From NCBI RefSeq assembly GCF_006064855.1, contig NZ_CP040753.1, positions 1,674,001 to 1,738,000 on the forward strand: 64,000 nucleotides of DNA, written 5' to 3'. The notes under the pieces were generated by a model, which worked only from the letters and a program-made list of their open reading frames with translations, was not told the DNA's origin and did no database searches. The stretch's first letter is position 1. The number at the start of each line of letters is the position of its first letter. The translations under genes were made by a program, and so were the position numbers. This document shows positions 1 through 64,000 of the stretch, one piece after another. The DNA comes from Sulfitobacter sp. BSw21498. Its GTDB lineage: Bacteria > Pseudomonadota > Alphaproteobacteria > Rhodobacterales > Rhodobacteraceae.

Positions 1-567
1 GATCTCGTGACGTGTCAGGGGCAGAACGAGCTCCTGATCCATTGCGTCGGCGATGGTAAGCTGTTGTCGGCGCACCAGCATTTCGATGAAGGTCGCGATC
101 TTTTCGCGGGCGGTCTTGCGGCCCAGCAACAGCATCCAGTCGCGCGCGGCGTCCAGTTCATCCAGCGCCATTTCCATCAGCCGTTGGGCAATATGGGGCG
201 TGGTTTCGATCAATGCCTCGAAGGGTTTGCGGTGAAAGCAGCACAGCGTCACATCGGTCACCGCCACCACATCGAAATCAATCGTCTCGCGCCCGGGACG
301 GCCGATAAAATCCGACGGCAGCAGCAAGCCGACCATCTGGGTGCGCCCGTCTTCCATCGTTTTGCCAAGGCTGGCGACGCCTGCCACGACCGACGCGACA
401 TAAGTCAGCCCATCACCGCGCCACAGCACCTGATCCCCCGCCTTGAACGATTTATAGGTTTTGATCTGTTCAAGCATCAACAGCTCGTCGTCGTCGCAGC
501 GCGCACAAACGGCACGGTGACGGATCGGGCATTCACTGCATTTCGGACGGGACTGTAGATCAAGCAT
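1..567 (-). CDS. fnrL: FnrL-type Crp/Fnr regulator (3' end outside window)
   Basis: Oxygen-sensing transcription factor of the FNR class, cytoplasmic, expected to carry an oxygen-labile [4Fe-4S] cluster. Reading the minus strand from the ATG at 567 gives an N-terminus with cysteines at 10, 13, 21 and 24 inside CSECPIRHRAVCARC, and further cysteines at 109-110 in the effector domain that could supply the fourth ligand. The stretch LLLPSDFIGRPGRETIDF and the following dimerisation helix (ALDELDAARDWMLLLGRK) match alphaproteobacterial FnrL. The DNA-binding HTH would lie beyond position 1, so the gene is cut by the window edge. It follows kynU on the same strand after 107 bases and is probably transcribed separately. 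In this family it activates microaerobic and anaerobic genes through TTGAT-N4-ATCAA boxes (family knowledge). Confidence 0.88.
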   Translation of the reverse strand, partial: MLDLQSRPKCSECPIRHRAVCARCDDDELLMLEQIKTYKSFKAGDQVLWRGDGLTYVASVVAGVASLGKTMEDGRTQMVGLLLPSDFIGRPGRETIDFDVVAVTDVTLCCFHRKPFEALIETTPHIAQRLMEMALDELDAARDWMLLLGRKTAREKIATFIEMLVRRQQLTIADAMDQELVLPLTRHEI

Positions 568-619
568 GGCACAACCATAGCGCCCAACTGCGCGAATAAC
601 CATCGCCAAGACGCGTCCC

Positions 620-655
620 GCCACAGCGCTGCGTCCCGATGTCGCTTGCTGTGGC
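620..655 (-). terminator. Possible terminator hairpin after kynU
   Basis: Arms GCCACAGC (620-627) and GCTGTGGC (648-655) are perfectly complementary with a 20-base loop. It lies just downstream of the kynU stop on the minus strand and ahead of fnrL. There is no clear T-run, so a terminator role is only plausible. Confidence 0.3.
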
Positions 656-674
656 AGAGCATGGTTTGTGCCGG

Positions 675-1865
675 TCAGGTCACATCGCGCTTTTGATGAT
701 ACTCGGGTCGGTCCCAGCTGCGGGTGTTCAGGATATCGGCCAGAATATCCACCGCACCGCGCACGTCGGCCTCGTCGATATAAAGCGGCGTGAAACCAAA
801 GCGCATGATGTCGGGCGCGCGGAAATCACCAATCACATCCCGCGAAATTAGGGCCTGCATCACCGCATAGCCATTCTTTGACGCAAACGACACCTGACTG
901 CCGCGGTGGCTTGCGTCGCGTGGGCTGGCCAGCGTCAGCTCGGGGCAGTGCTCTTCGACAAGCTGGATGAAAAGTTCGCTCAGCGCGACGGACTTGGCGC
1001 GCAAGTCGGCCATATCCACGTCGTCCCAAACGCCCAGCGCGTGTTCCAGCGCGGCCAGTTGGATCACAGGGGGTGTCCCGACGCGCATGCGTTCGATGCC
1101 GGGTGCCGGACGATAGCCTGTTTCAAACGCGAAAGGCGCATCATGCCCCAGCCATCCGGCCAGCGCGGGTTGGATTTCGGCGACAATATCAGGCCGCGCA
1201 TAGACAAACGCCGGGGCCCCCGGCCCACCGTTGAGGTATTTATAAGTGCAACCGACGGCGAATTCAGCATTGCAGACAGCCACATCGACGGGCACGGCCC
1301 CTGCGCTATGCGCCAGATCCCACAGCATCACCGCCCCAGCCCCATGGGCCGCCGCCGTAATGCCCGCCATGTCGTGCATCCGGCCCGTGCGATAATCGAC
1401 CTGCGTGATCATCGCGACCGAAACATCGTCGGTCATGGCACCTGCCACCTCTTCGGGGGCGACGATACGCAGCTCGTAGTCCTGCCCCAGTTGGTTGATC
1501 AACCCTTCGGCCATATACAGATCCGACGGAAAGTTGCCGCTGTCCGATAGGATCACCCGCCGGTCAGGGCGCATCTTTAGCGCGGCAGACAGAGCCTGAA
1601 ACACTTTGACCGATAGCGTGTCGCCCATGGTCACCGACCCCTTTGGCGCGCCGATCAAACGGGCGATGCGGTTACCCACACGGGCGGGCTGCGCCATCCA
1701 TCCGTCAAGGTTCCAGCCCTTGATCAGATGCGCGCCCCATTGCGCCTGCACCACATCTTGAACCTTTTCGGCCGTGCCCACAGGCAGCGGCCCTAGCGAG
1801 TTTCCGTCAAGGTAGATCATGCCCTCGGGCAGGGAGAAGCGGTCTTTCATCGGCAGTTGGGTCAC
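675..1865 (-). CDS. kynU: Kynureninase
   Basis: PLP enzyme that cleaves kynurenine (or 3-hydroxykynurenine) to anthranilate (or 3-hydroxyanthranilate) plus alanine; cytosolic. The 396 residues match the usual family length. The PLP-lysine region [11 protein letters not shown], the preceding [13 protein letters not shown] segment and the N-terminal [11 protein letters not shown] are diagnostic. Its start codon overlaps the kynA stop by four bases, so the two are translationally coupled in a gntR-kynA-kynU operon. No kynurenine formamidase (kynB) is present in this operon or elsewhere in the window, so the middle step must be encoded elsewhere. The DNA shows no anthranilate degradation gene nearby, so the fate of the product is unknown. 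Confidence 0.95.
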
Positions 1866-2692
1866 AGGACACCTCGTAAGTTCCAGAGTTCGGGAAAAAG
1901 TTCGACTTCGAGCATCCGGCGCAGGTATTTCACCCCCGACGTGCCGCCCGTGCCACGTTTAAATCCGATGATGCGTTCCACCGTGGTCACATGGTTGAAC
2001 CGCCAGCGGCGAAAGTAATCTTCCAGATCGACCAGCTTTTCGGCCAGCTCGTACAGCTGCCAATGGGCGCGCGGGTCTTTGTACACGGTGACCCACGCCT
2101 GCATGACCGCATCATCCGCCGCATGGGGGGTGCCCATCGCATAGACATGCGCGTCAAAGCTTCGCCCCGTTGCCTCTGCCAGCAGGTCAAGCGCCACGTG
2201 ATACAGCGATTTCGTGCCCAGTTCCTGCGTCAACATGTGGTGCAGTTCAGGGCGGTGTTCATGCACCTTCATCATCGCACGGTTGCGGTTCCCGAGGATG
2301 AATTCGATCAGCCGGTATTGATGCGACTGGAACCCCGACGACGCGCCAAGGTCATCGCGGAAATCAGTGTATTCGCTGGGGGTCATTGTGCGCAGCACGT
2401 CCCACGCGCTGTTAAGCTGTTCAAAAATACGCGCCACACGGGCCAGCATCTTCATCGCGGGGGCGAAATCGCCTTGCGCCAAATGCGCCCGGGCGGAAGA
2501 AAGCTCGTGCAGGCAAAGGCGCATCCACAGCTCGGACGTCTGGTGCTGGATGATGAACAACATCTCGTCGTGGGCGTCCGATTTGCAGTTCTGCGCCCCG
2601 AGGATCGGGTCAAGTGACAGGTAGTCGGTATAAGACATATCCTTGGCAAAGGACATTTGTGCGCCCTCGTCAGCGGGGTTGTAGCCGGTCAT
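1862..2692 (-). CDS. kynA: Tryptophan 2,3-dioxygenase
   Basis: Haem enzyme that opens the indole ring of L-tryptophan to N-formylkynurenine, the first step of the kynurenine pathway. The 276-residue length is typical. The motif [14 protein letters not shown] near residues 46-59 and the [20 protein letters not shown] segment carry the known substrate- and haem-contacting residues. The start overlaps the stop of the upstream gntR gene by four bases and the stop overlaps kynU, giving a tightly coupled three-gene unit. Regulation is probably by the GntR protein through the palindrome at 3496-3516. I am confident of the identity; induction by tryptophan or kynurenine is an inference. Confidence 0.96.
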
Positions 2693-3459
2693 GCGGGAGT
2701 CTCCGATTGGGGGCCGAGGGTTTTAGCAAACGGCGAATGGGCAGGCATCAAGGTCGATAGCTCCTCGAAGGCGGCGATGCTGAGGCCGGTGTGATGGCGA
2801 AAGGCCGCAAGCGCCGCAGCCGGATCGTGATCAAGTGCTGCCTGATAAAGCGCACGGTGCGGTTCCAGCGCCATGCCAGCAGCAGAGACAGCGGCCGCTT
2901 TGGTCGCAAGCGATGGCGCGGTTTGGGTCAGATCGCGCAGGCCTGACTGAATAAAGCGGTGATAGCGGCCCAGCTGATCCTGCAACTGCCCTGCAAACCG
3001 CGCCATCCAAGGCGACCGCGCACCGGCGACCAACGCTTGGTGAAAGGCCAGATGCCGCCGTGTCCATTGGGCAAGCGCGTCATCTTCACGAATTACCGAC
3101 GGCACGGTCGTTTTCGCCAGGTGGTAGTAGGCACCGATGACCCCTGCCTCCCATGCATCATCGGCCTGGCTGACGGAATGGGCCAGCATCGCCCCTTCGA
3201 CAGCGTCGCGGCTGCGTTCTAGGTCCAGAAGGTCGGCGCGGGTCAGTGGGGTGACGCGAAAGCCCTTGTTATGCTCGGGCACGACCAGCTGTTCCACCGC
3301 AAGCCGGTTCAGACATTCGCGAAGGGGCGTCAGCCCGATGGCATAGCGTTCGGACAACGCAGGCAGGCGCAAGACCATGCCAGGCGGTAATTCTAGCGTC
3401 AGGATGTCGCGCCGGAGCCTGTCGAATAGGATGTCTGATTTCGACTGCCGAAGTGTCAT
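2689..3459 (-). CDS. GntR-family (FCD) regulator of the kyn operon
   Basis: DNA-binding repressor or activator with a winged helix at about residues 10-75 and an all-helical FCD ligand-binding domain behind it. The ATG at 3459 is chosen because GGGGAGAGG lies just upstream in the transcript; an earlier in-frame start would add eight residues without a better ribosome site. It is the first gene of the kyn operon (four-base overlap with kynA), so it probably regulates its own operon in response to tryptophan or a kynurenine intermediate. A perfect 7-7-7 palindrome lies 37 bases before the start. The ligand is not deducible from sequence. Confidence 0.85.
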
Positions 3460-3495
3460 AGGCGCGCCCCTCTCCCCGCACATTCTGACAAGTAA

Positions 3496-3516
3496 ATACG
3501 ATCATGTAAATCGTAT
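3496..3516. promoter_or_regulatory. Palindromic operator upstream of gntR-kynAU
   Basis: ATACGAT (3496-3502), a 7-base spacer, then ATCGTAT (3510-3516) form a perfect inverted repeat in the AT-rich gap between gntR and the divergent amidotransferase gene. Spacing and position fit a dimeric GntR-family site that could control both directions. Confidence 0.6.
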
Positions 3517-3640
3517 ATTATTATTTCCGCAGGTGATCTGGTCTTTGATCGGCAACGCTCTACCTGTCCTGCCACAAACACACGGCGCAGCGCTTTTGAC
3601 TGTGATGCCCGTGATCGCCCTTTGAAGAGATAGGAAACCT

Positions 3641-4591
3641 ATGTGTCGCGTTCTCGCCTATATCGGGCCCGAAATTCCGCTTGAAAGCCTGCTAACCAAG
3701 CCGGAAAATAGTCTAATCAACCAGAGCCTTGATCCCGAACTGCACCCGAACCTGCAACTTGCGGGCTGGGGATTTGGGTTATGGAGCGCGCATCTGCTGA
3801 AACCCGAAGAGCCGCTGTTGTATCATCGCCCAATGGCGGCGTTTCATGATGACAACGCCCCCGGGATCATTCCCAGTCTTCAGGCCAGCACCATGCTCGC
3901 CCATGTCCGAGCCGCGGCCTATGATGCGCGCAACGTGTTGGCCGATGAAAACTGCCACCCGTTCTCGTTCAAGGGCACGCCGTGGATCATCGCACAGAAC
4001 GGGGCCCTGCCCCATTGGCGGCTGCTGCAACGCGAATTGCTGACGCTGTGCAAGGACAACTATCTTCGCCAGATGAAGGGCACGACCGACACCGAATTCT
4101 TCTACGTGCTGCTGCTGTCCCTGATGGAGGGCGACAGCGATGACGATGTGCAAGTGGCGTTTGAAAAGCTGCTTGGCGCGGTGCTGGAGGCGATGCGCAA
4201 ACTGGACTTGGTGGCCCTAACCAAGCTCAAGATCGCGCTGGTGTCTCCCGACCGGATCATCGGCGTGAACTATGGCGCAGGCCACAAGGGCGAAACGGCC
4301 CCCGAGGGCGACTGGAAAGAGCTGCGCAAGGCAGGCCCCGGCACCGACGACTATTCTTTGTCGATGCTACTGGAACCGATGTACCTACTGATGGGCCAGA
4401 ATTATCAGGACTACGCCGACAGCTACAAGGTCGACAGCAGCGCCGAGGGGGAAGCGACCTCGGCCATTTTCGCGTCCGAACCGCTGACTGAAGACCGCGA
4501 TGACTGGTTGCGTATCCGTTTTGGAGAGATGGTCGCCCTGCGCCGTACAGATGGCAAAATCTCCAAGACCGTGACCAAGCTGGACGTATAG
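3641..4591 (+). CDS. Class II glutamine amidotransferase (EgtC-like)
   Basis: The protein begins MCRVLAYIG; removal of Met1 would leave Cys2 as the N-terminal nucleophile, which is the hallmark of Ntn-type glutamine amidotransferases. HVRAAAYDARNV, NCHPFSFKG and AQNGALPHW match the glutaminase pocket of EgtC/YafJ-like proteins. The length of 316 residues means the protein is essentially the glutaminase domain with a C-terminal extension and no synthase domain. No ergothioneine genes (egtB, egtD) are nearby, so the EgtC label is structural only. It is followed after 33 bases by a poly-gamma-glutamate hydrolase-like gene, suggesting a shared role in hydrolysing gamma-glutamyl amides; that link is inference. 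Confidence 0.82.
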   Translation: MCRVLAYIGPEIPLESLLTKPENSLINQSLDPELHPNLQLAGWGFGLWSAHLLKPEEPLLYHRPMAAFHDDNAPGIIPSLQASTMLAHVRAAAYDARNVLADENCHPFSFKGTPWIIAQNGALPHWRLLQRELLTLCKDNYLRQMKGTTDTEFFYVLLLSLMEGDSDDDVQVAFEKLLGAVLEAMRKLDLVALTKLKIALVSPDRIIGVNYGAGHKGETAPEGDWKELRKAGPGTDDYSLSMLLEPMYLLMGQNYQDYADSYKVDSSAEGEATSAIFASEPLTEDRDDWLRIRFGEMVALRRTDGKISKTVTKLDV

Positions 4592-4624
4592 CCCGCCCCC
4601 CTTTGCACGTTGGAAAGGACATAC

Positions 4625-5218
4625 ATGGCCGACCGTTATCCCGATTTCGCCACGCTTGCCGCCGCGCATGAGGCGGGGAAAGACTACCGTATCACAGTCA
4701 AGGATCGCAGCACGCCCGTTGTGATCCTTGCGCCGCATGGGGGCACGATCGAACCCGAGACGGCGCAGATCGCGCGGGCTGTGGCAGGGGATGATCTGTC
4801 GTTCTATCTGTTCGAGGCGCTGCACCTCGGTGCCCATGGCGATTTCCACATTACCTCGCACCGGTTTGATGAACCCGACGCACTGGCACTGGTGGCGCGG
4901 GCAGTCACGTCGGTCGCCGTGCACGGGCGCAAGAACGACGGCACCGACGCGGTCTGGCTCGGGGGCCGTGCCGAAGGCCTGCGCGATGCCATTGGCGAAG
5001 CCCTGCGCGCCGCGGGGTTTGCGGCTGAACTCAACACGGCGTTGCCCGGCGTGCATCCGACCAACATCTGCAATCGCACCCTCAGCGGCGCGGGCGTGCA
5101 GCTAGAACTGTCCCGATCCCTGCGCCACGCGTTGTCACAAGATACCGCGATTATGGACCGCTTTAGCGCCGCGCTTCGGGAAGCGATAACGAAGGCCGGT
5201 ACCTCCGACAGAGCCTGA
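4625..5218 (+). CDS. Poly-gamma-glutamate hydrolase family protein
   Basis: The 197-residue protein resembles the phage-derived poly-gamma-glutamate hydrolase (PghP/DUF867) family of zinc peptidases. LAPHGGTIEP (about residues 39-48), a HITSHRFDEP stretch and the VHGRKNDG segment supply the histidine and acidic residues expected of the zinc site. ATG 4625 is preferred because GGAAAGGAC lies directly upstream. There is no signal peptide, so it is probably cytoplasmic, unlike secreted depolymerases. It follows the amidotransferase gene closely and precedes an asparaginase, consistent with a small amide/peptide-hydrolysis group. The substrate in this organism is unknown. Confidence 0.75.
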   Translation: MADRYPDFATLAAAHEAGKDYRITVKDRSTPVVILAPHGGTIEPETAQIARAVAGDDLSFYLFEALHLGAHGDFHITSHRFDEPDALALVARAVTSVAVHGRKNDGTDAVWLGGRAEGLRDAIGEALRAAGFAAELNTALPGVHPTNICNRTLSGAGVQLELSRSLRHALSQDTAIMDRFSAALREAITKAGTSDRA

Positions 5219-5371
5219 CTGGAACCCTGTGCCGGTACTCTGATCGGGTCCGCCCGACGCATGGCAATCCAGCCCGCCTGATGCAGGCTTGACAGCAGCG
5301 GACGCATCTGGTCCGCCTGCGGCACTTTTAAGAGAGGCCTTTGCAGGGGCAATCAGCACAAAGGGTGCAGC

Positions 5372-6322
5372 ATGGCGATATTATTGATCCATACCGGTGG
5401 CACAATTGGCATGGCCCAGACCCCCGACGGATTTGCACCGCGTGCGGGCGTGGTCGAAGACGCCGTGGCAGCCTTGGTTGCCAGTGGTCTCGTCTCAGAC
5501 ACGGTCGAGGTGCTGCGGCTTGATCCCTTGATCGATTCCGCCCAAGCCACGCCGCAGGACTGGCTGCGCATCGCCGAAACCATCCACCAGTACCGTGATC
5601 GCTTTGACGGGTTTGTTGTAACCCATGGCACGGATACGCTGGCCTATACCGCCGCTGCGCTGTGCCTAGCGCTGCCCGGACTGGCACGTCCCGTGATCGT
5701 GACCGGAGCCATGCGCCCGCTGACCGTCGCCGATACCGATGGCACCGCAAATCTGATCGATGCGCTGATCGCTGCCCGTACGGCGGCGGCTGGTGTCTGG
5801 GTCCAGTTCGGCGGCAAGCGGTTGCATGGCGCACGCGTGCGCAAGGCCCATTCGCAAGCGCTGGACGCCTTTACCGCCGCGCCCACAGACAGCGTGCCGC
5901 GCATTGCAGCCCCTGCCCCTGAACTTAGCCCGCTGCGCCCGCATGAGGTCGCAGTGCTGACTGTCACCCCCGGTTTCAGCGCCGCCTTGCTGGATCAGGC
6001 TGCGGGCATGTGCGACGGGATCGTCCTGCGTTGCTATGGTGCCGGCACGGTCCCCGACAGCCCTCCTTTGCGCGCTGCCCTGCGCAAGGCCCGAGACAGG
6101 GCCGTTCCGGTGGTCGCCGTCAGCCAATGTGCCGAAGGCGGCATGCAGATCGGCACCTATGCCGCGGGCAAGGCGCTGCGAGACAGCGGCGCGATCGACG
6201 GTGGCCAGATGACACCTGAAATGGCCTTTGTAAAAATCCAGTTCGCGCTGAGCCAGCACAGCGATTTCGACGCGCGACAACGCTATCTGGCGACAGATCA
6301 ATGCGGAGAAATTGCGGATTAA
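5372..6322 (+). CDS. Asparaginase family protein
   Basis: Hydrolyses L-asparagine (possibly glutamine) to the acid and ammonia. Both nucleophilic threonine motifs are present: HTGGTIGMA near the N-terminus and THGTDTLAYTAAAL at about residues 75-88. The length (316) is slightly shorter than secreted type II enzymes and there is no signal peptide, so a cytoplasmic type I-like enzyme is likely. The 153-base gap upstream leaves room for its own promoter. Genes for a glutamine amidotransferase and an amino-acid/Na+ symporter flank it, which supports amide-nitrogen use. Confidence 0.9.
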   Translation: MAILLIHTGGTIGMAQTPDGFAPRAGVVEDAVAALVASGLVSDTVEVLRLDPLIDSAQATPQDWLRIAETIHQYRDRFDGFVVTHGTDTLAYTAAALCLALPGLARPVIVTGAMRPLTVADTDGTANLIDALIAARTAAAGVWVQFGGKRLHGARVRKAHSQALDAFTAAPTDSVPRIAAPAPELSPLRPHEVAVLTVTPGFSAALLDQAAGMCDGIVLRCYGAGTVPDSPPLRAALRKARDRAVPVVAVSQCAEGGMQIGTYAAGKALRDSGAIDGGQMTPEMAFVKIQFALSQHSDFDARQRYLATDQCGEIAD

Positions 6323-6329
6323 CCTCCGA

Positions 6330-6351
6330 AAAGCCGTCCCGTCTCGGCTTT
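6330..6351 (+). terminator. Possible terminator after asparaginase
   Basis: AAAGCCG (6330-6336) and CGGCTTT (6345-6351) pair perfectly around an 8-base loop directly after the asparaginase stop. It ends in only three T residues, so efficiency is uncertain. Confidence 0.4.
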
Positions 6352-6483
6352 GCCTAAAAATTAAGCTCATAAGTTTCAACGCACTAGACGCGGCATGACT
6401 GGCACATCCGTCCTGCTGCGTCATTCGGCTTTACGCTTTGGGCACGATCGCCTTAAAACGCGGCAAAACATAGGGACATAAAT

Positions 6484-7911
6484 ATGGAATTTCTTGAACT
6501 TCTCTTCGGCTGGATCGGAGACTTCACCTGGGGGTGGTCGCTGATCCCGATCCTCGTCATCTTCGGTATTTTCATCACCATCACGACCGGTTTCGTGCAG
6601 ATCGAATACTTTGGCCGCATGTTCCGCGTCCTGTCGAACAAGAACAACGCGGACGATTCTAATCAGATTTCGGCACGCGAAGCGCTGCTGGTATCGGTCG
6701 GCGGACGTGTCGGCGGCGGGAACATCGCAGGGGTCGCGGTTGCGATCTCGCTTGGCGGTCCCGGTGCTGTCTTTTGGATGTGGGCCATCGCGCTGGTCGG
6801 CATGGCCACCAGCCTTGTCGAATGTTCGCTTGCCCAGCTGTTCAAACGCAAAGTCGGAGAGCACACCTACCGCGGCGGTCCGGCTGGCGCGATCATCCAC
6901 GGGTTGGGCAAAGAATACCGCTGGCTGGCCGTGGTTTACGCGATCTGCCTGATTGCCGCCTTTGGCCTCGGCTTTAACGCGTTCCAGGGCAACACGGTCG
7001 CTGGGTCCATGCAAGACAGCTTTGGCATTGACCGCATCTGGACCGGCATCGCGCTGGCGATCGTCTCGGGCTTTATCATCTTTGGCGGCATCCACCGCAT
7101 CGCCAAAGTGTCCGATGTTGTGGTGCCGATCATGGCCATCGGGTATCTGGGAATGGCGCTGATCGTGATCTTGCTGAACATCACCAGCCTGCCCGGCGTG
7201 ATCTATGACATCGTCACCAACGCCTTCGGCCTGCAAGAAGCCGTCGGTGGTGGCATGGGGGCGGCCGTCGCCCAAGGTCTGCGTCGCGGTCTGTTCTCGA
7301 ACGAGGCCGGCCTTGGTTCAGCGCCGAACGTGGCTGCCACAGCAGAGGTACGCCACCCGATCAGCCAAGGCATCACACAGTCGTTTTCGGTCTTTATCGA
7401 CACAATCATCATCTGTTCGTGCACGGCCTTCGTGATCTTGCTGGGCGATGTCTATGTCCCCGGTGCCGAAGGCATCGACGGTGTGGCGCTGACACAGCAA
7501 AGCATGGTGTCGCATCTGGGCACATGGGTGCAGTACTTCCTGAGCGGCGCGATCTTGCTGTTCTCGTTCTCGTCGATCATCTACAACTACTATCTGGGTG
7601 AAAACGCGATGACTGTGCTGACCAAAAGCCCCTTGGGTATTCTGGGTCTGCGGATCGCGATCATCGCCATTGTCTTCCTTGGGGCGACAGCACCGGCGGC
7701 GACAGCGGTGTTCTTCTTCTCGGATCCGATGATGGGTATTCTGGCGCTGGTCAACTTGCTGGCGATCATGATGCTGTTTCCTGTGGCCATGCGCCTGCTG
7801 CGCGACTTCCGTCAGCAGCTTAAGGCCGGCATCGAACGTCCTGTGCTGAACCCCGATGACTATGCCGATCTGGACATCGACCGCGACGCGTGGAAGCTCC
7901 CCGCAGAGTGA
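6484..7911 (+). CDS. Sodium:alanine (AGCS-family) symporter
   Basis: Inner-membrane transporter of about ten to eleven helices that takes up alanine, glycine or a related amino acid with Na+. The family signatures VGGRVGGGNIAGVAVAISL (about residues 72-90) and GPGAVFWMWAIALVGMATS are clear, as are RRGLFSNEAGLGSAPN and AEVRHPISQGI. The length of 475 residues is normal. It stands alone between the asparaginase gene and a strong terminator at 7939, so it is probably monocistronic. The precise amino acid cannot be read from the sequence. Confidence 0.93.
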   Translation: MEFLELLFGWIGDFTWGWSLIPILVIFGIFITITTGFVQIEYFGRMFRVLSNKNNADDSNQISAREALLVSVGGRVGGGNIAGVAVAISLGGPGAVFWMWAIALVGMATSLVECSLAQLFKRKVGEHTYRGGPAGAIIHGLGKEYRWLAVVYAICLIAAFGLGFNAFQGNTVAGSMQDSFGIDRIWTGIALAIVSGFIIFGGIHRIAKVSDVVVPIMAIGYLGMALIVILLNITSLPGVIYDIVTNAFGLQEAVGGGMGAAVAQGLRRGLFSNEAGLGSAPNVAATAEVRHPISQGITQSFSVFIDTIIICSCTAFVILLGDVYVPGAEGIDGVALTQQSMVSHLGTWVQYFLSGAILLFSFSSIIYNYYLGENAMTVLTKSPLGILGLRIAIIAIVFLGATAPAATAVFFFSDPMMGILALVNLLAIMMLFPVAMRLLRDFRQQLKAGIERPVLNPDDYADLDIDRDAWKLPAE

Positions 7912-7938
7912 TCTGAACGCATCTTACCTGACTTCGAG

Positions 7939-7973
7939 ACGGGCCGTAGCATCTGCTGCGGCCCGTTTCTTTT
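7939..7973 (+). terminator. Rho-independent terminator of the AGCS gene
   Basis: ACGGGCCG (7939-7946) pairs with CGGCCCGT (7959-7966) and is followed by TTCTTTT. It lies 28 bases after the symporter stop codon. Confidence 0.8.
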
Positions 7974-8073
7974 GCACCCCGACGCAGCGTTCCAGAACTC
8001 GGTGATGGTCAATACCGCCTGCCTCGCCCCATAGTTGCGCAAAGACATGCAACCAATCGGGGAGGAACGGCAC

Positions 8074-9231
8074 ATGGCTGAATTCGATATCATCATCTAC
8101 GGCGCAACTGGATTTACGGGGCGGCTGGTCGCGGAATACATCCACGCGACCTATCCGGATCGTCCCTGGGCCATGGCCGGTCGCAGCGCATCCAAGCTTG
8201 CGTCGGTGCGCGACGAGATGGGTCTACCTGCCGATACGCCCCTGATCGAGGCAGATGCCTCTGACCCGGCGTCGCTGGACGCGATGGTCGCACGGGCGCG
8301 GGTTATCATCACCACGGTCGGCCCCTATCTGCTGTATGGCGAACCGCTGGTCGCGGCCTGTGTCAAAGCCGGCACCGATTACGTCGACCTGTCGGGCGAG
8401 CCGCCGTTCATGTGGGACATGATCGAGAAATACAACGATGCTGCCAAAGCCAGCGGTGCGCGGATCGTGCATTCATGTGGCTTCGACAGCATTCCCTTCG
8501 ACATGGGCGTCTATTTTCTGCAACAAGAGGCGCAGAAACGCTTTGGCGCGCCGCTTCGGGAGGTCAAAGGTCGGGTGCGCGGCATGAAGGGGACCTTCTC
8601 TGGCGGGACAGCCGCGTCGGGCAAAGAAACCATGAAGCTCGCCATGGGCGACCCAGAGGTTATGAAACGTCTGGTGTCGTCCTTTGCGCTGACACCGGGG
8701 TTCGAGGGGCCCAAGCAACCCTATGGCAACAAGCCCTACGAAGACCCCGATTTTGGCATCTGGGTCGCACCCTTTGTCATGGCGTCGATCAACACCAAGA
8801 ATGTGCACCGATCAAACATGTTGATGGGCCACCCCTACGGCACGGAATTCACCTACGAAGAGATGATGTTCACCGGCAAGGGCGAGAAGGGCGAAGCGAT
8901 CGCCAGCAGCATCGCCAAATCCAACCCTATGGGCGACGGTGATATCAAACCGGGCGAAGGCCCCTCGAAAGAGGAACGCGACAACGGCAGCTATGACCTG
9001 ATGTTCACCGGCGTTACCGACGGGGGCGAGCGGCTGACTGTCGGGGTCAAGGGCGACCGTGATCCGGGCTACGGGTCTACCTCCAAGATGTTGACCGAAG
9101 CAGCGATCTGCCTGATCGAAGAGGCCGCAGCCGCCCCCGGTGGCGTTCTGACAGCGGCACCCGTTTTTGGCAGCGCGATCATCGACCGGCTGACCGCCAA
9201 TGCGGGGCTCAGCTTTGACGTAGAAAGCTGA
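8074..9231 (+). CDS. Saccharopine-dehydrogenase-like NADP-binding enoyl reductase family protein
   Basis: Oxidoreductase with an N-terminal Rossmann fold: DIIIYGATGFTGRLVAEYI is the nucleotide-binding loop and HSCGFDSIPFD at about residues 130-140 is characteristic of the saccharopine-dehydrogenase/trans-acting enoyl reductase family. The start at 8074 follows GGGGAGGAA. Length is 385 residues. Proteins of this family are often labelled saccharopine dehydrogenase, but no lysine catabolic gene is nearby and real lysine-pathway function is unlikely. The gene sits alone between a terminator and an SMP-30-like gene. The substrate is unknown, possibly a lipid or acyl compound. Confidence 0.78.
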   Translation: MAEFDIIIYGATGFTGRLVAEYIHATYPDRPWAMAGRSASKLASVRDEMGLPADTPLIEADASDPASLDAMVARARVIITTVGPYLLYGEPLVAACVKAGTDYVDLSGEPPFMWDMIEKYNDAAKASGARIVHSCGFDSIPFDMGVYFLQQEAQKRFGAPLREVKGRVRGMKGTFSGGTAASGKETMKLAMGDPEVMKRLVSSFALTPGFEGPKQPYGNKPYEDPDFGIWVAPFVMASINTKNVHRSNMLMGHPYGTEFTYEEMMFTGKGEKGEAIASSIAKSNPMGDGDIKPGEGPSKEERDNGSYDLMFTGVTDGGERLTVGVKGDRDPGYGSTSKMLTEAAICLIEEAAAAPGGVLTAAPVFGSAIIDRLTANAGLSFDVES

Positions 9232-9358
9232 CGAATGCCTCCCTCGCGGTGACCATCACTGCGGGGGCTCCGCGTGCTGCCTCTTGAACCGGCGCAGCGG
9301 ATCGGCAACCGTACACTGTGCGCCACTACCTACGCGCGAATCCTGCGGAGGATCCCCC

Positions 9359-10441
9359 ATGAGAAAACTATTCACTCTACTCGGCATCGGCCTACTGGCA
9401 GCGCTGGCATATCTGGCGTTCTGGCCCGTGTCTGTCGCCCCCGTCGCGTGGGAGGCACCGCAAGATCAGGGCTATACTGCAGGCTACGCACCCAACGACC
9501 GGCTGACCGCGCTGGAGATCATTGACCTAGATGGGCGCAGCGGGCCGGAGGATGCGGATATCGGGCCGGACGGGCTGGTATATGTCGCCACCCACGATGG
9601 TGAAATCCTGCGGGTCGAAGCCGACGGGGCGATCAGCGTCTTTGCTCAAACCGACGGTCGCCCATTGGGGATAGAATTTGACGACAATGGCACGCTTTTT
9701 GTAGCCGACGCCTATCGCGGCCTGCTGGCGATTGACCGTAAGGGTGCTGTGACCCTGCTGGCCGAGACGACCAAAGACGGCAGCCCGATCCTTTACGCCG
9801 ATGATGTAGATATCGCCGCTGATGGCAGCGTCTATTTCTCGGACGCCTCGACCCGCTTTGGGGCAGAGGGCAATGGCGGCACGCTGGCAGCATCCGTGCT
9901 GGATCTGGTGGAGCATTCTGCGAACGGGCGCATCCTGAAATACGACCCCGCAACGGGCGAAACCACAGTGTTCGCGGGTGGCCTGAACTTTGCCAACGGG
10001 GTCGTGGTGGATGATGCAGAGAGCGCGGTTTTCGTGATTGAAACAGGCAGCTACCGCATCTGGCGCTTCCCGCTAGACGGCAGCGCGGGATCGGTTGTTC
10101 TCGAGAACCTGCCGGGGTTCCCCGACAACATCAACAATGCGCCGGATGGCACGTTTTGGATCGGTCTGGTCAGCCCGCGCAATCCCGCGATGGACAAGCT
10201 GGCGGGCTACCCCGCCCTGCGCCGTGTGATTATGCGCCTGCCGGACAGCATGAAACCCGCACCGCTGCGCTATGGCTTTATCCTGCGTATGGATGCGTCG
10301 GGTAAGGTGCTGGAAACGCTTCAGGATCCGGCTGGCGACTATGCGTTGACGACTGGTGCCGTGACCCTGCCTGACGGGCGCATCGCGGTGACTTCCTTAA
10401 CCGAACCGCGGCTGGGGATACTGGACGCCCCTGCACGCTGA
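9359..10441 (+). CDS. SMP-30/gluconolactonase or strictosidine-synthase-like beta-propeller protein
   Basis: The 360-residue protein starts with a membrane-spanning or uncleaved signal segment (residues 4-22, LFTLLGIGLLAALAYLAFW) followed by a six-bladed propeller. The repeats DADIGPDGLVYVATHDG, DNGTLFVADAYRGL and SDASTRFG are typical of strictosidine synthase-like/SMP-30 lactonases. The start at 9359 follows GCGGAGGATC. The active domain should face the periplasm. The lactone or ester it hydrolyses cannot be inferred. It is followed by a convergent DMT exporter. Confidence 0.78.
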   Translation: MRKLFTLLGIGLLAALAYLAFWPVSVAPVAWEAPQDQGYTAGYAPNDRLTALEIIDLDGRSGPEDADIGPDGLVYVATHDGEILRVEADGAISVFAQTDGRPLGIEFDDNGTLFVADAYRGLLAIDRKGAVTLLAETTKDGSPILYADDVDIAADGSVYFSDASTRFGAEGNGGTLAASVLDLVEHSANGRILKYDPATGETTVFAGGLNFANGVVVDDAESAVFVIETGSYRIWRFPLDGSAGSVVLENLPGFPDNINNAPDGTFWIGLVSPRNPAMDKLAGYPALRRVIMRLPDSMKPAPLRYGFILRMDASGKVLETLQDPAGDYALTTGAVTLPDGRIAVTSLTEPRLGILDAPAR

Positions 10442-10476
10442 CACGCGCGGGCGCGGGACCGACACATAGGCCCGCG

Positions 10477-11409
10477 TCATGCACCAGGTTGCCGCTTGGG
10501 TCGGCTCGCCAGCATGACGCCTGCGCAGATGATGAGAACGGCCAGGATCGTGCCCATTGACAGCGCCTCGTGCAGCAGCGGCACGGCCAACACAGCAGCA
10601 ATCGCGGGGGCGAGCGCACCAATGGCGGCACATTTCGCGACCCCCAGACGGGCGATGGCGATGGCGTAAGTCAGGCTCGAGATAAGGCCCACGCCGATGC
10701 CTTGAGCGAGGATATACGGCATCGCCTCAGCCAAACGCACCTGCGTCAGACTGCTTGGCAGCACCCCCGTTGCCAGCAACGGCAGCAGCACCAGCGTCGA
10801 CGGCAGCGCCAGCACCAGCGCGCAACCGATCGGGTCCAGCCCGCTGCCACGCAGCCCCAGCGTATAGCAGCCCCAAAGCAGGCTTGCCGACAGCAGCAAT
10901 GCCACGCCCGACAGGCTGCCCGCCGCCAGATTGCCTGACGCCCCGATCAGCGCTGCCACCCCGACAAGCACAATCCCCAGCGGCAGCAGCGCGTCAGGGC
11001 GTTGGCGGTAGAACACCCACGTCAGCACCGCGACCGACACCGGCGTCGTCCCCGCAATCAACGCGCCGACATGCGTCGCCGAGGTTTGCGCACCGCCTAT
11101 GGCCGCCAACCCAAAGAACGGCAGCCCCGCACCGGCTGCGATCATCAGCCAGCGGTGCGGCGGAAGCCGTTTCAGCATCGCCATCCGCTTGGGCAGGAAG
11201 GGCAAAAATACCAGTGCCGGAATTGCCGAGCGGATCAACGCCACGTCGCCAAGGGTCAACTGCGCCCCGCTGGCCGCACGGGTCGACAGCGCGAACCCCG
11301 CCCAAACCAGCACGGTCACCGCAATCGCGAGGTAGCCGACCAGCGGTCGAAGGGGGATTTGCTGCGGGGAAAATCCGTTCGTGGCGGGTATCGAGGGGGA
11401 GCTGAGCAT
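10477..11409 (-). CDS. EamA/DMT-family transporter
   Basis: Inner-membrane carrier with about ten helices in two EamA repeats, for example VGYLAIAVTVLVWAGFALS at the N-terminus and GIGVGLISSLTYAIAIARLG in the second half. The ATG at 11409 is preferred over 11424 because AGGA sits at proper spacing before it. DMT carriers usually export amino acids, metabolites or drugs. A divergent Lrp/AsnC regulator 114 bases away suggests that it exports or imports an amino acid under control of that regulator; this is inference from gene pairing. Confidence 0.85.
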   Translation of the reverse strand: MLSSPSIPATNGFSPQQIPLRPLVGYLAIAVTVLVWAGFALSTRAASGAQLTLGDVALIRSAIPALVFLPFLPKRMAMLKRLPPHRWLMIAAGAGLPFFGLAAIGGAQTSATHVGALIAGTTPVSVAVLTWVFYRQRPDALLPLGIVLVGVAALIGASGNLAAGSLSGVALLLSASLLWGCYTLGLRGSGLDPIGCALVLALPSTLVLLPLLATGVLPSSLTQVRLAEAMPYILAQGIGVGLISSLTYAIAIARLGVAKCAAIGALAPAIAAVLAVPLLHEALSMGTILAVLIICAGVMLASRPKRQPGA

Positions 11410-11523
11410 TATATTCCTGCGCATTGTATCTGCGCCGTTTTACGCTGTACCGCTCGGCAGATGGTTGCTAATGATTGCGCCAAAATAAGAATTTAAGGCA
11501 TATCCTGCCCCTAAGAGGCCAAA

Positions 11524-11982
11524 ATGGACAGCAAGGATCGCGAGATCGTAAAAGCGCTTCAGCGCAATGGGCGGCTGACCAATCAGGATCTGGCCGCACA
11601 GGTGAACCTGTCACCCTCCCCCTGTTTGCGCCGCACCCGCACACTTGAGGAGAAGGGCGTGATCAAGGGCTATACCGCCATTGTCGACGAACGCGCCTAT
11701 GGGCTGCCGGTGACCGCACTGGTACGCATAAGGCTGAGCAGCCACACGGGCGAGGTGGTGAAACTGTTCGAAAAGAAGGTGCACGAGACCGACCAGATAC
11801 TAGACTGCTATGTCATCACCGGCAGCGAGGATTATTTGCTACGGGTGCTGGTCGAGGACCTAAAAAGTTACGAGGAATTCGTGCGCCACAAGCTGCATAA
11901 TATCCCCGGCATCGCGTCGATTGATTCCAGCTTTGCCTACGGCGTGCTAAAACAGTCGAACGTATTTCCTGCCGTGACCTAA
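11524..11982 (+). CDS. Lrp/AsnC-family transcriptional regulator
   Basis: A 152-residue protein with an N-terminal HTH (DREIVKALQRNGRLTNQDLA, then LSPSPCLRRTRTLEEKGVIK) and a C-terminal RAM ligand domain ending in the IASIDSSFAYGVLK strand. This architecture and length fit feast/famine regulators that sense amino acids. The site AAGAGG precedes the ATG. It is transcribed away from the DMT transporter gene and probably regulates it. Its 3' end is six bases from the convergent marR gene. Confidence 0.9.
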   Translation: MDSKDREIVKALQRNGRLTNQDLAAQVNLSPSPCLRRTRTLEEKGVIKGYTAIVDERAYGLPVTALVRIRLSSHTGEVVKLFEKKVHETDQILDCYVITGSEDYLLRVLVEDLKSYEEFVRHKLHNIPGIASIDSSFAYGVLKQSNVFPAVT

Positions 11983-11988
11983 GCCGCG

Positions 11989-12474
11989 CTACGGGTCGTC
12001 GAACCGGTCGTGGACGCCTTCTAGCAGCGTATCCAGCGACGATAGAAAATGCGCGGCCGCCTGGCGGTCGAGCTTGCCCAGAAACCGTGCCTGATGCGCG
12101 TCGACCAGCACCCGCGCCCGCGCCAGCAGGTCTTGCCCCGCGTCGGTCAGCGTGATCGCACGGGCGCGCCCGTCCCCATCCGTCAAGTTCTGCAGCAGCC
12201 AGCCCTTGGCGCGCATCTGCTTAAACGTCCGTGACGCGGTGGGGCGAGTGATCCCGATATTCTCGGCGATTTCAGAGGGTGCGGTGATGCCTTCCAACGC
12301 GATGCTGGCCAACACGCACCATTCCAACCGTGTCAGCCCAAGCTGCAACAGCTCTTTGTCCAGACTAGCGCGCATAATTGCCGCCAGCCGCGACACGCGA
12401 AAGCCCAGCCTGTCGTGCAGGCTGTAGGAAGCGGCGGAATTTTCGGGTTCGCTCGTAAGGTCGGGTTCGCTCAT
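11989..12474 (-). CDS. MarR-family regulator next to the reductive dehalogenase
   Basis: Winged-helix repressor of about 161 residues. The central DNA-binding domain reads TRLEWCVLASIALEGITAPS and NIGITRPTASRTFKQMRAKGW, with the usual wing LTDGDGRARAITLTDAG. The start could be 12474 or 12492; neither has a strong ribosome site and I report the shorter. It is divergent from the reductive dehalogenase gene, and a 22-base palindrome (12524-12545) lies between them. Known catabolic reductive-dehalogenase clusters also carry MarR regulators (family knowledge), so release of repression by a halogenated aromatic acid is a sensible hypothesis. Confidence 0.88.
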   Translation of the reverse strand: MSEPDLTSEPENSAASYSLHDRLGFRVSRLAAIMRASLDKELLQLGLTRLEWCVLASIALEGITAPSEIAENIGITRPTASRTFKQMRAKGWLLQNLTDGDGRARAITLTDAGQDLLARARVLVDAHQARFLGKLDRQAAAHFLSSLDTLLEGVHDRFDDP

Positions 12475-12523
12475 AACGCTTGAATACTTCATTTTTGCCG
12501 CGCCGCTACTGTTTGCTTGCAAA

Positions 12524-12545
12524 ATAGTTGATCCATGACAACTAT
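12524..12545. promoter_or_regulatory. Palindromic MarR-type operator for rdhA
   Basis: ATAGTTG (12524-12530), an 8-base spacer, and CAACTAT (12539-12545) form a perfect inverted repeat between the divergent marR and rdhA genes. It covers the ATG at 12535, which is why that codon is not taken as the rdhA start. Confidence 0.6.
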
Positions 12546-12570
12546 AACGCCTAAATCAAAGGTAGTGACC

Positions 12571-15500
12571 ATGACCACAAGGCTGCGCTCGCGCAAAAAC
12601 CGCCCCCCCCACATGGGCGCATATCAGACTGAAAAGCTGCAGCGCGCAGATGGTGCGGCAGGGCCTGTGCCAGCTTTCAAAGCTTTGGGGGTGATAGGGG
12701 ACGACCGCCCTCTGGCGCAGGCCACGCGCGATCATCGCGCCATGCTGGATGCGATCCGCGAAGGTCTGGTGAACACCGCTTTGGCCGACATCCCCGCCGA
12801 TCTGACAGAGCGCGCGCAGCACCTCAAGGCGTTTGCCTATTTCAACGACGCGACGATGGTGGGGATTTGCAAGCTCGCCCCCGATCACCATTTGGCACAG
12901 CCCCTCCGCAACGCGGATGTCGCGCGGTTGGCCCAGGATTTGCAGACGCGACAGGTCAAGACGCTGGCCTCGGGCGTGGATGCGATCATGGCGGACCTGC
13001 GCGATTCAGTCTCGGCACCAGAGACGGTCATCAACGCGCATACCCATGCGCTGGTGGTCCTGTTTGCGCACCCCCGCGCCGTTGAGCAGAATGAACCCGG
13101 TGCCGCGTGGATTGCGGGGATGGAGGATCACCGATCCTCTCTGCTGGCCGCTGAATCGGCGGCGGTGCTGTCAAATTACATCCGTTTACTGGGGCGTCCG
13201 GCGCGCGGGCATACCATGACGGCAAGTGATGTGGACCTGAGCCAGCTGGCGGTGGCGGCGGGGCTCGCCCTGCCCCAAGATGGCCAGTTGACCGCCCCTT
13301 TTGTCGGCACGCGGTTTTCGCTGGCCGCGATCACCATGGCAATGGACCTGGACTGCGACCGGCCCTTGGCCGCCACCGCCACCCTGCCCCGCACACCGCC
13401 CACCTATGCGACGCGGCGCTTTGCCGATGGCGCGCAGCCGTTCGAAAAGCTTAAACGCGTGGACAGCCCCACGACCTATATGGATGAGCCCCGCATCCCG
13501 CGCCTGCCCAAACGTACCGATATGTTCAGCCGTGCGCTGTTCGGGGATATGGGCAAGAAACTGCAAGACGGGGCCACCGGCGGGCGGTACATCCGCAAAA
13601 CGCCGACATCCATGGCGCAACGGCGTGCCTTGGGGGCTTTCTGCCTGCTGCAGGATGGCAAGGCGGCCGAGACACAAACAGCCCCAGCCCCTCAGCAAGC
13701 CGCAGAGATGGTCAAAGCCGTCGCCTATTTTCTGGGGGCCGATGCCGTGGGCGTCAGCCGTTGCCCCGACTGGGCGTGGTACAGCCATGACGCCACCGGC
13801 ACCGCGATTGCCCCGCCCCATGATCAGGCGATCAGCCTTGTCATCGATCAGGGATTTGACACGATGGAGGGGGCCTCGGGCGATGACTGGATCAGCGTGG
13901 CGCAATCCATGCGGGCCTATCTGCGATTTAGCCTTGTGGGCGGCGTGCTGGCGCGGTTGATCCGCGATCTGGGCTATCCGGCCAAGGCGCATACGGTGAT
14001 GGACGGCGATGTGCTGCAACCGCCCTTGCTGTTGCTGTCGGGCCTGGGCGAGGTCAGCCGCATCGGCGAGGTGATCCTGAACCCCTACCTTGGCCCACGT
14101 CTGAAATCGGGAACGGTGACGACCACCCTGCCGATGATCCACGACAAGCCGATCGATTTCGGCCTGCAGAAATTCTGCGAAAGCTGCCAGAAATGCGCCC
14201 GCGAATGCCCCTCGGGGGCGATCACGGCGGGGCCGAAGCTGATGTTCAACGGTTATGAGATTTGGAAGTCGGACAGCCAGAAATGCGCCACCTACCGGAT
14301 CACGACCGAAGGTGGTGCCATGTGCGGGCGCTGCATGAAAACCTGCCCGTGGAACCTTGAAGGGATATTGGCCGACAGCGTATGGCGCTGGACCGCGATG
14401 AAGGTGCCTGCCACGGCCCCCGCCCTTGCCAAGCTGGACGATCTACTTGGCCGCGGCGACATCAACCCCGTCAAGAAATGGTGGTGGGACCTGGAGGTGC
14501 AGGACGACGGCGGCTATCGACCCACCGACAAGCCGGTAAACACCCGTGGCCTGCAAAAAGACCTGAAGCTCAGCCCCAAGGACCAGACGCTTGCCGTCTA
14601 CCCTGCACCCTTGGCCCCGCATCCTTATCCCTATCCCGACCCGATGGACCGCGAGGCCGGTATCCGCGCCTATGGCGAGATGATCCCCGCCGCGACGCAC
14701 CGCGCGCGGGTCGCACGCGGCGAGACGAAAGGATTGGTGCCCGCGCTCAAACCGCTGGCCGACAGTCCGGTGCTGGCGCTGACCGTCACGCGCGCTGATG
14801 TGCTGAGCGACGGGATCACGCGGTACGAGCTGCGCGACCCAGACAGGGCGGATTTGCCCGCGTGGCAGGCAGGGGCGCATCTGGATGTGGTGATCGCGCC
14901 CGAGTACCTGCGCCAGTATTCCATGTGCGGCGATCCCTCAGACCGGTCGCGCTATGTCATTGCCGTTCAGCGCGAGGATCAGGGGCGCGGTGGTAGTGCG
15001 CTGATGCACCGTATCTTTAGCCAAGGCCGCAAGATTTTCGCGGCGCGTCCGATCAACCATTTCCCCCTGACCGAAGACGCAGCCTTCAGCGTGTTGATGG
15101 GGGGCGGCATCGGGATCACGCCGATGATCGCTATGGCACATCGTCTGCACCAGCTGGGCCGGCCCTTTGCACTGCACTATTCAGCCCACACTGCCGCTGA
15201 TCTGGCCTTTGCCGATGAAATCACCGCCGCCCCTTGGGCCACGCGCGCGGTGCGGCACATCAGCGATCAGGGCAGTCGGGCAGACTTTGATGCGATCCTG
15301 TCAGATCACCCCAAGGGCAGCCACGCCTACGCCTGCGGCACGCCAGCCTATATGGAGGCCGCGATGGCCGCCGCAACCTATGCGGGTTTTGCCGAGGATC
15401 ATTGCCATATCGAATATTTCGCCGTCCCCGAGGCCCCGCCGCGCGAGAACCACAGTTTCACGGTCCATCTGGCTAAGACCGGCAAGGATATCCACGTTCC

Positions 15501-15717
15501 CGCAGATCGCAGCCTGTCGGATATGCTGACAGAGGCAGGCGTGCCCGTGGACGTGAAATGCGCCGACGGTATTTGTGGCGTCTGCGCCTGCGGGCTGTTA
15601 CAGGGCGACGCCGACCACCGCGATTATGTGCTGTCGCAGGCCCAACGCGAAACGACGCTGATCACCTGCCAGTCGCGCGCAACACAGGCGGATGGCCATC
15701 TTGTTCTAGACCTATAA
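12571..15717 (+). CDS. rdhA: Self-sufficient catabolic reductive dehalogenase (corrinoid/2x4Fe-4S/flavin reductase/2Fe-2S fusion)
   Basis: Large (1048 residues) cytoplasmic fusion enzyme expected to remove halogen from an aromatic acid reductively, using NAD(P)H. Residues 381-530 form the corrinoid-binding catalytic core; residues 85-265 are a diverged duplicate of it. Two [4Fe-4S] motifs follow: C536, C539, C542, C546 and C572, C585, C588, C592. Then comes a phthalate-dioxygenase-reductase-type module with flavin motif RQYS at 781-784 and nucleotide motif GGGIGITPM at 844-852, and a C-terminal [2Fe-2S] ferredoxin with C997, C1002, C1005, C1033. There is no Tat signal, unlike respiratory RdhA, matching the BhbA/NpRdhA catabolic type. 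Start 12571 has AAAGG eight bases upstream; ATG 12535 lies inside the operator. The halogenated substrate is unknown. No corrinoid-synthesis gene is in the window. Confidence 0.93.
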   Translation: MTTRLRSRKNRPPHMGAYQTEKLQRADGAAGPVPAFKALGVIGDDRPLAQATRDHRAMLDAIREGLVNTALADIPADLTERAQHLKAFAYFNDATMVGICKLAPDHHLAQPLRNADVARLAQDLQTRQVKTLASGVDAIMADLRDSVSAPETVINAHTHALVVLFAHPRAVEQNEPGAAWIAGMEDHRSSLLAAESAAVLSNYIRLLGRPARGHTMTASDVDLSQLAVAAGLALPQDGQLTAPFVGTRFSLAAITMAMDLDCDRPLAATATLPRTPPTYATRRFADGAQPFEKLKRVDSPTTYMDEPRIPRLPKRTDMFSRALFGDMGKKLQDGATGGRYIRKTPTSMAQRRALGAFCLLQDGKAAETQTAPAPQQAAEMVKAVAYFLGADAVGVSRCPDWAWYSHDATGTAIAPPHDQAISLVIDQGFDTMEGASGDDWISVAQSMRAYLRFSLVGGVLARLIRDLGYPAKAHTVMDGDVLQPPLLLLSGLGEVSRIGEVILNPYLGPRLKSGTVTTTLPMIHDKPIDFGLQKFCESCQKCARECPSGAITAGPKLMFNGYEIWKSDSQKCATYRITTEGGAMCGRCMKTCPWNLEGILADSVWRWTAMKVPATAPALAKLDDLLGRGDINPVKKWWWDLEVQDDGGYRPTDKPVNTRGLQKDLKLSPKDQTLAVYPAPLAPHPYPYPDPMDREAGIRAYGEMIPAATHRARVARGETKGLVPALKPLADSPVLALTVTRADVLSDGITRYELRDPDRADLPAWQAGAHLDVVIAPEYLRQYSMCGDPSDRSRYVIAVQREDQGRGGSALMHRIFSQGRKIFAARPINHFPLTEDAAFSVLMGGGIGITPMIAMAHRLHQLGRPFALHYSAHTAADLAFADEITAAPWATRAVRHISDQGSRADFDAILSDHPKGSHAYACGTPAYMEAAMAAATYAGFAEDHCHIEYFAVPEAPPRENHSFTVHLAKTGKDIHVPADRSLSDMLTEAGVPVDVKCADGICGVCACGLLQGDADHRDYVLSQAQRETTLITCQSRATQADGHLVLDL

Positions 15718-15722
15718 AAACC

Positions 15723-15757
15723 TACCCGCCAAAGCGCCAGTAAAGACAGGGCGGGTA
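15723..15757 (+). terminator. Possible terminator hairpin after rdhA
   Basis: TACCCGCC (15723-15730) and GGCGGGTA (15750-15757) pair perfectly, starting six bases after the rdhA stop. The loop is 19 bases and there is no T-run. Confidence 0.4.
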
Positions 15758-15835
15758 TGCGAAAACTGCGCTTGCAATACCCCCTGCCTTTCTGTCTACG
15801 GGCGCCACCGCAACCGACCGCAGGCTGGACCGATC

Positions 15836-16891
15836 ATGACAGAACCCAACGGCGCTTCGATCACGTTTGAAGACGTGGGCAAAGGCTATTCCAAATCCGG
15901 CGGTGCGACTGTCACGGCACTTGAAGGCGTGTCTTTGGCGATGGCGCCAGGGTCGATCACCGGCATCATCGGACGGTCCGGCGCTGGCAAATCAACGTTG
16001 CTGCGCATGGTCAACGGGATCGAGCAGCCCACGACGGGTGCGGTGCTGGTGGGTGGACAGAATGTCGTGGCCGCCAAAGGGGCCAAGCTGCGCGCGATCC
16101 GTCGCGATGTGGGGATGATCTTTCAGCACTTTAACCTGCTGGCCTCGCGCACCGTGGCGGGCAACATCGCCCTGCCGCTGGAAATCGCCGGTGTGCCATC
16201 ATCCCAGATCAAACCACGTGTCGCCGACCTGATCGAACGGGTCGGGCTGACCTCGCACGCCACACGCTATCCGGCAGAGCTGTCTGGCGGGCAAAAGCAA
16301 CGGGTGGGGATCGCGCGCGCGCTGGCCACAGGCCCCAAGGTGCTGCTGTCGGACGAGGCGACCTCGGCGCTGGACCCCGAAACGACACAAACCGTCCTGT
16401 CCTTGCTCAAAGACATCAACCGCGAACTGGGGCTGACCATTCTGCTGATCACCCACGAGATGGCCGTGGTCCGTGACATCGCCAGCCATGTCGCGGTGAT
16501 CGACAGCGGGCGCATCGTCGAACATGGCGAGACCTATGATATTTTCACCGCGCCACAGCATCCGACCACACGGTCCTTCCTGTCGGGGGTGACCGGCGTC
16601 ACCCTGCCCGCTTTCGTGAAGGACCGTCTGATGCCGAACCCACCCGCGCAGGGCGGCGAAGAGGTGATCCGCGTGACCTTTGCAGGCCAGCATGCCACCG
16701 ACCCGATGCTGGCGCGGCTGACGCAGGACATGGGCATTCCGGTCAACATCCTGGCCGGTGCGGTCGAGGAAATCGGCACGCGCCCTTTCGGGAACCTGCT
16801 GGTGTCGCTGCCCGTGGCCAAGGCCGCAGAGGCGCGTTCATTTTTGGAAAGCCACGGGCTTATGACGGAGGTGCTTGGCTATGTCGGCTAA
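15836..16891 (+). CDS. metN: Methionine ABC transporter ATPase
   Basis: ATP-binding subunit of the D/L-methionine importer, peripheral on the inner membrane. Walker A is GRSGAGKST (about residues 45-53), the ABC signature is LSGGQKQR and the Walker B region VLLSDEATSALDP follows. The C-terminal part (about 270-351) is the NIL domain that senses methionine in MetN proteins. Length 351 is typical. The stop overlaps the metI start by 11 bases. I looked for a SAM riboswitch in the 118 bases before the gene and recognised none. Confidence 0.93.
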   Translation: MTEPNGASITFEDVGKGYSKSGGATVTALEGVSLAMAPGSITGIIGRSGAGKSTLLRMVNGIEQPTTGAVLVGGQNVVAAKGAKLRAIRRDVGMIFQHFNLLASRTVAGNIALPLEIAGVPSSQIKPRVADLIERVGLTSHATRYPAELSGGQKQRVGIARALATGPKVLLSDEATSALDPETTQTVLSLLKDINRELGLTILLITHEMAVVRDIASHVAVIDSGRIVEHGETYDIFTAPQHPTTRSFLSGVTGVTLPAFVKDRLMPNPPAQGGEEVIRVTFAGQHATDPMLARLTQDMGIPVNILAGAVEEIGTRPFGNLLVSLPVAKAAEARSFLESHGLMTEVLGYVG

Positions 16892-17555
16892 CCTTATCAA
16901 CCTACTGATAGAGGCCACGGGCCAGACCCTGTATATGGTGGCGGTTTCGGCGCTGCTGGGAACGCTGCTTGGCCTGCCCGTGGGGTTGTTTCTGGCGACC
17001 TCGCAACGCGGCGAGCTGCTGTCGGCACCGTGGGTCAACAAAATCCTCGGCCTCGTAGTCAATGCCACACGGTCGGTCCCGTTTATCATACTGGTGGTCG
17101 CGATCATCCCCTTCACGCGGATGGTCGCTGGCACGTCAATCGGCACGACAGCCGCTATCGTGCCGCTGACCATCGCCACCGTGCCCTTCATCGCGCGTCT
17201 GGTCGAAAACGCGATCCGCGAGATCGATTCCGGCCTCATCGAGGCGGCGCACGCCATGGGGGCGACCCCGCTACAGATCATTATCAAGGTGCTGCTGCCA
17301 GAGGCGCTGCCCGGTATCACACTGGGCCTGACCCTCGCCATCGTCAGCCTGATCGGCTATTCCGCGATGGTCGGTGCCGTGGGCGGCGAAGGCCTTGGCG
17401 ATCTGGGTATTCGCTATGGCTATCAACGGTTTATGCCGGATGTTATGGCGGTCGTTGTGATCATTCTCATCGTGCTGGTGCAGCTTGTGCAATCCATCGG
17501 TGAACGCATTGCCGTTGCCGTCGACAAGCGCGCCACCAAAAGCGGCGGGCAATAG
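16881..17555 (+). CDS. metI: Methionine ABC transporter permease
   Basis: Inner-membrane permease of 224 residues with five predicted helices. The coupling-loop segment DSGLIEAAHAMGATPLQII is the EAA motif that docks MetN. The ATG at 16881 lies inside the end of metN; an upstream TTG at 16875 is also in frame but less likely. Translational overlap with metN and the following metQ identifies the operon. Confidence 0.93.
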   Translation: MSANLINLLIEATGQTLYMVAVSALLGTLLGLPVGLFLATSQRGELLSAPWVNKILGLVVNATRSVPFIILVVAIIPFTRMVAGTSIGTTAAIVPLTIATVPFIARLVENAIREIDSGLIEAAHAMGATPLQIIIKVLLPEALPGITLGLTLAIVSLIGYSAMVGAVGGEGLGDLGIRYGYQRFMPDVMAVVVIILIVLVQLVQSIGERIAVAVDKRATKSGGQ

Positions 17556-17607
17556 CGCCCCGTCGCCTCCTCCCCCTACTTCGTTTCCCAGTTAAAGGAG
17601 CATACAC

Positions 17608-18384
17608 ATGCTACGTCTTGTAACCCTGACATCCACAATTGCGCTGATGGCTACATCCTTGATGGCCGAGCAAATCAAAGTCGGCGTTTCCCCCGGCGAG
17701 CACGCCGAGATCATGGAAGAAGTCGCCCGCGTCGCAGAGCCGATGGGTCTTGAAATCGATGTCATCGAATTCTCTGACTACGTTGTGCCAAACCAAGCGC
17801 TGGCCGATGGCGACATCGAAGCGAACTCCTTTCAGCACGTGCCCTACCTTGAGGCGCAGATGAAAGACCGCGGGTTTGCGCTGGCGGTTGTGGGCAACAC
17901 GATCACCACGCCCATGGGAGTCTATTCGGACAAAATCACCGACATCGCCGACCTTGAAGAAGGCGCGACCTTTGGCATCCCGAACGATCCCACCAACGGG
18001 GGCCGTGCGCTGCTGGTCCTGCAACAGCTTGGCATGATCAAAATCGATCCCGCAGCTGGTCTGGTGCCGACGGTTCTGGACATCACCGAGAACCCCAAAG
18101 ACCTGTCGTTCAAGGAACTCGACGCGGCACAACTGCCCCGTTCGCTGGCGGACTTGGACGCGGCGCTGATCAACACCAACTACGCGATTGCATCGGGCTT
18201 GAGCCCCAAGGAAGATTCCATCGCGATGGAAAGCGCCGACAACCCTTATGTGAACGTGATCGCAGTGCAGAAGGGCAAGGAAGACGCACCTTGGGTCAAG
18301 ACCCTGCTAGAGGCATATCATTCGGACGAGATCAAAGCGTTCATCGACGAAAGCTACCACGGGACTGTGATTACATCCTGGTAA
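17608..18384 (+). CDS. metQ: MetQ-type methionine-binding protein
   Basis: Periplasmic substrate-binding protein of the NlpA/MetQ family, 258 residues. The N-terminus (MLRLVTLTSTIALMATSLMA) is a signal peptide; there is no lipobox cysteine, so it appears to be a soluble periplasmic protein and not a lipoprotein as in E. coli. IKVGVSPGEHAEIMEEV and the ANSFQHVPYLEAQ segment are family signatures. AAAGGAG precedes the ATG. It ends the metNIQ operon and is followed by a terminator at 18392. Confidence 0.92.
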   Translation: MLRLVTLTSTIALMATSLMAEQIKVGVSPGEHAEIMEEVARVAEPMGLEIDVIEFSDYVVPNQALADGDIEANSFQHVPYLEAQMKDRGFALAVVGNTITTPMGVYSDKITDIADLEEGATFGIPNDPTNGGRALLVLQQLGMIKIDPAAGLVPTVLDITENPKDLSFKELDAAQLPRSLADLDAALINTNYAIASGLSPKEDSIAMESADNPYVNVIAVQKGKEDAPWVKTLLEAYHSDEIKAFIDESYHGTVITSW

Positions 18385-18391
18385 GGTAAAT

Positions 18392-18426
18392 GCCGGATAC
18401 CGCCTGTTGGACGGTCGGTATCCGGC
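18392..18426 (+). terminator. Terminator hairpin of metNIQ
   Basis: GCCGGATACCG (18392-18402) and CGGTATCCGGC (18416-18426) are perfectly complementary with a 13-base loop, eight bases after the metQ stop; the following bases are GCATTTGT. Confidence 0.65.
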
Positions 18427-18561
18427 GCATTTGTGCGTTGGTAGCAGTGCCCACTGATGACAGCGCAAACGCAAGACATTGATATTGGCGACACTTGCGC
18501 CAGTTTGACATGCAGCGGCATGTCGTGTGACCGTCCCCGAAACCTATAGCAAGTTGAACCG

Positions 18562-19341
18562 ATGGACGATCTTCGCAGCACGCTCAAATCTTTGTACGAC
18601 GGGCGCAGCACCCGCGCGCGGCGGTTCCGCTATGGACTGATCCTGTTTGATTCAATCTCGATCGTCTACTTTATCGCAACTGCAGCCCTCACTTCGACGC
18701 CCCTTTTCGTCACGCTAAACACGGTCTTTGGCGTGTTTATCGTGCTCGATCTTGCCGCGCGGCTGTGGATCTCTACGAACCTGCGCAAAGAACTGCTGCG
18801 CATCTATACGCTTGCCGATCTTGTGGTGGTGATATCGCTGGTGCTTGCGCCGCTGATGGCCGAAAGCTTTGCGTTCTTGCGGGTGCTGCGCGGGCTTCGA
18901 CTGATCCATGCGTACCATCTCTTGTACGATCTCAGGCGTGAAAGCATGTTCTTTCGCAAACACGAGGATGCGATCCTTGCGGCGGTGAACCTGCTGGTCT
19001 TTATCTTTGTCATCACGTCGCTGGTTTTCGTCCTGACCTTTGATGGTGATGCAGGCATCGCGGGCTATGTGGACGCGCTCTATTTCACTGTGGCGACGCT
19101 TACAACAACAGGCTTTGGTGACATCACGTTGACCACGACGGGCGGCAAGCTGTTGTCGGTTTTCATTATGGTGGTCGGCGTCGCGCTTTTTGTGCAGCTG
19201 GCGCGTACGATCTTCCAGCCCGCCAAGGTGAAACACACCTGTCCAGAATGCGGGCTAAGCCGCCACGAGTCTGATGCCGTACACTGCAAACATTGCGGCA
19301 CCACGCTCAAGATCGAGACCAAAGGCGACACCACCGGTTAG
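18562..19341 (+). CDS. Voltage-gated-type K+ channel with C-terminal zinc ribbon
   Basis: Inner-membrane ion channel of 259 residues. Four voltage-sensor-like helices (S4 region FAFLRVLRGLRLIHAYHLL, with spaced arginines) precede a pore domain with the selectivity filter TTTGFGD and an inner helix LLSVFIMVVGVALFVQLA. The final 40 residues contain CPECG and CKHCG, two paired CxxC knuckles that should bind one zinc ion in the cytoplasm, with a possible gating or regulatory role. The gene is monocistronic, with metQ upstream and the convergent rlmF downstream. A potassium channel is the most likely call; other cations are possible. Confidence 0.85.
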   Translation: MDDLRSTLKSLYDGRSTRARRFRYGLILFDSISIVYFIATAALTSTPLFVTLNTVFGVFIVLDLAARLWISTNLRKELLRIYTLADLVVVISLVLAPLMAESFAFLRVLRGLRLIHAYHLLYDLRRESMFFRKHEDAILAAVNLLVFIFVITSLVFVLTFDGDAGIAGYVDALYFTVATLTTTGFGDITLTTTGGKLLSVFIMVVGVALFVQLARTIFQPAKVKHTCPECGLSRHESDAVHCKHCGTTLKIETKGDTTG

Positions 19342-19399
19342 GCCGCGCAGATCGGGCGGGCAGCGCGTCCGACCCGACCGTACGGCGCTCTCCCCTATC

Positions 19400-19421
19400 G
19401 CCTTTAAGCTTTCATAAAGGC
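19400..19421. terminator. Weak hairpin between K+ channel gene and rlmF
   Basis: GCCTTT (19400-19405) and AAAGGC (19416-19421) pair around a 10-base loop at the convergent ends of the channel gene and rlmF. It overlaps the rlmF stop, so its function is uncertain. Confidence 0.3.
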
Positions 19422-20321
19422 TGGGCGTTGGTCTTTTCTGATAAAGGACCACGCGATAAACCGGCTTGTTTTCTGCCCCTGCGCCATTTCGACAACGTCG
19501 CAGTTGGCCACTTTGGCCTTTTTCAGGATTTTATATAGCGTCTGCACATTGTCCTTTTTCGACACGAGCGACGTGAACCACAGACATTGACCGGCAAAGG
19601 CCCGGCTTTGGTCGACCATATTGGCGATGAACTTTATCTCGCCGCCCGGGCACCAAAGCTCGGCGTTTTGACCGCCGAAGTTGAGCTTGCCAGAACGCCC
19701 CTTGCCAAGATTGGCCCATTTTCGCTGGGTGCCTTTGGCGGCTTTTTCCATCGAGGCGTGAAAGGGCGGGTTGCACAGGCTGACGTGGAAACGGTCGTCG
19801 GGCTTTATCACACCGTTAAAGACATCTTCGCGGGCGGGCTGCAGCCTCAGGTCCACGTCCAGATTGTTATCACGGCAAATCTGTTGCGCAGACTCAAGCG
19901 CCACAGGGTCGATATCCACGCCGGTGAAATGCCAGCCGTAAACGCTCTGCCCGGTGAGGGGGTAAACCAAGCTGGCACCGGTCCCGATATCCAACGCCTT
20001 GATCTTCGGCCCGCGCGGAATTTCGTTTCCGTTACTGCGCGCCAGCAGGTCCGCCAGATGGTGGATATAATCGACACGCCCCGGAATCGGAGGACAAAGA
20101 TAATTGGCGGGAAGATCCCAGACCTCGACATCGTAGTGCGACTTGAGCAACGCCCGGTTCAGCATACGAACAGCTGCCACATCCCGAAAATCAATAGTGG
20201 TCTCACCCGCGGGGTTGCGGGTCGTAAAGGGCTCCAATTCAGGGAGGCAAGCGACCAAGCGCGCGAAATCATAGCCCTCTTTATGCGGGTTACGGGGGTG
20301 TAGATTGGTCTTGGTGGCCAT
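19404..20321 (-). CDS. rlmF: 23S rRNA (adenine-1618-N6)-methyltransferase
   Basis: SAM-dependent enzyme that methylates A1618 of 23S rRNA. The 305-residue protein begins MATKTNLHPRNPHKEGYDF, the characteristic RlmF start. It has a SAM-binding motif (ALDIGTGASLVYPLTG, then FTGVDID) and the catalytic NPPFH tetrad region of N6-adenine methyltransferases. An upstream in-frame extension is open but has no family similarity, so 20321 is chosen. It is divergent from the hmg operon across about 210 bases and is not functionally related to it. Confidence 0.9.
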   Translation of the reverse strand: MATKTNLHPRNPHKEGYDFARLVACLPELEPFTTRNPAGETTIDFRDVAAVRMLNRALLKSHYDVEVWDLPANYLCPPIPGRVDYIHHLADLLARSNGNEIPRGPKIKALDIGTGASLVYPLTGQSVYGWHFTGVDIDPVALESAQQICRDNNLDVDLRLQPAREDVFNGVIKPDDRFHVSLCNPPFHASMEKAAKGTQRKWANLGKGRSGKLNFGGQNAELWCPGGEIKFIANMVDQSRAFAGQCLWFTSLVSKKDNVQTLYKILKKAKVANCDVVEMAQGQKTSRFIAWSFIRKDQRPAFMKA

Positions 20322-20530
20322 CGAGAAGCCTTTTTTTGAAGGGGTGGGAAAGAAGCAAAGCTCTGCGCCCGTCTTACGCCCATGCGTCCCCAGAGTAAAA
20401 CCAAAGCGAAAGGCCCCTCCCCGTGGTTCATCCAACGGGTCAATTATTTTTATCGCTCTCCCCCAAAAACCGTTGTTAGTTACAAATGCAACCTTTAGGC
20501 AATTAAAGAACCGGATCCATGGAGGCGACG

Positions 20531-21892
20531 ATGACTGATAAAAAATATCCAACCCGCATGACCCAGGCCCCCTCCCTTGCAGGGCCAAACGCGGGATACA
20601 TGCCCGGTTTCGGCAATGATTTTGAAACCGAAGCGCTGCCTGATGCCCTGCCCCAAGGGATGAACAGCCCACAAAAATGTAACTATGGCTTGTACGGCGA
20701 ACAGCTGAGCGGCACGGCTTTTACCGCGCCAAGCCATCAAAACGAACGTACGTGGTGCTACCGCATTCGTCCGTCGGTCAAACATTCGCATCGCTACGAA
20801 AAGATCGACCTGCCGCACTGGAAATCCGCGCCCAATATCGTGGACGAGGTGACCAGCCTTGGCCAATACCGCTGGGACCCGCTGCCGCATAGTGACACGC
20901 CGTTGACATGGTTGACGGGCATGCACACGATGACGACCGCAGGCGATGTCCACACACAGGTTGGCATGGCGACGCATGTGTATCTCGTGACTGAATCCAT
21001 GATCGACGCGTATTTCTTTTCCGCCGACAGCGAGATGCTGGTCGTCCCGCAAGAAGGCCGTTTGCGCTTTTCAACCGAGCTGGGAATTATCGACGTCGCG
21101 CCGCAAGAGATCGCCATTATTCCGCGCGGGCTGGTCTACCGTGTCGAAGTCCTTGAGGGTCCGTGTCGCGGGTTCGTCTGTGAAAACTATGGCCAGAAAT
21201 TCGAGCTGCCCGGGCGGGGGCCCATCGGGGCCAACTGCATGGCCAACCCGCGTGACTTCAAGGCCCCCGTGGCCGCGTTCGAAGACCGCGAAGTGCCATC
21301 GACCGTAACCGTAAAATGGTGCGGCGCGTTTCATGAAACCAAGATCGGACAATCGCCGCTGGATGTGGTGGCCTGGCACGGAAACTACGCGCCGATGAAA
21401 TACGATCTGCGCACCTACTGCCCCGTGGGCGCGGTGCTGTTCGATCATCCTGACCCGTCGATCTTTACCGTCCTGACCGCCCCGTCTGGGCAAGAAGGCA
21501 CCGCGAACATCGATTTCGTCTTGTTCCGCGAACGCTGGATGGTCGCCGAAGATACCTTCCGGCCTCCTTGGTACCACAAGAACATCATGTCCGAATTGAT
21601 GGGCAATATTTACGGGCAATACGATGCCAAGCCCAAAGGGTTCATCCCCGGCGGCATCAGCCTGCACAATATGATGTTGCCCCACGGGCCTGACCGCAAC
21701 GCCTTTGAGGGGGCGTCCAACGCGGATCTCAAGGCCGAAAAGCTCGATAATACGATGTCGTTCATGTTCGAGACCCGTTTCCCGCAGCAACTGACAAAAT
21801 TCGCCAGCCATGAGGCCCCCTTGCAGGATAATTATATCGATTGCTGGGCCGACATCGAAAAGAAGTTCGACGGGACGCCGGGTAAGAAATGA
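20531..21892 (+). CDS. hmgA: Homogentisate 1,2-dioxygenase
   Basis: Fe(II) enzyme that opens the ring of homogentisate to maleylacetoacetate; cytosolic. The 453-residue length and segments [30 protein letters not shown] and [15 protein letters not shown] (iron ligands and active-site histidine loop) are diagnostic. ATG 20531 is chosen because GGAGG lies five bases upstream; the ATG at 20519 sits before that site. It heads an operon of at least nine genes to 29446, with four-base overlaps to maiA and fahA. No tyrosine-pathway hpd gene is adjacent, so homogentisate probably comes from the monooxygenase encoded downstream. Confidence 0.97.
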
Positions 21893-22542
21893 AACTCTAT
21901 TCCTACTGGCGATCGACCACATCCTACCGCATTCGCGCTGCGCTGAACCTTAAGAGTGTGGCGTATGACACGGTGCCGGTTGACCTTGTTGCTGGCGATC
22001 AGCGCGCGCCCGATTACGTTGCGCTGAACGCTGGCAAGGGCGTGCCGACCTTGGTGCTAAAGGACGGCACGGCGCTGACCCAGTCGATGGCGATCCTCGA
22101 GTATATTGACGCGACGTGGCCCGAACCGCGCCTAATCCCTGCTGATGCTTTGCTGCGGGCGCGGGTGATGGCGGTGGCGCATACCGTCGCGCTTGATATT
22201 CATCCTGTAAACAATCTGCGTCTGATCAGGCAGCTCAGATCCCGTTTCGGTGCCACGCCCGATCAGGCAACCGATTGGATGTGCCACTGGATGAACGAAG
22301 GGTTCGCAGCGCTCGAGGCCATGCTGCCGGCCGGCGACAGCTTTGCCTTTGGTGACGCCCCCGACATCGCCGATATCTGCATTACGGCTCAGGTTTATAA
22401 CGCCCATCGTTGGGGCGTTGACCTGACGCCATTCCCGAAAATCGCGCGCATTGAACGGCTTTGCCTGAATATCCCGGCCATTGCCGAAGCGCATCCTGAC
22501 ACTCAGCCCGACACTCAGACTGACGCGAAAGTAGCCACATGA
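21889..22542 (+). CDS. maiA: Maleylacetoacetate isomerase
   Basis: Zeta-class glutathione transferase that isomerises maleylacetoacetate to fumarylacetoacetate with glutathione. The N-terminal thioredoxin fold begins [21 protein letters not shown]; the Ser/Thr residues occupy the catalytic position of the zeta signature. The [10 protein letters not shown] cis-proline loop and [10 protein letters not shown] glutathione contacts are present. Length 217 is typical. The start overlaps hmgA and the stop overlaps fahA by four bases each, so all three are coupled. Confidence 0.94.
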
Positions 22543-23795
22543 CATTGATGAAAAGCTGGGTAACCAGCGCCAACACGCCCGACACCCCCTTCCCTCTGAA
22601 CAATCTGCCCTATGGCGTATTTTCCGTCGGCGACGAAGACGCCCGCTGCGGGGTCGCGATTGGCGACATGATCCTTGATATGGCGGCGCTTGAAACCGCA
22701 GGGCTGATCCGTCTGGACGACGACGCCGCCTTCGACCTGCCGTTCTGGAATGATGTGATGGAACTGGGCCCCGACGTCTGGGCCAAGCTGCGCGCAAGGC
22801 TGCATGAAATGTTGGCCGAAGAGTCGGCGGATCAGGCGGCGACTGAACCCTACCTCGTCCCGCGCGCGGATGCGCAATTGCATATGCCGCTGATGGTATC
22901 CGAATATACCGATTTCTATGCGGGCCGTCAGCACGCACAGAATATGGGCGCGATCCTGCGCGGGTCGCCAGATCTGCCGGCCAACTGGCTGCACATTCCG
23001 GTCGGCTACAACGGTCGCGCATCCTCTGTTGTTGTTTCCGGCACCGACATCCACCGCCCCAACGGCCAATCCAAGGCCCCTGACGCCGATGTGCCGTCTT
23101 TTGGCCCCTCCAAACGGTTGGATATCGAGCTTGAGATGGGCGCGATCGTCGGCACGTCTTGTGAATTTGGCACCCCGATCACGGTCGATCAGGCGGATGC
23201 GATGATCTTTGGCTATGTGCTGCTGAATGACTGGTCTGCCCGCGACATTCAGGGCTGGGAATATCAGCCGCTTGGCCCGTTTCAGGGCAAGGCTTTCGGC
23301 ACGTCGATCTCTCCGTGGATCGTCACTGCGGCGGCACTTGATCCCTTCCGCACGGCGACACCAGCGCGTGAAAAGGAACTGCTGCGGTATCTCGACAGCA
23401 CCATCGACGGCTTGTTCGACATCGAGCTCGAGGTTTTGATACAGCCCGAAGGTGCCGCCACGGCGACGTCTCTGTCGAAAACCAACTATAGCCGGATGTA
23501 TTATTCCGCCGCCGAACAGCTGTGCCACCATGCCAGCGGCGGCTGCGGCATGAACTCTGGTGATCTGCTGGGCTCCGGTACGATCTCGGGGCCAGATAAA
23601 TCCGAATACGGGTCCCTGATGGAGCTGAGCTGGGCGGGGCGTGACCCCTTCACGCTCGATACCGGCGAGACCCGCACATTCATCGAAGACAACGACACGT
23701 TGATCCTGCGCGGTGCCGCAAAGGGCGACGGGTATCAGATCGGGTTCGGCACGTGCGAAGGCACGATCCGTCCCGCCGTTAAATTCCCCACATAA
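22539..23795 (+). CDS. fahA: Fumarylacetoacetase
   Basis: Hydrolyses fumarylacetoacetate to fumarate and acetoacetate, ending the homogentisate pathway. It is 418 residues with a small N-terminal domain (FGVF/YGVFSVGDED-like segment) and a C-terminal FAH domain. EYTDFYAGRQHAQNMG, the DVPSFGPSKRLDIELEMG metal-ligand region and LNDWSARDIQGWEYQPLGPF are family hallmarks. The start overlaps maiA. The next gene follows after 12 bases, so transcription probably continues. Confidence 0.95.
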   Translation: MTLMKSWVTSANTPDTPFPLNNLPYGVFSVGDEDARCGVAIGDMILDMAALETAGLIRLDDDAAFDLPFWNDVMELGPDVWAKLRARLHEMLAEESADQAATEPYLVPRADAQLHMPLMVSEYTDFYAGRQHAQNMGAILRGSPDLPANWLHIPVGYNGRASSVVVSGTDIHRPNGQSKAPDADVPSFGPSKRLDIELEMGAIVGTSCEFGTPITVDQADAMIFGYVLLNDWSARDIQGWEYQPLGPFQGKAFGTSISPWIVTAAALDPFRTATPAREKELLRYLDSTIDGLFDIELEVLIQPEGAATATSLSKTNYSRMYYSAAEQLCHHASGGCGMNSGDLLGSGTISGPDKSEYGSLMELSWAGRDPFTLDTGETRTFIEDNDTLILRGAAKGDGYQIGFGTCEGTIRPAVKFPT

Positions 23796-23807
23796 AGGAC
23801 CAAGACA

Positions 23808-24758
23808 ATGGCAAAAGCATTCGCATCCCAAGGGGATCTGTCCGAAAAGAAAATCACGTTCGACGAAGTCGGAGAGGGTCTGTGGGCGTTCACAGCCGAG
23901 GGCGACCCGAACTCGGGCGTCATCATCGGCGACGACAGCGTCATGATCGTCGAAGCGCAGGCAACGCCGCGTTTGGCCAATAAGGTCATCGAAAAGGTGC
24001 GCGAAGTCACCGACAAACCGATCAACCATGTGGTACTGACCCACTATCACGCCGTGCGCGTGTTGGGTGCTTCGGCCTATGGGGCGGATCAGATCATCAT
24101 GTCGGACGCCGCCCGCGCCATGGTCGAAGAGCGCGGTCAGGAAGATTGGGACAGTGAATTCCAGCGTTTCCCACGTCTGTTTGAAGGCCATGAATCAATC
24201 CCGGGCCTGACCTACCCGACGACCACCTTTAACGACAGCATGACGGTCTATCTGGGCAAACGTCGCGTTGATATCAAACACATCGGCCGTGCGCATACGG
24301 CAGGTGATGCGGTTATCCACGTGCCCGACCAGAATGTGATGTTCACCGGCGACATCGTCGAAGACCATTCTGCGTGTTATTGTGGTGACGGGTATTTTGG
24401 CGATTGGGGCCAGACGCTTGATAATATCAAAGCATATGATGTCGACGCCATCGCACCGGGTCGCGGGGCAGCATTGATCGGCAAAGACGCTGTTGAACGT
24501 GCAATTGAAAGCACGCGCGACTTTGTCCAAAGCACGTACAAGCCCGCACAAAGGGTCGCCATGAAGGGCGGCACATTGAAAGACGCATGGGATGCCGTGC
24601 GCGCCGAATGTGATCCGAAATTCCACGACTACGCGATCTATGAACACTGCCTGCCGTTTAACGTCAGCCGCGCCTTCGACGAGGCCCGCGGTATCTGGCA
24701 CCCCCGTATCTGGACCGACAAACGCGATTTGGAAATGTGGGCGCAGTTGCAGGGCTAA
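23808..24758 (+). CDS. Metallo-beta-lactamase-fold hydrolase with altered metal motif
   Basis: A 316-residue MBL-fold protein encoded inside the homogentisate operon (12 bases after fahA; AAAGGA before the ATG). The usual HxHxDH zinc motif appears as HYHAVR at residues 79-84, so the Asp and third His are replaced. A later GRAHTAGDAVIHV and FTGDIVED segment keep the other expected His and Asp. It could be a mononuclear hydrolase, or act on a thioester or lactone intermediate. Position between fahA and the monooxygenase implies a role in processing an upstream aromatic compound, but no function is established from sequence. Confidence 0.82.
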   Translation: MAKAFASQGDLSEKKITFDEVGEGLWAFTAEGDPNSGVIIGDDSVMIVEAQATPRLANKVIEKVREVTDKPINHVVLTHYHAVRVLGASAYGADQIIMSDAARAMVEERGQEDWDSEFQRFPRLFEGHESIPGLTYPTTTFNDSMTVYLGKRRVDIKHIGRAHTAGDAVIHVPDQNVMFTGDIVEDHSACYCGDGYFGDWGQTLDNIKAYDVDAIAPGRGAALIGKDAVERAIESTRDFVQSTYKPAQRVAMKGGTLKDAWDAVRAECDPKFHDYAIYEHCLPFNVSRAFDEARGIWHPRIWTDKRDLEMWAQLQG

Positions 24759-24781
24759 GGCCAAGTCTGGGAGGACAACTC

Positions 24782-26407
24782 ATGGTCGACGTCCGTTACG
24801 ACATCGCGTTCAAACTGTACCCATACGAAAAGGTCGCAGGTCAAGATCTGGCACCTCGACGACACCCTGTGGTGATCGTCGGGGGCGGGCCTGTCGGGAT
24901 GGCAACGGCCCTTGATCTTGGGCGCAAGGGCACGCCTGTTCTGGTGCTCGATGACCACGAAGGCGTCGGACAAGGCAGTCGCGCCATCTGCTTTGCCAAA
25001 CGCACGCTTGAAATCTGCGACCGTCTGGGGGCAGCCAAGGGAATGGTCGACAAGGGCGTCGTGTGGAACGTCGGCAAGGTGTTCCACGGCGACAAACGCG
25101 TGTTCGAATTCAACCTGTCGCCCGAAGACGGGCACAAGGCACCTGCGTTTATCAACCTGCAACAGCCGTATTTCGAGAAATACCTCGTAGAGGAAATTCG
25201 CGTGGCGCAGTCGCAAGGCGCGCCCATCGAAATTCGCGGGCGCAATGTGGTCACCGGTATGGCGCAGCAGGGCGACCATGTGCTGCTCGACGTCAATACG
25301 CCCGACGGCCCCTACCAGCTTGAGGCGGATTGGGTAATTGCCTGTGATGGGGCGCGTTCGCCCACACGCGACATGCTGGGGCTCGGCTTTGCGGGGCGCG
25401 TCTTTGAAGATAATTTTCTCATTGCCGATGTCAAAATGAAGGCCGACTTTCCGACCGAACGCTGGTTCTGGTTTGCCCCCCCTTTCAAAGACAGCGGTGC
25501 CTCTGCCCTGCTGCACAAACAGCCCGACGATATCTGGCGCATTGATTTCCAACTTGGGTGGGACATTGACCGCGCCAAAGAGCTTCGCGTTGAAAACATC
25601 CGTGCGCGTGTGGATGCGATGCTGGGCAAGGATGCCGAGTACGAGCTGGAATGGACCTCGATTTACACATTCCAATGTCGACGTATGGAAAAGTTTCGTC
25701 ATGGGAACGTGCTGTTCGCGGGCGATAGCGCGCATCAAGTGTCGCCGTTTGGCGCACGCGGTGCGAATTCCGGCGTGCAAGATGCGGACAATTTGGCGTG
25801 GAAGCTTGATCTGGTGGTCAAAGGTCTTGCCCCCGATACACTGCTGGACAGCTATTCAGAAGAACGGGTGCACGGTGCGGATGAAAACATTCTGAACTCC
25901 ACCCGAGCGACCGATTTCCTGACCCCCAAGACCGAGATGAGCAAAATCTTCCGTGACGCTGTGCTCGAGCTTGCCCATGACCATTCTTTCGCGCGGGTTA
26001 TGGTGAATTCCGGTCGGCTGTCGCTGCCTTGCAGCTATGACGGTCTGTCGTTGAATGGGCCCGATGCGCTGAACGGCCCGACGGTCAGCCGGGTCGGTGC
26101 AAATTGCAGCGACGCCCCCCTGAAAGACGGGTTCTTGCTGGATGTTCTGGGTGGGGATTTTACTGTTCTGGCGATCAACACAGAGGCGCCGCAGCTTGCG
26201 GACGTTGACGGGATCGCACTGAAGACCGTGACGTTGGATACCGGCCGTGACGACGCAAGCGGCGCTATCGCTGCGCGCTATTTGGGTGCCGCCCCCAGCG
26301 GCATTTATCTGATCCGCCCGGACCAACATGTCGCGGCCCGTTGGGCAGCAGCCAGCGCTGCCGACATCCAGTCCGGTGTGCGCATTGCGACAGGAAGAGG
26401 GCAGTGA
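24782..26407 (+). CDS. FAD-dependent aromatic monooxygenase (MhaA-like)
   Basis: Flavoprotein hydroxylase of 541 residues in the phenol/3-hydroxyphenylpropionate hydroxylase class. GGGPVG at residues 34-39 binds the ADP part of FAD, a WVIACDGARSPTRDMLGL segment follows, and GDSAHQ at 314-319 with PFGARGANSGVQDADNLAWK contacts the flavin ribityl chain. The last 120 residues look like the thioredoxin-like C-terminal domain of this class. ATG 24782 is preceded by GGGAGGAC. It is followed after two bases by a 60-residue DUF2783 protein. Its size and small partner resemble the two-component 3-hydroxyphenylacetate 6-hydroxylase MhaAB, which makes homogentisate. Automated labels such as pentachlorophenol monooxygenase are less specific. 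Confidence 0.85.
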   Translation: MVDVRYDIAFKLYPYEKVAGQDLAPRRHPVVIVGGGPVGMATALDLGRKGTPVLVLDDHEGVGQGSRAICFAKRTLEICDRLGAAKGMVDKGVVWNVGKVFHGDKRVFEFNLSPEDGHKAPAFINLQQPYFEKYLVEEIRVAQSQGAPIEIRGRNVVTGMAQQGDHVLLDVNTPDGPYQLEADWVIACDGARSPTRDMLGLGFAGRVFEDNFLIADVKMKADFPTERWFWFAPPFKDSGASALLHKQPDDIWRIDFQLGWDIDRAKELRVENIRARVDAMLGKDAEYELEWTSIYTFQCRRMEKFRHGNVLFAGDSAHQVSPFGARGANSGVQDADNLAWKLDLVVKGLAPDTLLDSYSEERVHGADENILNSTRATDFLTPKTEMSKIFRDAVLELAHDHSFARVMVNSGRLSLPCSYDGLSLNGPDALNGPTVSRVGANCSDAPLKDGFLLDVLGGDFTVLAINTEAPQLADVDGIALKTVTLDTGRDDASGAIAARYLGAAPSGIYLIRPDQHVAARWAAASAADIQSGVRIATGRGQ

Positions 26408-26409
26408 AC

Positions 26410-26592
26410 ATGGAACTCAATCTGAACCCGAATATCAAAGATCCCGACGGATTTTATGATGAACTGCTTGGGGCGCACAGCGGGCTGAGCAAGGACGAAA
26501 GTGATGCGTTCAATGCGCGGCTGATCCTTATTCTGGCCAACCACCTGGGCGACAGGGCGATCCTGCGCGCCGCGTTGAACGCCGCAAAGTAA
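26410..26592 (+). CDS. DUF2783 protein, probable small partner of the monooxygenase
   Basis: Sixty residues (about 6.6 kDa), starting two bases after the monooxygenase stop. It begins MELNLNPNIKDPDGFYDELL and contains LNARLILILANHLGD, both typical of DUF2783. There is no signal or membrane segment. The coupling to the flavin monooxygenase gene and size recall the small coupling protein MhaB of the 3-hydroxyphenylacetate hydroxylase; the assignment is inference. Confidence 0.8.
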   Translation: MELNLNPNIKDPDGFYDELLGAHSGLSKDESDAFNARLILILANHLGDRAILRAALNAAK

Positions 26593-26668
26593 CACCGTTC
26601 GAAACATCGGACATCGAAACATCGCGGCAGGGAGGCCGCGTTGAAACAACCCAAAGGGGGGAATACTC

Positions 26669-27688
26669 ATGACGAAATTCACATCCATCGCGCTGATCGG
26701 CGCATTGCTATCGGGCACAGCTGTTGTGCCAGCCTTCGCGGATACCGAACTGGTGTTGTCCAGCTGGCTGCCACCGCGCCACCCGATCGTGGTCAACGCA
26801 ATCAAACCTTGGGCCAAGGAGGTCGAAGAGGTCACACAAGGCCGTGTCACCGTGCGGGTTCTGGGCCGTGCTTTGGGCAGCCCACCGGCGCATTTTGACA
26901 TGGCCAAAGACGGCATTGCCGACATTACCTATGGGCTGCACAGCTTTAGCCAAGACGATCGTTTCGACGCGTCCCAGGTCGGACAGTTCTCCTTTATCGG
27001 TGACGACGCCGTGACCGCATCGCAAGCGTTCTGGACCGTCTACACTGAAGATCTGGGCGCGCGTGACGATCACGAAGGCACCCATTTGCTCAGCCTGTTC
27101 GTCCATGGCCCCGGATTACTGCACAACAATGTGCGCCGCATTGAAACGCCCGAAGATTTTAGCGGCCTAAAGATGCGCGTCCCCGGCGGCTATATTGCCG
27201 AATTCGTGGAAGACCTTGGTGCGACGCCGTTGTTCATGTCCTCTACCGAGGTCTACGAGAAACTGTCGCGCGGCGTGATCGACGGCGCGGCCTTTACCTA
27301 CGAGGCCCTGACCGCGTTCAACCTGACGGACGACATCAAGTATTCGATGACCGTCCCGGGCGGGATCTATAACACCTCGTGGTTTCTGGTGATGAACGAA
27401 AAGAAATGGGACGGCATAAGCGCCGAAGACCAGGCCGCGATTGATGCCATCTCGGGTGTTGCTTTTGCAGAGCGGGTTGGCGCAGCATGGGACGCGGCGG
27501 ACGCCGCAGCCGTGGTCGCGATCGAAGAGGCCGGCATCGAGGTCTATGCCGCGCCAGCTGCGGTTCTTGACGCCGCGCGCGCATCGGCAACAACACTAGA
27601 GACCACATGGGCCGAAAGCCTTGGCAGCGAATTTGACGGGCGCGCCGCGCTGGCACGTCTGCGCGAAATCTCTGGTGTTGCTCAATGA
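26669..27688 (+). CDS. dctP: TRAP transporter solute-binding protein
   Basis: Periplasmic DctP-family protein, 339 residues, with a signal peptide ending near TAVVPAFA. The LSSWLPPRHPIVVNAIKPWA start and GLKMRVPGGYIAEFVEDLGA segment are characteristic; the arginine in KMRVP is the conserved carboxylate-binding position. It is the seventh gene of the hmg operon and overlaps dctQ by four bases. The context predicts an aromatic carboxylate such as a hydroxyphenylacetate as ligand (inference). Confidence 0.92.
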   Translation: MTKFTSIALIGALLSGTAVVPAFADTELVLSSWLPPRHPIVVNAIKPWAKEVEEVTQGRVTVRVLGRALGSPPAHFDMAKDGIADITYGLHSFSQDDRFDASQVGQFSFIGDDAVTASQAFWTVYTEDLGARDDHEGTHLLSLFVHGPGLLHNNVRRIETPEDFSGLKMRVPGGYIAEFVEDLGATPLFMSSTEVYEKLSRGVIDGAAFTYEALTAFNLTDDIKYSMTVPGGIYNTSWFLVMNEKKWDGISAEDQAAIDAISGVAFAERVGAAWDAADAAAVVAIEEAGIEVYAAPAAVLDAARASATTLETTWAESLGSEFDGRAALARLREISGVAQ

Positions 27689-28143
27689 TCATGCGTCTGT
27701 TGGGCCGGGGGCTTGAAGTGTGTTCAATCGCACTTCTGCTTGGCCTGATGACCGTCACGGGCCTTGATGTGATCGGCCGATACTTCTTGAACGCGCCCTT
27801 GAAGGGGGCGTTCGAACTGACCGAAATTCTCTTGGCTGCCCTCGTGTTCACCGCGCTGCCACTGGTAAGCCGTGCGGGGGAACATGTGGATGTCGACATC
27901 GCCACGAGCTTCCTGCCCGGCCGCCTGCAACACGTGCTTTCGCTGGCGATCGCGATCCTGTGCGCGGGGACCTTACTGTTCTTTGCGTGGCGTTTGGGGC
28001 TGCTCAGCCAAGCGCAGGCAAATGATGGTGCACGGTCAGTGGCCTGGGGCGTCCCCTATGCGCCGCTTGCGCTGCTTGGTGCCGTCATGTGTCTGCTTGC
28101 GGCTGGCTATGGGATCATAAAAGGGACTGCCAAGAATGATTGA
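27685..28143 (+). CDS. dctQ: TRAP transporter small permease
   Basis: A 152-residue inner-membrane protein with four predicted helices, for example CSIALLLGLMTVTGLDVIGR and LQHVLSLAIAILCAGTLLFF. The FLNAPLKGAFELTEILLAALVF region is typical of DctQ subunits. Its ends overlap dctP (4 bases) and dctM (8 bases), so stoichiometric translation of the transporter is likely. Confidence 0.9.
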   Translation: MIMRLLGRGLEVCSIALLLGLMTVTGLDVIGRYFLNAPLKGAFELTEILLAALVFTALPLVSRAGEHVDVDIATSFLPGRLQHVLSLAIAILCAGTLLFFAWRLGLLSQAQANDGARSVAWGVPYAPLALLGAVMCLLAAGYGIIKGTAKND

Positions 28144-29446
28144 ATCGACCGTCGGGATCCTGGTTCTTCTGGGTCTCATCTTTTTGCGGATGCCGATTGC
28201 CTTTGCGATGTCGCTGGTGGGCGGCATCGGTTTTGGCCTCATGCGTGACTGGAATGCCGCTGGCGCGATGGTGGGCAATGCGGTGTTCGAAACCGGGCTC
28301 AGCTATTCGTTATCCGTCGTGCCCCTGTTCATCTTTATGGGCAATATATTGGCGCAGTCGGGCATCGCACACGGGTTGTTTGCCGGTGCTGACCGGCTGT
28401 TCGGACGTATGAAGGGCGGGCTTGCGCTAGCCACGATCCTAAGCTGCGGCGGATTTTCTGCTGTCTCTGGGTCATCGCTTGCGACCGCTGCCACAATGAG
28501 CCGTGTCGCCATGCCGCCGATGCGGAAATTCGGCTATTCCGATAGCCTCGCCTCCGGTGCAATCGCTGCGGGCGGGACGCTCGGGATCCTCATTCCACCC
28601 TCCGTGATCCTGATTATCTACGGCCTTTTGACCGAAAGCGACATCGGCAAGCTGTTTATTGCGGGGCTTCTGCCAGGGCTGCTTGGGATCATCCTGTACA
28701 TGGTCGCCGTAGTGGTCGCCGTCAGGCTAAAGCCCGATCTTGCCCCGCCTGTGACGCAGTCGGAACCGATGACGAAACATGATCGTATCGGCGTATCTGG
28801 CACATTGGGACTGTTTGTTTTCATCATGGGCGGCATCTATGGCGGGTTCTTTACCCCTATCGAAGCCGCGGGCATGGGGGCCATTTTCTCGCTTGTCCTT
28901 GCGTTGCTTATCCGGGGACTGAACCGGAGCGGTTTCGTCGATGCTTGCCGCCAGACCGTGTCGTCGTCGGGCATGATCTTCGCGATCATCATCGGTGCCG
29001 AAATTTTCTCGGCGTTTGTGAACTTTGCAGGGTTGCCCGATGGTTTGGTCGATCTGGTCGACACTTATGATCTGTCCGCATGGGGCGTGATCTTTATTAT
29101 GGTTGCGATCTATCTGATCATGGGCTGCGTCTTTGAAAGCCTGTCGATGATCTTGCTGACTGTTCCTGTGTTCTATCCGGTCGTGAGCCAGCTGGATTTC
29201 GGCGGCAGCGTATTGGGCGACCCGGAACTTGTTCTGATCTGGTTTGCCGTGATTGTCGTCGTCGTGACCGAGATCAGCTTGATCACACCGCCTGTCGGTA
29301 TGAATGTCTTTGTCCTGCGCTCTGTCCTCAAGGACGTTTCGCTGAGCACGATCTTTCGCGGCGTATTGCCGTTCTGGATCGCCGACATCGTACGTCTGGC
29401 GCTGCTACTGGCGACCCCGTCGATCTCGCTTGTTCTGCTCACCTAG
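28136..29446 (+). CDS. dctM: TRAP transporter large permease
   Basis: Twelve-helix DctM subunit, 436 residues, which drives Na+-coupled uptake with DctPQ. The segments FAMSLVGGIGFGLMRDW, GGTLGILIPPSVILIIYG and LITPPVGMNVFVLRSV are family hallmarks. It is the last gene of the operon; the next gene (pabB) is convergent 37 bases away and no strong terminator is seen between them. Confidence 0.93.
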   Translation: MIESTVGILVLLGLIFLRMPIAFAMSLVGGIGFGLMRDWNAAGAMVGNAVFETGLSYSLSVVPLFIFMGNILAQSGIAHGLFAGADRLFGRMKGGLALATILSCGGFSAVSGSSLATAATMSRVAMPPMRKFGYSDSLASGAIAAGGTLGILIPPSVILIIYGLLTESDIGKLFIAGLLPGLLGIILYMVAVVVAVRLKPDLAPPVTQSEPMTKHDRIGVSGTLGLFVFIMGGIYGGFFTPIEAAGMGAIFSLVLALLIRGLNRSGFVDACRQTVSSSGMIFAIIIGAEIFSAFVNFAGLPDGLVDLVDTYDLSAWGVIFIMVAIYLIMGCVFESLSMILLTVPVFYPVVSQLDFGGSVLGDPELVLIWFAVIVVVVTEISLITPPVGMNVFVLRSVLKDVSLSTIFRGVLPFWIADIVRLALLLATPSISLVLLT

Positions 29447-29483
29447 CCCGCCTCAAGCGGCAAGGAACGGACCGCCAATTGCC

Positions 29484-30614
29484 CTAAAGCTGGGCGAACC
29501 GCGCTTTTAGCAGCGCTTCGTCATATTCGCTTTGGGCGGTACTATCGTACACGACCCCGCCGCCGACGTTCAGCTTTGCCTGACCGTCGGCGGTGCAGGC
29601 TAACGTCCGGATGGCGACATTGAATTCCATCGTCCCATCGGGCGCAATCCATCCGACCGCGCCACAATAGGCGTCGCGGGCCGTCGTTTCGAGGTCCGAA
29701 AGGATCTCCATCGCGCGAATTTTTGGCGCACCTGTAATTGATCCGCAGGGAAAAACAGCCGTCAGGATATCAGTCAGTGTGCAGTCGGGACGGATCGTCG
29801 CCGTCACCTCCGAGATCATCTGATGGACCGTCGCATAGCTTTCGATTTCGAACAGGGCCGGCACCCGTACGCTGCCTATCTCTGAAATACGGGTGAAATC
29901 ATTTCGCAGAAGGTCAGTGATCATCAGGTTTTCGGCCTGATTTTTCTCGGACGCACGCAGCCACGTCTTTAGCGCTTCATCCTCTGCGGCATCCGCGCCA
30001 CGGTTGACCGTTCCCTTCATTGGACGGGTGCGCAGCTGTCCTTGGGCCGAAAGCGAGAAAAACAGTTCGGGCGAACGACACAACAGCTTTGCGCCGCCAA
30101 GATCAACAAAGGCACCGTAGGGCACGGGCTGTTTTTGTTTCAGCTGCTCATAAAGACGATCAAGACGGCCCTCGTAGGTCGCCGTCATAGGGAACGTCAG
30201 ATTGGCCTGATAGATATCCCCGTCGCGCAAGTAGCTCTGAATGGCATCAAAAGCCGTCTTGTAGGTTGGAAAATCCCACTCAGGTTTGAAACGTCCAAGG
30301 CTGGCGTCGCCTGTCGAAACCGGCGCGGGCGGCGCATCAACCCGATCAAAGACGCCAAAGCGCAGCAACGGTTCGCTCCGATCTGCCGGCAATCTGCCGC
30401 GCAGTTTCGGAATGAGCGCGTAGCCCAGTTCGTAGGACGCGGTCCCTGCGAGCCATTTTCCGGCTTTGTGTTCGGTTTCTATCGCGCGCAGGGTATCGGC
30501 CACCTCGTCGGGGTGCCAAGCCTCGATGATGTGTGCCGGTCGATGAAACCAAGAGCCGGTTCCAAGCGGCCCCCGGTCAAACAGGATCGACGGACCTTGC
30601 GCGGTGTGTGCCAT
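29484..30614 (-). CDS. pabB: Aminodeoxychorismate synthase component I
   Basis: Converts chorismate and ammonia to 4-amino-4-deoxychorismate for folate synthesis. The 376-residue chorismate-binding domain has IYQANLTF, the PMKGT motif containing the active-site lysine, DLLRNDFTRI and CGSITGAPKIRAMEIL. The N-terminal domain is short, as in many alphaproteobacterial PabB proteins. The start codon directly follows the stop of the Dabb gene, so they are co-transcribed. No pabA or pabC gene is in the window. Confidence 0.92.
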   Translation of the reverse strand: MAHTAQGPSILFDRGPLGTGSWFHRPAHIIEAWHPDEVADTLRAIETEHKAGKWLAGTASYELGYALIPKLRGRLPADRSEPLLRFGVFDRVDAPPAPVSTGDASLGRFKPEWDFPTYKTAFDAIQSYLRDGDIYQANLTFPMTATYEGRLDRLYEQLKQKQPVPYGAFVDLGGAKLLCRSPELFFSLSAQGQLRTRPMKGTVNRGADAAEDEALKTWLRASEKNQAENLMITDLLRNDFTRISEIGSVRVPALFEIESYATVHQMISEVTATIRPDCTLTDILTAVFPCGSITGAPKIRAMEILSDLETTARDAYCGAVGWIAPDGTMEFNVAIRTLACTADGQAKLNVGGGVVYDSTAQSEYDEALLKARFAQL

Positions 30615-30920
30615 TTAGAAATCAGCTGCGATACGCATTTCACGCAGCGGGCGGACGATGTCGATACAGTCTTGATAAATCTGATGCGCCCGATACGCCG
30701 TCAACGCAGCCTCGTTTTCGAACTCGGCATAGACGATCACATCAACGTCATTGCCAAAGCGATCTTCATTCCTGTTCCGCGAGACCTCGAAATGCTTCAC
30801 CGACGGGATGGTTCCGAGCATGGACAGACCTTCGACAATTTGGTCAATATCCTTGGCGTCTTTGCTGCTGAAAAACACGACGTGACGAATGATCTGGCCG
30901 TTAGATTTCTTGTCTGACAT
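30615..30920 (-). CDS. Dabb-family (stress-responsive A/B barrel) protein
   Basis: 101-residue protein beginning MSDKKSNGQIIRHVVFFSSK; IRHVVFF and the VDVIVYAEFENEAALTAYRAH segment match the dimeric alpha/beta-barrel Dabb fold. ATG 30920 is preferred to 30938 on similarity. Its stop is immediately followed by the pabB ATG, so the pair is an operon. Dabb proteins have varied or unknown roles; no catalytic residues can be assigned here. Confidence 0.8.
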   Translation of the reverse strand: MSDKKSNGQIIRHVVFFSSKDAKDIDQIVEGLSMLGTIPSVKHFEVSRNRNEDRFGNDVDVIVYAEFENEAALTAYRAHQIYQDCIDIVRPLREMRIAADF

Positions 30921-30994
30921 TTGACTGTTCCTATGCACGGTTAGCGGTGGGACTTCGGGTGTGGGACATGCTGTTCCCGCCGCTGCTGCTCATC

Positions 30995-31189
30995 TCACGA
31001 GACCATCTGCAACACAATACTGGCAGCGGCGGCGCGCGCATCCACCTTGCGCATCTCAGCAAACCGCCGGCCCGTGGCCTCGCGATGCAAGGCCACAGCG
31101 CACATATCAACCAAGTCACCCTCGTGGCTTGGCACGACCGCTTCAGGCAGGGAAACGCCCCTATGTGGACCAGCACCCCTGCCCTTCAG
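30995..31189 (-). pseudogene. Possible gene remnant between Dabb and alcohol dehydrogenase genes
   Basis: One minus-strand frame stays open for about 64 codons, ending at a TGA at 30995-30997, and reads like a protein end (LVDMCAVALHREATGRRFAE, then MRKVDARAAAASIVLQMVS). No convincing start or ribosome site exists and I do not recognise the family. It may be the tail of a deleted gene or a chance open frame. Confidence 0.25.
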
Positions 31190-31200
31190 TCAGTGCCGGC

Positions 31201-32196
31201 TCAAAAGCCGCCCAACACCTGCTTGCCGATCACGCGGCCGCTTTCTTGCTTCAGATGGGCGGCGCGCAGGGCTTCGATGGTAAGGGCGTCTCCTCTTTCG
31301 GTGACGGTGGATTGCAGGGTGCCTGCATCGATCATCTCGGCGACACGGTTCAACAGGTCACGCTGGGCAGAAATATCTTCAGTGCCGAACATCGAGCGGG
31401 TGAACATGAATTCCCAATGGATGCTCAAAGCCTTGGGCTTTGCCGCCTTGATGTCGAGAGCTTCGGGATCATCAATCAAGGCGATCTGACCGCGAGGTGC
31501 GATCAGATCGATGATCGCGGGCCAGTGCTGGTCCGTCGCGGTCAGCGCGGCGACATAGGTGGGCACAAGACCAAGGTCAGCCACCTGCGCAGCCAGATCG
31601 CCACGGTGGTCCACCACGTGATCCGCCCCCATCTTGCGCACCCAGTCCTGCGTTTCGGGCCGCGAGGCAGTGGCAATAGCCGTGAGCCCGGTCAACGCCT
31701 TGGCGAGTTGGATCAAAATCGACCCCACCCCTCCGGCACCGCCGATGACCAGTAGCGTCTGGCCACTGCCGCCCCCCTCGGTCAGGCGAAAGGCGTCAAA
31801 CAGCATTTCCCAAGCGGTGATCGACGTAAGCGGCAGTCCGGCGGCATCGACAAAGTCGAGGCTGGCAGGCTTGCGTCCCACGATCCGTTCGTCCACCGCA
31901 TGAAATTCAGCATTGGTACCGGCGCGGGTGACATCACCGGCGTAATATACCGCGTCGCCGACCTTGTAGCCTGTCACCTCATCGCCGGTTTCAGTGACGA
32001 CGCCAGCCGCATCGAACCCAAGCACGCGCGCAGCGCCTTCAGGCTCTACGCCGGCGCGCAGTTTGACGTCCACCGGGTTGACCGAGATCCCCTCGACCGC
32101 GACCAAAAGATCGCGTGGTCCGACCACTGGCTGGTCCATTTCAATAATTTCGAGCGTGTCTGCGTTGCCCGCTGCGTTGTAGCCGATGGCTTTCAT
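31201..32196 (-). CDS. Zinc-binding-type alcohol dehydrogenase / quinone oxidoreductase family protein
   Basis: Medium-chain dehydrogenase/reductase of 331 residues. The N-terminal GroES-like fold begins [10 protein letters not shown], and the NAD(P)H loop is [19 protein letters not shown]. Structural and catalytic zinc-binding cysteines of true alcohol dehydrogenases are missing, so a zinc-free quinone-oxidoreductase-like enzyme is more likely despite the usual zinc-binding name. A divergent LysR gene 100 bases away with an inverted repeat in the gap suggests induction by a quinone or aldehyde-like compound. Confidence 0.85.
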
Positions 32197-32241
32197 GAGT
32201 TGATCCTTTTTTCTGTTAAGGGAGAGATAGCCTTTGCAAAA

Positions 32242-32255
32242 CCGTAAAAATACGG
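32242..32255. promoter_or_regulatory. Inverted repeat between dehydrogenase and divergent lysR
   Basis: CCGTA (32242-32246), AAAA, TACGG (32251-32255): a perfect dyad midway between the two divergent start codons, where a LysR regulator would bind. Confidence 0.4.
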
Positions 32256-32296
32256 CAGTTTTCCGAGTTAATTATTCGGTTTCTGGAGATAATGCC

Positions 32297-33202
32297 GTGG
32301 ACACTGATAACCTGCGCCTTTTTGTCATGGCCGCCGATAGGTTGAATATCTCTGCCGCTGGACGCGATCTTGGTCTTGCACCGGCGGTGGCCAGCGCACG
32401 GCTCGCCAAGTTGGAGCAAGAGCTTGGTGTCGAGCTGCTGCACCGGACCACGCGCAAGGTGTCGCTGTCCCTCGAGGGGTCCGATTTCCTTCCCTATGCT
32501 CGCGAGATTCTGGCACAGGCAGAGGCAGCCAAAGCCGTCCTTGGCGGCAGTGAAACCAGCCCGAAGGGCACGTTGCGCTTTGCCGCGCCAAGCAGTTTTG
32601 CGCAGCGGCATATCATGCCTTTGTTGCCCAGGTTCCACGCATTGTATCCAGACCTGACGCTGGACCTCCGCCTATCCGACACCCGCTTCGATGCGATCGA
32701 GGGCAGTTTTGACCTTGCCCTACGCAGCGCGCCCCTGACAGACAGCAGCCTCAAGGGGCGCAGGCTGGCGGAAGACACCCGCGTGTTATGCGCCTCTCGC
32801 GATTATATCGAAGCGCATGGCGCACCGCAGACCCCGGCAGAGCTTGATGGGCATCGGTTCACTGCCTGGAAAGACCTAGAGCCACGCGAACTGATCGGAC
32901 CCGAGGGGGCGACCGCGCGTCTTGATCCGGCACACATGACCTGCCGTACCATCGTGGACGACGGCGACGCGCAGCGCGAAGCGACCCTTGCCGGTGCGGG
33001 CGTGTCGATCAACTCGCTCTGGAGCGTCACTGACGAGCTTGCCTCGGGCCGCCTGATACGGGTGTTGCCGAAATGGAAGCTGAACGACAATTCGGTTTTG
33101 TGGCTGGTCTATCCCCGCTCGAACGTGCTCACCCCGAAAACACGGATCTTGATCGACTTTTTAATCGGCAATTTAGCCACCCGCGCCGAGTGGGGTGCCT
33201 GA
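32297..33202 (+). CDS. LysR-family regulator
   Basis: 301-residue regulator with an N-terminal HTH (MAADRLNISAAGRDLGLAP, then ARLAKLEQELGVELLHRTTR) and a periplasmic-binding-like effector domain. The GTG at 32297 is chosen because GGAG lies eight bases upstream and homologues start with the DTDNLRLFV segment; an ATG at 32234 would add 21 residues across the dyad region. It is divergent from the alcohol dehydrogenase gene and probably controls it. The inducer is unknown. Confidence 0.87.
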   Translation: MDTDNLRLFVMAADRLNISAAGRDLGLAPAVASARLAKLEQELGVELLHRTTRKVSLSLEGSDFLPYAREILAQAEAAKAVLGGSETSPKGTLRFAAPSSFAQRHIMPLLPRFHALYPDLTLDLRLSDTRFDAIEGSFDLALRSAPLTDSSLKGRRLAEDTRVLCASRDYIEAHGAPQTPAELDGHRFTAWKDLEPRELIGPEGATARLDPAHMTCRTIVDDGDAQREATLAGAGVSINSLWSVTDELASGRLIRVLPKWKLNDNSVLWLVYPRSNVLTPKTRILIDFLIGNLATRAEWGA

Positions 33203-33350
33203 CCGCGGTGCGCCAAAATTGCTCGGAACGATCATGGCGCACAAGCTCATGCGGCGTGTGCAGTTCCTGCCCCACCCATTCGACGCGGATCACGCGCGAA
33301 TAGGCGAGGCAAGGCAGTGTCAGCACGACATGACTATCGTGACCTAAGGT

Positions 33351-34760
33351 TCAGGCCCCCGGCGGGTCATTGGCACCGCGTCCGATCGGCAGGGCGACCG
33401 GCGTTGCAGCACAGATCTCGCGTAGCGCCGATTTTAGCCCTTCTTCGAGGGTTGGATGGTAGAACGGCATCTTCAAAAGGTCGCTCGCCGTTTCGCCGCG
33501 CTGGATCGCGTGGATCAGCAGATGCGCCATGTGGTCCGCTCCGGGGCAAAACAATTCGGCACCCGTCAGACGCCCGTCAGGTGCCGCCGCATAAAGCCGG
33601 ACAAGACCCTTCGCGCGCGCTTCGACTTTGGCGCGGCCCTGATCTGCATAAGAGGCGCAGCCGGTTAACGTGTTCTCATCCGGACCCTCGCCGAGTATGG
33701 CGAGCGGCGGATCGCTAAAGGTTAGCGTGAAGGTCGGCATACGCGGGTGGGCATCCATCGACGGATAAGCGGCGGCGTTGCTCCCTGCCACGCTTCCCTC
33801 GTCGCTTGCCTCGTGCAGCACGGCCGCGTCAGCGTTCACGTCACCCGCGATAAAAATGGGCGTGTCGCCGCATTGCAGCGTGGTGCGGTCAAAGACCGGC
33901 ACACCATGCTCGTCAAGCTCAAGCCCTGCCGCGTCAAGCCCGAGACCGTCAAAGGCAGGCGGACGGCCGGTCGCGACGAGAACGCGGTCGAACGCGCGCT
34001 TGCCGCTGGAAGCACCGGACCACGACAGTTGCACGCGACCATCGAGTTTTTCCACATTCACGTCGACGCCAAGATGGAGCGGAAGCTCCTCCCCGATGAT
34101 GTCGACAAGTGCGGCCTGCACGTCTGAATCCTGCGCCCCGCCGAGTGTATCGCCATGATCAAAAAGGACCGTGTCGACGCCAAGCCGCGACATAGCCTGC
34201 GCCAGTTCCAGCCCGATCGCACCGCCCCCGATCACCGCGAGAGACGCGGGCAGATCTTGCATCTCGAACACGCTCTCGTTGGTGAGGGCAAGATCGCCGA
34301 GGCCCTCGAACGGCTCGGGAATACGCGCATAAGATCCGGTCGCGATCACAATTGCCTTGGCGCTTACCGTGTCGCCGTTGTCGAGGGTAAGCGCGTTCTG
34401 ACCTGTGAAATGCGCGCGTGCCTGAATACAGGTCCCAGCCGGCAGAGTGTCGAACGATGCACGAGTTGCTTTCACAAATTTGTCACGCTCGCGGCGGACG
34501 CGTTCTAGCACCCCCTGCCCGTCGACTTCGACATGTCCCACATCAACACCGAATACGCCCGTGCCACGTGCATTATGCGCCGCGTTTGCCGCAGCGATAA
34601 GAAGCTTGGACGGCATGCAGCCAGTGTTTGCACACAGCGTGCCGCGGAAGGCCTCGTCGATCAGGAGAGTGCGCGCGCCGTCGCGACGCGCGCTCCGCTC
34701 GGCACCGAGGCCGGCAGTGCCGGCCCCGATGATAGCGACATCGGTGTCATGATGCGCCAT
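33351..34760 (-). CDS. Dihydrolipoamide-dehydrogenase-like FAD disulfide oxidoreductase
   Basis: 469-residue flavoprotein of the pyridine nucleotide-disulfide oxidoreductase class I. The FAD loop IIGAGTAGLGAERSA, the redox-active disulfide CANTGC at about residues 43-48, the NAD loop VIGGGAIGLELAQAMSRLG and the C-terminal dimer domain with HPT (FYHPTLEEGL) are all present. There are no 2-oxoacid dehydrogenase E1/E2 genes nearby, so it is not necessarily a pyruvate-complex subunit. Its ATG overlaps the last base of the upstream aldehyde dehydrogenase stop (TGATG), making a two-gene operon. The electron acceptor or substrate is unknown. Confidence 0.85.
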   Translation of the reverse strand: MAHHDTDVAIIGAGTAGLGAERSARRDGARTLLIDEAFRGTLCANTGCMPSKLLIAAANAAHNARGTGVFGVDVGHVEVDGQGVLERVRRERDKFVKATRASFDTLPAGTCIQARAHFTGQNALTLDNGDTVSAKAIVIATGSYARIPEPFEGLGDLALTNESVFEMQDLPASLAVIGGGAIGLELAQAMSRLGVDTVLFDHGDTLGGAQDSDVQAALVDIIGEELPLHLGVDVNVEKLDGRVQLSWSGASSGKRAFDRVLVATGRPPAFDGLGLDAAGLELDEHGVPVFDRTTLQCGDTPIFIAGDVNADAAVLHEASDEGSVAGSNAAAYPSMDAHPRMPTFTLTFSDPPLAILGEGPDENTLTGCASYADQGRAKVEARAKGLVRLYAAAPDGRLTGAELFCPGADHMAHLLIHAIQRGETASDLLKMPFYHPTLEEGLKSALREICAATPVALPIGRGANDPPGA

Positions 34761-36148
34761 CACTTCGCCTCTTGATCCGTCATATAAATCGATTTGGCGT
34801 TGACGAACTCCTTCATGCCAAAGCCGCCATGCTCGCGCCCGTAGCCCGAGTTCTTCACACCGCCGAATGGCATGTTCGGAAGCGCAATATTGTAGCCGTT
34901 GAGCGTGATCATACCGGTATCGAACTGCTCGCTCGCCAGCTTGCGTGCGCGCGCCTCGTCACGGCTGAAGATACCACCACCAAGGCCATAACGACTATCG
35001 TTGGCGATACGCATGGCGTCTTCGTCGTTCTCGGCACGGATCACAGAGGCGACGGGACCAAACAGCTCATCGTCATAGGCGGGCTGGCCAGGCTTCACGT
35101 CGACCAGCACGGTCGCGGGGTAATAGGCACCCTTGCGGTCCGGCGTCTCGCCTCCGACCACGGCGCGTGCGCCTTTTTTGACGCTTTCTGCCACCTGCTC
35201 CGCCAGTTTGTCGCGCAGATCGTTGCGCGCCATTGGTCCAAGGCCGGTGTTGGCGTCCGTCGGATCACCCATCTTGATCGCTTTCATCTTCTGGGTGTAG
35301 CCCTCGACGAAAGCGTCGTAATTTTTCGCCGTAACGATAAAGCGCTTACCGTTCACGCAGGTCTGGCCGTTGTTGTAGATCCGCGCCGTGACACAAGTAT
35401 CCACCGCGAGATCGATATCGGCATCGTCCAGAACGATGTAAGCGTCGTTCGATCCAAGTTCGAGCACGGACTTTTTCAGCTGCTCCGCCGCTTTCTGCGC
35501 CACGGTCCGGCCAGCGGTATCGCTGCCTGTCAGGGTCACGCCGCGCACCAGATCGTTTTCAATAACCAGATCGGACTGGTCGTGGTCAATCAAGAGCACC
35601 GTAAAGAGGTTCTTTGGAAGGCCTGCTCGCTCCATCAGATCACGCAGGAAAAGCCCCGACCCGGTACAGTTTTCCGCGTGCTTGAGAAGAACCCCGTTGC
35701 CCGTCATCAAGTTAGAGATGGCGTAGCGCACCACCTGATAGCAGGGGAAATTCCACGGCTGGATACCATAAATGACGCCCAGAGGGGCATAGTGGACGAC
35801 ACCCGTGCCACCGGGAATATCGCGTTCCTCGTCGGCCAGCGCGTCAGGTCCGTGATCAGCAGTGAAGTTACAAATTTGCACGCACAGATCGATCTCGTCG
35901 CGGCTGTCGCCGATCAGCTTGCCGACCTCGCGGGTCATGAGCTGGGCAAAATCTTCTTTGCTATTGGAAAGCTCCTCACCAATCGCCCGAATGATCTTGG
36001 CGCGGTCCGTGGTCGATTTCAGCCGCCAATCAAGGAAAGCGTCATGGCATCCGCGCACGGCGTCGCGCGCCTCGTCGTTGGTCATGAGGGTGTAGGTTTC
36101 CAGAGTTTCCTCTGTCGCTGGATTGATGGTGGTGATCTGGCCGGTCAT
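34760..36148 (-). CDS. NAD(P)-dependent aldehyde dehydrogenase (succinate-semialdehyde type)
   Basis: 462-residue enzyme oxidising an aldehyde to its acid. The catalytic ELGSNDAYIVLDDAD and NNGQTCVNGKRFIV segments hold the active-site Glu and Cys, and PWNFPCYQVVRY is the conserved cofactor region. The C-terminal PFGGVKNSGYGREHGGFGMK resembles succinate-semialdehyde and related aldehyde dehydrogenases. It is divergent from an agmatinase-like ureohydrolase gene (200-base gap). If that enzyme makes GABA from 4-guanidinobutyrate, a GABA-to-succinate route is conceivable, but no aminotransferase is present here. Confidence 0.88.
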   Translation of the reverse strand: MTGQITTINPATEETLETYTLMTNDEARDAVRGCHDAFLDWRLKSTTDRAKIIRAIGEELSNSKEDFAQLMTREVGKLIGDSRDEIDLCVQICNFTADHGPDALADEERDIPGGTGVVHYAPLGVIYGIQPWNFPCYQVVRYAISNLMTGNGVLLKHAENCTGSGLFLRDLMERAGLPKNLFTVLLIDHDQSDLVIENDLVRGVTLTGSDTAGRTVAQKAAEQLKKSVLELGSNDAYIVLDDADIDLAVDTCVTARIYNNGQTCVNGKRFIVTAKNYDAFVEGYTQKMKAIKMGDPTDANTGLGPMARNDLRDKLAEQVAESVKKGARAVVGGETPDRKGAYYPATVLVDVKPGQPAYDDELFGPVASVIRAENDEDAMRIANDSRYGLGGGIFSRDEARARKLASEQFDTGMITLNGYNIALPNMPFGGVKNSGYGREHGGFGMKEFVNAKSIYMTDQEAK

Positions 36149-36348
36149 GAATGCCTCCGCACTGATTACAAATGAATTCTAGGGAGACAACGTATCCTTT
36201 CTGCATTCGTTCCTTGTGTGCGATTATGCTGCACGCACATTATGGAGAGCAGATTGAAACCTCCAAGGGTTTCGGCCCTGTTTCGGTGAAGGCGATCCAT
36301 GATGGAGCGCCCCCCCTTGAAAAACAAACAATCGAAAGTGAATAGAAT

Positions 36349-37326
36349 ATGTCGTCACATGGCTATGAAACGGGGCGGCTCGACCTGCCTTTTGTCGGGA
36401 TCGCGACTTTTGGCAAAAGGCCCTACGTGCAGGATTGGGACAAGATCGACGCTGATGTTGCGGTTCTAGGGGCACCGTTTGATTTCGGGTGTCAGTTCCG
36501 GTCAGGGGCTCGATTTGGTCCGCGTTCTGTTCGTGAAGCGTCCACGCTTTTCAGCTTTGGTCATGCGGGTGCCTATGATCACGAAGACGATGCGACGTAT
36601 CTGGATGCCTCTGTGCGGATCGTGGACATTGGGGACGCCGATATCATCCATACCAAAACCGACGAAAGCCACGCCAATATTGCCTATGGGGTTAAGAAGA
36701 TTCTCGACGCTGGTGCCCTGCCCGTGACCATTGGTGGCGACCATTCGATCAACATTCCTTGCATTAAAGCCTTTGAAGATAATTGTGCCGAAAACGGCCC
36801 GATCCATGTGGTGCAGATCGACGCTCATCTTGATTTCGTCGATGAACGCAAGGGCGTCACCGACGGGCACGGCAACCCGATGCGCCGCGCCTTAGAAAGG
36901 GACTATGTATCCGGCATGACCCAATTGGGCATCCGCAACGTGTCCTCGACCGCAAGAGAAGGCTACATTGATGCGCGCGCACGGGGATCCGATATCTTGT
37001 CTGTGCGCCAAGTGCGCGCGCTTGGCACGCAGTCGGTTCTCGAGCGGATTCCGGAAGGTGCTCGCTATTACGTCACAGTTGATATTGATGCGTTTTGCCC
37101 GTCCATCGCGCCGGGCACTGGCACGCCAAGTCATGGCGGGTTCCACTACTATGACGTATTGGAAATACTTCAAGGTCTCAGCAAGCGGGGCGATGTGGTC
37201 GGCATCGATCTGGTCGAAGTCGCCCCCGCCTATGATCCCTCTGAAAGCACGCAGATCTTGGCCGCACAGCTTTTGCTGAACTTCATCGGCTTTATTTTCC
37301 ATAATAAAAAGCAGACATCAGCATGA
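36349..37326 (+). CDS. speB: Agmatinase-like ureohydrolase
   Basis: Binuclear-manganese enzyme that releases urea from agmatine or another guanidino compound. The 325-residue protein has GGDHSI, DAHLDF and DIDAFCPSIAPGTGTP, the three metal-ligand motifs. In the last motif Cys stands where most family members have Asp-Pro; the two metal Asp residues are kept. FRSGARFGPRSVREAS is the conserved N-terminal arch. The loop DERKGVTDGHGNPMRR differs from classical agmatinase, so 4-guanidinobutyrase or another guanidino substrate is possible. It is transcribed alone. Confidence 0.85.
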   Translation: MSSHGYETGRLDLPFVGIATFGKRPYVQDWDKIDADVAVLGAPFDFGCQFRSGARFGPRSVREASTLFSFGHAGAYDHEDDATYLDASVRIVDIGDADIIHTKTDESHANIAYGVKKILDAGALPVTIGGDHSINIPCIKAFEDNCAENGPIHVVQIDAHLDFVDERKGVTDGHGNPMRRALERDYVSGMTQLGIRNVSSTAREGYIDARARGSDILSVRQVRALGTQSVLERIPEGARYYVTVDIDAFCPSIAPGTGTPSHGGFHYYDVLEILQGLSKRGDVVGIDLVEVAPAYDPSESTQILAAQLLLNFIGFIFHNKKQTSA

Positions 37327-37650
37327 TGGACCGTCCCTGACATCTCTAGATTTCTACGGCTGCAAAAATACTGCAGTTTCAGGAGTGCTGAGTTAAGGCC
37401 CACTGCCGATCTTGGATACATCGATATAACGTCCCGCCAACGTTGGGTTGTTGATGTCAGCGGGCGTGGTGGATCAAAAGGTCCACCGATGCCCAGACTA
37501 AGCGCCTAATGGGCCTCAATTTCGCCTAATTCGCCCACTAGGAGAAAAGCTGGTTAAATTAAAAAGTAACGCAGAAGCGTAAAATTTTATGCTAAACGAC
37601 AGGGCTTTGAGTTCCTCTCAAAAGCGGCGTTTGGACATTATGAAAAGTGC
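37327..37650. other. Gene-free stretch before the sensor kinase
   Basis: 324 bases with no convincing coding frame. It holds a short hairpin near 37470 (GGTGGA / TCCACC around TCAAAAGG) and two copies of CGCCTAAT 21 bases apart near 37503 and 37524. AT-rich sequence just before 37650 probably carries the kinase promoter. Confidence 0.5.
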
Positions 37651-39105
37651 ATGAGCAAATTTAACAGCACTCCCCCTAGCGCAAACGGAATTACCGCCCC
37701 AACAGGAACTGTGCCCGCACGTATTGATCCAAAATTCATCATAGCCGTTACTTTCGGATTTTTTATCCTGTTGGCGTTTATGACCTATCAGATCGCGACC
37801 GTTATGGTTCACCATGGGGTGGAACGTGATGCGTCCCGGCGCTCGCTCGAGTGGGCGGAATTTGCGGTAAAACAGGTTCCTGAAATAGCTGCCTTGGCTG
37901 ACGGGGTGCCGATTAAACCAGAAAACTGGGACGCGTTCCGAGATCTCGCCAGCTTTGGCGGCGTCTTCCGTTTCAAGATTTTCAGCCCCGATGGGGTGCT
38001 CCGCTTTGAGTCGGATGACCCCACCGCCACAGGCGAAAGTCTGGGCAAGCACAATGCAATTGCCGCATCCGTTGTGAAAACCGGCGAGGCCTATACTACC
38101 GTAGAGAACGGGCGGTCGAAGCCCAATCGGCCTGATCTATATAGCGAAACCTATTTGCCGGTATATGACAGCGGGCGACTGGTCGCGATCGCTGAGACCT
38201 ACATGGACCAAACGAGCAAGACCGCGGCCGTGCGCGTTGAATACGCTTTCGTCGGTGTGCTGATGGCCGGTATGATCCTGCTGGCACTCTCCATCCCATC
38301 GGCTGGCTTATGGCTTATGTTCCGGCGGCTCAAATACAACAATGAACAGTTAAAGTATGCCCAGATACGCGCAATGGCCTCTGACAAAAGCAAGAGCGAA
38401 TTTATTTCGACGGTTAGCCATGAGTTACGGACGCCATTAACGTCGATAAAAGGCTCCCTCGAAATGTTAAAATCAGGAAAGATAATTGAATTGTCGGTCG
38501 CCGCAGAAAGATTGGTGGCGATGGCGGCAAAGAATTCGAATATTCTAAATTTGCTCGTAAACGATCTACTGGATTTCGAGAGAATTGATACAGGAAACCT
38601 TGAGGTGTCCAAGCGCCCTTCGGATATCGTCTCCATTGTAAGAGATGAAATCGAGACCATGATGTCCTATGATACGGAACAAGAGGTAGAATACTTCTAT
38701 ACAGGGGACGACGGGCCGCTCATCGGCAATGTTGATCCTGACAGAATAGCCCAGGTTGTTCGAAACTTGCTTTCAAACGCTGTCAAATTCTCACCGAAAA
38801 ATGGAAAGATTTTCGTTTCTGTTAGAAAGGAAATCGGGGCAGTGCGGATTGACGTTGCGGACTCTGGGTGCGGTATCTCACCAGGCGATTGCACGAGAAT
38901 TTTTGACAAATTTATCCAAGTCGATTCATCAGACACACGAAAGCACCGCGGCACAGGACTGGGTTTGGCTATTTCCAAGGGTATAGTCGAGGCCCATGGC
39001 GGTGATATCGGCGTGACCAGTGTCGAGGGTGTCGGGAGCGAATTCTATGTCGTCGTGCCAATCGGCATCGAAGATAAACGGGTGCCTTTGCAAGACGCCG
39101 CCTAA
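37651..39105 (+). CDS. Orphan membrane sensor histidine kinase
   Basis: 484-residue inner-membrane kinase. A first helix (about residues 29-52, FIIAVTFGFFILLAFMTYQI) and a second (about 195-220) bracket a periplasmic sensor of about 140 residues. HisKA contains SHELRTPL with the phospho-accepting H257. The ATPase domain has NLLSNAVKFSPKNG (N box), DSGCGISPGD (G1), FDKFIQVDSS (F) and GTGLGLAISK (G2). No response regulator gene lies beside it, so the partner is unknown. Codon use is more AT-rich than neighbours in the kinase core. Detected signal cannot be inferred. Confidence 0.88.
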   Translation: MSKFNSTPPSANGITAPTGTVPARIDPKFIIAVTFGFFILLAFMTYQIATVMVHHGVERDASRRSLEWAEFAVKQVPEIAALADGVPIKPENWDAFRDLASFGGVFRFKIFSPDGVLRFESDDPTATGESLGKHNAIAASVVKTGEAYTTVENGRSKPNRPDLYSETYLPVYDSGRLVAIAETYMDQTSKTAAVRVEYAFVGVLMAGMILLALSIPSAGLWLMFRRLKYNNEQLKYAQIRAMASDKSKSEFISTVSHELRTPLTSIKGSLEMLKSGKIIELSVAAERLVAMAAKNSNILNLLVNDLLDFERIDTGNLEVSKRPSDIVSIVRDEIETMMSYDTEQEVEYFYTGDDGPLIGNVDPDRIAQVVRNLLSNAVKFSPKNGKIFVSVRKEIGAVRIDVADSGCGISPGDCTRIFDKFIQVDSSDTRKHRGTGLGLAISKGIVEAHGGDIGVTSVEGVGSEFYVVVPIGIEDKRVPLQDAA

Positions 39106-39250
39106 GCCTTCTTTTGCTGGCGGCGCAGGCATCCTAAGCGCGGTAAAGAAGACGGTGAAGAAACCGCCTGAATTCTACATCTGCCCCCCCTTGAAAATGG
39201 GGGATTACCCCCTCAACACAGGCCCGCGCATTTGCCCAGCGACGACACTG

Positions 39251-39898
39251 CTAGTCGCCCTCTTGCCCGGCACCCGCCCCGGCGCGGCTTTCTGCGGTGG
39301 CAGGGGCATAGGTGCGGTGCGCATAGTTTTCCAGCGTACGCATTGTCTCTCTTGTTACATCACGATCAGAGCATAGCCGAACCGCCCCGTCTGCCTGTCC
39401 AATGGTCCGGGACAGGGTAACTATTCCCGTTTCCGCCACGAGCAGCACAGCCTCTTCCCCCTTCACCCGCGGCGTGCTGTCTCCGAGACTAAGAGTGACC
39501 CCGCCCCATTCCAAAGCCACGCTGACCCCGGCAGATCGGGCGGCCTCGCAGGCAAAGGGGGCCAGCAGAAGGGGCACCGCGACATCGCCCAGTTGTAGTT
39601 CCTTTCCGTCCTTTAGATCGTCTGCCTGATCGCAAATCAACGCGCCCGCAATAATCGGGCAGAGCAGACCGTTCCGCGCGCGCGAGATACCCTCCTTTTC
39701 TTGTTGCAGCGCGAGGTCGGAATAGGGCTTTCCATCGTTCTGGCGCAATAACTCGGATAGCAGCCAAGGGCCGGGGAACCCATTATCACTGAGCCAGCGC
39801 ACCGCCTTGCCCGCCTCTTCGGCAAGCCCCCAGCTCATGCCACCGCCCCGCGCGGCTTTGCGTGCGAGGGCTTCGATTTCATTGAGCGAACAGATCAC
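39251..39898 (-). CDS. DUF3726 protein
   Basis: 215-residue protein of the DUF3726 family, recognised by the start CSLNEIEALARKAARGGGMSW and GLAEEAGKAVRWLSDNGFPG. There is no signal peptide or membrane helix. Its ATG overlaps the stop of the 567-residue gene by four bases and it is the last gene of the six-gene unit that starts with lysR at 46737. Its function is undescribed; tight coupling with the preceding protein suggests a complex or enzyme subunit. Confidence 0.8.
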   Translation of the reverse strand: MICSLNEIEALARKAARGGGMSWGLAEEAGKAVRWLSDNGFPGPWLLSELLRQNDGKPYSDLALQQEKEGISRARNGLLCPIIAGALICDQADDLKDGKELQLGDVAVPLLLAPFACEAARSAGVSVALEWGGVTLSLGDSTPRVKGEEAVLLVAETGIVTLSRTIGQADGAVRLCSDRDVTRETMRTLENYAHRTYAPATAESRAGAGAGQEGD

Positions 39899-41598
39899 AC
39901 CGGCACCTCTACCAATGCGGGATAGGTCCAGCCCGCGAACTCCATCTCGGTCAGTTCATGCGGGAATGGCGCGTTGCGGAACATGTTGATCCGCACCCAA
40001 CGATCCGAGCGCGGGTCAAAATGGCAGGCCCCGAAAAACGACAGTTTGGCGCGCAACAGGTCAATGGGCAGGATATCGGCGCTGACGGTGTTGTCGCGGA
40101 TTTCGGCATAGGGGTGGCGGGCGACAATCTGCACGCGGCGCAGGATGTGCCGGTGTTCGGGATGGCGCAGGAGGAAATCCGCAACGCGGATCTGGTCAGG
40201 CTCGCCACTGAGTTGGTTGAACAACATCGCCGCATCACGACCCGGTGCCAGCGGCTGTTCATAGGGCGCGACCGGCTCCAGATGGCGCTCTCCCAAGCGT
40301 GGCTCGAGTTTCTCGGCGGAAACATACCACGCCTTGGCCTGACTCTCGGGGCTGTCCCAGTCGATCTTGAGCGCCCAAGCATAGTCACGCTCAAGGATGC
40401 CGCGCAACTGGGCCGCGGTCATGCTGCCGTCGATGCGGAACCCAGCGCCCTCATCCGCGCTCATCCGGCTGGGCAGGTCGTCGACCAGCGCGCCGTAAGG
40501 TTCCATCATCAGCGCTACGAGAAGCTCTTGCCCCTCAAGGCTCAGCGCGCCTTCGGCCCAGCGATAGAGCGTATCCCACGGCATTGGCGCATTAAGCGCG
40601 CCGCTTCCCAAATGCGCGTCGAGCCGGTCAAGGTCTGTCTTTAGCCCAGCAATCTTGTCGCATTGTAGCGGATGTTCTGAATGCCAGTCATCCACGTTGC
40701 GCCGTCCCCGGCGCAGCATGGTCAAAAAGGCCTCCGTCTCTTCAGATGAGACAACGGGGAGAGCGCGCACACGGGCCAGCGCGGTCTCGCGTGCTTTGAT
40801 CCAGTTGTTGAGCAGAATGGGGTGGTTCAGCAGGAAGGGTGCCATGCCAAGCCCCGTTGAATTGCCGATGCCAAAGCGGCGGCGCAAGGCGCCATCAAGT
40901 TTGACGGCCCCCTCCCCGCCGCGACATGCAGCAAGGTGCTCGACAAGATCAAGCACGAAGCCACGGATCAAGAAAACCGTCAGCATCTCGGCTTGGAAGG
41001 GCGCGGCAAACTCGGGCCGATCGGCAATGCTCTCGCGGTCTGCAGCACCAAGCTTGCCGGAGCCGTAGACCGCCGTGGTGCGCATCAGGTAGCCCACCGC
41101 ATCGACGTCCGCCGCCTGCGGTTGTTCGCCCCGGCTCAGACAATCGACGACATGATCGAACAGGCGCACCGAACGGTTCGCGCGGGAAACCGTGATCTCG
41201 GATGTCGTGACCCGTCCGGCCTCTTGCAGCGGGATATTCTGCGACAGACGGGTGATGTCGGCGTCAGTGGGCAGGCCATCGAAGAGGGTAAAGGTCGTGT
41301 CCCAAGCGGTGGCGATCACCCGGTCGGAACGTTGTTCGGGCGGCAGATCATGGGCAAAGGCGACAAGGCTATAGCTGCGGGACGGGCCGTGCATGGTATA
41401 TACCGCATGGCCCACGCCTTGTGCGTCAATCTCGAAGGCGCGACGTTCAAAGCGCCAGTTTTCGGCCTTGAGCCGCCGCAGCAGCACCCGCATGAAAGAC
41501 AGCCGCGATTGGTGGAACGATCCCATCCGCGCCAGCCGCATTACGGTCTGTGCAGGGCGCAGGGCGACGCGGTCTGGGTTGAGCTGGTCATGTTTCAT
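39895..41598 (-). CDS. Conserved protein of unknown function coupled to DUF3726
   Basis: 567 residues beginning MKHDQLNPDRVALRPAQTVM; ATG 41598 follows a clear GAGGAGG. There is no signal peptide or transmembrane helix, and it is rich in Arg, Asp and Leu, as a soluble cytoplasmic enzyme would be. I see no nucleotide-binding loop, no CxxC and no known catalytic motif. The segments VDAVGYLMRTTAVYGSGKLG and FGIGNSTGLGMAPFLLNHP look conserved and may form a substrate site. It lies between the BCCT transporter and DUF3726 genes and is probably a key enzyme of the same pathway. I do not assign a reaction. Confidence 0.78.
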   Translation of the reverse strand: MKHDQLNPDRVALRPAQTVMRLARMGSFHQSRLSFMRVLLRRLKAENWRFERRAFEIDAQGVGHAVYTMHGPSRSYSLVAFAHDLPPEQRSDRVIATAWDTTFTLFDGLPTDADITRLSQNIPLQEAGRVTTSEITVSRANRSVRLFDHVVDCLSRGEQPQAADVDAVGYLMRTTAVYGSGKLGAADRESIADRPEFAAPFQAEMLTVFLIRGFVLDLVEHLAACRGGEGAVKLDGALRRRFGIGNSTGLGMAPFLLNHPILLNNWIKARETALARVRALPVVSSEETEAFLTMLRRGRRNVDDWHSEHPLQCDKIAGLKTDLDRLDAHLGSGALNAPMPWDTLYRWAEGALSLEGQELLVALMMEPYGALVDDLPSRMSADEGAGFRIDGSMTAAQLRGILERDYAWALKIDWDSPESQAKAWYVSAEKLEPRLGERHLEPVAPYEQPLAPGRDAAMLFNQLSGEPDQIRVADFLLRHPEHRHILRRVQIVARHPYAEIRDNTVSADILPIDLLRAKLSFFGACHFDPRSDRWVRINMFRNAPFPHELTEMEFAGWTYPALVEVPV

Positions 41599-41669
41599 CA
41601 CGCGCCTCCTCTTGCATGATATCATAGTCTCATGCCGGGCACCCCATTTCGGGCAGCCCGGCGACGTTC

Positions 41670-43226
41670 TCAAGCCGTGCCGCGACCCTTGGCCAAGGTG
41701 ATGCGAAGTGCATCCCAGAGCGAGGGCAGAAGCACCAGCGACACCGGCACCGCGGTAACGACGATAAAGCTTTGTAGCTTGCCGACACCGCCAGCGCCGA
41801 GCGAGATGAGGATCACCGCCATCAGTCCCATGCCGACGCCCCAGAACACCCGGACCGGCATCGACGACATGTCCTCGTCCGACATGGCGACCGAAATCAC
41901 ATAGGTCATCGAGTCGCCCGTTGTGGCCACGAAGATCGTGGTCAGGATCAGGAACAAGAGCGATATGATGAAGCCCAAAGGCAGTTGTTGCGTGATCGCC
42001 AGAAGGGCCGCCGGCAGGTTGAACCCCTCAAAGGCGGTCGAGACCGAGCCGGTGTTGCCAAGTTCAAACGCGATCCCCGAGCCACCGACGATGGTGAACC
42101 AAAAGGTGGTAACGATCGGCGCGACCAGCGACAGCATCACGATGATCGACCGGATCGACCGCCCTCGCGAGACACGCGCGATGAACATCGCCATCAGCGG
42201 GCCATAGCCCATGAACCAGCCCCAAAAGAACACCGTCCACCAGCCCAGCCAGCCCGGTTCTCCGAAAAGCCCTGCCTCGCCGCGATAAAGCGCCATGCCA
42301 AAGAAGTTCCCAAAGTAGGAGCCAAGGCCCGCGAAGTAGCTTTTGAAGATAAAGACCGTCGGGCCGAAAACCAGCATGAAGAGCAGCAAGCCAGCGGCGA
42401 GGATCACGTTGATCTTGCTAAGCAGCTGAATGCCGCGGGTCAGTCCTGTCATGGCCGAAATCGTATAGAGCGCGACCAGCGCCGCGATCACCAAGGCCTG
42501 CGTGGCAAAGCTGTCGGGGATGCCAAAGAGCGTGTTTAACCCGTAGCTGACCTGTAGCCCCAGGAAACCAATCGGCCCCACAGTGCCCGCGACCACGGCA
42601 ATGATGCATGACGCATCTGCAGCCAAGCCAATCGGCCCCTTGATCGCTCGCTCGCCAAACAGCGGATAAAGCAGCGTGCGCGGCGCGAGCGGCAGGCCCT
42701 TGTCATAGTGGTAATGCATCAGCATCACCGTGGTCAGCGCACCAAGGATCGCCCAAGCGAGGAACCCCCAATGCATAAAGCTTTGCGCCAGCGCGGGCGC
42801 GACAGCTTCGGGTGTGCCTGCTTCGGCCCCGAAAAGCGGCGGCGAGGACAGGAAATGCGCCATCGGCTCACCCGCAGCCCAAAAGACACCTCCCCCGGCA
42901 AGCAGGGTACACATGATCATCGACCCCCATTGGAAGGTCGAGAATTCCGGTCGTGCCAGCCCGCCCATGATCGCGCGACTGCCCGGCAGGACGATCAGCA
43001 CCAACCCGATCAGGAAAGTAGCCAGCAAGAGCACCTGCCAATAGAGACCGAAATACTTGGCCGAGAAGGCAAAGCTGCTGTCGACGATCGCCGAAAGCAT
43101 TTCGAGGTCAAGAAGCGCCAGAAGGCAGAAGACCGCGATGAAGCCTCCCGTGATGGCAAAGAGTGGTTTGTTGATATGTCCGGCACTTGGCGTTTGCGCC
43201 ACCGGGCTTTGTGTTTGGTCCGTCAT
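41670..43226 (-). CDS. BCCT-family transporter with altered substrate box
   Basis: 518-residue Na+ or H+ symporter of the betaine/carnitine/choline family with twelve helices. FFWGWFMGYGPLMAMFIARVSRGRSIR-type signature spans residues 333-359. Compared with BetP, the aromatic positions W189, W194 and W373 are kept (W153, W158, W337), but Y197, W374 and W377 become L161, F338 and Y341. This suggests a quaternary-amine-like substrate other than glycine betaine. Short cytoplasmic tails argue against osmosensing. It is encoded between an M19-family gene (47-base gap) and the 567-residue unknown, on the same strand, so it probably supplies their substrate. Confidence 0.9.
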   Translation of the reverse strand: MTDQTQSPVAQTPSAGHINKPLFAITGGFIAVFCLLALLDLEMLSAIVDSSFAFSAKYFGLYWQVLLLATFLIGLVLIVLPGSRAIMGGLARPEFSTFQWGSMIMCTLLAGGGVFWAAGEPMAHFLSSPPLFGAEAGTPEAVAPALAQSFMHWGFLAWAILGALTTVMLMHYHYDKGLPLAPRTLLYPLFGERAIKGPIGLAADASCIIAVVAGTVGPIGFLGLQVSYGLNTLFGIPDSFATQALVIAALVALYTISAMTGLTRGIQLLSKINVILAAGLLLFMLVFGPTVFIFKSYFAGLGSYFGNFFGMALYRGEAGLFGEPGWLGWWTVFFWGWFMGYGPLMAMFIARVSRGRSIRSIIVMLSLVAPIVTTFWFTIVGGSGIAFELGNTGSVSTAFEGFNLPAALLAITQQLPLGFIISLLFLILTTIFVATTGDSMTYVISVAMSDEDMSSMPVRVFWGVGMGLMAVILISLGAGGVGKLQSFIVVTAVPVSLVLLPSLWDALRITLAKGRGTA

Positions 43227-43273
43227 CCCATCCTCCCTGAAGGAAATTCGTCGTTATGCGTCGGGCTTGCGGA

Positions 43274-44281
43274 TCATTCCGCTGCCCGCTGAGCCTGCGT
43301 CTTGCGCGCAGTGCCAAAGCTGTTGTCAAAGAAGCGCAGCCAGTTCTCTCCCATGATCCCGGCCACTTCCTGTGCGTCGAAACCCACGGTCCGCAGACCG
43401 GTTTCAACGTTTCCAAAATCGCGGTTGTCGCGGAACCAGTCGGGCATGTCCGGAAACCCCGGTGCCGCGGCCGATCCTTCGCCGTAGTCGATCCGTTTGG
43501 TCCAGCGTCCCATACGCATCCAGTCAACCACGCTGTCAGGGTGATCTTGGCAAAGGTCCGAGCCGATCCCGAGGCTGCCCACCCCGACCATCTCGGCTGT
43601 CCGCGCTACCATTTCGCAAAAGCTCTGCAAGGTGCAGGCGCTCTTGTCTTTCAAGTGATGCGGGTAAAGCGAAAACCCGATCATGCCGCCGCTTTCCGTC
43701 AGTGCACGAATGACCGCGTCGGATTTATTGCGCCGTGCCGGTGCCCATTGGGCCGGGTTCGCGTGCGTAATCGCGATGGGGCGTGCGGAATGCTCTATTG
43801 CCTCAAATGTAGAGCGGTCTGCCGAATGGCTCATATCGACCACGAGGCCCACGCGGTTCATCTCTTCGATCACTTCACGGCCCATACGGCTCAGGCCCGG
43901 GTCTTCCCGCTCGTAGCAGCCCGTCGCCAGCAGCGACTGGTTGTTGTAGCTCAACTGCATGAAGCGCGCGCCGAGGGTGTGGACGATCTCGACAAGGCCG
44001 ATGTCATCCTCAATGGGGCTGGGGTTCTGGAAGCCAAAGAAGATCGCCGTGCGTCCCGTTTCCTTCGCGCGGCCCACATCATCGCCCGTTCGGCCTTGAA
44101 AGATGAGGTCCGGAAACTGCTCGAACCGGCGGTTCCAGGCTTCGATGTTCAGCACCGTTTCGCGGAAGTTCTCGTGGTAGGCGATGGTCACATGCACCGC
44201 ATCCACGCCGCCTTCGCGCATCTGGCGAAAGATCTTCTCTGACCAATTCGCGTATTGCAGACAGTCGATGCGGTAGCTCAC
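43274..44281 (-). CDS. Peptidase M19 (membrane dipeptidase)-family protein with degenerate metal site
   Basis: 335-residue TIM-barrel protein of the M19/renal dipeptidase family in the amidohydrolase superfamily. There is no signal peptide. The canonical N-terminal HxD is missing (D6-C-L8-Q-Y10), and the bridging Glu is replaced by Gln85 in FFGFQNPSP. Two histidines remain: H152 in VVDMSHSAD and H173 in IAITHANP. A dipeptidase role is therefore doubtful; a mononuclear hydrolase or lyase is more likely. The start overlaps the aldehyde dehydrogenase stop by four bases. The context is catabolism of a compound imported by the BCCT carrier. Confidence 0.85.
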   Translation of the reverse strand: MSYRIDCLQYANWSEKIFRQMREGGVDAVHVTIAYHENFRETVLNIEAWNRRFEQFPDLIFQGRTGDDVGRAKETGRTAIFFGFQNPSPIEDDIGLVEIVHTLGARFMQLSYNNQSLLATGCYEREDPGLSRMGREVIEEMNRVGLVVDMSHSADRSTFEAIEHSARPIAITHANPAQWAPARRNKSDAVIRALTESGGMIGFSLYPHHLKDKSACTLQSFCEMVARTAEMVGVGSLGIGSDLCQDHPDSVVDWMRMGRWTKRIDYGEGSAAAPGFPDMPDWFRDNRDFGNVETGLRTVGFDAQEVAGIMGENWLRFFDNSFGTARKTQAQRAAE

Positions 44282-45747
44282 GCCAGTTCCTCCGGCGTGC
44301 CAGCGGCGATATAGGCGGTCTTGACCGTGGTGTAGAATTCGGCGGCATAGGAGCCTTGCTCGCGCGGGCCGTAAGACGAGTTACCCCGCCCGCCAAAGGG
44401 CACATGATAGTCAGTGCCAGCAGTAGGCAAATTGACCATAACGCAGCCGGTGCGGGCATTTCGGCGGAAATGCGTGGCCCGCGCGATGGAGCGGGTGACG
44501 ATGCCCGAAGTCAGGCCAAATTCGGTGTCGTTGACCACCTCAAGCGCCTCGGCATAGCTGCCGACCTTGATGACGCAGGCGATGGGGGCGAACATCTCTT
44601 CGCGGTTGATGCGCATGGCGTTCGTGGTGCCCGTAAACACCGCCGGAGACATGTAGTAGCCCTCGGTGTCCATACTCAACCGTTCGCCGCCACATTCCAG
44701 CACCGCGCCTTCGGATTTGCCCAGTTCGATATAGCCGAGGTTGGCCTGAAGCTGCTCTTCGCTGACCACCGGCCCGATTTGCGTGCCCTTTGCCAGTGCG
44801 GGGCCGACCTTCATCGCCTTGGCCCCCGCCACCAGCTTTTCGACAAAGACGTCGTGCACCGCCGCGTGCACCACCAACCGCGAAGACGCCGTGCATTTCT
44901 GCCCCGACCCGCCAAAGGCACCGCCAAGCGCGAGATTGACGGCGAGGTCAAGGTCAGCGTCATCCAGCACAGCAAGCGCGTTTTTCGAGCCCATCTCCAT
45001 CTGGATCTTGGTAAAATTCTGCACGGCGGCAGCGGCGATCCCGCGCCCCACTGGCACCGAACCGGTAAAGGAAATCGCATCCAATGCAGGGCTTTCCACC
45101 AGCGTTTGACCAATCTCGCGGCCTGCGCCCATGACGAGGTTGAACAAACCATCGGGAATGTCTTGGCGGCTGATGATCTCGGTCAGTGCCACGGCTGAGG
45201 CGGGAGTGACATTGGCGGGCTTCCAGACCACCGCGTTGCCATAAGCCAGCGCCGGCGCGATTTTCCAGCTCGCGGTCGCCGTTGGGAAGTTCCAAGGGCT
45301 GATCACAGCCACCACCCCAACCGGCTCGCGCCGCACGTCGATCTCTACGCCTGCGCGGACGCTGTCGGCCGTGTCCCCAATCTGGCGCAGGCATTCGGCA
45401 GCGTAGTAGGTAAAGAACTGTCCGGCGCGGTAGACTTCGCCCTTGCCTTCGGCCAGTGGCTTGCCCTCTTCGCGCGACAAAAGTTCGCCCAACTCGGGGG
45501 CGCGGCGCATCAGTTCGGTGCCGATAGCCATCAATACGTCATGCCGGCGCTCGGGGCCGTAACCTGCCCAAATCGCCTGCGCCCGTCGGGCCGCGCTCAA
45601 TGCCTCGTCAAGCTGCGCAGCGCTGGCCTGTGCATAGCGGCCAACAATCTCGGTCAGGTCCGACGGGTTTCGGTTCTCGATCTCTGCGGTGCCCGCGACC
45701 CACGCGCCTGCGATGTAATTGCGATTGAGGTCCGTCATGACATTCAT
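44278..45747 (-). CDS. NAD-dependent aldehyde dehydrogenase
   Basis: 489-residue aldehyde dehydrogenase. PWNFPTATASWKIAPALAYG, the catalytic Glu segment MEMGSKNALAVLDDADLD and the Cys segment GGSGQKCTASSRLVV are clear. The AGGAGAC ribosome site precedes ATG 45747. It is the first structural gene after lysR and overlaps the M19-family gene. It resembles ketoglutarate-semialdehyde/succinate-semialdehyde-type enzymes of sugar-acid and betaine catabolism. The likely job is oxidation of a semialdehyde produced in the pathway. Confidence 0.92.
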   Translation of the reverse strand: MNVMTDLNRNYIAGAWVAGTAEIENRNPSDLTEIVGRYAQASAAQLDEALSAARRAQAIWAGYGPERRHDVLMAIGTELMRRAPELGELLSREEGKPLAEGKGEVYRAGQFFTYYAAECLRQIGDTADSVRAGVEIDVRREPVGVVAVISPWNFPTATASWKIAPALAYGNAVVWKPANVTPASAVALTEIISRQDIPDGLFNLVMGAGREIGQTLVESPALDAISFTGSVPVGRGIAAAAVQNFTKIQMEMGSKNALAVLDDADLDLAVNLALGGAFGGSGQKCTASSRLVVHAAVHDVFVEKLVAGAKAMKVGPALAKGTQIGPVVSEEQLQANLGYIELGKSEGAVLECGGERLSMDTEGYYMSPAVFTGTTNAMRINREEMFAPIACVIKVGSYAEALEVVNDTEFGLTSGIVTRSIARATHFRRNARTGCVMVNLPTAGTDYHVPFGGRGNSSYGPREQGSYAAEFYTTVKTAYIAAGTPEELA

Positions 45748-45858
45748 TGGGCTGTCTCCTGTCTGGCCGGGGTGTCCCGGATGCTTGGCGACAGTAAGCC
45801 TGAATATGACGCTTCAATCAAATTCGATTAAATTGAATTTACTACAGGAAACTTGAAT

Positions 45859-46737
45859 TTACTGCCCCGCCTGTTCGGCTTCAAGCGCTGCCAAGAACGC
45901 CTGTGCTGCTGGCGGCAAGAGGCGGCGGGGTTGGGAAACGAGGTAAAGATGACGCTGTGCATTGCTCTGCGCGAGCGGCAGAAATACCAATCTCGGATCG
46001 TCCTCTGGCACCGCACGGCGCGGCAGCAAGGTAAGCCCAACCCCACCGCGCACCAGCGCCAGCAATGACGCAGTATTGGGCACCGACATTGCCGCTGCGT
46101 CGAGAATGGGGGCAAACTCCGGGTCCTCGATGAGATGGCACAGCCCATGTGTAATGAAATCACGCGCTGCGAGGTCAGCCCAAATCACAGGCTTCCCACG
46201 CAGCGCCAGCGCATCTTCCGGCGCGCAGACCACGCCGAAGGGATCAGAGAAAAGCAGCTTGCGATCAAAATCTGGCCCACCCGCGATGCTGCCCAGCCCG
46301 ATGTCCGCGCGTTCGGCCTCCATCTCGCGCTGCACGGCCGCGCTGTCCATGTCGCGCATGTCGATGCGTACTTTGGGGTGATCGCGGCGGAAACGCCGGA
46401 TCACAGCGGGCAGCACCACAGTCGCCACCGAGGGCGTCACCGCCAGCCGCACCTGTCCTTCTTCGGCACGCGATAGCCCCTCAATGGCCGAAACAGTCCG
46501 CCCGAAGTGATCGATCTCGCGCCGAGCCTCGCTATAGATCATGTCACCCAAAGGTGTCAGCCGCGCTTTTCGCGCCGTCTCGAACAGGGCCGCGCCCACA
46601 TGTTCCTCAAATTGCTTGAGCATCATCGACACCGCCGAAGGGGTGCGCGCCAACTGCAATGCGGCATCGTTCAGGTTGCCCTGTTCCACCACTGCGCAAA
46701 AGCAGCGCAGCATTTCGATCTTAATCGCCAATTTCAA
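45859..46737 (-). CDS. LysR-family regulator of the BCCT/M19 cluster
   Basis: About 292 residues with HTH LRCFCAVVEQGNLNDAALQL, then TPSAVSMMLKQFEEHVGAALFE, and an effector domain. The start is uncertain: a TTG at 46737 gives eight more residues than the ATG at 46713, and the shorter form would leave a minimal N-terminus. It is transcribed toward the aldehyde dehydrogenase gene and is divergent from ridA. A dyad lies in the divergent gap (46743-46758) and an AT-rich repeat region lies before the aldehyde dehydrogenase gene. The inducer is presumably the transported compound. Confidence 0.88.
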   Translation of the reverse strand: MKLAIKIEMLRCFCAVVEQGNLNDAALQLARTPSAVSMMLKQFEEHVGAALFETARKARLTPLGDMIYSEARREIDHFGRTVSAIEGLSRAEEGQVRLAVTPSVATVVLPAVIRRFRRDHPKVRIDMRDMDSAAVQREMEAERADIGLGSIAGGPDFDRKLLFSDPFGVVCAPEDALALRGKPVIWADLAARDFITHGLCHLIEDPEFAPILDAAAMSVPNTASLLALVRGGVGLTLLPRRAVPEDDPRLVFLPLAQSNAQRHLYLVSQPRRLLPPAAQAFLAALEAEQAGQ

Positions 46738-46742
46738 ATTCC

Positions 46743-46758
46743 CTGAAGTAGATTTCAG
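46743..46758. promoter_or_regulatory. Dyad between lysR and ridA
   Basis: CTGAA (46743-46747), six bases, TTCAG (46754-46758): a perfect inverted repeat in the divergent gap, close in size to LysR T-N11-A type sites. Confidence 0.4.
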
Positions 46759-46825
46759 ATAATGAACTTTGCCTGAACATACTCCTCCTGTCTACATGGC
46801 GTCAGATAGTTGCAAGGAACACTTC

Positions 46826-47182
46826 ATGACAAACAGCCTCAGAAAAATCGGCGGCTCGGCTCGCTTTTCGGCAATTTCCATTCACAACGGCCAAGTGCAT
46901 CTTGCCGGTCAGGTTTCACAGTTGAAAGAGGGCGATATCGCGGTTCAGTCGCGCGACGTTTTTGCCAAGATCGATGAGCTTCTTGGTCAGGCTGGCACCA
47001 GCCGCGAGAACCTCATTTCGGTGCAAATTTGGCTTGCTGATATGGCCGATTACGCCGGGATGAACGCGGTCTGGGACGATTGGGTCTCGTCCGTTGTGCC
47101 GCCAACCCGTGTCTGCGTCGAAGCACGCATGGCGCAGCCGCATTATCTTATAGAGGTGCTGGCCATCGCCGCGGAGGAATAA
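46826..47182 (+). CDS. RidA-family enamine/imine deaminase
   Basis: 118-residue trimeric RidA (YjgF/YER057c/UK114) protein. Residues in the VCVEARMAQPHYLIEVLAIA end include the conserved Arg and Glu that hydrolyse 2-aminoacrylate-type enamines and imines. ATG 46826 is preceded by AAGGAAC. It is divergent from lysR and adjacent to the cluster of aldehyde dehydrogenase, M19 protein, BCCT carrier and unknowns. This suggests that the pathway makes an enamine or imine intermediate. A terminator-like hairpin follows at 47300. Confidence 0.9.
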   Translation: MTNSLRKIGGSARFSAISIHNGQVHLAGQVSQLKEGDIAVQSRDVFAKIDELLGQAGTSRENLISVQIWLADMADYAGMNAVWDDWVSSVVPPTRVCVEARMAQPHYLIEVLAIAAEE

Positions 47183-47299
47183 CGCTCGGTGCCCGCGCCA
47201 TTCTGACCGTGCTATTCGACAACACCCTCAAACAGGCGGCGGATCACATCGCCTTTCGCAAGGCGGTCATGGCCGCTTGTGGATACTGTTGAGCGAGCT

Positions 47300-47343
47300 G
47301 GTGGGCGGCCCCTGAACTTCACTCAGGTTTCAGTCCGCCCACC
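47300..47343 (+). terminator. Terminator-like hairpin after ridA
   Basis: GGTGGGCGG (47300-47308) and CCGCCCACC (47335-47343) pair perfectly, and the loop contains an inner CCTGA/TCAGG pairing. There is no T-run. Confidence 0.45.
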
Positions 47344-47369
47344 CGATGGGGTTGGCGCTCGGCAGATAT

Positions 47370-47384
47370 GTTCCTATAATGTTC
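47370..47384 (+). promoter_or_regulatory. LexA SOS box (GTTC-N7-GTTC)
   Basis: GTTC at 47370-47373 and GTTC at 47381-47384 with seven bases between, the direct-repeat LexA site of alphaproteobacteria, 24 bases before the dinB-like ATG. Confidence 0.8.
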
Positions 47385-47407
47385 TTGTGATTATAGAGTA
47401 GCATCAA

Positions 47408-48754
47408 ATGACGTATCAGTTTCGAGGCCAAACCCACGCAGTGGAACGGCTATACCTTGATTTCGATAGCTTTTTTGCGACGGCAGAGCAGCATTTCAAT
47501 CCCGACCTGCGCGGCAAGCCTGTGGGGGTGATCCCGCTCGATTCGCCTCATACGGGCTGCATTGCAATCAGCCGCGAGGCAAAGGCGCTCGGGCTAAAGT
47601 CTATGGCAAAAATGTCAGAGGCGCGGGCATTGATCCCTGACATGATTTTTGTCGTCGCGCGGCATGATGTCTATGTACGCCTGCACAATCGCATTTTGGA
47701 GGTCATAGAGACCTGCCTGCCCGTGGCCAAGGTCCGGTCGATTGACGAGGTGGTCTGCCATCTGCTGCCCAGTGAGGCACGCGAGGGCGAAGCTCTGGCG
47801 CGCCGCATCAAACGGGCCTTGGCGGCGAATTTCAGCGATTTGCTGACGTGCTCTATCGGGATGGCCCCCACTGAAACGCTGGCTAAGATCGGGGCCGAAA
47901 TGAACAAGCCGGATGGTTTCGCCCTGATCGAAGCCACTGCGCTACCGGATCAGTTGGCGCATTTGGCACTGCGAAAGTTGCCCGGAATTTCACAGGGCAT
48001 GGAGGCACGTCTGAACGCCGCCGGTATTTCGGATTTTGAGGGGCTTTGGCGTCTTGCCCCGAAACAGGCGCGTGCGATTTGGGGCAGCGTCGAGGGAGAG
48101 CGGTTCTGGTGCGAGCTTCATGGCACGCATGCGGAACGCCCAGCCACGGTTAAGCGCATGTTTGGGCACAGCCGGATGTTGCCGGCAGATTGGCGTAACC
48201 CCGATAAGCTGCGCGAATGTGCGCAGCAACTCACGATCAGCGCAGGCCGTCGGCTGCGGCGCGCTAATCTGCGAGCAACCAAGCTGTCGCTGGGTTTTCG
48301 CGGCGGGGAGCGACCGATGTCACGCACAGGCAAAGCCGACCTTCGTTGGGGGTGGGAAGCGCAATTTCTCCCTGCGCGGGACGATCACCGTTTTCTCACT
48401 GCGCTTAACGAAGCGCTGACCGCTGCGCGTGCCGCCCTACCCTTCCGGCCAAGATCGGTCAGTGTGATGTTGCATGGATTGGTAAGCGATGAGAACATGA
48501 CCGAGGATCTTTTCAGCGACCACGACACCGGCAATGGCACAATGCGTGATGAACAAAACCGCTGGGAGGACGTGAGCGATGTCATGGACAGATTGCGTGC
48601 GACCCATGGGCCGGATGCGATTTCACTCGGCCCGCGCAGCCCCGTGCCGGGCGGCTATCTGGGTGCCAAAATCGCCTTTGGTCGGATTCCGGATCAAGCT
48701 GATTTTGGCGATGCGCCCGTTTCGGACCACGACACACATTTTTGCAGTTTCTGA
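47408..48754 (+). CDS. Y-family DNA polymerase (DinB/UmuC-like)
   Basis: Translesion polymerase of 448 residues. The palm acidic residues are present: D18 in LYLDFDSFFA and D113-E114 in RSIDEV, so it should be catalytically active, unlike ImuB. LRKLPGISQGMEARLNAAG is the helix-hairpin-helix thumb region. It has an SOS box upstream, implying LexA control. The next gene's ATG overlaps its stop (TGATG), so a small protein is co-expressed. The C-terminal extension lacks an obvious clamp-binding motif I can identify. Confidence 0.9.
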   Translation: MTYQFRGQTHAVERLYLDFDSFFATAEQHFNPDLRGKPVGVIPLDSPHTGCIAISREAKALGLKSMAKMSEARALIPDMIFVVARHDVYVRLHNRILEVIETCLPVAKVRSIDEVVCHLLPSEAREGEALARRIKRALAANFSDLLTCSIGMAPTETLAKIGAEMNKPDGFALIEATALPDQLAHLALRKLPGISQGMEARLNAAGISDFEGLWRLAPKQARAIWGSVEGERFWCELHGTHAERPATVKRMFGHSRMLPADWRNPDKLRECAQQLTISAGRRLRRANLRATKLSLGFRGGERPMSRTGKADLRWGWEAQFLPARDDHRFLTALNEALTAARAALPFRPRSVSVMLHGLVSDENMTEDLFSDHDTGNGTMRDEQNRWEDVSDVMDRLRATHGPDAISLGPRSPVPGGYLGAKIAFGRIPDQADFGDAPVSDHDTHFCSF

Positions 48755-49074
48755 TGGCCGGTAAAGCCTATCCCGTGACCCCGGACGGTCGTTATTTTCT
48801 GGTGAAGGACCGCTTGTGGCGCTGCACCGACCCTGCCCTTTCCGAGGCGGAACGCACTGCGCAGGTAAAGCGGCTTATGCAGGCGCGGTCTTTGGTAAAA
48901 ACAGCAAAATCCGATGATGAATTGAGAGAGGCGCGCAAGCAGGTGCAGGCGGCAAAGGTTGCGCTCGGCGAACGGGGGCCGGTCTGGTGGGACGACGGCG
49001 CGCCGGACGTGAACCGTCACCACCCCAAGAATACGCCCTATGCTGATTGGTGGCGCAGCCTTCCGAGCGACTAA
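48754..49074 (+). CDS. Conserved small protein co-expressed with the Y-family polymerase
   Basis: 106 residues starting MAGKAYPVTPDGRYFLVKDR, with a helical middle and the end DVNRHHPKNTPYADWWRSL. The ATG shares a base with the polymerase stop codon, so it is translationally coupled and probably LexA-controlled. Charged and soluble. I recognise it only as a family often found beside roseobacter dinB-like genes. No function is known to me. Confidence 0.75.
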   Translation: MAGKAYPVTPDGRYFLVKDRLWRCTDPALSEAERTAQVKRLMQARSLVKTAKSDDELREARKQVQAAKVALGERGPVWWDDGAPDVNRHHPKNTPYADWWRSLPSD

Positions 49075-49346
49075 CGCGTGTCCTTAACGATGGCGATGCG
49101 GTAGATTCCGCTAAGGTCCTTGGTGTCGACCGGCGTGCCACCTTGCTTGATCAATATTGCACCCTCGTCGGCCAGCTTAATCGCCTGCTCGCGTATAGGA
49201 TCCATCAAAGGCCGCCACGCCGCCTCGTCCTGCCCTCCAAGATGGCGGGCAACTTCGGAGGGGCAAATCGTCTTATCCGCGCCTCGTGCTGCGGCGAGGT
49301 CAACAATAGCGGCGGCAATACCCGCGGGATCTGCAAAGGGCTTCAT
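49071..49346 (-). CDS. DUF3253 protein
   Basis: 91-codon gene (90 residues) convergent with the small SOS gene, overlapping it by four bases at the 3' ends. MKPFADPAGIAAAIVDLAA and TICPSEVARHLGGQDEAAWRP resemble a winged-helix DUF3253 domain (S/T-PSEVAR). The ATG at 49346 is preferred to the earlier frame start. Its role is unknown; it could be a small DNA-binding protein. Confidence 0.78.
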   Translation of the reverse strand: MKPFADPAGIAAAIVDLAAARGADKTICPSEVARHLGGQDEAAWRPLMDPIREQAIKLADEGAILIKQGGTPVDTKDLSGIYRIAIVKDTR

Positions 49347-49612
49347 GCGGTCAACCTTCCGTAGCCTCGATGCACAGTCCATCGCGTAAAGCCCAATCCG
49401 ACAGCCCTGTCTTCATACCACCCCATCTGCGGATCGCGCGTTCATTTGAAGACCTTATTGCCCCAATATACACGCAAATTAATGTTCATATACCCTGTGT
49501 GTAACCACTGACGCTGCGCTCAGATATTGAAAGTCATGCGTCTCAGAACCAAAAATGGCACGCTTTTCAGCGCGCCATTCAGAACGTCGTTTATCAGATT
49601 GAGAGCGTCTTC

Positions 49613-49807
49613 TTATTCGGTGCCCGAGACCTTTTTGACACCTTTGACGGCCAATCGGCCCGCGCCAACAGTGCCTTTGACCGCAGTTTTAGCGACGAAA
49701 CCAGTTGCCCCCACGGTGTTGTCTACGACTTGTTCGGTGGAACAGGCCGAGAGGCTTGCCAGTGCGCCGATCATTGCGGCGATAAGTACTACTTTTGCAT
49801 TCAACAT
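49613..49807 (-). CDS. Small outer-membrane lipoprotein
   Basis: 64 residues with a lipoprotein signal: hydrophobic segment VVLIAAMIGALASLSAC, with the lipobox LSAC and acylated Cys. The mature part is rich in Gly, Val and Lys (AVKGTVGAGRLAVKGVKKV), two imperfect repeats of TVGAxxxAVKG type. It is divergent from a LysR gene. Function unknown; probably a small envelope protein. Confidence 0.72.
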   Translation of the reverse strand: MLNAKVVLIAAMIGALASLSACSTEQVVDNTVGATGFVAKTAVKGTVGAGRLAVKGVKKVSGTE

Positions 49808-50010
49808 ACTCAGTTTCCTTTTGTGCATCAGGCCTTGGCCTGTCCTTCAAAGCGACCCCCCGGAAAGGAAGCGGCAGCAGCAGCTACCCTTTGGGCTCGA
49901 ATACCCGAATCTCCGTTCTTCGCCTTGCTGACATCTACATAAGGACTTTTATGCCATTCTAATAACGAATAAGAATGATGTTTGAGGCAAGTTTAGCTTA
50001 TGGATTGGCG

Positions 50011-50940
50011 ATGGATATTACCCTGATCAAAACGTTCCTTGAGGTTGCCAACACAGGTTCGTTCGTTGCCGCGAGAGATCGGCTTTTTGTAACGCAATCG
50101 GCCATCAGCCTGCGCATTCAGCGTCTCGAGGATAGTTTGGGGCACCAGCTGTTCATCCGATCCAAGGCGGGTGCAGTCTTGACGGCCGAGGGTCAACAGT
50201 TCGAGCCCTATGCGCTGAGCCTTTTGAAAATCTGGGAGGAAGCGCGGCAGAAAATCTCCATCCCGCATGGGTATTCGCGCGCCCTCAGTATCGGCGCGCA
50301 ATATTCGCTTTGGCCGGGCTTGGGCTTTCGCTGGCTCGATGCGCTACAAACAAGGATGCCCGAGCTTAGTGTGCATGGCGAGGTTGGCATGCCAGACCGC
50401 ATCACACGATTTCTTGTTGAGGGCGTGGTTCAGGCAGCACTCTTATACACGCCCCAGCTTCGGCCCGGCCTGATCGTTGAACCGGCATTGGACGATGAGT
50501 TGATCCTTGTTGCCTCTTATCCCAACGCGACACTGGAAAACCTTGACGGGTATGTTGCCGTGGATTGGGGACCAGAGTTCACCCACGCGCTTGCGATTGC
50601 TCTCCCTCATCTTACGGATTCTGGCCAATCACTGGCGTTGGGTGCCTTGGCGATGGAGTATATCGTCAACCGGCATGCGGCTGGTTTCTTGCCCGCCAGA
50701 TCGGTCAGGCGCTATTTGAACGAAGAAAAGCTTTACATTGTGGCGGACGCGCCACGGTTTCATTACCCTTCTTGGATCGTTTGGCGCGAGGACATTGATG
50801 CTGATCTAGCCGAGTTGGCCCGCACGACATTGAAGGCCGTCGTGCATGCGGCTGAAAAAGATCAGGAATATCTCGTAGACGAATTATCCGCCATGGAGGA
50901 TTATGAACCGGTGCTACCTCCCCAAATTACAAACGACTAA
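50011..50940 (+). CDS. LysR-family regulator
   Basis: 309-residue regulator beginning MDITLIKTFLEVANTGSFVA with a standard HTH (RLFVTQSAISLRIQRLEDSLG) and effector domain. ATG 50011 is preferred to 49975 because the HTH starts directly. No clearly regulated neighbour is in operon with it; the divergent lipoprotein gene and the downstream DUF481 gene are the closest candidates. The inducer is unknown. Confidence 0.87.
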   Translation: MDITLIKTFLEVANTGSFVAARDRLFVTQSAISLRIQRLEDSLGHQLFIRSKAGAVLTAEGQQFEPYALSLLKIWEEARQKISIPHGYSRALSIGAQYSLWPGLGFRWLDALQTRMPELSVHGEVGMPDRITRFLVEGVVQAALLYTPQLRPGLIVEPALDDELILVASYPNATLENLDGYVAVDWGPEFTHALAIALPHLTDSGQSLALGALAMEYIVNRHAAGFLPARSVRRYLNEEKLYIVADAPRFHYPSWIVWREDIDADLAELARTTLKAVVHAAEKDQEYLVDELSAMEDYEPVLPPQITND

Positions 50941-51066
50941 TTATCGTTTTATGTATAACTAAATTGAATTATCCTCACCTTAACTGTGGCGTTAAACCCT
51001 GATCCAGCAGAGATGCTTTCGGACCATTCCCGGTTCGGATCACTTCTTTTGGGGAAGGATTGACCC

Positions 51067-51921
51067 ATGAACACTCTCGCAAAATTTGCCACAGTTTCCA
51101 CTCTGGCGCTGATCATTGCTGCACCTGTATCAGCCCAAAGCACATTGACCGGCGTAACCGGTTTGAATGACCAAATCGACGATATCACAACCGAAGTCGA
51201 GCGCGACCAGCGTCGCGGTCAAGACGCGGATCGCTTTGGCGCAAATGGCGTGGCCCAAGGCTGGCGCGGTTCGTTTGCGCTCTCTGCGTCCGGTACATCC
51301 GGCAACACCGACAACGGTGAATTGGCAGGCGCTGGCCGGCTGACCTACGGTATTGGCGACTGGAACCACCTTGTCGGGTTCGCCGTGGAATACGGCGAAG
51401 CCAATGGCATTAAGAACGAAGAAAAGTTCTTTGGCACATATGAAGCCAGCCGTTACTTCACACCGGAATTCTACATGTTCGGGATTGGCCGCTTCCAGTA
51501 TGATGGCCTGCTAACCGACAACACCGGCGCGATTATCCCCGGCACAGAAACCGATGCCTTCCTTGGCTTTGGCCCCGGCTACCGGGTCTTGAACGAACCT
51601 GACCACACATGGCGTGTCCAAGCAGGCCCCGGTGCGCGTTACTACAAAGACGCAGCTGGCGTATCTGATACTGAATTCGGATTTATTGTGTCTTCGCGCT
51701 ATTTCTACGCTTTGACAGATACGGTTTCTTTCACCAATGACACCGACATTCTTGGATCGGATGCAAACACGATCTTCTCGAACGATGCAGGCATCAACTA
51801 CAAGATGTCGAACAATCTGTCGACACGCGTGAGCTATCGCACAGACTACAACACCGACCCGTCTGCCGGTCTCAAATCGACCGACAATACCCTGGGCGTT
51901 TCGCTGGTCCTGGGCTTCTAA
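51067..51921 (+). CDS. DUF481 outer-membrane beta-barrel protein
   Basis: 284 residues with a signal peptide (LAKFATVSTLALIIAAPVSA, cleavage near residue 23). GWRGSFALSASGTSGNTDNG starts the DUF481/YdiY barrel; aromatic strand pairs recur to the C-terminal LGVSLVLGF, the phenylalanine-ended sorting strand. It follows a LysR gene by 126 bases with a GGGGAAGGA site. Two hairpins after the stop suggest efficient termination. Salt- or stress-induced members are known, but the role here is not clear. Confidence 0.85.
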   Translation: MNTLAKFATVSTLALIIAAPVSAQSTLTGVTGLNDQIDDITTEVERDQRRGQDADRFGANGVAQGWRGSFALSASGTSGNTDNGELAGAGRLTYGIGDWNHLVGFAVEYGEANGIKNEEKFFGTYEASRYFTPEFYMFGIGRFQYDGLLTDNTGAIIPGTETDAFLGFGPGYRVLNEPDHTWRVQAGPGARYYKDAAGVSDTEFGFIVSSRYFYALTDTVSFTNDTDILGSDANTIFSNDAGINYKMSNNLSTRVSYRTDYNTDPSAGLKSTDNTLGVSLVLGF

Positions 51922-51933
51922 AACCAGGCTAGA

Positions 51934-51966
51934 CCTTCGGTAGGTTTCACCTCGTACTACCGAAGG
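51934..51966 (+). terminator. Terminator hairpin after DUF481 gene
   Basis: CCTTCGGTAG (51934-51943) pairs perfectly with CTACCGAAGG (51957-51966), 12 bases after the stop; GTGCTTTG follows. Confidence 0.65.
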
Positions 51967-51973
51967 GTGCTTT

Positions 51974-52005
51974 GACCAGAGAATGGGGGAACCCTTTCTC
52001 TGGTC
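51974..52005 (+). terminator. Second hairpin after DUF481 gene
   Basis: GACCAGAGA (51974-51982) and TCTCTGGTC (51997-52005) pair perfectly with an inner GGG/CCC; TATTTC follows. Tandem terminators may insulate the tct operon, which converges from the right. Confidence 0.6.
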
Positions 52006-52067
52006 TATTTCAGGCTGTTGCGAAATCCTGTCAAACAGGCACGAGCACGCACATGTTATACCGCTTA

Positions 52068-53561
52068 TCAGACGCCCTTCACCCGCAGGCGCAGCGCGCG
52101 GATACCCGGCAACAGAACCAGCAAGACCGCAACGATCAGAAGCCCCAATGTCATCGGACGCTCCCAAATGAAAGATAGCCCGCCATAAAGCTGCATTGAA
52201 CGGGCAAAATTGTCTTCCATCATGCCGCCCAGGATAAAGCCGATGAGCAAGGGTGGCAGCGGAAAATTCGCGAATTTCAGCGCAATGCCGCAGACCCCAA
52301 AGGCGACCAGCAGCAGCAATTCGGTAGCGTTGTTTTGGCCTATATACGCGCCCATCAAAGTGAAAAACAAAATGAACGGGATCAGATAATTGCGCGGGAT
52401 TGCGAGGACCTTGGCGATATAGGGGATCAGCGGCAGGTTCAGGATCAACAAGACGAAATTACCGATGAACATGGACATGATGACAGCCCAGAAAATCTGC
52501 GGCTCGTCGATCATAAGGCGTGGCCCCGGTGTGACGTTCAGCGCGATCAACGCACCCAGCAGAATGGCCGTCGTGCCAGACCCCGGGATACCAAGCGTAA
52601 GCAATGGCACGAACGATCCGGTACACGCGGCGTTGTTGGCGGTTTCGGGTGCAGCAAGACCTTTGATCGACCCTTTGCCGAATTCGTCCTGCTCGTGTTT
52701 TGGCGCGATATTACGCTCGACGGCGTAGCCCAAGAACGAAGCGATCGTCGCCCCAGCCCCTGGCAGAACACCGATGAAAAACCCCTGAACGGATTGGCGA
52801 CCGATGACAGGTGCTATGGCGCGCGCCTCTGCGCGGGTAATGCGCAAATCTTTGATTTCGCCACCGCTGTCGCCCATGTTCTTAGGCTTGAGTACAAGAA
52901 ATATCGCTTCTGGCAGGGCAAACATCGCCATCGCCAAGGTGACAAATCCGAACCCCGACTGTAGCTCCATCATGCCGCCGGTAAAGCGGGGCATGTTGAA
53001 CAACGACCCAAGACCGACGGTTGCCATCATCAGACCCAGCACCGTCATCAGCAACGCTTTGGCGACCTGACCGTTTCCTGCAAAGGCCGCGATGGCCGAC
53101 AGTCCGACGACCATCAGTCCGAAGTATTCGGCAGAGTGGAACAGCAGCGCGACAGAGCTTAGCATCGGGGCAAAAATCATCAGCAATATAGCACCGACCG
53201 TGCCGCCCGCGAAACTGGCGATGGCCGCGATCGTCAGCGCCTTGCCCGCTTTGCCCTGCATCGCCATCGGATAGCCGTCAAAGCTGGAGGCAACGGTCCC
53301 TGCGACACCGGGCGCATTAAGCAGGATTGACGATGTCGACCCGCCAAAGATCGCGCCGTAATACACCCCTGCGAGCAGGATCAGCGCAGCGGATGGATCA
53401 CCCAGTGAAATGGCAATCGGGATCATGATCGCGATGATCGACATCGGCCCGAGACCCGGCAGCATGCCAATGAACGTGCCGATCAGACAGCCGCCAATGA
53501 CCATCGCAAGGTTTTGGACAGACAGAGCCGTTTGCAGGCCAATCAGTATTCCTTCGAGCAT
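52068..53561 (-). CDS. tctA: Tripartite tricarboxylate transporter large permease
   Basis: 497-residue inner-membrane protein with about twelve helices. GTFIGMLPGLGPMSIIAIM and GVLPGAGATIASFLGYAVE are the two conserved TctA repeats. It ends the tctC-tctB-tctA operon and starts four bases after tctB stops. It imports a citrate- or carboxylate-type compound with TctB and TctC. Which acid cannot be told from the sequence. Confidence 0.93.
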   Translation of the reverse strand: MLEGILIGLQTALSVQNLAMVIGGCLIGTFIGMLPGLGPMSIIAIMIPIAISLGDPSAALILLAGVYYGAIFGGSTSSILLNAPGVAGTVASSFDGYPMAMQGKAGKALTIAAIASFAGGTVGAILLMIFAPMLSSVALLFHSAEYFGLMVVGLSAIAAFAGNGQVAKALLMTVLGLMMATVGLGSLFNMPRFTGGMMELQSGFGFVTLAMAMFALPEAIFLVLKPKNMGDSGGEIKDLRITRAEARAIAPVIGRQSVQGFFIGVLPGAGATIASFLGYAVERNIAPKHEQDEFGKGSIKGLAAPETANNAACTGSFVPLLTLGIPGSGTTAILLGALIALNVTPGPRLMIDEPQIFWAVIMSMFIGNFVLLILNLPLIPYIAKVLAIPRNYLIPFILFFTLMGAYIGQNNATELLLLVAFGVCGIALKFANFPLPPLLIGFILGGMMEDNFARSMQLYGGLSFIWERPMTLGLLIVAVLLVLLPGIRALRLRVKGV

Positions 53562-53565
53562 GCGG

Positions 53566-54048
53566 TCAGTTCCCCAAGAAGAATGGCAATGGGCGCAGAA
53601 AAATCCCGAGGATTTCCTGCACTAGATACCAGATGGTCCCCGCCGTCAGCAGCGACACAGGGATCATCACATGCCATCTGCGTTCACCCAAGATGAACGA
53701 TCCGGCGACCAGAAAGGCGGTGGTTGATCCAAGAAACCCCAACGGGCGCAGGCACAGCGCATAGGCCACCATCAACGCCAGCATCAAGACCGCCTGCCCG
53801 AGCTTGTAATCCGTCAGACGGCGGTGATCGATCTCGCCGATCACTTGCTCTCCCTTTTCAAGGCCAAGCAGAATGACGAGCGACAGCACAGTGCCGAGTA
53901 TCGACAGGATTTTCGGGAACGAGCTGGGCCAAACTGGTTTGCGCTGCATAAAAGGCGCCAAATTGGCGTCCATCGTGAACCACGCGACGTAGCCATAAAG
54001 TAAACAAGTGCTCAACAGAACAAGAGCGATCCAACGATCCAAGGCCAT
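53566..54048 (-). CDS. tctB: Tripartite tricarboxylate transporter small permease
   Basis: 160-residue protein with four helices, for example WIALVLLSTCLLYGYVAWF and GQAVLMLALMVAYALCLRPL; the RPLGFLGST segment is typical of TctB. It follows a strong hairpin after tctC and precedes tctA by four bases. It acts with TctA in the inner membrane. Confidence 0.87.
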   Translation of the reverse strand: MALDRWIALVLLSTCLLYGYVAWFTMDANLAPFMQRKPVWPSSFPKILSILGTVLSLVILLGLEKGEQVIGEIDHRRLTDYKLGQAVLMLALMVAYALCLRPLGFLGSTTAFLVAGSFILGERRWHVMIPVSLLTAGTIWYLVQEILGIFLRPLPFFLGN

Positions 54049-54077
54049 GCGACCAACCCCCCCAAATTTAAAAAGTT

Positions 54078-54112
54078 AAAGCGGGCGGCGCAGCCTATGC
54101 GCCGCCCGCTTT
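54078..54112 (-). terminator. Strong hairpin between tctC and tctB
   Basis: A 15-base perfect stem (54078-54092 with 54098-54112) and a 5-base loop; on the minus strand it is followed by AACTTTTT. It lies inside the operon, so it is likely a partial terminator or an mRNA 3'-end stabiliser that raises tctC relative to tctBA. Confidence 0.8.
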
Positions 54113-54119
54113 ATTAGGC

Positions 54120-55106
54120 TTACAAGAAGCCTAGTTGGCGCATCAGATCACCGATAACCTGCTCTTGGTTGTCAAGGAATGTCCGGAAATCGTCGCCGGG
54201 GTTGTGGATGTTGACCCAACCGTTGCGGGCGCGCACGGCCTCCCATTCTTCGGTGTCATACATCTTTTTGATCACATCCTGATAGGCCGCTAGATCTTCT
54301 GCTGGAAGACCCGGTGCTGCAAAGAAGCCGCGCCAGTTGACGAACGTCGTGTCGATGCCTTGCTCCATCATCGTCATCGACTCTGGCGACGCCGGCACGC
54401 GTTCTGGGGATGTAACGCCGATGATCTTAATTTCGCCCGCTTCGGACAGATCAATCGCCTCGGAGAGACCCGTGGACAGCGCCTTGATCTCACCCGATAG
54501 CAACGCTGCCATCGCGGTGCCGCCTGCATCATAGGGGATGTAGTTCACATCGAGCGCATCGCGCCCGGCTGCTTGCATCACCATTGCCGCAACAACGTGA
54601 TCAAGGCCGCCGGGAACAGACCCGCCACCGATGGGCGTGCCAGCAGCGTCCGCGTCATAGGCCGCGAGGAAGTCTTCCATCGAGTTGATCGGGCTGTCTT
54701 TGCCAACCACGAGGGCCGCATAATCGCCGATCGTCCCCGACACCAACGTCAGATCGCGGTAGGTCTGCGAAATCTCACCCGTCAGGCCACGGATGACTAG
54801 CGGGGTCGAATTGACCATCAGCGTGCCATAGTTACTCTCGGCGTTTTCGATCAGATACGCGATCGCTGTTCCGCCGCCCCCACCCGACATGTTCTCGTAG
54901 GACGCAGCACCAATAAGCCCGGATTCCGTCAGAGCTTCCCCCGTGCCGCGTGCTGTTCCATCCCAACCGCCGCCAGCACCGCCGGGAACCAGGAAATGGA
55001 TGCTGTCGAGCACTTGGTGACTGTCCGCAAATGCAGACGTTCCAAAACCAAGCGTCGCGACAGCCGTCGCGATCAGGGCACGACGGCCCATCTTAAAAGT
55101 TGTCAT
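54120..55106 (-). CDS. tctC: Tripartite tricarboxylate transporter solute-binding protein
   Basis: 328-residue periplasmic binding protein. The signal peptide spans about residues 1-28 (RRALIATAVATLGFGTSAFA). HFLVPGGAGGGWDGTARGTG is the TctC/Bug signature around the carboxylate-binding loop. ATG 55106 is chosen since the signal follows directly and longer frames add no recognised sequence. It is the first gene of the operon, divergent from tctD, and its promoter region carries repeated TGTC/GACA half-sites. Confidence 0.92.
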   Translation of the reverse strand: MTTFKMGRRALIATAVATLGFGTSAFADSHQVLDSIHFLVPGGAGGGWDGTARGTGEALTESGLIGAASYENMSGGGGGTAIAYLIENAESNYGTLMVNSTPLVIRGLTGEISQTYRDLTLVSGTIGDYAALVVGKDSPINSMEDFLAAYDADAAGTPIGGGSVPGGLDHVVAAMVMQAAGRDALDVNYIPYDAGGTAMAALLSGEIKALSTGLSEAIDLSEAGEIKIIGVTSPERVPASPESMTMMEQGIDTTFVNWRGFFAAPGLPAEDLAAYQDVIKKMYDTEEWEAVRARNGWVNIHNPGDDFRTFLDNQEQVIGDLMRQLGFL

Positions 55107-55144
55107 TGTCTTCTCCCTTTTGATAGCCGTTCTCCCTACGGCTC

Positions 55145-55186
55145 TGTCGGACGAGACAATCACATCAACCTGACATAGACCTGTCA
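55145..55186. promoter_or_regulatory. TGTC/GACA repeats in the tctC-tctD gap
   Basis: TGTC-N6-GACA at 55145-55158 and TGACA-N6-TGTCA at 55171-55186. Two dyads with the same half-site lie in the 106-base divergent gap, as expected for an OmpR-family regulator such as TctD. Confidence 0.4.
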
Positions 55187-55212
55187 TCAGCCTTCTAAAG
55201 GACAAAGAGCGC

Positions 55213-55881
55213 ATGAAATTCCTCCTCGTCGAAGACAATCCGGAGCTGGCAAATGCGATCTGTTCCCGCATGGGACTGGATGGGCATCAGGTTGATCACG
55301 CTGCAAAAATCAGCGACGCCGTAGCCTTTGCACAGGTTGGCGAATACGATCTTATCCTGCTCGACATCATGTTGCCCGACGGGGATGGGCGCAGCTTTCT
55401 CAAGCAGCACCGTGCTGCAAAAAATGACACGCCAGTGATCGTTTTGACAGCGCGCAGTCAGGTTTCAGATCGAATCAGCATGCTTGATCTTGGCGCAGAT
55501 GATTACGTTACCAAGCCTTTTGATCACGCCGAATTGCAGGCCCGTTGTCGCGCGGTGTTGCGCCGCAAAAGCGGTATGGCGCAACCGACAACCCGTTTGG
55601 GAGACGTCGAATTTGACCCTGTCAGAGGGTACCTGAACGTCAAAGGCACGACGATCAATCTGCGCAACCGGGAACTGCGATTGCTTGAGCTTTTGACAAA
55701 CGCCAAGGGGCGGGTCTTCTCAAAGCAAAAACTGGTAGATCGGCTGTTTTCGTATGAGGACGATGTGTCCGAAAACGCGGTCGAGGTGTATATTGGACGG
55801 CTTCGCAAACATCTCGAAGGGTCCAGCGTCCAGATCACAACCCTGCGTGGTTTAGGCTACAGGCTCGATCATGACGAATAA
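55213..55881 (+). CDS. tctD: TctD-type response regulator
   Basis: 222-residue OmpR-family regulator. The receiver has E7-D8, phosphoacceptor D51 (LLDIMLPDG) and the lysine in VTKPFD. The C-terminal winged helix (NRELRLLELLTNAKGRVFSK, ENAVEVYIGRLRKHLE) binds DNA. It overlaps tctE by 11 bases and is divergent from tctCBA, which it probably activates when the transported acid is sensed. Confidence 0.92.
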   Translation: MKFLLVEDNPELANAICSRMGLDGHQVDHAAKISDAVAFAQVGEYDLILLDIMLPDGDGRSFLKQHRAAKNDTPVIVLTARSQVSDRISMLDLGADDYVTKPFDHAELQARCRAVLRRKSGMAQPTTRLGDVEFDPVRGYLNVKGTTINLRNRELRLLELLTNAKGRVFSKQKLVDRLFSYEDDVSENAVEVYIGRLRKHLEGSSVQITTLRGLGYRLDHDE

Positions 55882-57238
55882 CGTCGTCGTCTTTGGATCA
55901 CTGCGCAATCGGCTGGCGATGATACTGACCGGTGGGGCGGCCCTTCTTGCGATGCTGTTGTTCTTTGTTGTACGGGCCTATGCGACCCAAATAGCGCAAG
56001 AGGGTCAGGACAACATTCTCGGCGCGTCGGTCTCCTCCATTCTTGACGCCGCTGTTTTGCGCGACGGCGCTGTTGAATTGGACTTTCCCTATGCGTCCCT
56101 GTCCATGCTCAGCACATCGGCCGACGATCGCGTGTTCTATGCTATCTACGAGGATGGCGCGCTGCTGTCTGGCTACGATGGATTGGAGGCCGTCCTGCCC
56201 GTCCAATCCGGTGAAAGTATTTTCACATCGACGAACTACGACAACGCCATCATCCGTGTCGCCACTGCGAGCCGAACTTTGATCGGGATCGATACGCCGC
56301 GACAGGTCTCTGTCAGCGTGGCACAGACCCAAGATGCGCTGGCCGAAACGCTGAACAGGATTTCGCGCAACGTGGCCTTGTTCGGGGCGGGTTTCTTCGC
56401 CCTTGCGACTGCGTTGGCATTTTGGGCAGCGTCAACGACGATCGGCCAACTAAGCCGTCTGACCACATCCGTGACGCGGCGCGGCCCGCAGGACCTCAGC
56501 CCGTTCCTCAAACCGGTGCCCTCTGAAATGGTCCCACTGGTGGGGTCGCTGAATACGCTCATGTCACGCTTGGACCAATCCCTAAAGCAATCCGAAGACT
56601 TCATCGCCGAGGCGGCGCACCGTGTCCGCACGCCGCTGGCCACCGTGCGGTCTTACGCAGAGGCCACATTTCAGCGGGTAGAGACACAGGAAAACCGCGA
56701 CGCCTTGCGCTCCATGATGCGCGCAATTGACGAAAGCTCGCGCGCGGCGGGGCAGTTGCTTGATCATGCGATGGTCACCTTTAGGGCCGAGAACCTCGAA
56801 CGCGAAGACGTAGAACTTGATGAGTTGTTGCGTGACCTCGTGCAACGGATGATGCCTGTGGCCGATATGCGCGATGTAACAATTGACCTTGAAAGCACCG
56901 AACCCGCGATCATACGGGGCGATCCGGTCTTGCTGCAAAACGCCTTTCGCAACCTCATCGACAATGCGCTTAAATACGCGCCGGCGGACACGTCGATTAC
57001 GATCCACGTTCAAACAAAGCCGCGTATTTCGGTCGATGTCCTTGATCAGGGTCGCGGGTTCTTACCCACCGAGATGGACAAGCTCGCCGGACGGTTTGTC
57101 CGCGGCGGTGATACGCAGGGGCACATCGGGTCCGGGCTTGGGCTGACAATTGCGCAAGACGTGGCAACCGCGCACAACGGCACCATGGTATTGTCCAACA
57201 GAACGGAAGGCGGCGCATGCGTTACTTTGCAATTCTAA
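55871..57238 (+). CDS. tctE: TctE-type sensor histidine kinase
   Basis: 455-residue inner-membrane kinase with two helices (about 14-36 and 172-192) around a periplasmic sensor of 130 residues. HisKA has EAAHRVRTPLATVR with H250; the ATPase domain shows NLIDNALKYAP, DQGRGFLP and GSGLGLTIAQ. The gene overlaps tctD and also the next gene by 22 bases. It should phosphorylate TctD when substrate or the associated binding protein signals. Confidence 0.92.
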   Translation: MTNNVVVFGSLRNRLAMILTGGAALLAMLLFFVVRAYATQIAQEGQDNILGASVSSILDAAVLRDGAVELDFPYASLSMLSTSADDRVFYAIYEDGALLSGYDGLEAVLPVQSGESIFTSTNYDNAIIRVATASRTLIGIDTPRQVSVSVAQTQDALAETLNRISRNVALFGAGFFALATALAFWAASTTIGQLSRLTTSVTRRGPQDLSPFLKPVPSEMVPLVGSLNTLMSRLDQSLKQSEDFIAEAAHRVRTPLATVRSYAEATFQRVETQENRDALRSMMRAIDESSRAAGQLLDHAMVTFRAENLEREDVELDELLRDLVQRMMPVADMRDVTIDLESTEPAIIRGDPVLLQNAFRNLIDNALKYAPADTSITIHVQTKPRISVDVLDQGRGFLPTEMDKLAGRFVRGGDTQGHIGSGLGLTIAQDVATAHNGTMVLSNRTEGGACVTLQF

Positions 57239-58227
57239 TCCTGTCTGTCTGGCCAGTGTTTGCGGCCGCTCAAGATTGGGAGGATCGGCGGATCTTCGGG
57301 GGCGAAAGCGCGCCGCACTCGCTGCGGATACTCTCCAGCACAGACACGTCGTTTTTCATTCCGATAATCGAGAGTTTTATTGCACAGCGGCCGGGCATTT
57401 CCGTTGAATATCTTGTCACAGGTACAGCCGATCTGGATGATCTATTCCGCCGGAACCCTGGCCAATTTGACGTTGTCATTTCAAGCGCGATGGATTTGCA
57501 ACTCAAGCTCACCAATGACGGCTTTGCACAGCGGCTGGGAGAGTTGGAGCATCCCGACTGGGCGCAATGGCGCAGCAGTCTGTTTGCGTTCACCATCGAA
57601 CCGGCGGCCATCGTCATCAACGCCGCCGCGTTTAAAGGACTGCCGTTACCCGCCACGCGCCAAGACTTGATCGAAGTCCTGCGTGCCAACGCAGAGCTGT
57701 TTGACGGAAAGGTCGGGACCTACGATGTGCGCCTTTCGGGATTGGGGTACCTGTTTGCAACGCAAGACGCCCGTGCCTCTGAAACATTTTGGCGGCTCAT
57801 GGAAGTCATCGGCAGTCTTGACGCGCAACTCTATTGTTGTTCGGGTGAAATGATTGACGACCTCGCAGAAGGTCGCATTTTGGTCGCTTATAATGTGCTT
57901 GGCAGCTACGCACTGGCGCGTGCAGACACCCAAGACGCGTTGACCGTCATCCTGCCCTCCGACTTTCCGACGACCATGATGCGATCCGCATTCGTGTCCA
58001 AATCTGCATCGGACCTGATCTTGGCTGAATCTTTCGTGAGCCACCTGATCGGTCTGCAAGCTGAAGGCTCCTCTGAAAACTTCCCCTTGCCATCGCTTGA
58101 TGCATTTCAAGCCACCAGTGGCCGTGCGTCCATCAGCCTCGAACCTGCGTTGATGACGTATCTTGATCGGCTCAAGCAGCAAATTTTCATTCGTGAATGG
58201 GAAAGTGCGATTATCCAAGAGCGGTAG
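57217..58227 (+). CDS. Periplasmic substrate-binding protein co-encoded with tctDE
   Basis: 336-residue extracellular solute-binding protein of ABC-type fold, with a signal peptide (FAILILSVWPVFAAAQ). HSLRILSSTDTSFFIPIIES, then VEYLVTGTADLDDLF, match family 1 / iron or sulfonate-type binders. It overlaps tctE by 22 bases, so it is translated with the two-component pair. No ABC permease or ATPase gene is near, so it is more likely a third, ligand-sensing component for TctE than a transporter subunit. This three-part arrangement is known for some TctDE-like systems. Confidence 0.85.
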   Translation: MRYFAILILSVWPVFAAAQDWEDRRIFGGESAPHSLRILSSTDTSFFIPIIESFIAQRPGISVEYLVTGTADLDDLFRRNPGQFDVVISSAMDLQLKLTNDGFAQRLGELEHPDWAQWRSSLFAFTIEPAAIVINAAAFKGLPLPATRQDLIEVLRANAELFDGKVGTYDVRLSGLGYLFATQDARASETFWRLMEVIGSLDAQLYCCSGEMIDDLAEGRILVAYNVLGSYALARADTQDALTVILPSDFPTTMMRSAFVSKSASDLILAESFVSHLIGLQAEGSSENFPLPSLDAFQATSGRASISLEPALMTYLDRLKQQIFIREWESAIIQER

Positions 58228-58359
58228 AGGTTTCGACGTGATCGGGGAATGCCTAGGACTTCGCGCTCGCGAAACTTGCACCTATGTGTCTCGTGGCTTC
58301 GCAAATCGACATTCACTGCCATGCGTTGGGAAATTGAAGGCGTGTCTGCTGTAGATTAA

Positions 58360-59136
58360 TGGATGTCCAATGGTCTGGTTGGGCTCGCTCTTCGACGTGT
58401 CGAAGCGAAGAACGTTTAGCCCAAGGGTGCGATCTTCGTCGGTGGTCCCAAAGCCTGCAACCGGCCATTCACATTGGAACCTTGGACCGGCAAATGAGGC
58501 GCAAGATGATTGAGCCGAACCTATCAGATCTGTCAGTCAGCAAGCAGTGTGCGTTGCTGTCGATCTCGCGGTCGTCGTTTTATTATGAGCCTAAGGGAGA
58601 GACGGAGATACCCCTCGAACTGATGCGGCTGATCCATTGCCCGGCAGTCGAAACGCAGTTTCGATGAGAGGGGACAAGCAGTTCCTGGAGACCCCGTTTT
58701 ACGGTGTGCGGCAGCCTCTCGGGACATTGCTTTCGGCATTACCCTGACGGCCAGCGGATGACATGGCATTTGCGCAATGAAGACCATCTGCTGAACGAGA
58801 AGCGGATCAGACGCCTGATGCGGATGATGGGCCTCATGCCGATCTATCAGAAACCTGACATCCCGCCGCCCCTCTCGGGATCATGCTGCGCATAACCCTG
58901 CCGGGCAACGGATCAACATCTTTGTCGAACGACTGTGGCGGTCTCTGAAGTACGAGTGCGTCTAGTTGCATGCTTGGAAGACCGGTTCAGAAGCTAAAGC
59001 GGGCGTCAGAAAGTGGATCGAGTTCTACAATCACAAGCGACCGCATTCTACCCTTGGCGGCAGGCCACCAGCCGTGGTCCATTGGCATAGAAACAAAACA
59101 ACCAACCCCGATCAGCCGGTGCAAAAATTAGCTTAA
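58360..59136 (+). pseudogene. Decayed IS3-family transposase (orfB remnant)
   Basis: Fragments in several frames match an IS3-type integrase: SVSKQCALLSISRSSFYYEP at about 58534-58593, MTWHLRNEDHLLNEKRIRRL and MGLMPIYQKP to about 58860, and INIFVERLWRSLKYECV to WIEFYNHKRPHSTLGGRPPA at 58912-59070. The segment between PIYQKP and FVERLW, which contains most of the DDE catalytic core, is missing. A TAG interrupts the frame at 58963-58965, where Tyr is normal. No terminal inverted repeats or target duplication are seen. It cannot move, and marks an old insertion next to the copper genes. Confidence 0.85.
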
Positions 59137-59243
59137 TTTGCGCTAGATACTGCCCAACCAATGAGGAGTAGCTCATGCCCTATTCTTTTTATAAAACCTG
59201 TGTTACCTGATCGAGATTAGGAAGCCCTCTCGAACTGGATGAC

Positions 59244-59579
59244 ATGTCAAATCTGCGCAGCTATTTTCTGGTTTTCCTGCTGGCGCTTACGGTGACGTTA
59301 CCGTCGTTGATGACGCATACTACCGCATCGGCGGGTACGGCGTCCGATGAAATGGCCGGTGTCCATGCAAGTTCTATGTGCGGCCAGCCGAGCGGAATGA
59401 ATGGTGCCGATGATGGCTGCGCTGCGATGGCAGGCCACTGCTTAATTGCGTCGTGCGCCACCTACAAGCTTTCACAGCCCCCAGCGATCCGGATTTCCAT
59501 CAGCCACCTTTCGCTCCAGATCAAATCCTACAAAATTTTCGCCGCAATCGAGACGCCGCCACCGCGCGCGACAAGCTAA
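59244..59579 (+). CDS. Small secreted Met/Cys/His-containing protein upstream of copA
   Basis: 111 residues with a signal peptide (RSYFLVFLLALTVTLPSLM). The mature start HTTASAGTASDEMAGVHASS and MCGQPSGMNGADDGCAAMAG contain several Met, Cys and His residues in spaced pairs that could bind copper. It precedes the multicopper oxidase gene by 164 bases on the same strand. Similar small proteins occur in copper-resistance loci. The function is inferred from context only. Confidence 0.6.
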   Translation: MSNLRSYFLVFLLALTVTLPSLMTHTTASAGTASDEMAGVHASSMCGQPSGMNGADDGCAAMAGHCLIASCATYKLSQPPAIRISISHLSLQIKSYKIFAAIETPPPRATS

Positions 59580-59743
59580 AGCCAACGCCTGTTTTTAACC
59601 AATCTTAAAGGTCGGTTATCTTTAGACGTGTAACCGCGATCTGAATGCATCCGCGGCTTTTGGCGAACTCACATATAGACAAAGAAACTCACGTCGCGTT
59701 CTCGCGCGCCGTTCTCATTTGTAAATCATTGAAAGGAATGGAA

Positions 59744-61573
59744 ATGAATTCCATTGCCATGTTCCGCGCGGCCCTTTTGGGGTTGGCGGTAACCACTTTG
59801 GGCGGGCTAAGCGCCTCTGCTGAAACCTATGACATCAGCGTCGACAACATCCGTATCGACACCGGTGACTTCAAGAAAAAGGGCGTCGGCTATAACAACA
59901 GCCAGATCCCTACTGTTCTGCGCTTCAAAGAGGGTGAAAACGTCATCCTCAATGTCAAAAACAACCTGCGCGAGTCGACGTCGATCCACTGGCACGGTCT
60001 GATCCTGCCGTTCCGCCAAGACGGCGTGCCCGGTATCAGCTTTAACGGCATCAAGCCGGGCACTACCTTCACCTATAACTTTCCGATCAAACAGGCAGGC
60101 ACCTATTGGTTCCACAGCCACTCCGGCTTCCAAGAACCTGACGGAGCTTACGGCGCGATTGTGATCGAACCTAAGGGCCACGATCCTATCCATGCCGATC
60201 GCGATTATGTCGTGCAATTGACCGATAAACACCCCCACAGTGGCAACAAGATTTTCCGCAATGTGAAACGCTCGGCGGATTACTATAACCGCTCGCAACG
60301 CACGCTTGATGACCTGCTGAACGACGCTCAGGCAGACGGGCTGAAAGCGACCCTCAAAGACCGCAAGATGTGGGGCAAGATGCGGATGACCCCGACCGAC
60401 GTCGAGGACATCCAAGGCTTCACCGCCCTGATCAACGGGCAGAGCACCAAACAAAACTGGACCGGCCTGTTCAAAGCAGGTGAAAAAGTCCGCCTGCGGC
60501 TCATCAACTCGTCAGCAATGACCTATTTCGATGTGCGCGTGCCCGGCCTGAAGATGACGGTCGTCCAAGCGGACGGCAATAATGTCAAACCTGTTGTGGT
60601 CGACGAGTTGCGCATCGCGGTCGCCGAGACCTACGACGTGATCGTCGAGCCGCGCAAAAACATGCCCTACTCGGTGATCGCTGAGTCGATGGGCCGCACG
60701 GGTCTGGTGCGCGGTACCCTGTCACCGCAGGCCGGACTTGTTGGTGGTGTTCCCCGTTTGCGCCCGCAACCGCTTCTTACCATGGCTGATATGTCCGGCA
60801 TGATGGGCGGCATGGGCATGGATATGAACGGCATGAGCATGGGCGGCATGGACATGGGCGGTATGAAAATGAACCTTACCGATACCGGCATGAACGACAT
60901 GGCCGGAATGGAGATGCCGAAAGCTGGCGCTGATCCACACGCAGGCCATGACATGGCAAACATGGATATGGGCGATATGAAGATGCCCAAGAAGAAGGCT
61001 GATGCTCACGCGGGGCACAACATGAAGAACATGGACATGGGCGGCAAGAAAATGTCCAAGAAATCCATGGCAGGCATGAACGACATGAACGGCAAAACTG
61101 AGTTCTATGCGCAGGGCAGCGGATTGACGCCCCATGCAGCGAACGGCGGCAAGTTTCTATCCTATGACGACCTGAAAGCCAGCAACCCGCTGTTTCGTGA
61201 TCGCAAGCCGACGCGCACGATCGAGCTGCGTCTGACCGGCAATATGGAGCGTTATATCTGGTCGATCAACGGCGTTAAGATGGAAGATGCCGACCCGATC
61301 GTGCTGAACTATGGCGAGCGTGTACGCTTTAAGTTCGTGAACGAGACGATGATGGCGCACCCGATGCACCTGCACGGCATGTGGTCCTTGCTTGATACCG
61401 GCAAGGGCAAGTGGAACCCCATCAAGCATACCGTCAACATCAATCCCGGTACCACGGTCTATACCGAAACCGAAGTGGACGCCTCGGGTCAGTGGGCCTT
61501 CCACTGCCACCTGTCCTACCACGCCGAAGCGGGCATGTTCCGCAAAGTCGTCGTTGTTGGTGGTCCGGCATGA
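59744..61573 (+). CDS. copA: Multicopper oxidase of the CopA (copper resistance) type
   Basis: Periplasmic copper oxidase of 609 residues with a signal peptide (residues 1-25). Copper ligands are seen at HWH (82-84), HSH (124-126), HPMHLH (539-544) and HCHLSYH with a methionine at 598 (587-598). Residues of about 347-450 form a methionine-rich loop with repeated MDMGGM and HAGHxM motifs that should bind Cu(I). ATG 59744 has AAAGGA six bases upstream. It heads the copA-copB operon and oxidises Cu(I) or sequesters copper in the periplasm. The signal lacks a twin-arginine motif. Confidence 0.93.
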   Translation: MNSIAMFRAALLGLAVTTLGGLSASAETYDISVDNIRIDTGDFKKKGVGYNNSQIPTVLRFKEGENVILNVKNNLRESTSIHWHGLILPFRQDGVPGISFNGIKPGTTFTYNFPIKQAGTYWFHSHSGFQEPDGAYGAIVIEPKGHDPIHADRDYVVQLTDKHPHSGNKIFRNVKRSADYYNRSQRTLDDLLNDAQADGLKATLKDRKMWGKMRMTPTDVEDIQGFTALINGQSTKQNWTGLFKAGEKVRLRLINSSAMTYFDVRVPGLKMTVVQADGNNVKPVVVDELRIAVAETYDVIVEPRKNMPYSVIAESMGRTGLVRGTLSPQAGLVGGVPRLRPQPLLTMADMSGMMGGMGMDMNGMSMGGMDMGGMKMNLTDTGMNDMAGMEMPKAGADPHAGHDMANMDMGDMKMPKKKADAHAGHNMKNMDMGGKKMSKKSMAGMNDMNGKTEFYAQGSGLTPHAANGGKFLSYDDLKASNPLFRDRKPTRTIELRLTGNMERYIWSINGVKMEDADPIVLNYGERVRFKFVNETMMAHPMHLHGMWSLLDTGKGKWNPIKHTVNINPGTTVYTETEVDASGQWAFHCHLSYHAEAGMFRKVVVVGGPA

Positions 61574-61602
61574 GCTCTCATACAAATCTAAAAGGTACTC
61601 AG

Positions 61603-62319
61603 ATGAAAAACCTTATCACGTCCGGAGCAGTGGCTCTGGCAACCTTTACCGCAGGCGCTGCCTTAGCAGAGCCTGGTGTCCCACCGCTGATCTATGGCGT
61701 TCAAGTCGAACAGCTTGAATATCGTTTTGGCGAAAATGACGAAGAGCTCCTCGTTTGGGATTTCGACGCCATGGTCGGCAATGACGAATTGAAGCTCGTA
61801 TTCAGAAGCGAAGCAGAAATGGAAACATCGTCAAACGACTTCGAGACGCTGGAAAACCAGCTGCGTTTGCAAAAGCCGATCTCGGATTTCTTTGATGCCG
61901 CTGTCGGCGTGCATGCCAGCACCCCGACCGACGGGCCCGACCGGTATAATCTGGTGGTCGGCGTCAAAGGGCTCGCGCCGCAGTGGTTCGAGATCGACGC
62001 AGATCTTTACCTTTCCGAGCACCCGTTTGGCCGGTTTGAGGCTGAATACGAGGCTCTGCTGACCAACCGGTTGATCCTGACGCCAAGCATCGAAGTCAAC
62101 ATGCCGTTCAAGGATGACACCGAAGCGGGCCAAGCGGCTGGCGGTGCAACGATCGAGATCGGCGCACGGCTCAGCTACGATCTCGTGGATCGCGCCATTT
62201 CGCCCTACGTCGGGGTGAATTACGAGAAGTCCTTTGGCGGCACGGCCGACCTGACTGAGGCTGCGGGGGGCCAAAGCGACAATCTCTCCCTTGTGTTCGG
62301 GACACGTCTGTTTTTCTGA
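61603..62319 (+). CDS. copB: CopB copper resistance outer-membrane protein
   Basis: 238 residues with a signal peptide (LITSGAVALATFTAGAALA). GVQVEQLEYRFGENDEELLVWDFDAMVG and GLAPQWFEIDADLYLSE belong to the CopB barrel family, with a final LFF. It lacks the methionine/histidine-rich N-terminal repeats seen in Pseudomonas CopB, so it is a short form. ATG 61603 has AAAGG at good spacing; an ATG at 61570 overlapping the copA stop is an alternative. It ends the operon at a strong hairpin (62337). Confidence 0.88.
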   Translation: MKNLITSGAVALATFTAGAALAEPGVPPLIYGVQVEQLEYRFGENDEELLVWDFDAMVGNDELKLVFRSEAEMETSSNDFETLENQLRLQKPISDFFDAAVGVHASTPTDGPDRYNLVVGVKGLAPQWFEIDADLYLSEHPFGRFEAEYEALLTNRLILTPSIEVNMPFKDDTEAGQAAGGATIEIGARLSYDLVDRAISPYVGVNYEKSFGGTADLTEAAGGQSDNLSLVFGTRLFF

Positions 62320-62336
62320 TGCTTGATAAGTGAGTT

Positions 62337-62369
62337 ATCGGCCCGCAGGCAGATTGTCTGCGGGCCGAT
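62337..62369 (+). terminator. Terminator hairpin of copAB
   Basis: ATCGGCCCGCAG (62337-62348) pairs perfectly with CTGCGGGCCGAT (62358-62369) with a 9-base loop, 17 bases after the copB stop. There is no T-run. Confidence 0.65.
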
Positions 62370-62491
62370 GCGCGCCGTTGACCATTGTGGCTTTTTCAAC
62401 TTTAAGTTTTGGCTCCGGCGAACCAAATAGCCGAAACATTTATTTCCAGGATATCAGCAGCGGGTCCAGCCTCAAGGCAGCCAGCGACTTC

Positions 62492-62803
62492 TCAGCCATC
62501 TTCGTAAATGGCGACAGGTTGCGTCCAGTCGTGGTCCGTCAGCCTTACTATTGAGGTATCGCGGATTTCATCCACCGTTCGGTCACGGTAAGCTGCGGCG
62601 ATGGCGTCGGCCCCAGCGCCGCCCGCAGACTTTTGATAACAGTTGATCGCAGTTGCGCCCATCACATTTATAGGCTCGATTTTAACATCAGGGTCGATCT
62701 CGCACTGGTATGGCATTTTCAATGCGGCTGCCGTCAGCCGCGCGGTGATATCGGCGGCCGTCCAGCCAATGCACCCCAAGACCGCCATCGTCATTCGGAG
62801 CAA
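62492..62803 (-). CDS. Hypothetical small protein (doubtful)
   Basis: 103-codon frame on the minus strand starting MLRMTMAVLGCIGW. The later part has two cysteines (QCEID, NCYQ) and a sensible amino-acid mix, so it may be a real or partial exported protein, but no ribosome site precedes the ATG and I do not recognise it. It lies alone between copB and a gene-poor stretch. Confidence 0.35.
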   Translation of the reverse strand: MLRMTMAVLGCIGWTAADITARLTAAALKMPYQCEIDPDVKIEPINVMGATAINCYQKSAGGAGADAIAAAYRDRTVDEIRDTSIVRLTDHDWTQPVAIYEDG

Positions 62804-62992
62804 AAGCTACACTTGCCATGCTTGCGTTGCGAACTGCCAACATGCGGAATAACTGGCGTTGTCCAGTTTACCCCCTACCCTTCTGATAATGCGATATTGG
62901 CGTCATATTGATAGCTGCCCTGCCCGTTAAGTTCGCAACCGTTCCGTTGTGCCCGCCCGCAAGATTTCCCGATGATTATCTAAACGAGGTGC

Positions 62993-63020
62993 TAAATGAC
63001 GTCGTTAACGACGTAATTTA
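62993..63020. repeat. 28-base near-perfect palindrome
   Basis: The central 16 bases ACGTCGTTAACGACGT (62999-63014) read the same on both strands; the flanking TAAATG and AATTTA extend the symmetry with one mismatch. It lies in non-coding DNA and could be a strong dimer-binding site. Confidence 0.75.
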
Positions 63021-63173
63021 GGTGGGGTTTAGCGATTTACGGTGAGATATTTGGGTTTGAACGTGGGCGGCGCTAAAGCGACAAAGAGAAGCCCAGATGG
63101 GCACCGATGAGGCGAGGTTCACAGACACTGTATCGGATTGGTAAATGGTTCAGGCCACCGACCATGTCGCAAC

Positions 63174-63207
63174 CGCTAACACCGCCATTCTAACGGCGGT
63201 GTTAGCG
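63174..63207. repeat. 13-base inverted repeat hairpin
   Basis: CGCTAACACCGCC (63174-63186) and GGCGGTGTTAGCG (63195-63207) pair perfectly around an 8-base loop. There is no adjacent gene end, so it is not an obvious terminator. Confidence 0.75.
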
Positions 63208-63474
63208 CCGATCTTTTCTGTCCAGCTCATAGCGCTGCGACCATCCTCGAATGTCTCAAGGTGTGGTTTGCGGGTGTTTATGCCGGCTGGTGCATCAAGC
63301 GCATGCAGGTCGAAGCCAGGATATTCCACGGCATGTGCGGGGTAACCGCGATCTCAATTAGACCAAGCCACTCTGCAAGAAAGCGCGTCAGACTTAGCGA
63401 CATCGGCCCATCGGCTCTTGCGCTTCGAATTCCTGCGCTCAAACGATGGCTGTTGTTTCCTCCGCACTGGTGGC

Positions 63475-63915
63475 TCAGTTGATACCGTTGGCGCGCTGCA
63501 ATGCACGAACGTAGGCGACGATATTGAGAACATCGGCTTTCGTCACGCCCTCAACGGCGGGCATGTTCCCAAACCTCCAGTGATGCGCACGAACGCCGGT
63601 TTTCGCCGCAAGGACAAAAGCCATGTCACCATGGTGGCCGGGTTCGTAAATCTTATGCACCAGAGGCGGGGCAATGCCGTCCTGACCCTGCGCATTTGCG
63701 CCGTGGCACGCAGCACAGGCTGCATCATAGGCGCGCGCGCCAATTTGCTCCTGCTCGGAAAAGCTGGCAGGCAGGGTAACGGAAACGATCGCACCTTCTG
63801 GCAAGGTTGGTTTTCGGTCCGTCGATGGCCTGGTATATTGATTACCGTTCGGAGTGATGTACCAAGCCCCGGCAATCATTACGATCAAGGCAAATGCAAT
63901 CGCTATCCATTTCAT
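63475..63915 (-). CDS. Membrane-anchored c-type cytochrome
   Basis: 146 residues with an N-terminal hydrophobic anchor (residues 3-20, WIAIAFALIVMIAGAWYI). One haem-binding CAACH motif lies at residues 67-71, and a methionine in FGNMPAV near residue 118 is the likely sixth ligand. It starts directly after the stop codon of the preceding minus-strand gene (TAA then ATG), so the two are coupled. It probably transfers electrons in the periplasm; its placement near copAB suggests copper or oxidase function, which is inference. Confidence 0.87.
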   Translation of the reverse strand: MKWIAIAFALIVMIAGAWYITPNGNQYTRPSTDRKPTLPEGAIVSVTLPASFSEQEQIGARAYDAACAACHGANAQGQDGIAPPLVHKIYEPGHHGDMAFVLAAKTGVRAHHWRFGNMPAVEGVTKADVLNIVAYVRALQRANGIN

Positions 63916-64000
63916 TTAGCTAAATTCCTTCTTTAAAGTTGCGGCGAGGCCCAAGCGTACCCGCAGTGTAATGCTGGCCACGACGATTGACGAATTGCGA
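63916..64000 (-). CDS. C-terminal tail of an unidentified upstream gene (partial)
   Basis: The minus strand is open from the window edge to a TAA at 63916-63918 and ends SIVVASITLRVRLG then LAATLKKEFS. This could be the last helix and tail of a membrane protein; copper-transporting P-type ATPases have a similar ending and would fit the context, but 27 residues are too few to decide. Confidence 0.45.
   Translation of the reverse strand, partial: RNSSIVVASITLRVRLGLAATLKKEFS

Follow-up and report, generated by a model that had tools for sequence, protein, structure and literature searches.

Which reaction a self-sufficient reductive dehalogenase carries out in a roseobacter-like genome, and where its product goes, is the question raised by the rdhA gene in a 64,000-nucleotide stretch of Sulfitobacter sp. 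BSw21498 DNA, referred to here as the window. The fused catabolic class of RdhA is already known from BhbA and from JtRdhA, which was assayed in 2023; the present analysis adds a likely MarR switch and a likely downstream route for the debrominated product, and thereby places an assayed kind of enzyme within a testable cell-level pathway. By analogy with JtRdhA and NpRdhA, on which the proposals for activity, oxygen tolerance, substrate, electron path and mechanism are modelled, the protein is very probably an NAD(P)H-driven, cytoplasmic, oxygen-tolerant debrominase of bromo-4-hydroxyaryl acids that is switched by MarR and feeds homogentisate or protocatechuate cleavage. Phenolic acids that carry bromine occur naturally in the sea, and their aerobic mineralisation is a practical question.

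Architecture and active site of the fused dehalogenase

The rdhA gene (12571..15717, + strand) encodes a 1048-residue RdhA-PDOR fusion in one uninterrupted frame, as the initial annotation had proposed. An alternative ATG at 12535 would give a 1060-residue version; the start at 12571 is favoured because Met13 (1060 numbering) is nearly invariant across 19 aligned proteins (at least 90%), and because a palindrome at 12524-12545 overlaps the ATG at 12535. Read directly, the N-terminus of neither start version shows a twin-arginine motif followed by a hydrophobic stretch, in line with the earlier claim that a Tat signal is absent, and no RdhB membrane anchor adjoins rdhA, which is flanked on its upstream side by a MarR gene and on its downstream side by MetNIQ. 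A respiratory reductive dehalogenase is rejected on these two grounds.

The RdhA half (about residues 1-718; 12571..14724, + strand) comprises a vestigial N-terminal copy of the cobalamin domain, seen as a second, weak match to the RDH profile, and a catalytic cobalamin domain. The protein exceeds the cut-offs of the reductive dehalogenase profile TIGR02486 (196.4 bits, cut-off 160.35) and of Fer4_16, and the best PDB sequence match is NpRdhA (6zxu, E 4.6e-148), which spans query residues 13 to 726 of the 1060-residue version in two stretches. The gap between these phmmer stretches (query 119-168 versus NpRdhA chain 132-139) defines a fusion-type insert at 12892..13035 (+ strand), where the window protein has 48 residues and NpRdhA has 6. 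It probably corresponds to the insert that RdhA-PDOR fusions carry according to PMC10463259. Two [4Fe-4S] motifs follow (C536/C539/C542/C546 and C572/C585/C588/C592; 14176..14346, + strand), and a flavin/NAD(P)H reductase and plant-type [2Fe-2S] module (C997/C1002/C1005/C1033; 14758..15714, + strand) completes the protein, the C-terminal part matching phthalate dioxygenase reductase (2pia) with E 2e-59. Both the corrinoid dehalogenase core and the reductase module of the initial annotation are thus recovered, and all 12 cluster cysteines are found where it had placed them. Among 176 aligned proteins, including the window protein (190 rows less 11 duplicate and 3 short ones), the eight [4Fe-4S] cysteines are invariant, and the four [2Fe-2S] cysteines are conserved in 175, the remaining row having X or a gap.

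All six published active-site residues of NpRdhA are retained on alignment, including the catalytic Tyr and the Lys/Arg pair: F319 (NpRdhA F291; 13525..13527), S446, M447 and Y450 (S422, M423 and Y426; 13906..13920), K512 (K488; 14104..14106) and R576 (R552; 14296..14298), all on the + strand. They are identical in 176/176 aligned proteins and recur in BhbA and in the Jannaschia, Nitratireductor OM-1 and Aminobacter proteins. Together with the architecture, this conservation supports the earlier assignment to self-sufficient catabolic enzymes of the BhbA/JtRdhA kind and argues against another class-III cobalamin enzyme such as epoxyqueuosine reductase. That reading draws on a weak TIGR00276 match (E 9.4e-05), which at 21.6 bits lies far below the cut-off of 200, and a 357-residue frame elsewhere in the genome, itself a weak RDH-profile match (27.1 bits), is the likelier QueG; we consider it extremely improbable. 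The loop before F319 is shorter by about 18-19 residues in the window protein and 10 other rows of the 176, so its substrate range may differ.

A structure model of RdhA (pLDDT 77.2, pTM 0.70), which replaced a poor one built from 19 sequences and discarded (pLDDT 53.4), retrieves NpRdhA chains at ranks 1-14 in Foldseek (best E 5.6e-50), and the structural match covers model residues 4-717. The shape of the pocket is tentative because low-confidence stretches (residues 311-318, 479-498 and 557-568) lie close to active-site residues. By analogy, NAD(P)H would donate electrons to the flavin and [2Fe-2S] module at the C-terminus, from where they would travel by way of the two [4Fe-4S] clusters to base-off cobalamin. 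The cobalamin would then take off a bromine, or an iodine, that sits ortho to the hydroxyl group of a carboxylated phenol, while Y450 with K512/R576 may supply a proton and help to hold the substrate. CobN is encoded in the genome, above its cut-off.

Distribution and relatives

RdhA was found in 114/295 genomes of the family (113/294 genera), an indication that reductive debromination by aerobes is common in this group. The Sulfitobacter litoralis (S. litoralis) protein is 95% identical to that of the window, with which it shares a long branch; every other locus reaches at most 65%, and other database proteins beyond the 93% cluster reach 67% at best. The window protein is identical to NpRdhA at 45.4% of 555 aligned residues and to BhbA at 51.0% of 1041 (48.5% by tblastn). 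The loci compared are not a random sample: 79 come from the nearest 80 of 565 relatives, one having been dropped for want of a full-length frame, and 111 are one per genus. FastTree joins the window to L139, both inside a 12-row group that also holds its genus-mate G055, while IQ-TREE with BhbA groups it with L007 and other short-loop proteins in an eight-row clade that excludes G055; as loop columns were kept, the loop may help to create the short-loop clade.

A candidate MarR switch

The MarR-family gene identified by family search (11989..12522, - strand) is divergent from rdhA, and an operator-like palindrome, ATAGTTG-N8-CAACTAT (12524..12545), lies between the two. An upstream MarR gene occurs at 32/179 non-redundant loci, within 500 bp at 29 of them, and at 19/111 in the one-per-genus set alone, where it was called within 5 kb at a score above 55. 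Two scores only just exceed 55, those of L084 in this set (58.4) and of L021 among the nearest relatives (57.0).

The motif TAGTTR-N7/8-YAACTA, derived from inverted repeats at rdhA loci, is present near rdhA at 10/32 MarR loci versus 0/147 others; counting L011 and L015, where it lies farther out, the figure is 12/32, with 20 lacking it (one mismatch allowed). Matches in the window, S. litoralis, L166, L038, L015, L042 and L011 are non-independent because the motif was derived there, and further matches beyond this set are found at L163, L172, L184, L185 and L005. On plasmids, the Aminobacter locus (L217) has the motif at one mismatch just upstream of its MarR gene and the Jannaschia locus (L214) at two mismatches between divergent MarR and rdhA genes; the Yoonia locus (L215) has a MarR gene with no match beside it, and the motif is absent, at up to one mismatch, from the bhbA locus (L213) and L216. 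With mismatches allowed, the palindrome is not over-represented: there is 1 match in the window at up to three mismatches versus 0.94 expected, and 3 genome sites at up to two mismatches versus 6 for a reversed control pattern. Given the AT-richness of the motif and the predominantly coding flanks, the MarR-free loci are the better control.

The palindrome is a candidate MarR operator, which the regulator would bind and from which it would turn rdhA on with its ligand. MarR regulation is known for respiratory rdh genes. For the fused type, PMC10463259 says nothing of MarR regulators, its sole text match being the word 'marred'. The motif offers a simple handle on the compounds that such bacteria sense.

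Where the debrominated product may go

Directly downstream of rdhA lies a MetNIQ-type ABC importer (15836..18384, + strand; family search). On the same strand, 4.8 kb beyond rdhA, is hmgA, encoding the ring-cleaving homogentisate 1,2-dioxygenase (20519..21892; TIGR01015, 647 bits versus 510.75). It is followed, all on the + strand, by a maiA-like gene (21889..22542), which we take to encode a maleylacetoacetate isomerase partly from its position between hmgA and fah, and by fah, for fumarylacetoacetase (22539..23795; TIGR01266, 495.8 bits versus 375.3), an order also present at other loci. An MBL-fold hydrolase (23808..24758; family search) and a FAD-dependent aromatic hydroxylase of the PRK08132 family (24737..26407; NF006002, 759.5 bits versus 416) come next. 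The hydroxylase has distant PDB matches (best E 1.5e-39) and may convert a hydroxyphenylacetate into homogentisate. A TRAP transporter lies beyond (DctP and DctM by family search, DctQ by position; 26669..29446, + strand); in genome G257 its relatives (DctM 68%, DctP 66%) lie next to the homogentisate operon. The statement of the initial annotation that no halogenated-aromatic ring-cleavage gene is adjacent is incomplete in view of this operon, although the immediate downstream neighbour of rdhA, MetNIQ, is non-aromatic, which weighs against the proposed pathway. The five genes between rdhA and hmgA, four on their strand and one on the other, mean that the two do not form one operon here, and no sharp GC edge of an island is seen (0.61-0.65 around rdhA, 0.56-0.60 over the homogentisate genes). 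A conserved unit of rdhA with MetNIQ or TRAP is rejected, since among the nearest 80 of 565 relatives MetI and MetQ of this kind occur only in S. litoralis (L004) and TRAP parts lie near rdhA in a minority of loci.

By tblastn (identity at least 45% over half of the HmgA length), hmgA lies in the fetched flanks of 6/179 non-redundant loci from four lineages, namely the window with S. litoralis, L007, L021 with L084, and L033; homogentisate genes thus adjoin rdhA in three lineages besides the window's. No maiA or fah relative matched at L021 and L084, the gene row of L007 runs beyond rdhA to a tyrosine/DOPA-type decarboxylase, and L085 and L086 have FAD-hydroxylase relatives near rdhA without hmgA. 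Read by eye, the one-per-genus sample has hmgA within 20 kb of rdhA in at least 2/114 genomes (G000, G294). At 6/179 loci, the linkage is rejected as a family-wide rule. A Poisson model that places hmgA uniformly in a genome of 4.0 Mb and assumes its presence in 80% of genomes predicts 0.60 loci among the flanks of 178, and four lineages then have P 0.003; the test was framed after the pattern was seen. Among the papers listed by literature searches, no title or opening of an abstract links a reductive dehalogenase to homogentisate. We tentatively suggest, at somewhat less than even confidence, that fused debrominases and homogentisate genes have come together repeatedly in some of the roseobacters, forming an aerobic pathway for brominated tyrosine metabolites. 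Such a pathway would run from uptake through MarR-controlled debromination and ring hydroxylation by the FAD enzyme to homogentisate cleavage, with bromo-4-hydroxyphenylacetate and related compounds of sponge, coral and algal origin as substrates. HPPD is also encoded in the genome.

About as plausible is that bromo-4-hydroxybenzoates are the physiological substrates, the resulting 4-hydroxybenzoate passing via PobA to protocatechuate and ortho cleavage by PcaGH, with the homogentisate operon a chance neighbour. PobA (614 bits versus 538.7) and PcaH (365.5 versus 296.4) are both encoded elsewhere in the genome, bhbA adjoins protocatechuate 4,5-dioxygenase genes on pBHB, the Nitratireductor OM-1 gene is close to pobA and an extradiol dioxygenase, and the best tested JtRdhA substrate is 3,5-dibromo-4-hydroxybenzoate (PMC10463259); the rarity of the homogentisate linkage also fits. 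However, PobA and PcaH are not close to rdhA, PcaH lying about 46 kb away, against 4.8 kb for the homogentisate genes and their recurrence beside rdhA in three further lineages. By either route, a 4-hydroxyphenylacetate- or 4-hydroxybenzoate-type acid would be used as an ordinary carbon source.

A third reading, which we think unlikely, is that RdhA mainly detoxifies diverse marine bromo- and iodophenols with no dedicated carbon pathway and incidental neighbours. It gains from the 112 neighbour loci (the window and 111 one per genus, clusters named by eye from sequences), where no recognised aromatic-catabolism cluster recurs in five or more, apart from small fumarylacetoacetase-like proteins in 8, and the commonest neighbours are MarR (17), TRAP parts (9) and generic families; JtRdhA also accepts 2-iodophenol and 2,4,6-triiodophenol (PMC10463259). 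The retention of R576 and K512, whose NpRdhA counterparts are tied to substrate binding (PMC10463259), speaks against it, as do the aromatic-acid genes that adjoin rdhA in several single lineages.

Comparison with known systems

A close assayed counterpart of the proposed debrominase is JtRdhA of Jhaorihella thermophila (WP_104007082), a roseobacter-type RdhA-PDOR fusion from a marine host that, by its published description, likewise has no Tat signal, a duplicated cobalamin domain and the same six active-site residues (PMC10463259). It is NADPH-dependent, works also under air and acts on bromo- and iodophenols, 3-bromo-4-hydroxyphenylacetate giving 99.3% of the best rate and E. coli W growing on that compound, while the chlorinated compounds tested were inhibitory and not turned over (PMC10463259). 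The initial annotation had described BhbA and NpRdhA as acting on brominated or chlorinated hydroxybenzoates; NpRdhA does reduce chlorinated compounds too, but given the inhibition of JtRdhA such activity cannot be taken for granted in fused enzymes (PMC10463259). It had also called both enzymes similar in design, which does not hold overall for NpRdhA of Nitratireductor pacificus (4ras, 6zxu, 6zy1), which shares the RdhA half, fold and active site but lacks the insert and the fused reductase (PMC10463259). BhbA (Comamonas sp. 7D-2, WP_015585978) is of the same length class with the same active-site residues, whereas its gene lies on the conjugative plasmid pBHB among genes for protocatechuate 4,5-dioxygenase, a tripartite tricarboxylate transporter and porins, and insertion sequences. 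Ros_A3X954 of Roseobacter sp. MED193 is reported as a further marine roseobacter debrominase without a Tat signal (PMC13101508), though its motifs, at positions 283-345, point to a considerably shorter protein. A contig of MED193 also carries a fused-type gene (L062). The C-terminal flavin, NAD(P)H and [2Fe-2S] module is shared with phthalate dioxygenase reductase (2pia) and self-sufficient P450s (6laa, 6kbh), in which it serves oxygenases, whereas in the window protein it would serve a corrinoid dehalogenase.

Domain architecture of the fused dehalogenase

The rdhA frame proposed in the initial annotation (12571-15717, forward strand) is open and complete, with ATG 12571 as the likelier start, and its product scores 196.4 bits against the reductive dehalogenase model TIGR02486 (cut-off 160.35). 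In PDB sequence searches, the non-fused NpRdhA matches residues 13-726 in two stretches at E 4.6e-148 (numbering of a 1060-residue version), and the remainder matches phthalate dioxygenase reductase at E 2e-59. The iron-sulfur cysteines listed in that annotation are present, the eight [4Fe-4S] positions being cysteine in 176/176 aligned fused dehalogenases and the four [2Fe-2S] positions in 175/176. The loop before F319 (residues about 265-291) is shortened to 24-33 residues in 11 of the 176, namely the window protein and those of loci L004, L005, L006, L007, L008, L053, L089, L095, L139 and L157, and possibly bears on substrate range.

According to PMC10463259, the flavin of the fused enzyme JtRdhA is reduced by NADPH and electrons reach the corrinoid via iron-sulfur centres, removing bromide or iodide from ortho-halogenated phenols; conversion of 3-bromo-4-hydroxyphenylacetate reaches 99.3% of the top rate, and the chlorinated analogues act as inhibitors. 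Judged by its sequence, the window protein has all parts for the same path and would pass electrons from NADPH through flavin and iron-sulfur centres to the corrinoid, with bromide or iodide lost from ortho-halogenated phenols.

Linkage to homogentisate and other aromatic genes

The hmgA, maiA-like, fah, MBL-fold and FAD hydroxylase genes form an operon (20519-26407) on the same strand as rdhA; it is followed, by family search, by a TRAP transporter. Separating rdhA from hmgA are MetNIQ, a gene for an ion channel and one gene on the reverse strand, so the two do not form a single operon in the window. A small frame follows the FAD hydroxylase gene at 26341-26592, the place of a DUF2783 gene in S. 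pontiacus. The 178 kb S. pontiacus plasmid pDSM110277_c (L218) also carries homogentisate genes, with different neighbours; rdhA was not found in the 29.7 kb examined, and no Sulfitobacter plasmid is among the rdhA hits in plasmid records.

In L007 and L033, hmgA, maiA, fah, MBL, FAD hydroxylase and rdhA follow one another on a single strand, rdhA coming ~0.26 kb after the hydroxylase gene. L021 and L084 have rdhA and a MarR gene divergent from hmgA at a distance of 0.5-0.6 kb, with MBL and FAD-hydroxylase genes behind hmgA and no maiA or fah match found in the flanks. As the FastTree tree requires at least four changes, the linkage has been gained or lost more than once; a limited literature search found no report of a reductive dehalogenase linked to homogentisate genes. 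Downstream of both rdhA and its homogentisate genes, L007 (13751-17986) carries genes for an aromatic-amino-acid decarboxylase of DOPA/tyrosine type, a glutamine-synthetase-like protein and an iron alcohol dehydrogenase. The decarboxylase gene (best match DOPA decarboxylase, E 2e-115) follows rdhA at 0.9 kb; among the 190 loci, L007 alone has it in the flanks. L086 (11123-13153) shows a further aromatic-acid linkage, paaZ lying immediately upstream with rdhA 121 bp behind it.

Family searches find HPPD, PobA, PcaH and CobN encoded in the genome, and nothing matching HpaD at E 0.001. The organism thus has access to both homogentisate and protocatechuate cleavage. The homogentisate linkage and, by analogy, the JtRdhA range suggest a brominated hydroxyphenylacetate as physiological substrate. 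The window also encodes a copper-resistance multicopper oxidase (59645-61573; TIGR01480, 657.7 bits, cut-off 478.95).

Distribution

Among 295 family genomes, approximately one per genus, 114 have a match at E 1e-100 or better, including half matches in G033 (without the reductase part) and G160 (reductase part only) and several more spanning just part of the query. Matches broken by stop codons in G269 (C1:2007599-2009686) and G193 (C12:38798-40096) are apparently decaying copies. The nearest named relative is Sulfitobacter litoralis (95%), and protein cluster P0002, 93% identical to the window protein, represents 693 member sequences. Only one genus-mate was in the sample, G055; its copy (61%) resembles the window's less than those of other genera do, so replacement within the genus is likely, with the FastTree and IQ-TREE trees disagreeing on how near G055 stands. 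Full-length relatives occur on eight plasmid records, five at 60-62% and three, including BhbA, at 47-54%.

Regulation and comparison with known systems

A MarR-family gene (11989-12522, reverse strand; family search) lies upstream of rdhA. A profile derived from neighbours of this kind detects a MarR gene no more than 5 kb upstream in 34/190 loci, or 32/179 once duplicates are removed, with 29 lying no farther than 500 bp away (8 divergent, 21 tandem). The palindrome ATAGTTG-N8-CAACTAT between the two window genes is the single exact site in the genome; against it as an operator, it shows no excess at up to 3 mismatches in the window (1 vs 0.94 expected) or up to 2 in the genome (3 vs 6 for a reversed control). 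In its favour, a generalised motif, derived from six of its own sites, with the remaining sites and two plasmid loci independent of the derivation, has 10 sites at -800 to +40 of rdhA (145.7 kb scanned), all in MarR loci (10/32 vs 0/147 MarR-free loci), and 4 per 2638 kb in the flanks, two adjoining MarR genes. At 1 mismatch it was not found around bhbA or in the Nitratireductor plasmid. The Pigmentiphaga MarR protein BhbR2 responds to 3-bromo-4-hydroxybenzoate and is described in PMC12016517 as an activator, binding a palindrome different from that of the window.

Roseobacter sp. MED193 (L062) has a full-length fused reductive dehalogenase; the MED193 debrominase Ros_A3X954 was assayed in 2026 (PMC13101508), a paper that, citing earlier work, already mentions putative homologues of bhbA throughout the Roseobacter clade. 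The fused type is already known, and the window protein adds one more member.
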